Shown here in pieces: positions 1 to 38,406 of a DNA stretch of 38,406 nucleotides. Both the position numbers and the translations under genes were made by a program. Source of the DNA: Nitrospirae bacterium GWC2_57_13 (GTDB taxonomy: Bacteria > Nitrospirota > UBA9217); contig MHDZ01000019.1 of the NCBI GenBank assembly GCA_001805055.1, positions 1 through 38,406 on the forward strand, given 5' to 3'. Every line of letters begins with the position of its first letter. Positions within the stretch are counted from its first letter, which is position 1. The notes beneath the pieces were generated by a model. It was not told where the DNA came from, made no database searches, and worked only from the letters and a program-made list of their open reading frames with translations.

Positions 1-1632
1 TACCAGGAGCTCTTTCATCACATACTGATCGATGAGTATCAGGACACGAACCACGCCCAGTACCGTCTGGTGCGGCTGCTCACGGGGCAGCGGCATAATC
101 TGTGCGTCGTCGGAGACGATGACCAGAGCATCTACAAGTTCCGGGGCGCCGATATTTCAAACATCCTGAACTTTGAGCGGGATTATCCCGAGACGAAGAT
201 CATCAAATTGGAGCAGAACTACCGATCGACGGAGAACATCCTCGGAGCGGCCGGAGCTGTGGTCTCGCGAAATATCGGCAGGAAGGGCAAGACGCTCTGG
301 ACGAGCAAGAGCGGTGGAAAGAAGATTCATCGCTATACCGCTGTGGACGAGAAGGACGAAGCGCGCTATATTTGCCGCACCGTCGAGCAGCTCATTGATG
401 ACGGCCGGCAAGCCGGCGATATCGCGGTGCTCTATCGTACGAACGCCCAGTCCCGCGCACTGGAGGACTCGCTCCGCAACAGGGGGATAGCCTACCGGAT
501 CTTCGGCGGGCTCCGGTTCTACGACCGCAAGGAGATCAAGGACATCATCGCCTATCTGCGCGTTTTGCACAATCCTGCCGACAGCGTTGGTCTCCGCAGG
601 ATCATCAATGTGCCAAGCCGCGGCATCGGAGATACCACCATCGAGAAGCTTGAACGTCTCGCTGACCAGGGAGGCGTGAACCTGTATCACGCCGTTGTCA
701 ATGCGCAGACAGCGGACATCGCGGCGGGGACGAAGAAGAAACTGGCCGCATTCTCCGGTTTCATGGAGCGGCTGCGGACAGCGGCCGGGTCCCTCGCCCT
801 AACGGACCTGGTTCAGCAGGTGATCGACGAATCAGGATACCTCAAAGCCCTGGATGAAGAGCGGAGCATTGAATCTCGGATCAGGATGGAGAACCTGAAG
901 GAGCTGCTGACCGCCACCGAGGACTTTCAGGAGCAGAACAGGGACGCCTCGCTCACCGCGTTCCTTGACCAGGTTGCGCTCATCACCGACATGGAACAGC
1001 AGTCCGCAGCTGATGGCCGGAAGCAGGACGCACATCGCAGCGTGACGCTCATGACCCTCCATAACGCCAAGGGCCTTGAGTTTCCCGTTGTCTTTATCAC
1101 GGGCATGGAAGAAGGTCTCTTCCCCCATTCCCGCTCGGCGGAGAGCGAAGAAGAGCTCGAGGAAGAACGCAGGCTGTGCTATGTGGGCATGACGCGGGCC
1201 AAGGAGCAGCTCTTCCTGACCCACGCCTCGGAGCGTCGCCTTTACGGCTATCCGCAGTCGAATCTCGTATCGCGCTTCGTCGACGAGATACCTGCGGAAC
1301 TGATCGAGCACACGAGCGGGAGCGGCGCCTTGGCCGGATTTTCAGGAGGATATTCGCGGCAGGACGCGAAGGCCTATGAAACTCTTCGTAGTGATCGCAG
1401 AACGTCCGTGCACGTGCGCGCTGCTAAGGATGATGCAGCAGGCAGTCCTGCGCCGCAGCCTCGGGGAAAGCATCCCTATTACAAGGGAGCGGTGGTGCGC
1501 CACACGAAGTTCGGCATCGGCACGGTGCAGCGGTCCGAAGGGGCAGGGGATGACCTGAAGATCAGCGTCAGCTTTCCCGGCCATGGCGTGAAGACGCTGT
1601 CGGTGAAGTATGCGAACCTGGAAATGATTTGA
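1..1632 (+). CDS. pcrA: ATP-dependent DNA helicase PcrA/UvrD (5' truncated)
   Basis: This is the C-terminal three quarters of a superfamily 1A 3'-5' DNA helicase that acts in nucleotide excision repair and replication-fork maintenance. The reading frame is open from base 1, so the start, the Q motif and Walker A lie outside the window. Visible motifs in order are motif II (DEYQDT, bases 34-51), motif III (GDDDQSIYKFRGA), motif IV (YRTNAQSR), motif V (TLHNAKGLEFPVVF) and motif VI (CYVGMTRAKEQLF). The last 50 residues (YYKGAVVRHTKFGIG onward) match the Tudor-like RNA-polymerase-binding tail of PcrA/UvrD, which separates it from Rep. The gene stops 124 bases before gatC and may be cotranscribed with it, although an inverted repeat lies between. 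Family assignment is firm; choosing PcrA over UvrD is a naming matter. Confidence 0.95.
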   Translation, partial: YQELFHHILIDEYQDTNHAQYRLVRLLTGQRHNLCVVGDDDQSIYKFRGADISNILNFERDYPETKIIKLEQNYRSTENILGAAGAVVSRNIGRKGKTLWTSKSGGKKIHRYTAVDEKDEARYICRTVEQLIDDGRQAGDIAVLYRTNAQSRALEDSLRNRGIAYRIFGGLRFYDRKEIKDIIAYLRVLHNPADSVGLRRIINVPSRGIGDTTIEKLERLADQGGVNLYHAVVNAQTADIAAGTKKKLAAFSGFMERLRTAAGSLALTDLVQQVIDESGYLKALDEERSIESRIRMENLKELLTATEDFQEQNRDASLTAFLDQVALITDMEQQSAADGRKQDAHRSVTLMTLHNAKGLEFPVVFITGMEEGLFPHSRSAESEEELEEERRLCYVGMTRAKEQLFLTHASERRLYGYPQSNLVSRFVDEIPAELIEHTSGSGALAGFSGGYSRQDAKAYETLRSDRRTSVHVRAAKDDAAGSPAPQPRGKHPYYKGAVVRHTKFGIGTVQRSEGAGDDLKISVSFPGHGVKTLSVKYANLEMI

Positions 1633-1651
1633 AGTAGTGAGAATATTCTGG

Positions 1652-1734
1652 ACACGGATAAAATCTGAAAAATCGGATCAGTCCTTTGCAACGCGGTTTA
1701 AATCGTTATCCGACCTTTCCGTGTATATCCGTGC
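1652..1734. repeat. Interspersed inverted repeat, ACACGGAT type
   Basis: Two 27-base arms (1652-1678 and 1708-1734) are imperfect reverse complements around a 29-base spacer. The outer arm core is ACACGGATA, the inner core AATCGGAT. It fills the gap between the helicase and gatC and ends just before the gatC ribosome binding site. Similar dyads lie at 16256-16357, 20315-20408 and 20750-20845, so this looks like a mobile or amplified hairpin family and not a gene-specific control site. It could still form an RNA stem in the operon transcript. Confidence 0.65.
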
Positions 1735-1756
1735 TATTGCCCGTTGAGGTGTTATC

Positions 1757-2044
1757 ATGAAGATCACGAAGCAGGAAGTGGAGCACGTGGCGCGGCTTGC
1801 GCGGCTGGAGTTCCCCGAGCAGGAACAGGAGCGTCTGACCGATCAGCTCTCGAAGATCCTGACCTTTATGGAGACGTTGAATGGTCTGGATACAACAGGC
1901 GTGGCCCCCACATCCCATGTACTCGATATCAGGAACGTCATGCGTGACGACGAACCTGTCGCGTGCCTGACCCAGGAGGCGGCGCTGGCAAATGCGCCTG
2001 ACAAGGCTGCCGGCCATTACCGGGTGCCGAAGATCATAGAATAG
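1757..2044 (+). CDS. gatC: Asp-tRNA(Asn)/Glu-tRNA(Gln) amidotransferase subunit C
   Basis: GatC is the small subunit that clamps GatA and GatB together in the heterotrimer that converts Glu-tRNA(Gln) or Asp-tRNA(Asn) to the amidated form in the cytoplasm. The 95-residue product has the family layout: an N-terminal helix with EVEHVARLARLEF, a LSKILTFMETLNGLDT segment, the TSHVLDIRNVMRDDEP belt that wraps the partners, and the terminal YRVPKIIE. Length is typical. ATG at 1757 has a GAGG Shine-Dalgarno at 1746-1749, seven bases upstream. It leads a gatC-panD-gatA-gatB order. Confidence 0.95.
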   Translation: MKITKQEVEHVARLARLEFPEQEQERLTDQLSKILTFMETLNGLDTTGVAPTSHVLDIRNVMRDDEPVACLTQEAALANAPDKAAGHYRVPKIIE

Positions 2045-2055
2045 GTATGGAGCAA

Positions 2056-2171
2056 GCCGACCGTGTCGGCGTGAATTCTGACAGTTTGAATTTGGGAGTA
2101 TGGGTCGTCCAAAAAAATGAACGGCGACGCGGTCGCCTCGGTCCAAAAATGAGGACAGCGACATGGTCGCT
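2056..2171 (+). repeat. Three triloop hairpins upstream of panD
   Basis: The 153-base gap between gatC and panD holds three perfect six-base-pair stems, each with a three-base loop: GCCGAC-CGT-GTCGGC (2056-2070), GGCGAC-GCG-GTCGCC (2123-2137) and AGCGAC-ATG-GTCGCT (2157-2171). The core CGAC-NNN-GTCG is constant; the two outer pairs vary but remain paired, a covariation pattern. The second and third hairpins sit in a roughly 35-base direct repeat that begins GTCCAAAAA. They lie 9 bases or more before the panD Shine-Dalgarno. They may be RNA stems, protein-binding palindromes or copies of a small repeat; a fourth CGAC-GAA-GTCG stem occurs at 20380-20398. Confidence 0.6.
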
Positions 2172-2197
2172 TCGTTCCAGGGAGAAGGGTAATAATC

Positions 2198-2569
2198 ATG
2201 TACCGATTAATGCTGCGATCAAAGATCCACCGTGCGACCGTAACGGATGCAGACCTTGAATACGAGGGAAGCCTCACCATCGATCCGCTTCTTCTCGAGG
2301 CGGCTGATATGCTCCCCTACGAGCAGGTGCGCGTATCGAACCTGAACAACGGCGAGCGCTTCGAGACCTATCTCATCCCCGGCAAGCGCGGTTCCGGGGA
2401 CATGTGCCTGAACGGCCCCACAGCGCGCAAAGGAGCCAAGGGCGACAAGATCATTGTTTTCTGCTACGAGTACTACAACGAGCAGGAGCTGAAAATCTTC
2501 AAACCCAATATAGTTCTGGTTGACGACCATAACAAGATCGTTTCCGTTGGTCACACTATAAAGGAGTAG
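2198..2569 (+). CDS. panD: Aspartate 1-decarboxylase (pyruvoyl-dependent)
   Basis: PanD decarboxylates L-aspartate to beta-alanine for pantothenate and CoA synthesis in the cytoplasm. The 123-residue proenzyme is of usual length. It shows the self-cleavage site Gly24-Ser25 within [10 protein letters not shown], which yields the pyruvoyl group at Ser25, the active-site Lys9 and His11 in [10 protein letters not shown], and the conserved [13 protein letters not shown] segment. ATG at 2198 is preceded by a purine-rich GGAGAAGGG at about 10 bases. Its stop is two bases from gatA and its last codons contain the gatA Shine-Dalgarno AAGGAG, so the two are translationally close. Placement inside a gatCAB operon is unusual; no other pantothenate gene is nearby. 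Confidence 0.95.
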
Positions 2570-2571
2570 GG

Positions 2572-4032
2572 ATGGAGTTCTTTGATCAGACGCTGCACGA
2601 ACTTCACGAGAAGCTGAAGAAGAAGGAGATCACCTCCCGGTCCATCACTGAATCGGTGCTTGGCAGGATCCGGTCCGTGGACGGGAAGATCAAGGCCTAT
2701 ATTACCGTTGCGGATCAGGAGGCCCTTGGCTCGGCAGAGGCTGCTGACAAGGCAATGGCGCAGCAGGGGCCCCGGACGCCGCTGCAGGGCATCCCGGTGG
2801 CACTGAAGGACAACCTCTGCACCACGGGCGTGCTGACCACCTGTGCGTCAAAGATCCTCGGGAATTTCGTTCCGCCTTATGATGCAACGGTGGTGGCGAA
2901 GCTCAGGGCCGAAGGTGCCGTTTTCTGCGGCAAGGCCAATATGGACGAATTCGCCATGGGTTCGTCGACGGAGAATTCCGGCTACTTCACGACCCGTAAT
3001 CCCTGGGACCTGGACCGCATCCCCGGCGGTTCGAGCGGAGGTTCCGCCGCGGCCGTAGCGGCCGGTGAATGCATCGCGGCCCTGGGGTCTGACACGGGCG
3101 GGTCGATCCGTCAGCCAGCAGCCTGCTGCGGTGTCGTGGGACTCAAACCGACCTATGGACGGGTGTCGCGGTACGGACTTGTGGCCTTTGCGTCCTCTCT
3201 CGACCAGATCGGTCCGATCACGAAGGATGTTCGTGACGCGGCCATCGTCCTGAATGCCATCGCCGGGCGCGACGGCCGTGATTCAACATCAGCCGACATT
3301 CCCGTGCCTGATTTCACCAAAGCGCTTCAGCGCGACGTGAAAGGGCTGAAGATCGGCATCCCGAAGGAATATTTCATCGAAGGCATGGACCCGGAGGTGG
3401 AGCGTTCCGTCCGGGAGGCAGTCAAGACCTTGGAACGTCTCGGTGCCACGACCGTCGAGGTCTCTTTGCCGCACACGGGATACGCCGTGGCGACCTACTA
3501 CATCCTCGCAACGTCCGAGGCAAGCTCCAATCTCGCGCGGTACGACGGGGTGAAATACGGCGTCCGTGCTGACGGAGCAAAGGACCTGCTCGATCTGTAT
3601 CTGAAGTCACGGAGCCGGGGATTCGGAGCCGAGGTGCAGCGCAGGATCATGCTCGGCACCTACGCCCTGTCGGCCGGTTACTACGACGCTTATTACAAGA
3701 AGGGCCAGCAGGTCAGAACGCTGATCAAGCGCGACTTTGATGAAGCCTTCAAGACCGTTGATATCATCGCAACACCCACTGCCCCCACGGCGGCCTTCAA
3801 GATAGGCGAAAAATCCGCTGATCCGCTCCAGATGTACCTTTCGGACATCTTCACCATCAGTGTGAACCTGGCGGGCATCCCGGGGATATCGATCCCCTGC
3901 GGCTTCACGAAAGGGGGCCTTCCGATCGGACTGCAGATCCTGGGAAGGCACTTCGATGAAGAAACGGTCCTTCGCGCCGCTTTCGCCTATGAGCAGGCCA
4001 CGGAGTGGCATAAGATGAGGCCGAAGATTTGA
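2572..4032 (+). CDS. gatA: Asp-tRNA(Asn)/Glu-tRNA(Gln) amidotransferase subunit A
   Basis: GatA is the amidase subunit that releases ammonia from glutamine and channels it to GatB. The 486-residue protein carries the amidase signature with the Ser-cisSer-Lys triad at Lys79 (GIPVALKDN), Ser154 (GGSSGGS) and Ser178 ([11 protein letters not shown]), the numbering usual for the family. C-terminal [10 protein letters not shown] and [12 protein letters not shown] segments are conserved. ATG at 2572 follows the panD stop by two bases and uses AAGGAG at the end of panD. All catalytic residues are present, so it should be active. Confidence 0.97.
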
Positions 4033-4081
4033 AGGTGGGAAGGTAAGAAGGTTGGAAAAGAAGATGTGAGTTCGCGTCAAT

Positions 4082-4169
4082 CGGTAACGAAGCCCGTATC
4101 GTCCAGCGTCAGCCGGTAACGTAAAGACACGAACAACGTAATCGAAAACCGAAACGGGCATCGTAACCG
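4082..4169. repeat. Inverted repeat in the gatA-gatB gap
   Basis: Arms of 20 bases at 4082-4101 and 4150-4169 match at 17 of 20 positions as reverse complements (core CGGTAACG and ACGGGC). Weaker pairing continues outward to about 4070 and 4188, which would bring the gatB ribosome binding site to the base of the stem. The spacer before it contains GGTGGGAAGGTAAGAAGG-like sequence similar to 28297-28330. A transcript would form a long hairpin here; whether that affects gatB translation is unknown. Confidence 0.55.
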
Positions 4170-4196
4170 TTTTACGTCGAACGTGAGGTAAATATC

Positions 4197-5627
4197 ATGA
4201 AATACGAACCGGTTATCGGGCTTGAGGTGCATGCCCAGCTCCAGACAAAGACCAAGATCTTTTGCGGCTGCGAGACGAAGTTCGGCGATGAGGCGAACAC
4301 GCGGACTTGCCCGGTCTGCATCGGCATGCCGGGCGTGCTGCCCGTGCTGAACCGCACGGCTGTCGAATATACGATCAAGACGGGGCTGGCCACCCATGGT
4401 TCGATCAATCCGTCGAGCCGTTTCGCTCGAAAGAACTATTTTTATCCCGATCTTCCCAAAGGGTACCAGATCTCTCAGTTCGAGCTGCCACTCTGCGAAA
4501 AAGGCTACGTGGAGATAGTCGTGGACGGGGAAGTGAAGCGCATCAAGCTGACGCGCATTCATCTTGAGGAGGACGCAGGCAAGAACCTGCACCAGTCCGG
4601 AGGAGGCGCCAGTCTCGTAGACCTGAACCGGGCCGGCACACCGCTCATGGAGATCGTGTCTGAGCCGGACATACGGTCCTCCGAGGAGGCTTCGGAATAT
4701 CTCAAGAAGCTCCGGTCCATTCTGCGCTACATCGGCGTGTCAGACGCCGACATGGAAAAGGGGAACTTTCGCTGTGATGCGAACGTCTCACTCAGGCCGG
4801 CAGGATCGAAGGAGTACGGCACGCGGGCGGAGATCAAGAACGTCAATTCCTTTAAGTTCGTCCAGAGGGCCATTGACTACGAGATCAAGCGTCAGGCACA
4901 GATCCTTGAGGGCGGCGGCAGGGTAGTGCAGGAAACGCGCCTCTTCGATTCGGAAAAGGGGGTCACCTTCTCGATGCGCAGCAAGGAAGAGGCCCACGAC
5001 TACCGGTATTTTCCCGAGCCTGACCTCGTTCCCGTGGCAATCCCGCTGGAGCGGGTCGAGGAGATCAGGAAAACCATCCCTGAGCTTCCCGACGCAAAGC
5101 GCGAACGGTTCGCACGTCAGTACGGACTGCCGGAACACGATGCCGACATGCTGACGCAGACGCGGGCTCTGGCCGACTACTTCGAGGAAGCAGCCAAGTT
5201 GTCGGGCCAGCCCAAGGCGGCTTCGAACTGGATGATGGGCGAACTGGCCCGTCTCCTGAACGCCGACGGCAAGGACATCGAAGTTTGCGCCATCACACCG
5301 GCAATGATAGCCGGTATGCTGAAATTGATTGACGGCGGCGTGATCAGCACCAAGATCGCCAAGACCGTCTTTGAAGAGATGTACCGGTCCGGCAAGGACG
5401 CCGGGGCCGTCGTAAAGGAACAGGGGCTGGTGCAGGTGTCGGACAGCGGTGTGATCGAACAGATCATCGGTGATGTGATGAAAGCTAATCCTGGGCAGGT
5501 AGCAGACTACCGGGCGGGGAAGGACAAATTGCTCGGGTTTTTTGTCGGCCAGGTGATGAAGGCCAGCAAGGGAAAAGCCAATCCTGATATGGTGAATGAA
5601 CTTCTCAAAAAGATGCTGAGCGAGTGA
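4197..5627 (+). CDS. gatB: Asp-tRNA(Asn)/Glu-tRNA(Gln) amidotransferase subunit B
   Basis: GatB binds the misacylated tRNA, phosphorylates the aspartyl or glutamyl side chain with ATP and accepts the ammonia made by GatA. The 476-residue product begins with the signature [13 protein letters not shown] and has a zinc knuckle at Cys23, Cys25, Cys38 and Cys41 (FCGCE and TCPVCIG). The kinase-type core with HLEEDAGKN and [11 protein letters not shown] follows. The last 150 residues form the helical YqeY-like tRNA-binding tail (LADYFEEAA through [13 protein letters not shown]). ATG at 4197 has GAGG at 4185-4188. It is the last gene of the gatC-panD-gatA-gatB run. Confidence 0.97.
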
Positions 5628-5730
5628 TGGCAATCTTGAAATAATTGCCCATAAGATAAGCAGCTGTCAATAGTGGAATGGTTTTGGAATTGCTATGTGA
5701 ATAGTATTTGGGATTTATAGCGAACAGCAT

Positions 5731-5805
5731 AAGTAATGCAATAAACCGTCATGTCAAAGAGGTTAATTGACGGCCATTCCATGATGCTTTCATATTGCAA
5801 TACTT
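5731..5805. repeat. Dyad in AT-rich gap upstream of the SurA_N gene
   Basis: The 232-base gap between gatB and the next gene is AT-rich. Arms AAGTAATGCAATA (5731-5743) and TATTGCAATACTT (5793-5805) pair at 12 of 13 positions, with a smaller CCGTCA/TGACGG stem nested inside (5746-5773). No run of T follows, so it is not an obvious terminator for gatB. I saw no convincing promoter, but one for the following gene is likely here. Confidence 0.4.
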
Positions 5806-5859
5806 TTGCGGCGATCTATAGATATTTGGATTTAAGATTTTTTACAAGGGGGTTAGAAA

Positions 5860-6552
5860 ATGCTGGAATCAATGCATAAACACATGAAGTGGATCATGTG
5901 GATCATCATCGGACTGATCACCGTGGCTTTTCTCTTTTTCGGTATCATGCCGTCGGACAGCGGCGGAAGGACGGTTGCGACGGTGGATGGTGAGACCATT
6001 ACGATCGACGACTGGAACCGGGCTTATCGGAATGTCTATGAATCGTATCGGGATATTCTGAAGGACCAGATGAACGACCAGATAGCAAAAGGCCTGAAAG
6101 CCCAGGCGCTGGAAGGGCTTATCGCCGACCGTCTGCTCGTGAAGGGCGCGGAACGGATGGGGCTCCGGGTCACGGACAAGGAGCTCCAGGATTCGATAGT
6201 AAATATTCCCGTTTTCAGCAGGCAGGGAAAGTTCGACAATAAACAGTACGAATTTTATCTGTCCAGGATGAACCTGTCCACGTCTGCCTTCGAAATGACC
6301 CAGAGGGAGTTCCTTCTCCGAAGGAAGCTCGAACGGATCATTGCTGAATCGGTTGGCGTGACCGATGCCGAGCTCGCGCGGATCTATATCGAAAGGAATC
6401 CGAAGGGTAGGGCAGGTGAGTTCGAAAAGACCAGGAGCAGTTTCCGTCAGACCATCATGTCAGAACGGAAGGACGAGGCGCTGGGCGCTTATGTCCAGGG
6501 TTTGCGGGCGAAATCGAAGGTCGTGGTGAAGCAGGACATGCTTGAGCAGTGA
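5860..6552 (+). CDS. Membrane-anchored SurA/PpiD N-terminal domain protein
   Basis: A probable periplasmic chaperone-like protein of 230 residues. Residues 9-30 form one membrane anchor (WIMWIIIGLITVAFLFFGI) preceded by a short positively charged tail, as in PpiD. A segment TVATVDGETITIDDWNRAY starts the SurA_N-type chaperone domain, which continues with LEGLIADRLLVKGAERMGL and the tail of the domain to about residue 175. The parvulin PPIase domain that should follow in PpiD is absent: the protein ends about 55 residues later. ATG at 5860 has a GGGGG run at about 8 bases. It follows gatB by 232 bases and is probably a separate unit. Function would be outer-membrane protein folding or quality control, by homology only. 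Confidence 0.75.
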   Translation: MLESMHKHMKWIMWIIIGLITVAFLFFGIMPSDSGGRTVATVDGETITIDDWNRAYRNVYESYRDILKDQMNDQIAKGLKAQALEGLIADRLLVKGAERMGLRVTDKELQDSIVNIPVFSRQGKFDNKQYEFYLSRMNLSTSAFEMTQREFLLRRKLERIIAESVGVTDAELARIYIERNPKGRAGEFEKTRSSFRQTIMSERKDEALGAYVQGLRAKSKVVVKQDMLEQ

Positions 6553-6556
6553 GCAG

Positions 6557-6573
6557 CCCCGCTCAGAGCGGGG
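6557..6573. terminator. Bidirectional hairpin between convergent genes
   Basis: A perfect seven-base-pair stem CCCCGCT-CAG-AGCGGGG occupies the short gap between the stop of the SurA_N gene (6552) and the stop of the PilZ gene (6574, opposite strand). The T tract is weak on either side. Its position between convergent stops supports a shared terminator. Confidence 0.6.
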
Positions 6574-7323
6574 TTACTGCTTCTTGAGCAACCTGAAATC
6601 TTCGGCTGTTGGCTCCCATTCCAGGTCGCCGATCAGCTCCCACTGCACATAGTTCTTGATCTGCTGACGGGTCGTTTCCGGCAGATCAATGAACTGAATG
6701 CCCATGCCCGGCTCGGTATGCATTCGGGCTTCGAGCAGGGCCGTGCGGACAACCTCGCCTGCTGTTTCGATCATCTCCGTGCCGAGAGGAAGGGAGAACT
6801 TCAGGTGCAGGATCGTCTGTTCCTTCAGGGGCGAGTGTGTGCGAAGGTACAAACCGCCTTCGGAAATGTTCACACAGGTCAGTACCGGCTCCGGGGTGCC
6901 TTCCGCGATCTCGACGCGGAATTTCGCGGCTGCCCGCGGGTAGGTTCGCGGCTGTCCGCTCAGACGGGAGAGGACGCCGTACACAAGGGTAAGATCAAGC
7001 GGCTTGGTCATGACCGCCGAGCATCCTTGCGCGAGAAGTGCTTCATGGCTTACGGCCCCGCCGCTGCTAAGGAATAGGGCGAGCGGTAGTTTTCTGACGG
7101 ACTCATCGGATCGCAGGATCGAGAGTGAGGAAAGCAGTTCCTGTTCAGGCAGGTCTGCGTCGAAGGCAATGAGACTAAAGGGGATAGTCCGGGAGAGATC
7201 AACGCCTTCCCGCGCTGTTTTGGCCAGGACCGGCGCATACCATATCCTGTTCAGCACCACGCCGAGATACATCTGGCTTGCCGCGCTGTGGCATATCACG
7301 AGCACCTGTTTTTTTTCCGGCAT
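6574..7323 (-). CDS. Degenerate receiver domain fused to a PilZ domain
   Basis: A 249-residue cytoplasmic protein with an N-terminal CheY-like fold (residues 6-120) and a C-terminal PilZ domain (124-230). The receiver keeps an Asp at the phospho-acceptor position (Asp55 in IAFDADLP) and the conserved Lys107 (TKPLD), but the acidic pair normally after the first strand is replaced by CHSAAS, so phosphorylation is doubtful. The PilZ half retains the c-di-GMP-binding RxxxR (Arg126, Arg130) and NISEGG (152-157) motifs. It is therefore probably a c-di-GMP effector of unknown output. ATG at 7323 has AAGGAG ten bases upstream. It is convergent with the preceding gene and reads in the same direction as the M20 peptidase. 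Confidence 0.8.
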   Translation of the reverse strand: MPEKKQVLVICHSAASQMYLGVVLNRIWYAPVLAKTAREGVDLSRTIPFSLIAFDADLPEQELLSSLSILRSDESVRKLPLALFLSSGGAVSHEALLAQGCSAVMTKPLDLTLVYGVLSRLSGQPRTYPRAAAKFRVEIAEGTPEPVLTCVNISEGGLYLRTHSPLKEQTILHLKFSLPLGTEMIETAGEVVRTALLEARMHTEPGMGIQFIDLPETTRQQIKNYVQWELIGDLEWEPTAEDFRLLKKQ

Positions 7324-7387
7324 GAGATCCCAGCTCCTTCTTACCCCGCATCTTCCACTAATCGTTGATTAAAGCACGTATTTTCTC

Positions 7388-8788
7388 TCATGTCAACCGC
7401 AGGGCCAGCTCATCGAAAAGGTATATGACGCTCCGGCAGGCCTTTTCCCAGTCAGAGACGAGCAGGCTTTCGTTCTCCGAGTGGGCCGAGGAGTAGGGGT
7501 CCCCCACGCCAAGGAGCAGCGCAGGCGCGCCACCGAACGCATCGGTGATCGTCCTGACAAAGGGGATTGATCCTCCTCCTCCGACGATTGCAGGCGCCTT
7601 GCCGTACCCTTTTTCGAGGGCTGCCGCTGCAGCTTCAAAGGCGGGCGAGGTTTGTTCCGCGTGCCACCAGGGTGAGGGCGTTTCCGGTTCGATCTGCACG
7701 TCAACTCCCCAGGGTATCCGCTGCCGCAAGTGTTCCGTCAGGAGGCGCAGCGTCTCGTCAGGGTCCATGTCCGGAACAATGCGGATGCCCACACGGGCCC
7801 AGGCCGTCGCATTGATGATGTTGGCAGCCTGCTTTCGGCTGCTCGCCTCGATGGCGTTCACGGAGATGGATGGCCGGAACCACATCTTTTCATACACAGA
7901 ACCGGGCCCACCGATGATCTGGGCTCCACTACCCAGCTTCGCCTGGCTCCGATAGACGGACTCGTTATAGGGAAGTCCTTCAAGCGCCGTCTGCTCCTCG
8001 CGGGTGAGCGGACGGACCCCATCCATCAGTCCGGGTATGGCAGGCTGACCCTTGTCATCAACGAGCGTGGCGAGCATTTTGGCCAGGGCCTGCACAGGGT
8101 CCGGCAGGGGCCCGCCCCAGGTGCCTGAATGGACGCTTGAGCTCAAAGACCTTACTTCAACGGTGACTGTTACGATACCTCGCAGAGAGACCGTCAATGA
8201 AGGAAATCCGCTGTCGAAATTCTCGCTGTCAGCGATAACCACCACATCTGCCTGGAGCAGGTCCCGGTAGCGCGTCAGCAGAGACGGCAGGTTCGACGAC
8301 CCAACTTCTTCCTCTCCCTCTATCAGAACCTTCACGTTCACAGGCAGGGCGCCTGGCCCGTCAAGATAGGATCGTATGGCAGCAGTGTACATCACGATGC
8401 CGCCCTTATCATCGGTCACGCCGCGGCCGTACAGGCGGCCGTCCCGCAGCGAGGGTTCGAACGGCGGAGATTTCCACAGGTCTTCGCTCCCAGTTGGCTG
8501 AACGTCATGGTGGGCATACAGGAGGACCGTGGGCCTGCCCGGAGCGCCGACCCACTGTCCGAAGACCGAGGGGTGGCCTCCTTCGGGTTCTAAAAATTGT
8601 ACATCCGTCAATCCTGATCGCTTTAGAAGCTTCGACACAGATCCGGCGCTGGCGCGCACAGGAGCAGGGTCAAACCCCGGGAAGCTAATGCTTGGGATGC
8701 GGACCAGGCTTAGTAGATCGTCGCGGTGCTTATTCACATGAGTGTTGTAATGGTTCAACGCTTGTCGGGTCGTGTATTCATTGTTCAA
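7388..8788 (-). CDS. M20 family metallopeptidase (dipeptidase)
   Basis: A 466-residue zinc peptidase of the M20/M25/M40 group, expected to cleave dipeptides or acylated amino acids in the cytoplasm. The metal site is intact: HHD at 93-95 in YAHHDVQP, bridging Asp126 in GRGVTDDKGG, Glu160-Glu161 in EGEEEVGSS, Asp188 in ADSENFDS and a C-terminal His in SSAHSENE. The lid or dimerisation domain lies between about 200 and 340. The frame opens with TTG at 8788, with GGAG six bases upstream; a GTG at 8737 is an alternative start. The stop lies 64 bases from the start of the PilZ gene on the same strand, so the two may be cotranscribed. The exact substrate cannot be read from sequence. Confidence 0.9.
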   Translation of the reverse strand: MNNEYTTRQALNHYNTHVNKHRDDLLSLVRIPSISFPGFDPAPVRASAGSVSKLLKRSGLTDVQFLEPEGGHPSVFGQWVGAPGRPTVLLYAHHDVQPTGSEDLWKSPPFEPSLRDGRLYGRGVTDDKGGIVMYTAAIRSYLDGPGALPVNVKVLIEGEEEVGSSNLPSLLTRYRDLLQADVVVIADSENFDSGFPSLTVSLRGIVTVTVEVRSLSSSVHSGTWGGPLPDPVQALAKMLATLVDDKGQPAIPGLMDGVRPLTREEQTALEGLPYNESVYRSQAKLGSGAQIIGGPGSVYEKMWFRPSISVNAIEASSRKQAANIINATAWARVGIRIVPDMDPDETLRLLTEHLRQRIPWGVDVQIEPETPSPWWHAEQTSPAFEAAAAALEKGYGKAPAIVGGGGSIPFVRTITDAFGGAPALLLGVGDPYSSAHSENESLLVSDWEKACRSVIYLFDELALRLT

Positions 8789-8939
8789 GAGAGGCTCCGC
8801 GTTGTATGGCAGCGGTCACATACAAAACAATGGCTGGTAGTGTCGGCCAGGCTGCTGATCATCGTGCAGGATTCTACACCATCTGTTTCATCTCTGCAAG
8901 ATTTCCCCGATTTGCTGCTTCCCCGGTTTGAGATTGTCC

Positions 8940-8969
8940 TTGACTTTTAATGCCGATGTAGTGTAAATT
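8940..8969 (+). promoter_or_regulatory. Candidate sigma70 promoter upstream of the Ehr operon
   Basis: The divergent gap 8789-9236 (about 450 bases) has no gene I can support. It has an AT-rich core around 8940-9020. TTGACT (8940-8945) and TAAATT (8964-8969) are 18 bases apart, a reasonable promoter for the hyfB-like operon, with a leader of about 260 bases. No sigma54 site typical of formate hydrogenlyase operons was found. The promoter of the divergent peptidase gene was not identified. Confidence 0.35.
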
Positions 8970-9236
8970 TTTTTTGTTTCTATTTGATTTTACGTATTTT
9001 TTAATAATCCGGTATTTGAAAAATGAACGTAACAGGTCATTCACTGAGAGACATCTTCTGTCAATGTATCAAAACGCATTCTTCCAGGCGTTCGATCTCG
9101 AAAGTCACTCCCTCCAAGCATATCTTCCGGGCTGTCATCGCCGTACGCAGGCATTCGTGGATGCGAATATCGTATCCTGGATTTTCCTCACCCCGAGAGC
9201 ACGGAACCCGTTCCAGACAGGTTGGGAGGGTGTAGC

Positions 9237-11279
9237 GTGAACTTCTCTCCCGGCAGTATCCTTTCGGCCTCATTTCTGCTGCTCCTGTTTCTTGTGCTGT
9301 CTGCACCGTTTCTCAGGGCAAAACAGCGACTTCTCATTGCCATTGGTTTTTCAATCACAGCTGTGGCGTCGTTGTTGGCCGCATTCGCGGGTTTCTGGAC
9401 CCTCGCAGGCGGCGTCACCTATCAGCTCGTTCTCCCCCTGGGACTTCCTGACCTTCCCTTCCATATCCGCCTCGACAGTTTGGCGGGGTTCTTCCTCGTC
9501 GTGATAGGACTGCTTGCGTTCTTTGTCTCCATCTATTCCATCGGTTACGTCAAAGGTTTCCTCGGGCAGCGCCCGGTTACCAGCCTTGTCGTTTTCTATG
9601 CGCTCTTCATCGCCGGGATGCTGCTGGTCGTCCTGTCGGATGACGCTTTTCTCTTCCTCGTTTCCTGGGAAATCATGGCTGCTTCGACCTATTTTCTGGT
9701 CCTCTTCGAGGATGAGCGCCCTGAGAACCGTCGCGCCGCGTTTCTTTACCTCGTTGTGGCCCACGTGGGGGCCATAGCCATCCTGCTGTCCTTTGGGATC
9801 ATGGCGGGTCTTGCAACGGGATTCAGCGGGTTCGAGGGATATACTTTTGATGCCATGCGTAAGACCGTGCTCCCGTCCGGATGGGCCGCGGCCGCGTTCC
9901 TGCTAGCCTTCTTCGGCTTCTCGGCCAAGGCGGGTGTGATCCCCCTTCATGCGTGGCTGCCTGAAGCTCACCCCGTTGCTCCGTCGAACGTATCGGCGCT
10001 CATGAGCGGTGTGATGCTCAAGACGGCGATCTACGGGATCGTTCGGGTGGTGTTCGACATCATCGGGAGCTTTCCCTGGTGGTGGGGTTCGCTGGTGCTG
10101 GTGTTCGGACTGCTTTCGGCGGTCATCGGGATCCTTTTCGCGGTGATGCAGCAGGACCTGAAGAAACTTCTCGCCTACAGCTCGGTGAAGAACATCGGCA
10201 TCATCCTGATCAGTATAGGGCTGGCCATGATCTTCAGTTCCTATCAGCTGAAGCCCCTGGCAGCGCTTGCGCTGTTAGCGGGGCTTTACCATGCCCTCAA
10301 CCATGCCATGTACAAAGGGCTGCTGTTCATGGGGGCAGGCGCCGTGATCCATGCCACGCATGAGCGAAACATGGAGAACCTCGGTGGGTTGATCCGCTTC
10401 CTGCCGTGGACCTCGGTGCTGTTCCTCATCGGCTGCATTTCCATTTCATCGCTTCCGCCGTTTAATGGTTTCGTATCGGAGTGGCTGACCTTTCAGGCCT
10501 TCCTCCTCTCCCCGTCGCTCAATACGCCCATATTAAAATTGCTCATACCCTTGGGGGCCGCGCTCCTCGCTCTCAGCAGCGCGCTGGCTGCCGCGGCGTT
10601 CGTAAAGGCCTTCGGCATCACGTTCCTGGGCCACCGTCGTGGACCCGATCAGGGCCGCGTTCATGAGGTTAATTGGCCCATGAGGATAGGCATGACAATG
10701 GCCGCGATCTCCTGCCTGATGCTCGGCGTGCTTCCTACCTACGTGATCAAATGGATGGATCCCATCGCGGAAAAGCTGACGGGCGCCACAATCGCTCATT
10801 CGGCCTCGGGTTTCGGCTGGATGTGGCTCACGCCGATCGCCCATGAACGGGCATCCTATTCTGCGCCTGTGGCCTTCGCGGGCATTCTGGTCGTGGTGAT
10901 CGTTACCTATGTGCTGCTCCACACGCGGCCCGGCGCGATCCGCCGGGCGCCGCTCTGGGACTGCGGTTTTGAAAAGATCACCGACCGGATGCAGTACACC
11001 GCCGCATCGTTCTCCATGCCACTGCGCAGGATTTTCGGATTCCTGTTCGCCGTGCATGAAGAAGTGAAGCAGGCGCCCCCAGGGCGGCATCCGGCATTTC
11101 CCGAAAGCTTCACCTATCAACTGCGTGTGCGGGACCGGTTCTGGGGCTGGCTGTATAAACCGGTGATCGACGCGAGCTTCTGGGTGTCGCGCATGGTCGG
11201 CCGGCTGCAGCAGGGACGTATCCAGGTGTATCTCATCTATTCCTTTGTGACCATCATCGTCCTGCTGTTGTTTGTATGA
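9237..11279 (+). CDS. hyfB: HyfB/HycC-like antiporter subunit of an Ehr complex
   Basis: A 680-residue polytopic membrane protein related to the Mrp antiporter and NuoL/NuoM proton-pumping subunits. The core Proton_antipo_M region covers roughly residues 120-420 (SWEIMAASTYFLVLFED, GFSAKAGVIPLHAWLPEAHPVAPS, KNIGIILISIG, ALNHAMYKGLLFMGAG) with lysines inside membrane segments as expected for proton transfer. The C-terminal DCGFEKITDRMQYTAASF segment is characteristic of HyfB/HycC. GTG at 9237 is preferred over an upstream TTG because GGGAGGG lies six bases before it. It is the first gene of the six-gene operon and should form part of the membrane arm. Confidence 0.9.
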   Translation: MNFSPGSILSASFLLLLFLVLSAPFLRAKQRLLIAIGFSITAVASLLAAFAGFWTLAGGVTYQLVLPLGLPDLPFHIRLDSLAGFFLVVIGLLAFFVSIYSIGYVKGFLGQRPVTSLVVFYALFIAGMLLVVLSDDAFLFLVSWEIMAASTYFLVLFEDERPENRRAAFLYLVVAHVGAIAILLSFGIMAGLATGFSGFEGYTFDAMRKTVLPSGWAAAAFLLAFFGFSAKAGVIPLHAWLPEAHPVAPSNVSALMSGVMLKTAIYGIVRVVFDIIGSFPWWWGSLVLVFGLLSAVIGILFAVMQQDLKKLLAYSSVKNIGIILISIGLAMIFSSYQLKPLAALALLAGLYHALNHAMYKGLLFMGAGAVIHATHERNMENLGGLIRFLPWTSVLFLIGCISISSLPPFNGFVSEWLTFQAFLLSPSLNTPILKLLIPLGAALLALSSALAAAAFVKAFGITFLGHRRGPDQGRVHEVNWPMRIGMTMAAISCLMLGVLPTYVIKWMDPIAEKLTGATIAHSASGFGWMWLTPIAHERASYSAPVAFAGILVVVIVTYVLLHTRPGAIRRAPLWDCGFEKITDRMQYTAASFSMPLRRIFGFLFAVHEEVKQAPPGRHPAFPESFTYQLRVRDRFWGWLYKPVIDASFWVSRMVGRLQQGRIQVYLIYSFVTIIVLLLFV

Positions 11280-11355
11280 CGAGAGCGGTTGTTTTAGCCG
11301 AGGATTAATGATCCTCCGGGATGAACTGATCCTTTTATCGTAAGGGAGTGTTTCG

Positions 11356-12300
11356 TTGAAGATCCATCCGTTCCTCATAGAAATGGTTCAAATCGCCGTT
11401 CTTCTATTCGCGGCGCCGCTTTTTGCCGGCTGGGTGAAGATGGTGAAGTGCTGGTCCCAGGGTCGTACGGCACCGAGCCTGTTTCAGCCCGTCCGGGACA
11501 TCAGGAAGCTGCTGTCGAAGGACGTCGTGCTGGCCGAGAACGCTTCATGGATCTTCCGGTTCACACCGTATCTCGTGTTCGGGGTCACGGTGCTCGCGGG
11601 CGGCATCATTCCCATCATCTCGACGGACCTGCCGCTTGCCGCCACAGCGGACGTTATCGCCCTCGTGGCCCTCTTTGCTATCGCCCGCTTCTTCACGGCG
11701 CTTGCTGGAATGGACATTGGGACAGCCTTTGGCGGCATGGGATCGAGCCGGGAAATGACCATCGCCTCGCTTGCAGAGCCTGCAATGCTCATGGCGATTT
11801 TCGCCGTGTCCCTGGCAAGCAAGTCCACATCCCTATCCCAGATGGTGCTGGTCGTGTCCCAGGGTTATTCCATTTTGCAGCCGTCCCTCGCCTTCGCACT
11901 TCTGGCGTTCATCCTCATCGCGCTTGCGGAGACCGGGAGGGTGCCCGTGGACAATCCAGCCACCCATCTTGAGCTTACGATGATCCACGAGGCCATGGTG
12001 CTGGAGTATTCGGGCAGGCATCTTGCGCTCATCGAGTGGGCGAAGATGATGAAGCTTTTTCTCTTCGTGGTCCTCGGGATTTCCGCGTTCTTTCCCTGGG
12101 GCATCGCAGTCAATGACGACCTGGCGGGCATCCTTGCTGCGCCGGCATACCTGGTGATGAAGCTCGGGCTTGCCGCCGTGGGTCTTGTCCTGATCGAGAC
12201 GGGACTGGCGAAGATGCGCATATTCCGGGTCACGGAATTTCTGGGCAGCGCATTCCTGTTCGCAACGCTCGGGATGCTGTCCTTTTTCATTCTGGAGTAA
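11356..12300 (+). CDS. hyfC: HyfC/HycD-like (NuoH family) membrane subunit
   Basis: A 314-residue protein of the NuoH/HycD/EchB family, the membrane subunit that contacts the peripheral arm and links redox chemistry to ion movement. It has about eight hydrophobic segments and the conserved PLFAGWVKMVKCWSQGR cytoplasmic loop, QPVRDIRKLL, and the acidic ALAETGRVPVDNPATHLELTM loop with EAMVLEYSG that defines the family. TTG at 11356 is preceded by AAGGGAG seven bases upstream; there is no better ATG. It lies 76 bases after hyfB. Confidence 0.92.
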   Translation: MKIHPFLIEMVQIAVLLFAAPLFAGWVKMVKCWSQGRTAPSLFQPVRDIRKLLSKDVVLAENASWIFRFTPYLVFGVTVLAGGIIPIISTDLPLAATADVIALVALFAIARFFTALAGMDIGTAFGGMGSSREMTIASLAEPAMLMAIFAVSLASKSTSLSQMVLVVSQGYSILQPSLAFALLAFILIALAETGRVPVDNPATHLELTMIHEAMVLEYSGRHLALIEWAKMMKLFLFVVLGISAFFPWGIAVNDDLAGILAAPAYLVMKLGLAAVGLVLIETGLAKMRIFRVTEFLGSAFLFATLGMLSFFILE

Positions 12301-12320
12301 TACAAGCTCCAAAGAGAAAG

Positions 12321-12383
12321 CATCAAATTTCAAATAACTTCCAAATGGTAAATTCGAATGACCGAAGCATTTGAGTTTTGATG
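12321..12383. repeat. Dyad in the hyfC-hyfE gap
   Basis: The 147-base gap is AT-rich. Arms CATCAAATTTCAA (12321-12333) and TTGAGTTTTGATG (12371-12383) pair at 11 of 13 positions. It has the CAAAT/TTCCAAA composition of another interspersed repeat type. It sits within an operon, so it is not expected to terminate transcription fully. Confidence 0.4.
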
Positions 12384-12447
12384 GTTGAAATGTATTTGCC
12401 ATGAGGGATTCGTTGTTTGGAACGTCGTTCGCGTAAAGAGGAATGAT

Positions 12448-13113
12448 ATGAGCACTCAGCTCGCCGCACAGATCAACAGCCTCCTGGCCGCATTCATCCT
12501 GCTCACGGCCTTTGCCATGTTGGCGCAGAGGAAGAAGCTGGCGATCCTTCACCTCTTCGCCTGGCAGGGTCTGTTCCTGTCGGTGAGCACGGCCATCGTC
12601 GGGTTCGTGGCAAAGTCTCACCATCTCTATATATCGTCGCTCCTGACCTTGACGCTGAAGGTTGTGGTGCTGCCCTATATCCTGCACGTTTTGATCAGGA
12701 AGCTCAAAATCCGCAAGGAGATCGAGGCGGTCGTGAACGTACCGACGACCATGCTGATCGGCATCGCGCTCGTGATATTCTCATACCACCTGACCGCGCC
12801 GATCCGCGAGCTTTCAACGCTCGTGACCCGTTCGACCCTTGCGGTCGCGCTGGCCACGGTGATGCTCGGGCTGCTCATGATGATCACCCGGCGGCATGCG
12901 GTGACGCAGATCATCGGGTTCCTTGCCATGGAGAACGGCCTCTTTTTCGCGGCCACGAGCGCGACCTACGGCATGCCTCTCGTGGTCGAGCTGGGCGTGG
13001 CCCTGGACATCCTGATAGCTGCCTTCATATTCGGCATCTTCTTTTTTCACATCAACACGACCTTCGACAGTCTGGACGTGGACCAGATGGCGCGATTGAA
13101 GGAAGAAGACTGA
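12448..13113 (+). CDS. hyfE: HyfE-like (NuoK/MrpC-like) membrane subunit
   Basis: A 221-residue membrane protein with about six or seven hydrophobic segments. The C-terminal half resembles NuoK (IGFLAMENGLFFAA, with a membrane Glu, then VVELGVALDILIAAFIFGIFFF) and matches the HyfE layout. ATG at 12448 is preferred to an upstream in-frame ATG at 12385 because AGAGGA lies just upstream and because the extra residues are not hydrophobic. It lies between hyfC and hyfF in the usual hydrogenase-4 order; no hyfD-like gene is present. Confidence 0.88.
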   Translation: MSTQLAAQINSLLAAFILLTAFAMLAQRKKLAILHLFAWQGLFLSVSTAIVGFVAKSHHLYISSLLTLTLKVVVLPYILHVLIRKLKIRKEIEAVVNVPTTMLIGIALVIFSYHLTAPIRELSTLVTRSTLAVALATVMLGLLMMITRRHAVTQIIGFLAMENGLFFAATSATYGMPLVVELGVALDILIAAFIFGIFFFHINTTFDSLDVDQMARLKEED

Positions 13114-13136
13114 CACGTATACTTGCGTATGCGATT

Positions 13137-13210
13137 GTAAATTGAAAATTAGAAATTGCAAAAGGGATGCGGTTCATCTTGAAATTTACAATTTGAGATT
13201 TTCAATTTCC
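13137..13210. repeat. AT-rich inverted repeat in the hyfE-hyfF gap
   Basis: Arms at 13137-13163 and 13179-13210 are near reverse complements built of AAATTGAAAATT-type blocks (left TGAAAATTAGAAATTG, right ATTTGAGATTTTCAATTT). It fills most of the 114-base gap and ends before the hyfF Shine-Dalgarno. It appears to be an interspersed repeat and not a terminator. Confidence 0.6.
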
Positions 13211-13227
13211 ACTGTAATGAGGTTTTA

Positions 13228-14676
13228 ATGTCTCTTCTCGTACTTTTAATAGTTCCCCTCGTCGCGTCTCTGGCGCTCGCATTCATCGGCGACCGGAAGC
13301 TTGCGCCCGAGGTGAACATCCTGGGGTCCGCAGCGACCTTAGCAGCGGGCGTGGTGCTCGCTCTTGGTGTCTACCGGAACGGGCCGATGCTGGCCGGAGG
13401 GAACTTCTTCTTTGTCGACGCCTTCAACGTCTATCTGGCGGTGCTTACTTCGTTCGTTTCTGTGACCACGGCGGTCTTCAGCAGGCGGTACATGCGGCGC
13501 GAGCGGGAGCACGGGACTTTAGGGCACCGACGAATCCGCTTTTATCATGCCATGTTCCAGCTGTTCATCTTCGCCATGCTGCTTTGTTTGCTCACGAACA
13601 ACGTGGGAGTTCTCTGGATCGCCATGGAACTGGCAACGCTGTCCACGGTCCTGCTGGTATCGCTGTACCGCACGCCTTCGGCAATCGAAGCAGCGTGGAA
13701 ATACTTCATTCTCTGCGGCGTGGGCATTGCCCTGGCGCTGTTCGGCACGGTGCTGCTCTACTTCGCGGCGGAAAAGGTGCTCGGAGCGGGAGGAGAGGCG
13801 CTTCTCTGGACGAACCTCAGCACGGTCAGCGGCCAGCTCGAACCGACCATCCTGTCCCTGGCCTTCGTGTTCCTGATGGTAGGATACGGTACGAAGGTCG
13901 GGCTGGTGCCGATGCATAATTGGCTGCCCGACGCCCACAGCGAGGGCCCCACGCCCATATCGGCTGTGCTGTCCGGACTCCTGCTGAACATCGCCCTCTA
14001 CGCGCTGGTGCGGTGCAAGGTCCTCGTGGATGGGTCTACCGGTACGCACCACTCGGGAAACATCATGATGGGCTTCGGCATCGTCTCGATCCTTGTAGCT
14101 TCCTTCTCCCTGCTGCGCCAGAAGGACATCAAGCGGATGTTCGCCTATTCGTCCATAGAACACATGGGTATCGCGACCTTTGCCTTCGGCCTGGGCGGCC
14201 CCGTTGCCACCTTTGGCGCGTTGCTGCACATGCTGGTCCACAGCCTGACGAAATCCGCCATTTTCTTCACCGTGGGCCATGCTTCCCAGATGCACCGGAG
14301 CCAGGACATGGACCGGATCAAGGGGCTCATTCGCGGCAATCCGCTCGTCGGCTGGGGCATGACGCTGGGGGTCATGGCGATCGTGGGCATGCCGCCCTTT
14401 GGCGTGTTTACGAGCGAGTTTTTGATCCTGACGGCCACCATCAAGGATGCGCCGCTCATGGCGCCCTTCCTGCTGCTGGGACTGGGGGTGACCTTCGCGG
14501 CCCTCTTCCGGAAGGTCCAGCCCATGGTCTTTGGCGAGGCGCCGGAGTATCAGAAGCGGCTGAAGGCGGCCCATATTCCGGTGCTGCTGCACATGGTCCT
14601 GGTGCTCGTTCTCGGCTTGTACATGCCGAGATTTTTGTCCGACTGGTTCCAGACAGCGGTGGGTATTTTGAAATGA
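13228..14676 (+). CDS. hyfF: HyfF-like antiporter subunit
   Basis: A 482-residue NuoM/NuoN/HyfF-like membrane protein, the second antiporter-type subunit of the complex. Conserved segments are WIAMELATLSTVLLVSLYR with a membrane Glu, KYFILCGVGIALALFG, GTKVGLVPMHNWLPDAHSEGPTP with the pore lysine and histidine region, FAYSSIEHMGIATFAFGLGG and HSLTKSAIFFTVGH. HyfF is recognised by the SSIEHMG motif and its position after hyfE. ATG at 13228 is preceded by a weak TGAGG. The stop overlaps the start of the next gene (ATGA). Confidence 0.9.
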   Translation: MSLLVLLIVPLVASLALAFIGDRKLAPEVNILGSAATLAAGVVLALGVYRNGPMLAGGNFFFVDAFNVYLAVLTSFVSVTTAVFSRRYMRREREHGTLGHRRIRFYHAMFQLFIFAMLLCLLTNNVGVLWIAMELATLSTVLLVSLYRTPSAIEAAWKYFILCGVGIALALFGTVLLYFAAEKVLGAGGEALLWTNLSTVSGQLEPTILSLAFVFLMVGYGTKVGLVPMHNWLPDAHSEGPTPISAVLSGLLLNIALYALVRCKVLVDGSTGTHHSGNIMMGFGIVSILVASFSLLRQKDIKRMFAYSSIEHMGIATFAFGLGGPVATFGALLHMLVHSLTKSAIFFTVGHASQMHRSQDMDRIKGLIRGNPLVGWGMTLGVMAIVGMPPFGVFTSEFLILTATIKDAPLMAPFLLLGLGVTFAALFRKVQPMVFGEAPEYQKRLKAAHIPVLLHMVLVLVLGLYMPRFLSDWFQTAVGILK

Positions 14677-16244
14677 GCAGACTGAAAGATATCGTTGTAG
14701 CGGCGCTGGGCAAAGATGTGAAGCCCGATGACACCCTGTCTCCCGCTTCCGTGATATCGCTCTTCATACCGCGGGAACAGTTCGCGGAAGCAACAAAGGC
14801 GCTCAAAAATGAGTATGCCCTGCTTGCAGCCGAGTGGGCGACAGACGAGACGTCCTTTAGCAGGGGATTCGGGATCTACGCCTGTTTCCGGAAGGAAATG
14901 GAATACCTCATCGTGAGAACGTCCGCGCCTGTTGATGATCCGACATTTCCCAGCCTTACGAAGAAATTCGCAGCCGCATTCCGGTTCGAACGCCAGATCC
15001 AAAGCCTGATGGGCGTGACGGCGATCGGCAATCCGGACAGCCGTCCGTGGATCAAGCACGAAGACTGGCCCGCGGATGCCTGGCCGCTCAGGAAATCATT
15101 CGATGCGTCGAAACCGCTGCCCCGCGTTCCCGGTGAATACCAGTGGATCCGCGTGAAAGGAGAGGGGATCTATGAAATCCCGGTGGGGCCAGTTCACGCC
15201 GGCATCATTGAACCGGGCCATTTCCGATTCCAGGCCATGGGTGAGGATGTCATCAACCTCGAAGAAAAGCTTGGGTACGTGCACAAGGGCATCGAGAAGC
15301 GGTTTGAATCGCTCTCCTGGCATGAGGCGTCGCGCTTGGCAGGCCGCGTGTCGGGCGACAGTACGGTCGCCCACAGTCTGGCCTACTGCAGGGCAGTGGA
15401 GGCATTGACCGGATCGCCGGTCCCGGACCGGGCCATGTGGCTGCGCGCCCTGTTCCTTGAGCGGGAGCGGATCGCCAATCATCTCGGCGACCTGGGCGCC
15501 ATCTGCAACGATGTGGCCTTTGCATTCCTCCTCTATCAGTTCTCCCGGCTCAGGGAGATCGTGCTGCGCGCGAACCTGAAGCTTTTCGGCCACCGGCTTC
15601 TGATGGACCGCGTCGTGCCGGGCGGGGTGGCCGCGAACATCGATGCAGCGGGCATTCAGGCGATCCACCAGGAACTGGACTGGCTGGCAAGGGAATTCGA
15701 ACGGCTTGTGCTGATCTACGATGAGAACTCGTCCGTCGAGGACCGGGTGAGGGATACGGGCGTGCTGAAGCCCGAGCAGGCGAGGGACCTCTGCGTCGTG
15801 GGATACGTGGCGCGGGCGAGCGGGTTGAACCTTGACTGCCGCATTCACCAGCCCTTCCCGCCCTATGACCGGATCAGCGTGAACGTGCCGGTGCTTGTCT
15901 CCGGTGACGTCCATGCGCGGGCCTGGGTCAGGGTCGAGGAGGTGCGGGAGTCCATGCGGATCATCCGCGAGGTGCTGAACACCCTGCCCGAGGGCGGGAT
16001 CATGAATCCCCTCAGCGATCCCGGGCCAGACCGCGCCGGCTTCGCGGCAGTGGAAGGGTGGCGCGGCGAGACCCTGTACTGGGTCCAGTCGGGGCCGAAA
16101 GGGGAGATCAACCGCTGCATGGTCCGGGACCCGTCGAGCCTGAACTGGCTGGGGCTCGAGCAGTGCATCCATGGCAACATCGTGCCGGATTTCCCGGTGT
16201 GCAACAAGAGCTTCAATCAGTCGTATTCGGGGCATGATTTATGA
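14673..16244 (+). CDS. hyfG: HyfG/NuoCD-like large subunit lacking [NiFe] ligands
   Basis: A 523-residue fusion of a NuoC-like domain (residues 1-130) and a NuoD/HycE-like large subunit. Family landmarks are clear: GPVHAGIIEPGHFRF at 172-186 and LGYVHKGIEKRFE. The proximal CxxC of [NiFe] enzymes (CGICGFAHS) is here SGDSTVAHS (Ser227, Ser230), and the C-terminal CxxC (CYSCTDR) is here SYSGHDL (Ser517, Gly520). All four metal-binding cysteines are missing, so it cannot hold a normal [NiFe] centre. The C-terminus ends where mature hydrogenases are cut, with no cleavable tail. This fits Ehr (Ech-hydrogenase-related) complexes described in Geobacter and others. ATG at 14673 overlaps the hyfF stop by four bases; a longer upstream frame is only a shadow of hyfF. 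Confidence 0.92.
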   Translation: MSRLKDIVVAALGKDVKPDDTLSPASVISLFIPREQFAEATKALKNEYALLAAEWATDETSFSRGFGIYACFRKEMEYLIVRTSAPVDDPTFPSLTKKFAAAFRFERQIQSLMGVTAIGNPDSRPWIKHEDWPADAWPLRKSFDASKPLPRVPGEYQWIRVKGEGIYEIPVGPVHAGIIEPGHFRFQAMGEDVINLEEKLGYVHKGIEKRFESLSWHEASRLAGRVSGDSTVAHSLAYCRAVEALTGSPVPDRAMWLRALFLERERIANHLGDLGAICNDVAFAFLLYQFSRLREIVLRANLKLFGHRLLMDRVVPGGVAANIDAAGIQAIHQELDWLAREFERLVLIYDENSSVEDRVRDTGVLKPEQARDLCVVGYVARASGLNLDCRIHQPFPPYDRISVNVPVLVSGDVHARAWVRVEEVRESMRIIREVLNTLPEGGIMNPLSDPGPDRAGFAAVEGWRGETLYWVQSGPKGEINRCMVRDPSSLNWLGLEQCIHGNIVPDFPVCNKSFNQSYSGHDL

Positions 16245-16255
16245 GGCGGACGATG

Positions 16256-16357
16256 TAACCACAGGCGCTTCGCGCATACGGATGAACACAGATTTTACAT
16301 CAGGAATCATTTTAAGAATATCGCCTTCGTTGTTCTATCCGTGTTCATCCGTGGTTA
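16256..16357. repeat. Interspersed inverted repeat, ACGGATGAACAC type
   Basis: Left arm 16256-16293 (TAACCACAGG, then ACGGATGAACACAGAT) pairs with right arm 16337-16357 (ATCCGTGTTCATCCGTGGTTA), the left arm carrying a short insertion. A further CTCCGTGACTCCGTGG stretch follows. It occupies most of the 173-base gap before the small-subunit gene and belongs to the same family as the dyads at 1652 and 20750. Confidence 0.65.
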
Positions 16358-16417
16358 TACTAGCGTTGCTTCCCTCCGTGACTCCGTGGTAGATTTGTTT
16401 TTTCTATAGGGTGAACT

Positions 16418-16924
16418 ATGATCCGTATTCTGAAACAGATATTCCGTACCGGCATCGTTACCGAGCCGCTTGCGCCCGTTGCCGACCATGAGATCGAGAG
16501 GGTCGGCGCGGAATTGTCCAAGGTGATCAAGCAACGGTTCCGGGGAAGCCTCGCGATTCGCCAGGTGGACGCGGGTTCGTGCAACGGCTGCGAGCTCGAG
16601 ATCCACGCTATCAACAACCCCCTCTACAACTGCGAACGTTTCGGCATCCAATTCACGGCATCGCCCCGTTTCGCTGACCTGCTGCTGGTCACGGGACCGG
16701 TCTCGCACAACATGGAGATCGCCCTCCGGCGGACCTACGACGCCACGCCAACGCCGAAACTCGTGATCGCCCTTGGAGACTGTGGATGCAACGGCGGCGT
16801 GTTCGGTGAGAGCTACGCCTCGATCGGGCCTGTATCGAAGGTCATACCTGTAGATGCCTGCATACCTGGCTGCCCTCCTACCCCTGCGGCAATTCTGTTG
16901 GGGATACTGAAGCTTATCACATGA
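16418..16924 (+). CDS. hyfI: HyfI/NuoB-like small subunit
   Basis: A 168-residue protein of the NuoB/HycG family that carries the proximal (N2-type) [4Fe-4S] cluster next to the large subunit on the cytoplasmic face. Cysteines at 55 and 58 (SCNGCELE), 122 (GDCGCNGG) and 152 (CIPGCPPTP) correspond to the four cluster ligands, so this electron site should be intact even though the large subunit has lost its metal site. ATG at 16418 has AGGGTG a few bases upstream. It is the last gene of the operon; no HyfA/HyfH-type ferredoxin subunit and no maturation protease gene are present. Confidence 0.92.
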   Translation: MIRILKQIFRTGIVTEPLAPVADHEIERVGAELSKVIKQRFRGSLAIRQVDAGSCNGCELEIHAINNPLYNCERFGIQFTASPRFADLLLVTGPVSHNMEIALRRTYDATPTPKLVIALGDCGCNGGVFGESYASIGPVSKVIPVDACIPGCPPTPAAILLGILKLIT

Positions 16925-16971
16925 GGGTAAAACGGGAGACATCACTTTATCCAGCAGAAATGAACATATGA

Positions 16972-17001
16972 AAAAGGGTTGACCAATTGGTCAACCCTTT
17001 T
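16972..17001. terminator. Strong intrinsic terminator after the Ehr operon
   Basis: A perfect 13-base-pair stem AAAAGGGTTGACC-AATT-GGTCAACCCTTTT starts 47 bases after the hyfI stop and is followed by GTTTATCTTT. The A tract on the left makes it usable from both strands, so it can also end the minus-strand operon that runs towards it. Confidence 0.9.
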
Positions 17002-17037
17002 GTTTATCTTTATGGAAGTGACAGCTGCGATTGCCCG

Positions 17038-17193
17038 CTAATTCGTCAGCGCCGTGCCGCCAAAATGGCAGATGATGCAGAACCCGACGCCCATGCGGGC
17101 ATACTGGGCGCCTGATGACCCGCCGTGGATCGAGTGGCAGGCCTGGCACATTTTCCCGAAGGTAAGATAATTGAAAGGCTGGAACACGCCCAT
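17038..17193 (-). pseudogene. Remnant of a multihaem c-type cytochrome
   Basis: A 51-codon open frame on the minus strand (ATG at 17191-17193, TAG at 17038-17040) encodes two haem-binding CxxCH motifs, CQACH and CIICH, spaced about 22 residues apart with glycine-rich turns between (SIHGGSSG). An in-frame TAA lies five codons upstream of the ATG and there is no Shine-Dalgarno or signal peptide, so a c-type cytochrome could not be exported from this frame. I read it as the C-terminal end of a decayed cytochrome, cut off next to the AgmX-like gene. Alternatively it is a very small cytochrome-like peptide. Confidence 0.5.
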
Positions 17194-17233
17194 CGTGACG
17201 ATGGCGCCTTAAGAATTTCTCGAGCCGCAGGCA

Positions 17234-18604
17234 CTATCCTCCAGGCAGAAAATCGATGGGGTACAGGATGGTGATTCGGGAGACATTCTCCTTCGGCCCG
17301 AAGTGGAACTTCCTGACGCGCGCCACGATCTGGTCCACCAGTTCCGAAGACCTCAGGTCGTTCGACTGCACCGTACAGGCGGACACCTCGCCGCCGGTCT
17401 CGATGGTGATGCGCAGGACGATCCTGCCGCGCAGAGTCGGGTTCCTGCGCAATTCAGTATTGTACATGCGATAGAGCGTCGCCTTGTATTTGTCGAAGAC
17501 GATCTGGATCTCTTCGTCGGTTCGTGCCGGTCCGGATCCGGAACTGACCGGCCTCGCTTCTTCCTTGAGCTCCGCAACTTTACTCTCTACCCTGGTAAAA
17601 CTCACAGCGGCTATACGTTTCCCGCTGTCGCTGTCGATCGTGCGGCTGATCCCGGAATTACTGATGCCGCCGCTGGACCCGGCGCCGCTCCCTGAGGGCA
17701 AGGCAACAAGCGACCTGCCGGCACGGGCCTGACCTGCTGCAGGCTGGTTGCTCAGGCGCGCCTGCGCGCCGAGCTTTGTATCGGGAGCATCGTCCATCAT
17801 AGTTTGAAAACTCTTCTTGTAGGCCAGAACCCCCGTGCTCTCAGCCTTTTTGCGCGCGGCCTGGGTCTCCAGGGGGATTGGGTCGGGCCGGTCTTCTTTC
17901 GGCGCTTTTTCCTGCTGCTCGTTCTCCGGCTTCTTTTCTTCCTTGGGCGGCTCGGGTCTGTGCGGCTCCCTTCGCAGCATCGAGACCAGACGTTCCGGGA
18001 TTACGGCCACGACCTGCCGGACGGGCGCCGGCACCTTCAACAGGGTGATGAGCGCACCCAGGATGAAAGCGGCCAGCAAAGCGGAAAGCAAGGCCTTGCG
18101 GAAGCGCCGTTCGCTCTCTGCTTCCCTGGACCAGGGCATGTCGACCGTGCGATCAGGAACGGGAGATATGTCCCGCTCTACGACGAACTCCTCCTCGCGC
18201 AGCGCTTCTCGGTCGTACGCGTCCCGCACTTCGTCCTCGAGGATCAGGATCTCGTCGAGACACCGGCTGATCTGCTCCGTGAGCGAGGCCTGTTTTCCCA
18301 GGAGACCGTTCATCTCCTTCTCGAAGCGGGCGATCCGGTCCCTGGCCCGTTCCACGAGTCCCGCGGCCTGCCGGACCTCCTCGGCTCCTTCCCAGAAGAG
18401 CTCATTTGAGTTTCTCTCGGCCAGCGTATCGAGCGCATCGCAGACGGCCCGCACCGCGTCGAACCGCTGTTGCTCGGCGGAAGCCTTCTCGATCTCTGCC
18501 TCAAGAAGGCGCAGCTCGCCTTTCAGCTCGTCCCGCTTCCGCCGGACATGCTTGATCTGTTCGTGAAAAAGCGCCAGATCCTTCTCTAACAAGAATGAAC
18601 TCAC
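17234..18604 (-). CDS. AgmX/PglI- or TonB-like energy transducer with coiled coil
   Basis: A 456-residue inner-membrane protein. Residues 5-130 form a charged cytoplasmic coiled coil, residues 170-190 a single membrane segment (ALLSALLAAFILGALITLL), 205-245 a Pro/Glu/Lys-rich periplasmic linker, and 360-456 the AgmX/PglI C-terminal domain (FDKYKATLYRMYNTELRR, LRGRIVLRITI, GGEVSACTVQ). Such domains act like TonB: they carry force from an ExbBD-type motor to an envelope partner. The long cytoplasmic coiled coil is not found in ordinary TonB. GTG at 18604 has GGAG five bases upstream and follows the exbD stop by ten bases. It is the last gene of the minus-strand operon. A role like GltG/GltJ of myxobacteria is inferred. 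Confidence 0.8.
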   Translation of the reverse strand: MSSFLLEKDLALFHEQIKHVRRKRDELKGELRLLEAEIEKASAEQQRFDAVRAVCDALDTLAERNSNELFWEGAEEVRQAAGLVERARDRIARFEKEMNGLLGKQASLTEQISRCLDEILILEDEVRDAYDREALREEEFVVERDISPVPDRTVDMPWSREAESERRFRKALLSALLAAFILGALITLLKVPAPVRQVVAVIPERLVSMLRREPHRPEPPKEEKKPENEQQEKAPKEDRPDPIPLETQAARKKAESTGVLAYKKSFQTMMDDAPDTKLGAQARLSNQPAAGQARAGRSLVALPSGSGAGSSGGISNSGISRTIDSDSGKRIAAVSFTRVESKVAELKEEARPVSSGSGPARTDEEIQIVFDKYKATLYRMYNTELRRNPTLRGRIVLRITIETGGEVSACTVQSNDLRSSELVDQIVARVRKFHFGPKENVSRITILYPIDFLPGG

Positions 18605-18614
18605 GTCAGCTCCA

Positions 18615-19106
18615 TCAGCTTTTTTTTGCGGCTTTCTGAACGACCGCCAGGGAGATCTTTCCGTATCCCGAAGCCGTGCAGGTAGACAGTATCTTCTTCA
18701 ACACTTTGAACTGGATCGTTTTATCAGCAAGGACGGTGAGCTCCCTGTCTTCCGCGGCCGTCTGGGGAAGATGGGGTTCAAGCTGCCGGAGCCGTTCCGC
18801 CACCTCCGGAACCATCTCGCTCATGCCATCGAGCAGTTTGCGGGTGCTGACCACGGCTTCGTCCTGGACCAGCACGACTTCGGGGGTGACCACAATGTGC
18901 ACCGTTTCCCGCGGCCTGGTCTCGACGATGGAATAGGGGAGCCTGACCTGCGCTGCCGGCATGTCGCCGTTGAACGAGTGAAAGAGCAGAAAGCAGACCA
19001 GAACGGTAAGGATATCCAAAATCGGTATCAGGTTCAGACCGAGACCGGTGATCTGATGCTTCTTGCCGGCACGCACCATGCGCTTCATCCGTCTGGTGTC
19101 CTTCAT
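18615..19106 (-). CDS. ExbD/TolR-like motor protein (second copy)
   Basis: A 163-residue inner-membrane protein with a short basic cytoplasmic tail, one membrane helix (LNLIPILDILTVLVCFLLFHS) and a periplasmic domain. Asp31 in the helix matches the proton-carrying Asp of ExbD/TolR. The periplasmic half ends with a TIQFKVLKKILSTCTASGYGKISLA segment of ExbD type. Its ATG overlaps the stop of the upstream exbD by four bases. Two different ExbD proteins with one ExbB is the AglRQS arrangement. Confidence 0.85.
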   Translation of the reverse strand: MKDTRRMKRMVRAGKKHQITGLGLNLIPILDILTVLVCFLLFHSFNGDMPAAQVRLPYSIVETRPRETVHIVVTPEVVLVQDEAVVSTRKLLDGMSEMVPEVAERLRQLEPHLPQTAAEDRELTVLADKTIQFKVLKKILSTCTASGYGKISLAVVQKAAKKS

Positions 19107-19612
19107 GGCGCGTCTCCTATGGATATGTTCGGAAAGAGGGTCATCTTCCCAACTTCCCGGCCTTCTTCCGACCGCACGTCGGCAACGCGGACCGCATCCA
19201 TGACCTGGATCAGATGGTCGTATTCGATCGCCGGTTCCATCAGGACCGTCGCTTCCTGCTTCCCGGGGTACTGTTCTTTCAAACGAACGAGCAGCCTGGA
19301 CAGCGTTTCGATATCATATTTGCCGTCCTTCTTCGGTATCGTCGCCGCCACTCTCGATCCGCTGGAGATCTGCAGCCCTGTTTTTCGGATGATAACTTCG
19401 ATGGCGATGTCCGCTTTGCCGGCGGCAGGCACGGCGGCGCTCGTGGGGATGCTCAATTCTATGATCGTGATGCTCAGAAAGACCGCGGTGACGAGCAGGA
19501 AGATGACCAGTACGGTAAGGACATCTATCATGGGCGTCAGGTTCAGGACGTGCATGATATCCGTATCGATGGATTCCTGTTTTCTCCTTTTGTAATGAAG
19601 ACGCCGGGCCAT
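19103..19612 (-). CDS. ExbD/TolR-like motor protein (first copy)
   Basis: A 169-residue ExbD/TolR family protein. The basic tail is followed by the helix VLNLTPMIDVLTVLVIFLLV with Asp30 at the conserved proton site. The periplasmic domain includes LIQVMDAVRVADV, equivalent to the conserved C-terminal ExbD helix. It starts two bases after the ExbB stop and overlaps the next exbD by four bases, so the three motor genes are translationally coupled. The two copies differ clearly in sequence, which suggests distinct positions in the motor. Confidence 0.88.
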   Translation of the reverse strand: MARRLHYKRRKQESIDTDIMHVLNLTPMIDVLTVLVIFLLVTAVFLSITIIELSIPTSAAVPAAGKADIAIEVIIRKTGLQISSGSRVAATIPKKDGKYDIETLSRLLVRLKEQYPGKQEATVLMEPAIEYDHLIQVMDAVRVADVRSEEGREVGKMTLFPNISIGDAP

Positions 19613-19614
19613 GA

Positions 19615-20268
19615 TCAGCCCCTCTCGATCTGGTGCTTGCTGTAACTGGATATGGCATTCAGCACCTTTACCGATGCCATATCGAGGCTGTTCTCGAGCT
19701 GGCCGGTGGCCGTGGTGAGGCGGGCATGCAGGAGGAGCAGCGGGATCGCCGTCATCAGGCCGAAGGCGGTGCAGTTCATGGCCTCCGCAATGCTGGCTGC
19801 GAGCAGGGCGGCCTTCTCAGCGGGGCTCGCTGTGGCAACCGCGGCGAAGGCCTGGATAAGACCCATGATCGTGCCGAGCAATCCCAGCAGGGTGGCGATG
19901 TTCGAGAACAAAGCGAGGTAGGGTGTGCGCTTTTCCAGTTCGGAAGAAATCTCCATCATGCCTTCTTCCATGGCGATCTCAATATCTTCCCGCCGCCTGA
20001 CCGCCCCCTGGCGCGCCAATCCCATCACCAGCATCTGCGCCATGGTGGACTTGTCCTTGTTGGCCAGCTCGCGGGCTTTGTCGAACTCCCCCTTGGCCAG
20101 TACCGGATGCAGCTCGTCCCATGTCTTTTTATTCGCTTTCCTGGCGAAGCTCAAGTGCATCCAGCGTTCGACCGCTATTGCCAGGCCGGCCGCAAGCACG
20201 ATGAGAATAGGGTACATGAAGAACCCGCCCATCTGGAAAAACCGGATTATTGCGTAGAAGAATTCCAT
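19615..20268 (-). CDS. ExbB/TolQ/MotA-type proton channel
   Basis: A 217-residue inner-membrane protein that would form the stator channel using proton motive force. It has an N-terminal membrane helix (MYPILIVLAAGLAIAVERW), a cytoplasmic helical domain (residues 40-115), and two C-terminal helices with the family signatures FSNIATLLGLLGTIMGLIQAF and AEAMNCTAFGLMTAIPLLLL. GGGAGG lies eight bases before the ATG. It is followed immediately by two exbD genes. Neighbouring TPR genes and the AgmX-like transducer point to a dedicated trans-envelope machine and not to iron or B12 uptake. Confidence 0.9.
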   Translation of the reverse strand: MEFFYAIIRFFQMGGFFMYPILIVLAAGLAIAVERWMHLSFARKANKKTWDELHPVLAKGEFDKARELANKDKSTMAQMLVMGLARQGAVRRREDIEIAMEEGMMEISSELEKRTPYLALFSNIATLLGLLGTIMGLIQAFAAVATASPAEKAALLAASIAEAMNCTAFGLMTAIPLLLLHARLTTATGQLENSLDMASVKVLNAISSYSKHQIERG

Positions 20269-20314
20269 CTTGTGATCCTCCCTTTTGGCTCACGAGACAA
20301 CGAAGTTATTTTTC

Positions 20315-20408
20315 TAACCACAGACGTCTGCGCCGCACACGGTTAAAGACAAAAATCACGCTACTGCTTTCATCTGTGTGTCCCGACGAAGTCGGGACCC
20401 GTGGTTAC
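20315..20408. repeat. Interspersed inverted repeat with internal triloop palindrome
   Basis: TAACCACAG at the left and CGTGGTTAC at the right frame the element, with CACACGG and TCTGTGTG blocks inside. It contains a separate eight-base-pair hairpin GTCCCGAC-GAA-GTCGGGAC (20380-20398), whose core CGAC-NNN-GTCG is the same as that of the three hairpins before panD. It fills the gap between the small exported protein gene and exbB. Confidence 0.6.
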
Positions 20409-20414
20409 TCAAAG

Positions 20415-20705
20415 TCATTTCCTGGTGCTGATCTCATAGAGCTCCAGTTGCCGTAAGAACTCTTCCCGGTCCACGGGCACGGCGCTTTCGGTCAGCATCA
20501 GGTTCAGGCTGTTCTGCGCCCCGATCTCGGACCGCTTCCACGGCACAATATATAGTGATTTGGGGGCTTCCTCATTCCCGACGATCGACATGCCCGAAAG
20601 CTGTTTGGCCGCCGTCGCCTTGTTCTGTGAGCCCTTGTCCCTGGCCATGGTCGTGCCGGGCAATGCCAGAAGCAGACACAGACAAAGCACGAATTTTCGG
20701 CACAT
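20415..20705 (-). CDS. Small exported protein in the motor operon
   Basis: A 96-residue protein with a clear signal peptide (MCRKFVLCLCLLLALPGTTMA, cleavage probably after TMA at about residue 21). The mature part is about 75 residues with a conserved-looking centre, SIVGNEEAPKSLYIVPWKRS, and a charged helical C-terminus (REEFLRQLELYEI). AGGAGG lies six bases before the ATG, supporting a real gene. I do not recognise a named family. Its position between the TPR lipoprotein and ExbB suggests a periplasmic part of the same machine, possibly equivalent to a small Glt protein. That role is inference. Confidence 0.7.
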   Translation of the reverse strand: MCRKFVLCLCLLLALPGTTMARDKGSQNKATAAKQLSGMSIVGNEEAPKSLYIVPWKRSEIGAQNSLNLMLTESAVPVDREEFLRQLELYEISTRK

Positions 20706-20749
20706 AGTTTCCTCCTTCTTTCAACCCGGACAAACCGGAAAAGATATTG

Positions 20750-20845
20750 GCCACAGAGGACACCGAGATCACAGAGAAAACAGAAGTCGAAAACAATTCA
20801 GTAATCTTTTTAGCCTTTCTCTGTGTCCTCTGTGATCTCTGTGGC
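20750..20845. repeat. Interspersed inverted repeat, CCACAGAGGACAC type
   Basis: Arms of 29 bases (20750-20778 and 20817-20845) pair at 24 of 29 positions around a 38-base AT-rich loop. Each arm is itself built of CACAGAG and GAGATCACAGAG-like units. It is the clearest example of the repeat family in the window and nearly fills the gap between the TPR lipoprotein and the small exported protein. Confidence 0.8.
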
Positions 20846-20853
20846 AAAATTTT

Positions 20854-21507
20854 CTAACGTCCCAGCCGTATGCGCAGCTCGGCGATCCATATTTTGACCT
20901 TCTCGTCCTCTGGCATCAGCCTGCTGTACCGCTCGAACTGCTCGAGGGCGCACTTTGGATCATTCAAGTACAGATCGCAGAGGATTCCGAGGTTCTTGCG
21001 GGCGGGCAGATAGTCTGGAAAGCGGTCGACCGCCTTTTCATAGACCTCCCGCGCCTCATTGAATCTGCCGGTCTTGCGCAGCAGCAGCCCGTATTCATTG
21101 CCGGCGACCGGATGACCGGGTACCAAAGACAGGGCGGCTTTCATGTGTTGTTCGGCCGGCTCTGGAGCTCCGATCCGCAAGTAAGCGAGCGCAATGTCGA
21201 TATGCGGCGCCGAGAAGCGCGGCGACCGGTCGATCACCCGCTTCATCAGTTCAATGGCCTCTCCGTCCTTCCCGTCGTTCAGCAGAGCGACGGCGCGCTG
21301 GAACTCAGCGAGCGACGCGGCATCCATGCCCGCCTTCTCCCGGATGACGAAGCCCTGCCGGCCGTCCTTGAGCCGCTCCACGGACGGCCATGTGTTGCCG
21401 GCGCACCCGGAAAGAAGCAAAAAGAGGGATCCAAGACCAAAGACAATAGCGGTTTTCGCGCAAAGACGCACAGCCGCAAAGAAAGAATGCAAAGCATGTT
21501 GTCTCAT
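20854..21507 (-). CDS. TPR-repeat lipoprotein
   Basis: A 217-residue lipoprotein. A hydrophobic stretch (IVFGLGSLFLLLSGC) ends in the lipobox LSGC, giving a lipidated Cys with Gly at +3; no Asp follows the Cys, so outer-membrane sorting is plausible. The remainder has about four TPR units (AVALLNDGKDGEAIELMKR, APHIDIALAYLRIGAPEPAEQ, AGNEYGLLLRKTGRFNEA, PARKNLGILCDLYL). I chose ATG at 21507; the frame stays open to a TTG at 21633 and an ATG at 21621, neither with a good Shine-Dalgarno. The n-region (HSFFAAVRLCAKT) is encoded by a GCAAAGACGC-type repeat. In the motor operon it probably serves as a scaffold, comparable to GltE. Confidence 0.75.
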   Translation of the reverse strand: MRQHALHSFFAAVRLCAKTAIVFGLGSLFLLLSGCAGNTWPSVERLKDGRQGFVIREKAGMDAASLAEFQRAVALLNDGKDGEAIELMKRVIDRSPRFSAPHIDIALAYLRIGAPEPAEQHMKAALSLVPGHPVAGNEYGLLLRKTGRFNEAREVYEKAVDRFPDYLPARKNLGILCDLYLNDPKCALEQFERYSRLMPEDEKVKIWIAELRIRLGR

Positions 21508-21649
21508 GAGGAATATATCCCGGGCGGAACGCCTTGCTTCCCGGCATCCGCGGAGGAGCCTGCACCTGAAAGGGGCAATCGGGTGCGCGAGATCGCCTTT
21601 CGTTCTGAATTTATGTTCCATCGCTCTGAGCAATCGTATCCCCGTTCTT

Positions 21650-24600
21650 TCAAGGGGTGTCCTTGACGCCCGCGCTGTCCGCTCCCAGTTTCGGCTCTTC
21701 AGTCTGTTTCGCCTCGCTGGCTGCCGCGGGCTGCGGCCCCTGGTTCGCTTCGGTCTGCGCCTGCGCAGCTATGGCAGACTGCGGCACGGGCGGCCCTGGA
21801 TGGCCGATCGCGTACACATAGCTTTCGGGGGTGGCGATGACCCGGCTCTTTTCTTCCGGCTTGTCGTAGCGGGCCGGAACGAGCGCGGCCAGCTTCTGCA
21901 GGCTTTTGTCGATCCACTCGTTGTACACACCCCGGGGGACCAGTTCGAGATTGCTCTGATGCGTTGCAATGGCCTTCTCTTCGAATGGATACGCCTGCTC
22001 CTCGATGGCCAGGTCGTACTCTTCCCGTTCCAATGCGCTCAGTCCCGTCGGACGCTCGGACTCCTTCAGGTCCCTGCTGAACAGTGCGTAGATCTCGGCC
22101 AGATAGAAGGCCGCCGCTGCAGTGACGTCGCCGACCTCATAATCGATGAGGTCGGTGAACTGCTGGGTAGCGATCTTCATCAGTTGCCTTTTCCTGCTCA
22201 GGTTGGCCTCGAAGGGTTCGACCAGTTTGACCTCGGCGAACCGGCCGAAGGCCGGCTCGGCCAGGACCAACGCGGCCTGAGAGGCAATAAAGCGGGTCCG
22301 CTGCGTCCGCTCGCTGCCCGCGCCCGCGTCAATAGCCACGATCTGCCGGAGTTCAGCCAGATAGCCGTCCCGATCGTCCTTTTTCAGGAGCGCCGAAATT
22401 TTTTCACGAGTCTCGAGATTCTGTTCCGCGGGATGGGGGAAAAGATCCACGTATCGTCGATACGCTGCCAGCGCGCGCGCCTGGCCGCCTGCTTTCTCAT
22501 GCAGTTCCGCCGCCGTCAGCAAGGCCTCCCGCCTGAGCGCGTCATCCGTGGATTCTCGTTCCATGCGTTCATATTCGTCGGCTGCCAGGGAGAGCTCCCT
22601 CCACTCGCGATACGCATAGGCGATCTTCCTGGTCACCTCAGGCTGCAGCGAATTTCCGGGGAACAGGCTCCGAAAACGCTTCAGCACGTTTACCGCCATC
22701 ATCCAGTCCTTTGCCGCAATCAGGGCGGCGCCGCCATCGTACTCCGCGTTTTCCCTGATCTTGGAGGCCGGGGCCACGCTGCCTACCCGCAAAAAATGCC
22801 CTGCAGCTGCCATATGACTCCCTTGGGAAGTCGCCTCTTCGCCCTGCTTGTAGATCGCCGACGCAAGGTTGTCGGTCAATGCGGCGCGGCTTTTGTCCCC
22901 GGAAGGAAGCATCTCCAGCAGCCTCGCGTAGGCCTTTTCAGCTTCGCGGTAGCGGCGCAACTCGTAGTTTGCATGGCCGACCACCAGCCAGGCCTGGCGC
23001 ACCAGCTCCTTGTCGGCTCTGGGGAAATTATTGACAAGCGCGCGTGCCGCGGATGCGGCCGATACGTAATCCCGCATGTCGTACAGATCATCCGTAGCCG
23101 CCCCCAGAACGATCGCCGCCTTCTCATGCTCAAAATAGGTGCCGGCAAACTTGAGCGAGCTGCGCACGGCATCCTTCATCACGTGAGCTTTTGCCTCGGG
23201 CACTGCGGCGGTGAGGTGCTGGCGCCAGGAGTAGATTGCCGCGTAGCCCGCCTCCGAGGATCTTTTGTGGGAGGGGTATTCATATGCGGTCTTTTCGTAC
23301 TCCAATGCCGCAAGATCAAAGGATTGGTTCTCAAGATATAGGTCCGCCAGCATATAATTGGCCGCCGGAGAGTCGAGGTCCTTCGGGAAGGAGGTGAGGA
23401 GTTCCCGGTACCACTGCAGCGCTTCTTCGAAGTTTGTCTTTTTTTCCCTGATCAGCTTGGGGCTCTGATACAGCGCATGATAATGCTTGGCCAGATCCGT
23501 GAGGTTCGTTTTGAGCCAGGCCAGCACTTCCGGGCGCTTGGCCGGGTCGAAGTATTTCCAGTATTTGCCCTTGAGTCCGTACGTGTCGGCAAATCGCCTT
23601 TTCGCGTCGATGACCAGGCTGGGGAACCCTCCGGCAAGATGGATCTCGATCACCCGCATCTGGAATTGCGGCGATACGTTATGGAACGGATATCTGTCGA
23701 CAAAGGCGTTGTAGGTCGCAGCGGCGTCGCTATAGCGGTTTTTCTCGAAGTAGAATTCCGCGAGGTTGCTGTAGACGGCGTCCTCGTACCTGCGCGTGCC
23801 GTGGCGGGAGAAGTACTCGGTCACGGAGGCGCCGGCGAGATTGGATAGGCTCAGACTGATGACCCGGAATGTGTCATCCATGCGCTTTCGTTCCGCCTCG
23901 TCGCCGGTCTGAGCAAAGTCGAACCCCAGCGACACCTTGTGGTCCAGCAGGGCGATGAACTGCTCCAGAGCCTTGTCATAGAGTTCCTGCTTGTAAAAGG
24001 CCCAGCCCATCTTGTAGAGGGCAAGTTGAAAATAGGAAGAAGAGGCGCCCCTGGTCACGATGCTGCCGTAGGCCTCTTCGGCATCCAGGTAACGCCTGCG
24101 GGTGAAGAAATATTCGGCGCGCCGGAACTGCACTTCATCGACATAGCGGGAGTTCGGATGTTCGCGCTCCAGCCGGCCCATGACCTGCACGGCTTCGTCG
24201 ACCCGCCCCAGCTCCTCGCAGGCGCGGGCCAACTGATACAGCACCTGGTCGCTGCGTTCGTACGTCGGATACTCCTTCAGCACTTTCTTGTAAAGTTCGA
24301 TTGTCTCCAGGGCGCCGACCCGCTCCAGGTCATCGACTCCTTCGACAAGTCCTTGAGCTACGCGGGCATAGGCGGGCGGGCGCGTTTGAGACGCCCTTTT
24401 CTCGAAATCCGCCTGTGATTCGCCTGCCCGGTTCCTGGCGGGTACGGGAACAGATGAGAGCGTTGGTGCGCCGTCGGGACGCGCCGTGCGTTCCGGAGCC
24501 GGCAACGGTTTAGCCGGGCTCCGCCGCTCTGCTGCGGTATCTCCGGAAAGAAGGCCATAATCACTTTCGACCTTCAGATCTGCCAGGCGGCGAAGAGCCT

Positions 24601-24925
24601 CCGGCTTCAGAGCTGAATCCGGTGTCTCTTCCAGAAAGCGCCGGTAGCTCTCCATGGCCTTCTCTGGCGCGTTTTCGATCTTCTCTTCCTTGATCTCGAT
24701 CCGCGTGTTACGCAGCTGGGCGATCGTACCCTTGCCGGTCGTTTGACAGGCGCCCAGGAGCAGCGACAGCGCGAGCGCGACCCATCGAAGACGATCGAAC
24801 CGCCCTGCGATCCCGCCGAAGCGGGAAAGGGAAGTTCTATCCCCGGGGCCGAACGATGACCCTCGTGAAGCTCCCGCGTCGTGGTTCACGGAGCTTCCAT
24901 CCGTCATGTGAAATATATTTTGCAC
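21650..24925 (-). CDS. Very large TPR-rich lipoprotein
   Basis: A 1091-residue exported protein made almost wholly of helical TPR-like repeats. The N-terminus ends a hydrophobic run (RWVALALSLLLGAC) with a lipobox at about Cys60, so it is probably a lipoprotein. Repeats are visible from residue 85 (AMESYRRFLEETPDSALKPEA) and are dense from 210 to 780 (ELYKKVLKEYPTYERSDQVL, YLDAEEAYGSIVTRG). A proline-rich, low-complexity tail ends the protein. GTG at 24925 opens the frame; ATG at 24907 and GTG at 24889 are alternatives, and the last has the best Shine-Dalgarno (GGAAG). It follows the other large TPR gene by 53 bases. Length and position resemble GltD of myxobacteria, by recollection and not by alignment. 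Confidence 0.75.
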   Translation of the reverse strand: MQNIFHMTDGSSVNHDAGASRGSSFGPGDRTSLSRFGGIAGRFDRLRWVALALSLLLGACQTTGKGTIAQLRNTRIEIKEEKIENAPEKAMESYRRFLEETPDSALKPEALRRLADLKVESDYGLLSGDTAAERRSPAKPLPAPERTARPDGAPTLSSVPVPARNRAGESQADFEKRASQTRPPAYARVAQGLVEGVDDLERVGALETIELYKKVLKEYPTYERSDQVLYQLARACEELGRVDEAVQVMGRLEREHPNSRYVDEVQFRRAEYFFTRRRYLDAEEAYGSIVTRGASSSYFQLALYKMGWAFYKQELYDKALEQFIALLDHKVSLGFDFAQTGDEAERKRMDDTFRVISLSLSNLAGASVTEYFSRHGTRRYEDAVYSNLAEFYFEKNRYSDAAATYNAFVDRYPFHNVSPQFQMRVIEIHLAGGFPSLVIDAKRRFADTYGLKGKYWKYFDPAKRPEVLAWLKTNLTDLAKHYHALYQSPKLIREKKTNFEEALQWYRELLTSFPKDLDSPAANYMLADLYLENQSFDLAALEYEKTAYEYPSHKRSSEAGYAAIYSWRQHLTAAVPEAKAHVMKDAVRSSLKFAGTYFEHEKAAIVLGAATDDLYDMRDYVSAASAARALVNNFPRADKELVRQAWLVVGHANYELRRYREAEKAYARLLEMLPSGDKSRAALTDNLASAIYKQGEEATSQGSHMAAAGHFLRVGSVAPASKIRENAEYDGGAALIAAKDWMMAVNVLKRFRSLFPGNSLQPEVTRKIAYAYREWRELSLAADEYERMERESTDDALRREALLTAAELHEKAGGQARALAAYRRYVDLFPHPAEQNLETREKISALLKKDDRDGYLAELRQIVAIDAGAGSERTQRTRFIASQAALVLAEPAFGRFAEVKLVEPFEANLSRKRQLMKIATQQFTDLIDYEVGDVTAAAAFYLAEIYALFSRDLKESERPTGLSALEREEYDLAIEEQAYPFEEKAIATHQSNLELVPRGVYNEWIDKSLQKLAALVPARYDKPEEKSRVIATPESYVYAIGHPGPPVPQSAIAAQAQTEANQGPQPAAASEAKQTEEPKLGADSAGVKDTP

Positions 24926-24978
24926 TCGTACGCTACGCTTGCTCCGGATTCATTCGTCAGTTCCGGAATTCGTCGTCC

Positions 24979-26862
24979 TCATTGCGCGCCCTTCTCCTGG
25001 ACGTCGGTCTTGGCGGCGCGGTCGTAGCTGTCCGCCAGGGCAAAGCGCGCCTTGACCCGGAACTCTTCGAGCCGGTCACGCCGCCTGGTCAGTTCGTTCA
25101 CCGCCATGATTTCGAGCACCTGCCCCTGGCGTGCGAGCAACGCCCGCACGTTTCCCTGGGCGGCATTGATCCGCTGCCGCAAGCTGCGGATCACGTCGTC
25201 ATACCCCTCATAGCTCTCGGTGACGGTCTGGCGGGTACGCGCAAAGGCCCTGTGTTGCCGGTTGAGCACGTCCAGCTCATGGTCCAGTTCGCGAAGGTGC
25301 TTGCGGGCATCGGCAAAACGCTTGTCATATTCCGCATGAATGTTCCACACCAGCACTCCCCGCAGCCGCCTGATCTGGTGCCACAACCGTGGCGTGATCT
25401 TTTTTCTCCGGGGGGTCATCATCCTCTCCAGACGCGCCACCTGTTCGCTCATGATCCGTTCATCGGCAGTCATCATCAGCTCGGGGCGCGTCACTGTCAG
25501 CATTGCCTCCAGCTGTTGGGCGATCCGGTCCCGCTGCTCCGACCGCAGCCGCATCTGAGCGTCGAGCCGCTTGAACTCGCGATCGATCACGGGCAGCAGC
25601 GGCTTGTAATGCGCCTGGCGCAGGCGGATGATATCTCCAAAGGAGGCCAGGTCCCCCGACCACACCTCCAGTTTTTTCAGCAGCTGCTCAAGGTCGAGAT
25701 AATTCTTCAGTGACTCCTGAAAGTCGTCGGAGGCCATCAAATCGAGCAGGTAGAATGTCTCGGGCGTTACCGGCAGCTCGCGCAGACTGACGATCCAGCC
25801 CGCATCCTGGTGCAGATCCTCCTGCATCAGGCGCTTGAGGAATTTGCCTTCGCGGATACTGACGATAGAGGCATCGAGCCTGGCGATCTCTCCGCCGAAC
25901 GCTTTCAGTGCCGCTTCATACTTCAGTGCAGCCGTACTGTACACACCGAGCCTGCTATAGGCATAGGGGACGGCAAGCATGGCCTCCTGGACCGTCGACT
26001 CCGTGACCTTGCGCCCGGCCAAAATGCTCCACGGCACCAGGGCATTATCGAACCGTTCCCGCGACGCGTCGGCCCAGCCCGAGTTGAGCAACGACCGGTT
26101 GGAGAACGGACCGCTGAGACGCACCCTGTCGAGCACTTCCTTGGCGGCCTTGAAATGACCTTCGCTCAACAGCTTTTCGCCGAGGATAAGGTTCGCCTTG
26201 TCTTTGATCGCCAGCACGGCCCGATCATCGCTCTCAATCCGGCCGGTACGGTCCAGATACTTCCGGCCAGGCTGCTCGCTGCCGGCCCTGAGCAGTGCGA
26301 TCCCCAGATTGTACGAACTGAACCCTTCCAGCCCTTTCTCGCTCTGCAGGTCTTTCAGAATGGCGACGGCCTCGGCATTGCGACCGACGGTCAGAGCGAT
26401 ATTCGCGCGCAGAAAAGCCAGCTCGGAACGGATCGCTGCGGGAAGGTTGCCGCGGATGCGCTCGACAGCATGCAATGCTTCTTCCGGCCGGTCGTTCTGG
26501 AAGTTCATCCGGGCCAGGCGGAACAGGGCCTCGTTGCGCAGGTCGTCCTCGGCAGTGACATCGATCACCGCCTTCATGGCGCGCTCGGCGCGTTGATGCA
26601 TCCGGTATTTCAGCTCGAAGCCGCCCGCCATATGGCCGGGCTGGCTGGAAAACGCTTCGGTCGTTGATCCATCGGACCCGCGGGATCGCTCCTGGTGGGC
26701 ATCGAACAGGACGATGGCATCGAACCACTCGCCCTGATGAGCGTAATACAGGATGTCGCCGTAATCAGAGAGGTACTGTCTGCCTTTTACGTTGGCAATG
26801 CCGGCAGCGAGTGCAGGCGCTGCGAACAGCAGTGAAGCCAGCAATACAAAAAATCTTGCCAT
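24979..26862 (-). CDS. Large exported TPR/coiled-coil protein
   Basis: A 627-residue periplasmic protein. The signal peptide is clear (ARFFVLLASLLFAAPALA, cleavage near residue 19). TPR-like helical pairs run from about residue 85 to 330 (RNEALFRLARMNFQNDRPEEA, YNLGIALLRAGSEQPG, LAVPYAYSRLGVYSTAALKYEAAL). The C-terminal third is a charged coiled coil (LDAQMRLRSEQRDRIAQQLEA, LRELDHELDVLNRQ). ATG at 26862 follows the upstream gene by six bases with a weak AGGGA. Probably a scaffold spanning the periplasm; comparable in size and context to GltC. No enzyme motif is seen. Confidence 0.78.
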   Translation of the reverse strand: MARFFVLLASLLFAAPALAAGIANVKGRQYLSDYGDILYYAHQGEWFDAIVLFDAHQERSRGSDGSTTEAFSSQPGHMAGGFELKYRMHQRAERAMKAVIDVTAEDDLRNEALFRLARMNFQNDRPEEALHAVERIRGNLPAAIRSELAFLRANIALTVGRNAEAVAILKDLQSEKGLEGFSSYNLGIALLRAGSEQPGRKYLDRTGRIESDDRAVLAIKDKANLILGEKLLSEGHFKAAKEVLDRVRLSGPFSNRSLLNSGWADASRERFDNALVPWSILAGRKVTESTVQEAMLAVPYAYSRLGVYSTAALKYEAALKAFGGEIARLDASIVSIREGKFLKRLMQEDLHQDAGWIVSLRELPVTPETFYLLDLMASDDFQESLKNYLDLEQLLKKLEVWSGDLASFGDIIRLRQAHYKPLLPVIDREFKRLDAQMRLRSEQRDRIAQQLEAMLTVTRPELMMTADERIMSEQVARLERMMTPRRKKITPRLWHQIRRLRGVLVWNIHAEYDKRFADARKHLRELDHELDVLNRQHRAFARTRQTVTESYEGYDDVIRSLRQRINAAQGNVRALLARQGQVLEIMAVNELTRRRDRLEEFRVKARFALADSYDRAAKTDVQEKGAQ

Positions 26863-26868
26863 GAATAA

Positions 26869-27390
26869 TCAATCCCTGAGTGTGATCATGTGATCGTCTG
26901 AATCCACGAGACGAACTTCCAGAATCTTGGGCCCCTCATCCTTGCGGAACTTGAATTTTTCCGTCCTGCGGACACCGGAGCTGCCCTTGGCCCTGCCTGT
27001 CATAAGCACCTGCAAGCCGTGCTCGCCGGAACTAATGTTGCCGACATAGATACGCTGCATGCCACCCTTCTGCAGCGCCTCGAGCTCCCGTAACGTATAG
27101 AGGTGCTGTGCGACCATCTTGCCGTCCAGCTGGATCTCGATTGAATCAAGGCGAAATTTCTCCACGTTGTCCAACGACACATAGACCGCAACCTGTGTAC
27201 TGGATGGATACAGCAGCTTCTCTTCGAGCAAACGCATTTGCACCCCGAGATTGAGCGTTTCAGCCTTGATCTCCTGGACCTGTTCATCCAGGCTCTTGAT
27301 CTGTCCCTTGGAGACCTCCTCCGCAGAGACAGGGAAACTGAGCATCACGATCGCAATGGAAAGAATGAACCCTCGTAAAAGGATGAACAT
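26869..27390 (-). CDS. Exported protein of unknown family, first gene of the motor operon
   Basis: A 173-residue exported protein. ATG at 27390 is chosen because AGGAGG lies five bases upstream; a longer frame begins at 27420. The signal peptide (FILLRGFILSIAIVMLSFPVSA) is followed by a short coiled coil (QIKSLDEQVQEIKAETLNLGVQ) and a beta-rich domain (VAVYVSLDN, DSIEIQLDGKMVAQHLYTL, IYVGNISSGEHGLQVLMTG). I cannot name the domain. As the first gene behind the riboswitch-like leader, it likely acts in the same periplasmic assembly as the TPR proteins. Confidence 0.72.
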   Translation of the reverse strand: MFILLRGFILSIAIVMLSFPVSAEEVSKGQIKSLDEQVQEIKAETLNLGVQMRLLEEKLLYPSSTQVAVYVSLDNVEKFRLDSIEIQLDGKMVAQHLYTLRELEALQKGGMQRIYVGNISSGEHGLQVLMTGRAKGSSGVRRTEKFKFRKDEGPKILEVRLVDSDDHMITLRD

Positions 27391-27468
27391 GGCTGCCTCC
27401 TGATAACGGGCTAGTTGCATACTGAACGTAAAAAGCGTACGAGCGCGGGTCCCAGCGCGACTCGGATT

Positions 27469-27507
27469 AAAAAAAAGCCGCCAGAAGAGTACTATTCTTT
27501 GGCGGCT
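27469..27507 (-). terminator. Intrinsic terminator in the leader of the motor operon
   Basis: Read on the minus strand, stem AGCCGCCA...TGGCGGCT (27507-27500 and 27483-27476, with further AAG/CTT pairing inside) is followed directly by eight Ts. It lies upstream of the first gene and downstream of the promoter and structured leader, so it can only act as an attenuator of the operon. A second GC-rich dyad (GAGTCGCGC type) follows at about 27441-27463. Confidence 0.85.
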
Positions 27508-27604
27508 CGACCAGCATATAAAACAGCAAGACCGTTGTGATGGTTACTGTTCTCAATTAGCTTCGTAGCTCTGCGCCCCCCGGTTCCTATAGGTTTGCTC
27601 TGAG
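27508..27604 (-). promoter_or_regulatory. Structured leader resembling a c-di-GMP-I (GEMM) riboswitch
   Basis: On the minus strand the leader contains AGAGCAAACC, then GGGGGCGCAGAGCTACG and GAAGCTAA, in the order of the GEMM-I aptamer core (GCAAACC, GACGCAAAGC, ACGGGTCTAA). AGC pairs with GCT to close the first stem. A long second stem can form: CGA/TCG, AGC/GCT, AACAG/CTGTT and ACC/GGT in succession. Differences are a missing GNRA-loop P1b helix and a G in place of the middle A in GCAAAGC. A sigma70 promoter lies just upstream and an intrinsic terminator just downstream. If correct it would switch the trans-envelope operon by a cyclic dinucleotide; it might instead be another attenuator class. 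Confidence 0.45.
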
Positions 27605-27649
27605 CAAAGGAGTAGAAGAGATGTGAAATGCGGGTCTAGCGAGCCTGGT

Positions 27650-27678
27650 AATTTATCATTTGAAAAAGCTGTTGTCAA
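27650..27678 (-). promoter_or_regulatory. Sigma70 promoter of the motor operon
   Basis: On the minus strand TTGACA (27678-27673) and TAAATT (27655-27650) are separated by 17 bases. The predicted start near 27643 places about 40 bases of RNA before the structured leader. The perfect -35 and ideal spacing make this one of the best promoters in the window. Confidence 0.7.
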
Positions 27679-27829
27679 GTATGTTAACAAGTTGCTGTAA
27701 TTGCAGGAAATCGGGTTTAATGGGAGAGCATAGTGCCGGGAAGGTAACAGCGGGGACCTGTTCCCTGAAATTTGTGCCACTTTACCCGATAGCCCGCGAA
27801 CGGGCAGTTGTGTGTTGCATAAAATTATT

Positions 27830-27858
27830 TTGACTTTCTGAAGGCGGTATGCTATAAA
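27830..27858 (+). promoter_or_regulatory. Sigma70 promoter of the B12 operon
   Basis: TTGACT (27830-27835) and TATAAA (27853-27858) are separated by exactly 17 bases. Transcription would start near 27865, just ahead of the cobalamin riboswitch. It is divergent from the motor-operon promoter, 150 bases away. Confidence 0.75.
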
Positions 27859-27882
27859 AGCCGCACATATAGAGAAAAAAAC

Positions 27883-28046
27883 GCATCCAGGCGAAGGGAA
27901 TCCCGTGTGAATCGGGAGCGGACCCGCCGCTGTGATCCCTGTCCCGTTTCAAACGGGATACGACCTCTGTCAGTAAAGCCACTGTCCTGCATCATGGGAT
28001 GGGAAGGCAGGCAGGGGAGGGAGAGCCAGAAGACCTGTCTGGATGC
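27883..28046 (+). promoter_or_regulatory. Cobalamin riboswitch upstream of btuF
   Basis: The P1 helix is GCATCCAG (27883-27890) with CTGGATGC (28039-28046). The B12 box AGCCAGAAGACCTGTC lies at 28024-28039. The upstream conserved core is present: AGGGAATCCCGTGTGAAT, then GGAGCGGACCCGCCGCTGTGA. The variable arm (TGTCCCGTTTCAAACGGGATACG) is a perfect hairpin. A strong terminator follows, so B12 should reduce transcription of btuFCD and following genes. Confidence 0.93.
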
Positions 28047-28099
28047 TTCTCGCACGGTCTTCGGTGATAAGGCTCTGTGTGGGTTAATATGCATCTATT

Positions 28100-28134
28100 A
28101 ATCCCCGGTCTTCTGAGAAGGCCGGGGATTTTTG
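28100..28134 (+). terminator. Riboswitch-controlled intrinsic terminator
   Basis: A stem AATCCCCGG (28100-28108) with CCGGGGATT (28122-28130) is followed by TTTTTGTTT. It lies 54 bases after the riboswitch P1 helix and before btuF, the expected expression platform of a transcription-control cobalamin riboswitch. Confidence 0.88.
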
Positions 28135-28337
28135 TTTCTATGGACCGTAAAGCGAGCGGAAACGAGACGCGGGATCGCGAGATTTGCCGCAGATTGACGC
28201 TGATCAACGCAGATCCATGCGAGGAGAGGGATAAGGAACAGCCAGGAAAAAGGCGAATCTACTTGGCCGCGAAGGGGCGCGGAGTAGGGCGAGAAGATGG
28301 GAAGCTAGGAAGTTAGGAAAGTAAGAAGGAATAACAA
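28135..28337 (+). other. Spacer between B12 terminator and btuF with repeat debris
   Basis: Two hundred bases without a supported gene. It holds half of a repeat of the ACGGATTAACACAGAT kind (GCCGCAGATTGACGCTGAT, 28188-28206) and a purine-rich run (GGGAAGCTAGGAAGTTAGGA) near 28300 that resembles 4035-4060. The btuF Shine-Dalgarno AAGGA lies at the end. Confidence 0.4.
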
Positions 28338-29186
28338 TTGATCAGAGCCTTTTTCCCCATAAGCATCATTGTATTGGCAATAAGCGGTCATGGCCATGCT
28401 GCGGAACCAGCGACCTCGGCCCAACGGATCATCTCGCTGGCGCCGAGCACCACGGAGACGCTTTTTGCCCTGGGCCTGGGAGACCGGATCGTTGGGGTGA
28501 CGAGCTTCTGCGACCAGCCTGTGGCGGCGCGCGCAAAGCCCAAGATCGGCGGCATGTCCAATCCTTCCCTGGAGGCGATCGTCACCCTGAAGCCGGACCT
28601 GGTAGTCATGACCATGGACGGCAATCCAAAAGAGGTTGAGGAACGCCTGCGGTCAATGGGGATCAGGACCTACGTCTGGAAAGCACGGACGCTTGCGGAA
28701 CTTCCGGAAGGGATACGCGATCTGGGGAGAGCTGTCGGAGCAACGGAACGATCGGACCGAATGGCGCGTGAGCTGCGGGACAGCATCGAGCGCTTCAAGA
28801 AAAAGCATGCTGAGCGCCCAGGCAAGGCGCAGGCCCGCAAGAAAGTGCTCTTGATGATCTGGCCTGAGCCACTGATCGTCGCAGGACCGGGCACGATCAT
28901 GGACGATGCTGTTCAACTGCTCGGCCATGAGAACATCGCGGCTGGTTCAAAAACACAATATCCGAAATACTCCCTTGAAGAGGTCATCCGTCAGGCGCCC
29001 GACGTGATCTTCGTCGGAAAGGCATCGGGCATGGACATGCAGGCCGTGTCACAAGGGATATTGAAGCGGTTGTCGTCGGTCCCGGCAATGCGCACGGGAT
29101 CGATCTTTTATATCAGCGACAGCCTGTACCGGCTGGGACCCCGGGTCGTATCAGGGATCGAGGAGTTGGCTGCATGCGTACAGTAA
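28338..29186 (+). CDS. btuF: Cobalamin ABC transporter, periplasmic binding protein
   Basis: BtuF captures corrinoid in the periplasm and delivers it to BtuCD. The 282-residue protein has a signal peptide ([15 protein letters not shown]) and the class III binding-protein fold: an N-lobe with [20 protein letters not shown] and LKPDLVVMT, one long linking helix, and a C-lobe with [16 protein letters not shown] and [11 protein letters not shown] at 28338 is preceded by AAGGA at seven bases; no ATG lies nearby in frame. The gene overlaps btuC by 13 bases. It lies behind the cobalamin riboswitch, which fixes the substrate class better than the sequence alone. Confidence 0.9.
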
Positions 29187-30139
29187 GGATGGGCATATTC
29201 ATCGCGGTCGCAGTTCTGCTGTTTCTGCTGGCCCTTTTTGCAGGTCCGCGCATGATCAATCCCTTCGGTATGAGCACGACGGAGCGTGAGATCCTCCTTT
29301 CCATCCGCCTGCCGCGCGTGGTCGTGGCCATGTTGATCGGCATGGCCCTGGGCGCTTCCGGCGCGGTGCTGCAGGGCGTGCTCAGGAACCCCCTGGCTGA
29401 CCCGTACATCCTGGGTATCTCGAGCGGCGCATCCCTTGCCGCCGCTCTCGGCCTGCTGACAGGATTCTATGCCTTCGGGAGCGTGAGCATCCCCTTGACG
29501 GCCTTCATCGGGGCTGCGCTGGTCAGCCTCCTCGTAGGCGCCTTTGGCTGGAAGCGCGGGGGATTATGGCCTGAACGGCTGCTGCTGGCCGGGATTGGCC
29601 TGAACTTCCTGTTCAGCGCGGTCCTGATGCTGCTCCTGAGCGTGTCGAGCGATGAAGGCCTGCGCAGGGCGATCCTCTGGATGTTCGGGGACCTCTCGAT
29701 GGCGGACTGGACGCTGATCCCGTCAGCCTCGCTGTTCATGGTGATCGGCCTGGGCGTGGCGTTTGCTCGGTCCAGGGCGCTGAACGCGCTGATCCTTGGC
29801 GACGAATTCGCCCACAGCCTCGGGTTCGCAGTCCAGCGGGAGCGGCTCATGATGTTCGGTGCGATCGCGCTCATGACCGCGGCGTCCGTTGCGCTCGGCG
29901 GCACCATCGGGTTCATCGGCCTGCTCATGCCGCATATCGTCCGGTTCCTGCTCGGGGCGGACAGCAGGGTGCTGATCCCGGCCTCGGCAGTTGCGGGAGG
30001 GGCGTTCCTCTGCCTGGCTGATCTGATCGGGAGGTCCATCATGCCGCCCCTGGAACTGCCTTCAGGCACGGTGACGGCGATCATCGGTGCGCCCTATTTT
30101 CTCTATCTCCTCAGGAGGAAGGATGTCCTCAGCATATAG
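29174..30139 (+). CDS. btuC: Cobalamin ABC transporter, permease
   Basis: The inner-membrane permease of the FecCD family, 321 residues with about ten hydrophobic helices. Conserved signatures are [39 protein letters not shown], the Gly-rich coupling loop around [17 protein letters not shown] that contacts the ATPase, and the terminal [23 protein letters not shown] at 29174 has GAGGAG eight bases upstream within the end of btuF. It overlaps btuD by 17 bases. Forms BtuC2D2 with BtuF. Confidence 0.93.
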
Positions 30140-30899
30140 CGGACCGATACTCGAACTTCGCGGTGCTTCCTTTCGCTACCCCGGAGAAGGGATGATCGTT
30201 CAGGACCTTTCCTTCTCCGTGGCTAACGGAGAGTTCATCGGCCTCCTGGGCGCGAACGGTTCGGGAAAATCTACGATCCTGAAGCTTGCCGCAGGCATGC
30301 TGAAGCCGTCAAAGGGCCAGGTTCGGCTCTGGGATAAGCCGCTGCACACCTATCGCAACAAGGACCGGGCAAAGCTGCTGTGCTATTTCCCGCAGCATCT
30401 GGATGTGAACGTTCCGTTTACGGTCAGGGAGATCGTGGGCATGGGGCTCTATCCCTATGATATCCCCCCGCATATGACCGTTGACGAAGCGATTGCCATG
30501 GTGGGGCTGGAGGACAAGGCAGGGACGTACGTAACGAACCTGAGCGGCGGTGAACGGAGACGGGTGTTCATCGCCATGACGCTGATCCAGGGCGCGGGGG
30601 TGCTGCTCCTTGACGAGCCGCTGGCGAACCTGGACATCAAGTATCAGATCGAGTTCCTGCGCCTGCTGCGGGGGCTCCAGAAGCAGAAGGGCATCTCGGT
30701 TATCATGGCGCTGCATGACATCAATATTGCGTTCCAGTTCGAGAAGGTCATGCTGATCAATGACGGCAGCGTACTCGGCAGCGGAAGCCCGGAAGGGGTG
30801 CTCACGGGGCCGCTGCTCAAAGAGGCCTTTGACGTGGCCGTCGACGTGGAGCGTTCGGCGAACGGAGCGCTGTATATCAGTCACGGGACGATCCTCTGA
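30123..30899 (+). CDS. btuD: Cobalamin ABC transporter, ATPase
   Basis: The 258-residue ATPase of the cobalamin importer. It contains Walker A GANGSGKST at 43-51, the Q loop at Gln91, signature LSGGE at 140-144, Walker B VLLLDEP at 160-166 with the catalytic Glu165, and the switch His in ALHDINIA. ATG at 30123 is preferred over the upstream ATG at 30087 because AGGAGG lies just upstream and because it gives the usual family length. It overlaps the end of btuC. Confidence 0.93.
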   Translation: MSSAYSGPILELRGASFRYPGEGMIVQDLSFSVANGEFIGLLGANGSGKSTILKLAAGMLKPSKGQVRLWDKPLHTYRNKDRAKLLCYFPQHLDVNVPFTVREIVGMGLYPYDIPPHMTVDEAIAMVGLEDKAGTYVTNLSGGERRRVFIAMTLIQGAGVLLLDEPLANLDIKYQIEFLRLLRGLQKQKGISVIMALHDINIAFQFEKVMLINDGSVLGSGSPEGVLTGPLLKEAFDVAVDVERSANGALYISHGTIL

Positions 30900-30960
30900 G
30901 CCATGGCCAGGGCATGGTATTCCGATGGAGCAATCGAGCAAAGATCGAGAAGGAGCAGCA

Positions 30961-32490
30961 ATGGCCAAGGCACTCATGATCCAGGGAACAGGTTCGGGCG
31001 TGGGCAAGAGCCTGTTCGTCGCAGGACTGTGCCGTATATTCCGTGACAAGGGCGTGAACGTGGCGCCCTTCAAGGCCCAGAACATGGCTTTGAATTCCTT
31101 CATAACCCGGGAAGGCGGCGAGATCGGCAGGGCCCAGGCTTTCCAGGCAGAGGCGGCGCGGGTCGAACCATCGGTGGACATGAATCCCATCCTGTTAAAG
31201 GCAACAGGCGAGGCAGGGTGCCAGGTGATCCTGAACGGCAGGGTTCATGGGTCCATGCAGGCGCAGGAGTATTATTCCTTCAAGAACGAGGCATGGGCTG
31301 CGGTCACCGCCGGCTATGAACGTCTTTCAAAACAGCACGATCTCATCATCATGGAAGGCGCGGGCAGTCCGGCGGAGATCAACCTTTCGGACGCCGAAGT
31401 GGTGAACATGCGCATGGCCAGACATGCCAATGCACCGGTCCTGCTGGTGGGCGACATCGACAAGGGCGGCGTATTCGCCTCGCTCTACGGCACCATCGCG
31501 CTGCTGGATGGCGATGCCGCGCTGATCAAGGCCTTCATCATCAATAAGTTCCGGGGCGACCTTGCGATCCTGGAACCAGGCCTCCGGATGATTTCTGAAA
31601 AGACGGGACGGCCGGTGCTCGGCGTGATCCCCTACCTGGGGGACATGGGTCTTCATGAAGAGGACGGCATACCCCAGGACCGGCTGCAGTACCTGAACGC
31701 GGCGCGTCCTGTACGGATCGTGGTGCTTCGGCTTCGTTATATATCGAACTTCACGGACTTCGATCCCTTCCTGTACGAGCAGGATGTTGATATCGTCTAT
31801 TCTCTTCGGAGCAGCGACATCGAGAACGCGGACATGGTGATCATCCCCGGATCGAAGAACACGGTCCTGGACCTGCTCTATCTTCGCGAGAGCGGCATTG
31901 AGGCGAGCATCAAACGCGCTGCGGACAAGGGCATCCCCATCGCAGGGATCTGCGGCGGGTACCAGATGCTCGGGAAGAAGCTCTTCGACCCGGAGCGGGT
32001 CGAGAGTCCTCATCAGGAAACCAATGGAATGGGCCTCCTCGATGTGGAAACGGTCTTTGACAGGGTCAAGACCACGTGCCAGGTAAAAGCGCAGGCCCAG
32101 CATAGGGCAGAGAGCATAGGGCTTAGTGTTAAAAGCGATGAGACTGCGTTAGAAGGCTATGAGATCCATATGGGCAGGACAACGGGAGAGGTCAATTTGT
32201 TCTCACTGAAAAGGACTTCCCTTAATTCCGCATTCCGCACTCCGCATTCCGCACTGATTCTGGATGGTTCATCCAAAGGCAGCGTCTGGGGAACGTACCT
32301 CCACGGGATCTTTGATAATGATGGCTTTCGGAGGGAGGTGATCAATTCTCTCCGTCAGCGGCGCGGGCTGCAGCCTCTTGACGAGCGAATGAACTATTCC
32401 AAGGCACGGGACGAGTCTTTAGACCGATGGGCCGATATCCTTCGAGAGAACCTCGATATGAAGTTTATAGAGGAGTTGGTCAGCCCATGA
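30961..32490 (+). CDS. cobQ: Cobyric acid synthase (adenosylcobyric acid amidotransferase)
   Basis: CobQ/CbiP amidates carboxyl groups b, d, e and g of adenosylcobyrinate a,c-diamide with glutamine and ATP. The 509-residue protein has the synthetase P-loop GTGSGVGKS (9-17), KAQNMALNS, DIDKGGVFAS, and the type 1 glutamine amidotransferase domain with nucleophile Cys331 (GICGGYQMLG) and His448 (YLHGIFDND). ATG at 30961 is preceded by AAGGAG at five bases. Two short repeat-like stretches, around residues 380-395 and 420-432, expand the region near EIHMGRT compared with usual family members. With only importer genes nearby, its job is probably to finish imported corrinoids. It ends in ATGA overlap with the next gene. 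Confidence 0.92.
   Translation: MAKALMIQGTGSGVGKSLFVAGLCRIFRDKGVNVAPFKAQNMALNSFITREGGEIGRAQAFQAEAARVEPSVDMNPILLKATGEAGCQVILNGRVHGSMQAQEYYSFKNEAWAAVTAGYERLSKQHDLIIMEGAGSPAEINLSDAEVVNMRMARHANAPVLLVGDIDKGGVFASLYGTIALLDGDAALIKAFIINKFRGDLAILEPGLRMISEKTGRPVLGVIPYLGDMGLHEEDGIPQDRLQYLNAARPVRIVVLRLRYISNFTDFDPFLYEQDVDIVYSLRSSDIENADMVIIPGSKNTVLDLLYLRESGIEASIKRAADKGIPIAGICGGYQMLGKKLFDPERVESPHQETNGMGLLDVETVFDRVKTTCQVKAQAQHRAESIGLSVKSDETALEGYEIHMGRTTGEVNLFSLKRTSLNSAFRTPHSALILDGSSKGSVWGTYLHGIFDNDGFRREVINSLRQRRGLQPLDERMNYSKARDESLDRWADILRENLDMKFIEELVSP
32100..32122 (+). repeat. Diverged heptamer repeat inside cobQ (upstream)
   Basis: Units GCATAGG, GCAGAGA, GCATAGG form a diverged seven-base tandem within coding sequence, with GCATAGGGC present twice, 14 bases apart. 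It encodes the QHRAESIGL region just before the conserved GYEIHMG motif. Confidence 0.55.
32225..32252 (+). repeat. Heptamer tandem repeat inside cobQ (downstream)
   Basis: Four consecutive seven-base units ATTCCGC, ATTCCGC, ACTCCGC, ATTCCGC encode the NSAFRTPHSA stretch between EIHMGRT and the conserved DGSSKGSVWGTYLHG. The total of 28 bases is not a multiple of three, so neighbouring changes must have restored the frame. It looks like a simple repeat tolerated in a surface loop. Confidence 0.7.
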
Positions 32491-33185
32491 GCGGGACAGG
32501 GAGTTATCTGGTTTCCTGGAGCGGCGGAAAGGATAGTTGCTTTGCCTGCCATCAGGCGCGGAAGCAGGGAATGAAGATTTCTCGGCTCGTTCACTTCGAC
32601 AGGCCCTTCAATCTGCATGGAGTAGGTCCCGAGCTGATCGCATGCCAGGCAGAGATGGCGGGTATCCCCCTCATCAACCGGAAGGTTGCAAACAAGGATT
32701 TCGAGCGTGAATTCAAGGACACGGTGAGCGAACTCAAGAAATCCGATACTATTCATGGAATGGTCTTCGGCGACATCTATCTCGAGCCGCACCGGGAATG
32801 GATCGAGCGGGTGTGCGGAGAGCTCGGCATCGAGGCGGTCCTTCCGCTCTGGGGCATGCGCACGGAGCGCATCGCGCATGATTTCCTTGGCCAGGGTTTC
32901 GATGCTGTCGTGGTGAGCGGCAGGGAACAGGACATCAACAGGGAATGGATCGGGAGACGGCTCGACAGGAGCTTTCTTGAATATCTTCACACGCATGGGC
33001 TCGATCCCTGCGGCGAGAACGGTGAGTACCATACCTTCGTCGTTGCTGGACCTCTGTTCACCGGAAAGATAGAGATAGCCGGAAGCAAAGCAGTTCAAAG
33101 GGACGGCCATTGGCTCCTGAACATCGGAGACTATGCGGTCTCGGTGGACGCAAAGCAGGGGGAGGTGATGCTGGACATTTCGTAA
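32487..33185 (+). CDS. Dph6-type ATP pyrophosphatase in the B12 operon
   Basis: A 232-residue protein of the ATP_bind_4/diphthine-ammonia ligase family. The PP-loop SGGKDSC at 12-18 is intact, and the family segments LWGMRTERIAHDFL, FDAVVVSG, RLDRSFLEYL and DPCGENGEYHTFV are present. In eukaryotes and archaea Dph6 amidates diphthine on elongation factor 2, which bacteria lack, so a different amidation or ligation is expected. ATG at 32487 overlaps the cobQ stop by four bases (ATGA), indicating coupled translation and a function tied to corrinoid metabolism. Possibilities are lower-loop or side-chain amidation during B12 salvage. Family is firm; substrate is unknown. Confidence 0.85.
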   Translation: MSGTGSYLVSWSGGKDSCFACHQARKQGMKISRLVHFDRPFNLHGVGPELIACQAEMAGIPLINRKVANKDFEREFKDTVSELKKSDTIHGMVFGDIYLEPHREWIERVCGELGIEAVLPLWGMRTERIAHDFLGQGFDAVVVSGREQDINREWIGRRLDRSFLEYLHTHGLDPCGENGEYHTFVVAGPLFTGKIEIAGSKAVQRDGHWLLNIGDYAVSVDAKQGEVMLDIS

Positions 33186-33207
33186 GACGGTCGTGATTCC
33201 CGCGCCA

Positions 33208-33424
33208 GGGAATGTTTGAAGTTCAATACAGTAATCATTTCACGGGAATGGTGAAGCGGAAAGGGGTGAAAATCCCCTGCTGTCGCGCAACTGTGATGGA
33301 AACGAAAGCCTGTTTTGCCACTGGGATAACTGTTTAAACGGTTGAAACGGTTTAAGCCGTTTACACTGTCAACCTGGGAAGGCCGGTGAGTAGGATGTCC
33401 TGAGCCAGGAGACCTCTCATTCCC
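33208..33424 (+). promoter_or_regulatory. Cobalamin riboswitch upstream of btuB
   Basis: P1 is GGGAATG (33208-33214) with CATTCCC (33418-33424). The B12 box GAGCCAGGAGACCTCT (33402-33417) matches the consensus closely, and ACGGGAATGGTGAA, GGGGTGAAAATCCCC and GCTGTCGCGCAACTGTGA are present. The variable region (33326-33372) is expanded by AAACGGTT-type repeats. No terminator lies between it and btuB (ATG 33454), so it probably blocks translation by masking the ribosome binding site, unlike the first riboswitch. Confidence 0.93.
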
Positions 33425-33453
33425 CCAACTTCGATGAAAGGAAGTAAGATAGA

Positions 33454-35319
33454 ATGATAAGGACAATTGTTTTCTTTGCAGCGGCAGCATTGATCACCGC
33501 TGCCGGTCAATCAGTGCGCGCAGATGAAGGAGGGGTGAAGCTGAGCCCTGTGGTAGTGACGGCGACAAAGACAGAGAGGGACCCGAAAGATGTGACCCAA
33601 TCGGTCACAGTGATCACCGGGGAGGAGATCAAAAAGTCCGGGGCAACGACGATTGGCGACGCGGTTAACAAGACTGTCGGTGTGAGCATACGTGAGTACG
33701 GCACTCCGGGATCCACGTCGAATCCAGGCATCCGCGGCTCATTTTACTCCCAGGTCCTCGTGCTCCTGAACGGAATACGGCTGAACTCGCCGCGCGACGG
33801 CGGCTTCAATTTGACTGACGTGCCAGTTTCGCTGGATGAGATCGAGAGGATTGAAATCCTTCGCGGCCCTTCATCGGCGTTGTACGGCGCCGATGCAATG
33901 GGTGGCGTTGTGAACATCATCACGAAAAAGCCGGACCGTGATGAGGCGAGAATCGGAATTTCGGCAGGGCCCCATGGCTATGGGGCCGATTCCGCCGGCT
34001 TTTCAGGAAAGACTGGCGATCTGCACTACTCAGTCACCCGCGAGCGCGAACTGTCGGACGGTTACCGGATAAACAGTGATATGGACCGGCAGACCCTGGG
34101 CGCGCGGATCGGATATGACTTCTCGACCGATTCCGGGGTCGTTATGACATCGAACTATATAAGCAAGGAGATAGGATTGCCGGGTTCGACCGACTTTCTT
34201 ACTCCGGAGTCGCGGCAATGGACAAGGGATCTGATCACTGGACTTGGCTACCACGCGCGGTTCTCCCCCGGCCTGGACGCGAAGCTCAACGCTTCCTATA
34301 ACGCGAACACGCTTGAGTTCCGAAGAGACCTTGCCACCGCGCCGAGCAGGCACGAAAGCAAGACCGGCCTTGTTGACGCGCAATTCAACTGGCTCGCCGC
34401 GTCCTGGAACGTGATAACCTTAGGCGCGGAAGCCAGGGCGGACCGGGTGAAGAGCGTTGATTCCGGAGATCATGAGACGAGGCTCGGGGCAGGCTATCTG
34501 CAGGACGAGATCAGCATAGATGAGCAGCTTATTCTTGTCCTGGGAGGCAGGTTCGACGACCACTCGGTCTATGGCACGAAGTTCAGCCCGCGTGGGAGTT
34601 TACGCTATCTTATCGCAAAAACGGGGACGGTCCTTCGTGTCTCAGCGGGAAAGGCCTTTCGCGCGCCGACCTTCAACGATCTCTATTGGTCCGATCCCTG
34701 GGGCAACATCGGAAATCCCGACCTGCTACCCGAGATATCGAAGGAATATGACGGCGGCATTGAACAGCCGTTTGGTGATAAGGCTTCAATCAAGCTCACG
34801 GCATTCCATCGCAGGATCAAGAACTTGATCCAGTGGGAACAATACGCTCCCTGGCAGTATACGCCGATGAACATTGGCCGGGCTGAGATCAAAGGTTTTG
34901 AGGGTGAGGCTTCGGTCACGCCCGTGGCAGGGCTGACCTTAGCAGCAAACTATACCTATACGAACCCCATAGACGAGCTTGCAGGAGAAAAAATATATAC
35001 TATCCCTGAAGAGCAGCTCAAGGCTTCGGTGAGTTTGTCTTTTCCGGCGAAGACCATAGTGTACCTTGAGGGGAAGCACGTTAAAAATTATGAAAGGCCA
35101 ACGGAAGATGCGTGGCAATATGGGGTGCTGAACGCTAAGATCACCCAAATTGTAGAATTTCGTCAGGGCCTGCGGGGGGAAATCTTCGTCGGTTTGAATA
35201 ACATCTTCGACCGAAAATATTCCGTTGTCAGGACATATGACTTCTTTACTGATAACCATTCCGGTGATTACCCCATGCCTCCGCGTGAGATATACGGCGG
35301 CGTATCAGTGCAGTTCTGA
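33454..35319 (+). CDS. btuB: TonB-dependent outer-membrane cobalamin receptor
   Basis: A 621-residue outer-membrane transporter. It has a signal peptide (IVFFAAAALITAAGQSVRA), a TonB box (VVVTATK at about 30-36), a plug domain (VTVITGEEIKKSGATTIGD, LNGIRLNSPRDGG, EIERIEILRGPSSALYGADA, GGVVNIITKK) and a 22-strand barrel ending in an aromatic residue (YGGVSVQF). The barrel includes GKAFRAPTFNDLYW, conserved in BtuB. ATG at 33454 follows the riboswitch by 29 bases with AAGGAAG upstream. Cobalamin as substrate rests on the riboswitch and on the btuFCD neighbours. Confidence 0.93.
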   Translation: MIRTIVFFAAAALITAAGQSVRADEGGVKLSPVVVTATKTERDPKDVTQSVTVITGEEIKKSGATTIGDAVNKTVGVSIREYGTPGSTSNPGIRGSFYSQVLVLLNGIRLNSPRDGGFNLTDVPVSLDEIERIEILRGPSSALYGADAMGGVVNIITKKPDRDEARIGISAGPHGYGADSAGFSGKTGDLHYSVTRERELSDGYRINSDMDRQTLGARIGYDFSTDSGVVMTSNYISKEIGLPGSTDFLTPESRQWTRDLITGLGYHARFSPGLDAKLNASYNANTLEFRRDLATAPSRHESKTGLVDAQFNWLAASWNVITLGAEARADRVKSVDSGDHETRLGAGYLQDEISIDEQLILVLGGRFDDHSVYGTKFSPRGSLRYLIAKTGTVLRVSAGKAFRAPTFNDLYWSDPWGNIGNPDLLPEISKEYDGGIEQPFGDKASIKLTAFHRRIKNLIQWEQYAPWQYTPMNIGRAEIKGFEGEASVTPVAGLTLAANYTYTNPIDELAGEKIYTIPEEQLKASVSLSFPAKTIVYLEGKHVKNYERPTEDAWQYGVLNAKITQIVEFRQGLRGEIFVGLNNIFDRKYSVVRTYDFFTDNHSGDYPMPPREIYGGVSVQF

Positions 35320-35327
35320 AGGTGACT

Positions 35328-35945
35328 ATGAATTTCCCTCGTTCGCTGTACATATCCTTTGCCATCCACGCGCTGCTGTTCGGATCGGCGCTCGCCTTTG
35401 CGCAGTACGGCGAGGGCCTGCTCGGCCAGGGGCGCGATGTCATCACCGTCACGCTTACAGAGAAGGGTGGGCGGGGAGAAGCGGAGCGAAGCCATGCTGT
35501 TTCTGCGCTGAATGAATCGGTCCCCCCTCGGGCGCAGGCAGCTGAGGTACATGCATCGGACGCATCCATTGATGTGCAAAAGCAGGAGCAGAAGGTCATC
35601 AACGAGGATAAAGACGGGAACCGTGACTCATCAGGAAGCGCCTACGTGCATACGGAGTTGATGGGGCGGCCGGGCCTTCCGGAACCTGAGGCGCAGCGCA
35701 TGATCCGCGAAGCGATCGAACGGGCCAAACGCTATCCACGCTTCGCGCGGGAGCGGGGCATCGAGGGCATTGTGCATGTGCGGTTCCGGATTTCGCCGTC
35801 TGGATCGGTCGACGGCGTTGAGGTGGTCAAGACTTCTGGCCACGAAATCCTGGACGAAGCCACGGTGCGCACGGTCTATCGGGCCGGTCCTATGCCGCCG
35901 GTTAAGGGCTGGATCGAGGTGCCCGTAGGGTATGTGTTGAAATGA
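35328..35945 (+). CDS. tonB: TonB family energy transducer
   Basis: A 205-residue inner-membrane protein that carries proton-motive energy to the BtuB receptor. It has a short cytoplasmic tail, a membrane helix with the TonB-type His ([19 protein letters not shown]), a periplasmic spacer with less proline than E. coli TonB, and a C-terminal domain ([46 protein letters not shown]). ATG at 35328 is preferred over the in-frame GTG at 35322 because AAGG lies at the end of btuB. It would need ExbBD; the pair in this window belongs to a different operon, so another set is probably elsewhere. Confidence 0.9.
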
Positions 35946-35961
35946 GAGTAGGGAGCGAGGA

Positions 35962-36159
35962 ATGAAGGAGCAGAAGCTGAAATGCCCTATTTGTAAAAAA
36001 GCGTCGACTTGGTCGGAGAACCCTTTCCGTCCTTTCTGCTCCGACCGGTGCCGCATCCTTGATCTGGGAAAGTGGGCCACTGAGGAGTACCGGATCGCGG
36101 GAGAGAAGAAGGACATCCCTGACGAAACGCCGGTAAGAGAAAATGATAATGAGGGGTAG
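35962..36159 (+). CDS. yacG: YacG-type zinc-binding protein (DNA gyrase inhibitor)
   Basis: A 65-residue protein of the YacG family, which binds one zinc ion and inhibits DNA gyrase in E. coli. Two CxxC-type pairs are present: CPIC near the start and CSDRC (Cys26 and Cys30), followed by the conserved [15 protein letters not shown]. Length is typical. It starts 16 bases after tonB with a weak GAGG and is likely cotranscribed, though not functionally linked. Confidence 0.9.
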
Positions 36160-36203
36160 AAAATTTCCCAAAAATATACTAAAATAGTAAAAAATCAGGG
36201 ACA

Positions 36204-36259
36204 CCCCGGGAACACTGTCGCAGGGCCGATCGTACAGATGACATGAACCCGGGGTTTTT
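36204..36259 (+). terminator. Possible long-loop terminator upstream of the MJ0042 gene
   Basis: CCCCGGG (36204-36210) pairs with CCCGGGG (36248-36254), followed by TTTTT. The 37-base loop is long, so it is either an imperfect terminator ending the B12/yacG transcript or a leader structure of the next gene. The rest of the gap (36160-36322) has no gene; its start is AT-rich. Confidence 0.5.
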
Positions 36260-36322
36260 GCTGCCCTGAAGTTGGACCGGATAGGTCCTGCATGAACCAG
36301 GTTGGACAGGAGGCGGTATTCT

Positions 36323-38167
36323 ATGGATGTCCGGTGTTGGAACTGTAACAAGCTCTTCCGCGTTCCCGATGAGAAGATCGGGGAGGCCGGCGTGCAGTTC
36401 AAATGTACAAGCTGCAGCGAGATCGTCAAGATCACCCGCGAGAACTTCGAAGAGTACAAGCAGTCGCATGCAGTGCCGCCACCTCCTCCACCTCCCGCTC
36501 CAGAACCACCCCGGCAGACGCCTCGGCCTTCTCTCGAAGAACAAATGCAGCAGGAGGATCAGTTGGCGCCTGGTCCTGCAGGATTAGATTTTGGCGGTAT
36601 GGATCTTGGAACGCAGCAGCCGGAACAGTCACCAGGTCCCGCAGCTTTTGGAGCGCCTCAGCAGCCTGCAAAGGGACCACGGATCGATCTGAGCGGGACC
36701 GAGTTTGGAGCGCCTGAGCAGCCCGCAGGCGGGCCAAAGATCGATCTGAGCGGGACCGAGTTCAAAATGCCGGATCAGCCGGCAGGAGATCAGGGCATAG
36801 ATCTGGGAGGCATGTCCCTGGGGTCGGAGCCGGCTCCTGGTGAACAGGAAGAAGAGGCCGGCGGCCGGGTCTTTACAATCGAACCGACAAGCTATGATCT
36901 GGGTGGTGGTGACGAGACCGCTGGTCAGGAGCCCCTGGGCGCGGTCTCATCGGAAGAACAACAGGGCGGTCCCGGTATCGAACTGACGGGATATGAAACG
37001 GGCGAACAGGGATTCGATCTCGGCGCACCGGACGAACAGGCAGCAGCAGAGGCTGAAGCTCCGGGACTGCCGCTCTCGCGAGAACGGGGCCGCGCAGCTT
37101 TTTTGGCTGCAGCAGAACCCGAAGCGACGCCGGCTGCCAGTGCGGAAATGCAGGATACAGTGAACCCCCTCGTTTCAGGGGCTTCGGCTGGCGTGGTGGC
37201 AGGTATCGGATGTGCTCTCCCCATAGTTGCCGTCATGGTCCTGGGCATCGGCGTGCTGTCGCAGTTCCTGTCCGGCCCGAGCGCCGACCAGCCGATCTTT
37301 TATACTAGTGCGATGGCTGTGGCGAACATAACTGGACTGGCGATAGTGGTCGGCATGGTGCTGGCCATACTGCAGTCGGCTGTTCGCGTCAAGATGTTTT
37401 CCTTCCTCGGCGTGGTGATCAGCGCCCTCTTCGGCGGCATTCTGGGCGCTGCCCAGGGGTTTGCTGTTTCCTTCGGGTCCGATGCGATGGTCAGCGTTCC
37501 GATCATCATGGTCCTCGCCGCCAAGTGGTCGGTGCAGGCGCTTCTCGTAGGCATTGCCGTGGTGATCATCAGGCGCGTCATGATGTCGCCCCGGCGGGAA
37601 TCGTTCTCATCCCGTCTCTCGGTTGTGCAGGTGCTCGGAGTGGTTCTCTCGCTTTCCATCGTGGGCGCTGCCGTATACGGCGAGGTCATGTCCTCATCGG
37701 AGATGAGCACGGCAAAGGACGGGGCGGTAAGCGCACTGCGGCAGCTCGCGTCTCCTGAAGGCCTGCAGGTGATAAACCAGTCGGGGTACATCGACCCAAA
37801 CAGGCAGGGTGATCTGGTGATCACCGGCGTGGTACAGAACACAACAGGTGTTGAGAAGGCTGCCTGGTATCTCGTTGCTGATGTGTATGACGCACGGGGC
37901 AGCGTGCTTGCCAAAGCGCGGATGCTGAACGGCATGCAGATGTTCAGCAAAAGGGACCTGGACATCCTGGCAAAGCGGGGAGAGAACGTTCAGGACCTGA
38001 AGAACAAAATGACAGGCGCCCAGGGGGCAGGACTTGCTCCGCAGGGGATGGTGAACTTTGAGGTTCGCATCGTTGAACCACCGGCAGGCATCACGAGCTT
38101 TATGGCCACGCTGCAGCAGATTGACCTGATGCAGCTCTTCCGCGAGGTCGCCGAGGAGACGAAGTAG
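36323..38167 (+). CDS. MJ0042 zinc-ribbon membrane protein
   Basis: A 614-residue protein. The N-terminal MJ0042-type zinc ribbon has CWNC at 5-8 and CTSC at 28-31, with the usual FRVPDEKIGEAG between. A proline stretch follows at about 52-58, then low-complexity repeats near 110-170 (GPRIDLSGTEF, GPKIDLSGTEF, GIDLGGMSL). Four or five membrane segments lie at about 285-460, and a C-terminal beta domain (DLVITGVVQNTTGVEKAAW) resembles DUF3426/FxLYD domains seen with this zinc ribbon. ATG at 36323 has AGGAGG at nine bases. A membrane sensor or scaffold is possible; the function is unknown. Confidence 0.75.
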   Translation: MDVRCWNCNKLFRVPDEKIGEAGVQFKCTSCSEIVKITRENFEEYKQSHAVPPPPPPPAPEPPRQTPRPSLEEQMQQEDQLAPGPAGLDFGGMDLGTQQPEQSPGPAAFGAPQQPAKGPRIDLSGTEFGAPEQPAGGPKIDLSGTEFKMPDQPAGDQGIDLGGMSLGSEPAPGEQEEEAGGRVFTIEPTSYDLGGGDETAGQEPLGAVSSEEQQGGPGIELTGYETGEQGFDLGAPDEQAAAEAEAPGLPLSRERGRAAFLAAAEPEATPAASAEMQDTVNPLVSGASAGVVAGIGCALPIVAVMVLGIGVLSQFLSGPSADQPIFYTSAMAVANITGLAIVVGMVLAILQSAVRVKMFSFLGVVISALFGGILGAAQGFAVSFGSDAMVSVPIIMVLAAKWSVQALLVGIAVVIIRRVMMSPRRESFSSRLSVVQVLGVVLSLSIVGAAVYGEVMSSSEMSTAKDGAVSALRQLASPEGLQVINQSGYIDPNRQGDLVITGVVQNTTGVEKAAWYLVADVYDARGSVLAKARMLNGMQMFSKRDLDILAKRGENVQDLKNKMTGAQGAGLAPQGMVNFEVRIVEPPAGITSFMATLQQIDLMQLFREVAEETK

Positions 38168-38342
38168 GAGCGAGGCGCATCAATCGTTTTTGATGATCAA
38201 AGCAGCGGGCGGCCTTATTCCGTCCGGGTGTAACAGTCCGCGTCTGCCGTAGAAGAATTTTTTGTAACTGTTCAGGCCTATCTTACACAAAGCCACAAAG
38301 GCACTAAAAAAGACTGGAAGTCCCGGTTTTAAAAACGCGAGT
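38168..38342. other. Spacer with repeat debris before IS edge
   Basis: Contains a small dyad ATCAATCG-TTTT-TGATGAT near 38179, a pair of GTAACAGT/GTAACTGT blocks, and ACAAAGCCACAAAGGCAC (38287-38304), which belongs to the CACAAAG-type interspersed repeats. No gene is supported. Confidence 0.35.
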
Positions 38343-38406
38343 TCAATCTCGAAGTGCAACGCTTGAGGCCGCGACCTCCAATGGCGTTTTATAGCCGAGG
38401 CACTTC
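38343..38406 (-). mobile_element. C-terminal end of an IS30-type transposase (partial)
   Basis: On the minus strand the last 64 bases read KCLGYKTPLEV, then AASSVALRD and a TGA stop at 38343-38345. The CLGYKTPLEV motif and the VALRD end match the C-terminus of IS30-family transposases, usually preceded by RPRK. The element continues beyond the right edge; its end, inverted repeat and completeness cannot be judged here. Confidence 0.55.

Follow-up and report, generated by a model that had tools for sequence, protein, structure and literature searches.

An Agl/Glt-type core-complex operon behind a predicted c-di-GMP-I riboswitch, and the giant surface-protein genes beside its relatives

Luciano et al. 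(2011) described a core complex, made up of gltC, gltD, gltE, gltG, aglRQS, and one extra gene, that is clustered in Gammaproteobacteria, Geobacter, and Fibrobacter. They inferred that gliding in Myxococcus originated from this complex, and they left its function unassigned (PMC3169522). Wartel et al. (2013) considered it a possible basal transport machinery (PMC3858216). In the open-licence literature, we found neither experimental work on a stand-alone core complex nor a function that has been assigned to it. Here we describe an operon from a 38,406-nucleotide stretch of DNA from Nitrospirae bacterium GWC2_57_13 (the whole stretch is "the window" below). Judging from its gene set and synteny, this operon is very probably a stand-alone core complex and not the gliding machine of Myxococcus. 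So it belongs, by these same features, to a kind that was already known, as it matches the complex of Luciano et al.

The operon and its kinship with the core complex

The operon comprises nine minus-strand ORFs (17234-27390), which are transcribed in the order cc183, a 627-aa exported TPR protein, a 1091-aa TPR lipoprotein, a 259-aa TPR lipoprotein, p96, ExbB, ExbD1, ExbD2, and an AgmX-type transducer (Table 1). The first-pass annotation had placed all nine correctly, and the content that it proposed (one ExbB, two ExbDs, an AgmX-type transducer, three proteins with TPRs, and a pair of small exported proteins) is borne out by the reading frames and by Pfam and NCBIfam. Pfam identifies ExbB (E = 1.2e-23), ExbD (8e-17 and 6e-12), TonB_C (0.004), and many TPRs, and the NCBIfam model for the AgmX/PglI C-terminal domain (NF033768) matches the transducer with 61 bits, over a cut-off of 40. 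Two of the three TPR proteins have lipoboxes. The prediction that the 1091-aa protein is also a lipoprotein is an addition to the earlier reading (LLLGAC, with Cys60 invariant in 6 of 6 homologs).

The start of cc183 (MFILLRG, at 27390) is correct: its homologs start there, and an AGGAGG ribosome site lies just 5' of it. This protein belongs to no Pfam or NCBIfam family; its structural model has a pLDDT of 70, and a fold search gave no match below E = 0.001. p96 has no family match either. The model of the transducer, which was built from a single sequence and has low overall confidence, contains a confident hairpin, one transmembrane helix, a disordered linker, and a C-terminal alpha-beta domain, and a search of the PDB with the transducer gave no match.

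Between the GltE-like gene and p96 there is a repeat-rich intergenic stretch (20706-20860, of the type GGACACGGAGAAA). Past the hairpin that follows the operon, a hydrogenase-4/complex I-like membrane complex is encoded on the plus strand (9222-16924). We rejected a 196-aa minus-strand ORF (16355-16945) as a tenth gene: it lies beyond this terminator and is antisense to the NuoB-like subunit of the hydrogenase (16418-16924, plus strand). Upstream of the operon and divergent from it is a B12 uptake locus (27872-35945). It encodes BtuF, BtuC, BtuD, a protein of the CobB/CbiA type, an ATPase that resembles diphthamide synthase, a TonB-dependent receptor, and a single TonB with no ExbBD beside it, and it has two cobalamin riboswitches.

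Table 1. Features of the operon and its leader, in order of transcription (positions are those of the window)
Feature	Position	Strand	Remarks
Sigma-70-like promoter	27650..27678	-	TTGACA-17-TAAATT with TG extension; 10/12 matches, consensus scan only
c-di-GMP-I (GEMM-I) riboswitch aptamer	27498..27609	-	Covariance score 37.3 bits, barely over the gathering cut-off of 35
Intrinsic terminator	27469..27507	-	5' arm overlaps aptamer 3' end; hairpin -16.6 kcal/mol
cc183	26869..27390	-	Exported: signal peptide, helix, all-beta domain; conserved as the machine's first gene
GltC-like exported TPR protein	24979..26862	-	627 aa; C-terminal helical region
GltD-like TPR lipoprotein	21650..24925	-	1091 aa; profiles, lipobox, tree
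GltE-like TPR lipoprotein	20854..21633	-	259 aa; lipobox LLSGC, Cys77 invariant in 25/25
p96, small exported protein	20415..20705	-	Conserved GNxExPKxLYIVPWK motif; between GltE-like gene and exbB
ExbB/TolQ (AglR-like)	19615..20268	-	Pfam; Thr133 and Thr167 unchanged across 15 aligned members
ExbD1 (AglQ/S-like)	19103..19612	-	Asp30, where 44/49 orthologs have Asn
ExbD2 (AglQ/S-like)	18615..19106	-	Asp31; Asp in 50/50 orthologs
AgmX/GltG-like transducer	17234..18604	-	Cytoplasmic helical hairpin 3-139, TM about 165-188, Pro-rich linker, TonB-like C-terminal domain
Palindromic terminator-like hairpin, perfect	16972..17001	.	Between operon end and convergent hydrogenase-type genes

The kinship with AglRQS-Glt/Nfs that had been proposed for this locus stood up in kind, but the TPR proteins give weak direct profile matches. 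The operon fits the core complex in its gene content and roughly in the sizes of its proteins, and its genes are in a single region. One ExbB and two distinct ExbDs are encoded in one operon, and the C-terminus of the transducer is clearly related to GltG (E = 9e-9) and to GltJ (2e-7). For the TPR proteins, generic TPR families outscore the Glt models, and the GltE and GltC matches are seen mainly at the level of the family. The GltE model matches 25 of 25 family members (best E = 2e-14), with the window's protein at 0.0024 and other TPR models scoring higher; the GltC model (NF033756) matches 6 of 26 (best 1e-6), and the window's 627-aa protein is not among them. The GltD model matches none of the operon's proteins; the GltD-like large TPR proteins form one family across phyla. 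cc183 and p96 match nothing in the Glt/Nfs profile searches. The models for GltA, GltB, GltF, GltH, GltI, and GltK match none of the nine proteins, and GltJ matches only the shared C-terminal domain.

With the core complex of Luciano et al., which is very common in sampled Gammaproteobacteria, the operon shares the motor, the TPR proteins, the TPR lipoprotein, and an AgmX/GltG-type transducer, all in one operon. It differs in having, in addition to the seven, the small genes cc183 and p96, a c-di-GMP-I riboswitch, Asp in both ExbDs, and a cytoplasmic coiled-coil hairpin on the transducer. We found no report of the last three for core complexes in the open-licence literature. The Agl-Glt machine of Myxococcus has the same motor of ExbB and two ExbDs, a GltG-type transducer, periplasmic TPR proteins, and a TPR lipoprotein, but the operon is without the group A genes (GltA/B/F/H/I/J/K), its transducer has no FHA domain, and there is no MglA-type gene within the window.

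The arrangement of nine genes is far beyond chance because it recurs, in order, in another genus of the window's family and in many gammaproteobacterial genomes. The conservation of synteny, which had been put forward as a check, is thus strongly confirmed. In the other genus (genome G006), all nine genes are present in the same order, with 65-85% identity. Two more genomes of interest are fragmentary at this locus: G010 has the nine genes split between two contigs, and in G012 the contig ends after the first two genes. A contig search with the 627-aa protein found just one locus (L013) and led on to the Gammaproteobacteria, in which 43 of 185 genomes encode a GltD-like large TPR protein (E <= 1e-40) and most of the loci that we read have the full nine-gene order. 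In other families of the window's phylum, more distant machines have the order TPR, large TPR, p96-like, ExbB, ExbD, ExbD, AgmX, and several of them are without cc183 or the GltE-like gene; many of the compared genomes are drafts, so absences are provisional. In one such family (f8), a gene of the histone deacetylase family comes first in the machine operon (L017:10157-11284, tested with Pfam, and L019:10937-12052, by position and size).

The leader and the motor

A c-di-GMP-I riboswitch lies ahead of the core-complex operon in three species of the window's family, which is new here. The window's aptamer barely clears the gathering cut-off, and the scores of the other two are higher (41.3 bits in G006 and 57.5 bits in G010). 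In all three species, the 5' arm of a strong terminator overlaps the 3' end of the aptamer, so we predict that the ligand causes antitermination, which would make the leader an ON switch. The terminator hairpins of G006 and G010 have energies of -22.6 and -16.3 kcal/mol. The base 5' of CAAAC in the aptamer is G, as in the c-di-GMP type rather than the cAMP-GMP type, and the ligand is presumably c-di-GMP. Overall, we think it quite probable that the operon is regulated by c-di-GMP. G010 seemingly has two c-di-GMP-I-like aptamer-terminator units in tandem (L015:2070-2490), the second of which is degenerate and below the Rfam threshold.

The two ExbDs of these machines are not alike. ExbD2 has the proton-carrying Asp in 50 of 50 sequences. 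At the aligned position, ExbD1 has Asn in 44 of 49, whereas both proteins have Asp in the window, G006, and G010. In Myxococcus, the corresponding change in AglQ (D28N) abolishes proton conductance and the machine stops (PMC3858216). Therefore it appears that, in most core complexes, just one of the two ExbDs works and the other is without the Asp. We found no report of a one-Asp core-complex motor in the open-licence literature (the AglS sequence was outside our comparison), and a natural motor of this type would bear directly on how ExbBD-type motors step. In the window, 48 of 66 bases are identical between the transmembrane segments of ExbD1 and ExbD2, versus 35-36 in relatives that have the Asn. 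This suggests gene conversion of the ExbD1 segment in the window's lineage, or convergence with ExbD2.

Clade I and its neighbors

In a tree of the GltD-like protein, the window, G006, and five gammaproteobacterial loci form a set of seven with support of 100, which we call clade I, and machines from other families of the window's phylum fall outside this set. The tree was made by a quick method from one gene (59 rows and 935 columns) and is rooted at the midpoint. Since the window's lineage is nested within a gammaproteobacterial group, the simplest reading is that its machine was probably acquired horizontally. It had also been suggested that the operon might be an ancestral system. This is not supported for the window's copy, which sits in a derived gammaproteobacterial clade and has derived features (the Asp in ExbD1, the riboswitch, and the cytoplasmic coiled coil). 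This coiled coil accounts for about 150 aa of the clade I transducer (about 455 aa) and is absent from shorter transducers.

Clade I machines outside the window's lineage are linked to genes for a giant DUF11 protein and a giant OmpA-beta-barrel protein, which is also new here. Each of the five gammaproteobacterial loci of clade I (L099, L101-L104) has a gene for a DUF11-repeat protein (up to 5022 aa) directly downstream of agmX, and the barrel gene comes next in the three of these with continuing DNA; the numbers are small, and since the loci are related they are not independent events. The barrel protein, of about 1700 aa, combines OmpA modules with an extended beta-barrel-like region. In one of the gammaproteobacterial genomes (G413), a c-di-GMP-I riboswitch that scores 70.8 bits lies between agmX and the DUF11 gene. 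The pair also occurs in the window's family: in G012 (L016:880-12314), a DUF11/SdrD_B protein of 2089 aa and an OmpA-beta-barrel protein of 1748 aa are encoded directly before cc183, and this barrel is 53-58% identical to the gammaproteobacterial ones, across phyla. Full-length or contig-cut barrels are found in G012, G265, G413, G383, G246, G347, and G332, and all of the gammaproteobacterial clade I genomes that we searched have one. In contrast, no full-length barrel was found among 35 genomes with other types of machine; in six of the 35, just the C-terminal part occurs, within different architectures.

The window's own genome, which is 95.7% complete, has no barrel and no DUF11 giant above our cut-off. 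Nor did we find a barrel in G208, or a full-length barrel in G006 or G010. We therefore rejected the pair as the partner of the window's machine: whatever it does in relatives, the proposed cargo does not apply to the window's genome as it stands. The first-pass annotation had remarked on the absence of an outer-membrane barrel, and we agree that this is a true feature of the genome, because close relatives encode the giant barrel protein beside the machine. The relatives' pair gives the machine a likeness to the type IX secretion and gliding system of Bacteroidota (GldLM-SprA-SprB), which also combines a proton motor with a giant outer-membrane protein and a giant adhesin. They share this general logic only; the sequences gave nothing beyond a weak TPR-level match to PorW/SprE.

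Outside clade I, genes for ApbE, a thioredoxin-like protein, DUF3570, and DUF4266 lie just upstream of many machines (L080:12648-15200, L098, L105-L107, L113, L115-L121, L127, and L141). The ApbE/DUF3570/DUF4266 set corresponds to the flavinylation genes described by Meheust et al. (2021); ExbB, TolQ, and TPR proteins go unmentioned in the main text of that paper (PMC8238504). We found no report in the open-licence literature that links core complexes to extracytosolic flavinylation. DUF3570 as a partner of the window's machine was rejected, as it was not found in the window's genome, G006, G010, G012, or G208.

What the machine may do

We believe, with a probability of about 0.6, that this is a core complex from a mainly gammaproteobacterial subclade, switched by c-di-GMP and probably acquired horizontally, that pulls, moves, or helps to display a surface protein or polymer. 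Most likely, high c-di-GMP would let transcription read through the leader, so that the machine is expressed in the surface-attached state. ExbB and the two ExbDs would form a motor in the inner membrane that uses the proton gradient to move the AgmX/GltG-type transducer. The transducer would cross the wall to the GltC- and GltD-like TPR scaffolds and the GltE-like lipoprotein, which would face the outer membrane, with cc183 and p96 as periplasmic partners. The sequences themselves show which genes are present and in what order, their conservation, the channel residues, the family of the riboswitch, and, in relatives, the linkage to the DUF11 and barrel genes. From these we infer the assembly into one complex, the use of protons, the polarity and ligand of the switch, the cargo, and the movement.

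As to the load, the neighboring barrel and DUF11 proteins would be the simplest choice in the clade I relatives, and from the gene linkage we tentatively favor them, although the odds are somewhat against it. A bolder version seems rather doubtful to us: that clade I machines are proton-powered exporters, anchors, or movers of giant DUF11 proteins via a dedicated barrel, gated by c-di-GMP and with only one proton-competent ExbD, and that the window's lineage kept the machine, restored the Asp in ExbD1, and lost or swapped the cargo. For the window's genome, the main alternative for the load is a polysaccharide, as for Nfs. The Agl-Nfs machine of Myxococcus, which is the only non-motility machine of the family whose work is known, uses the proton motive force to move the Exo spore-coat polymer (PMC3858216). 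It has the same class of motor and a reduced Glt-like set, and MreB is not needed. If the window's machine worked similarly, it would carry strands of capsule or exopolysaccharide around the cell surface and would need no protein cargo, and one relative (L079) does have a gene for a UDP-sugar dehydrogenase beside the machine. But no polysaccharide gene cluster adjoins the window's operon, the recurrent neighbors in clade I are giant proteins and not glycan genes, and control would be by a riboswitch here versus a sporulation program for Agl-Nfs. We consider a pure polymer mover rather unlikely.

We are more skeptical that the operon is a gliding engine in its own right that is switched on by c-di-GMP upon surface contact. 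Control by c-di-GMP would suit life on surfaces, and the motor and the core transducer are common to Myxococcus gliding, but it has been argued that the core set by itself is not enough to power gliding (PMC3169522), and there are no neighbors of the GltA/B/H/I/K types. It seems even less credible that the operon is an accessory energizer of the TonB or Tol type, for instance for the B12 receptor and TonB at 33454-35945. ExbB, ExbD, and the TonB-like C-terminal domain are homologous to parts of TonB-ExbBD and Tol-Pal, the genome has just two ExbB genes, and the TonB (35322-35945) has no adjoining ExbB-ExbD. On the other hand, two different ExbDs and giant TPR proteins are foreign to those systems, neither TolB nor Pal is in the operon (by gene content and Pfam), and no receptor is tied to the machine. 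The nine genes also stay together in genomes that have no B12 neighbors. We also rejected the adjoining BtuB/TonB as partners, as the B12 genes carry separate cobalamin riboswitches, are on the opposite strand, and are not conserved with the machine.

Since 2011, the core complex has been recognized as the root of the gliding and sporulation motors of Myxococcus, and about a quarter of the sampled Gammaproteobacteria have it. Our comparison offers two testable links, one between clade I and both c-di-GMP riboswitches and the DUF11/OmpA-barrel pair, and the other between many of the other machines and the ApbE/DUF3570/DUF4266 flavinylation set. The giant surface proteins that are encoded beside the window's relatives provide a concrete guess as to what this widespread machine moves.
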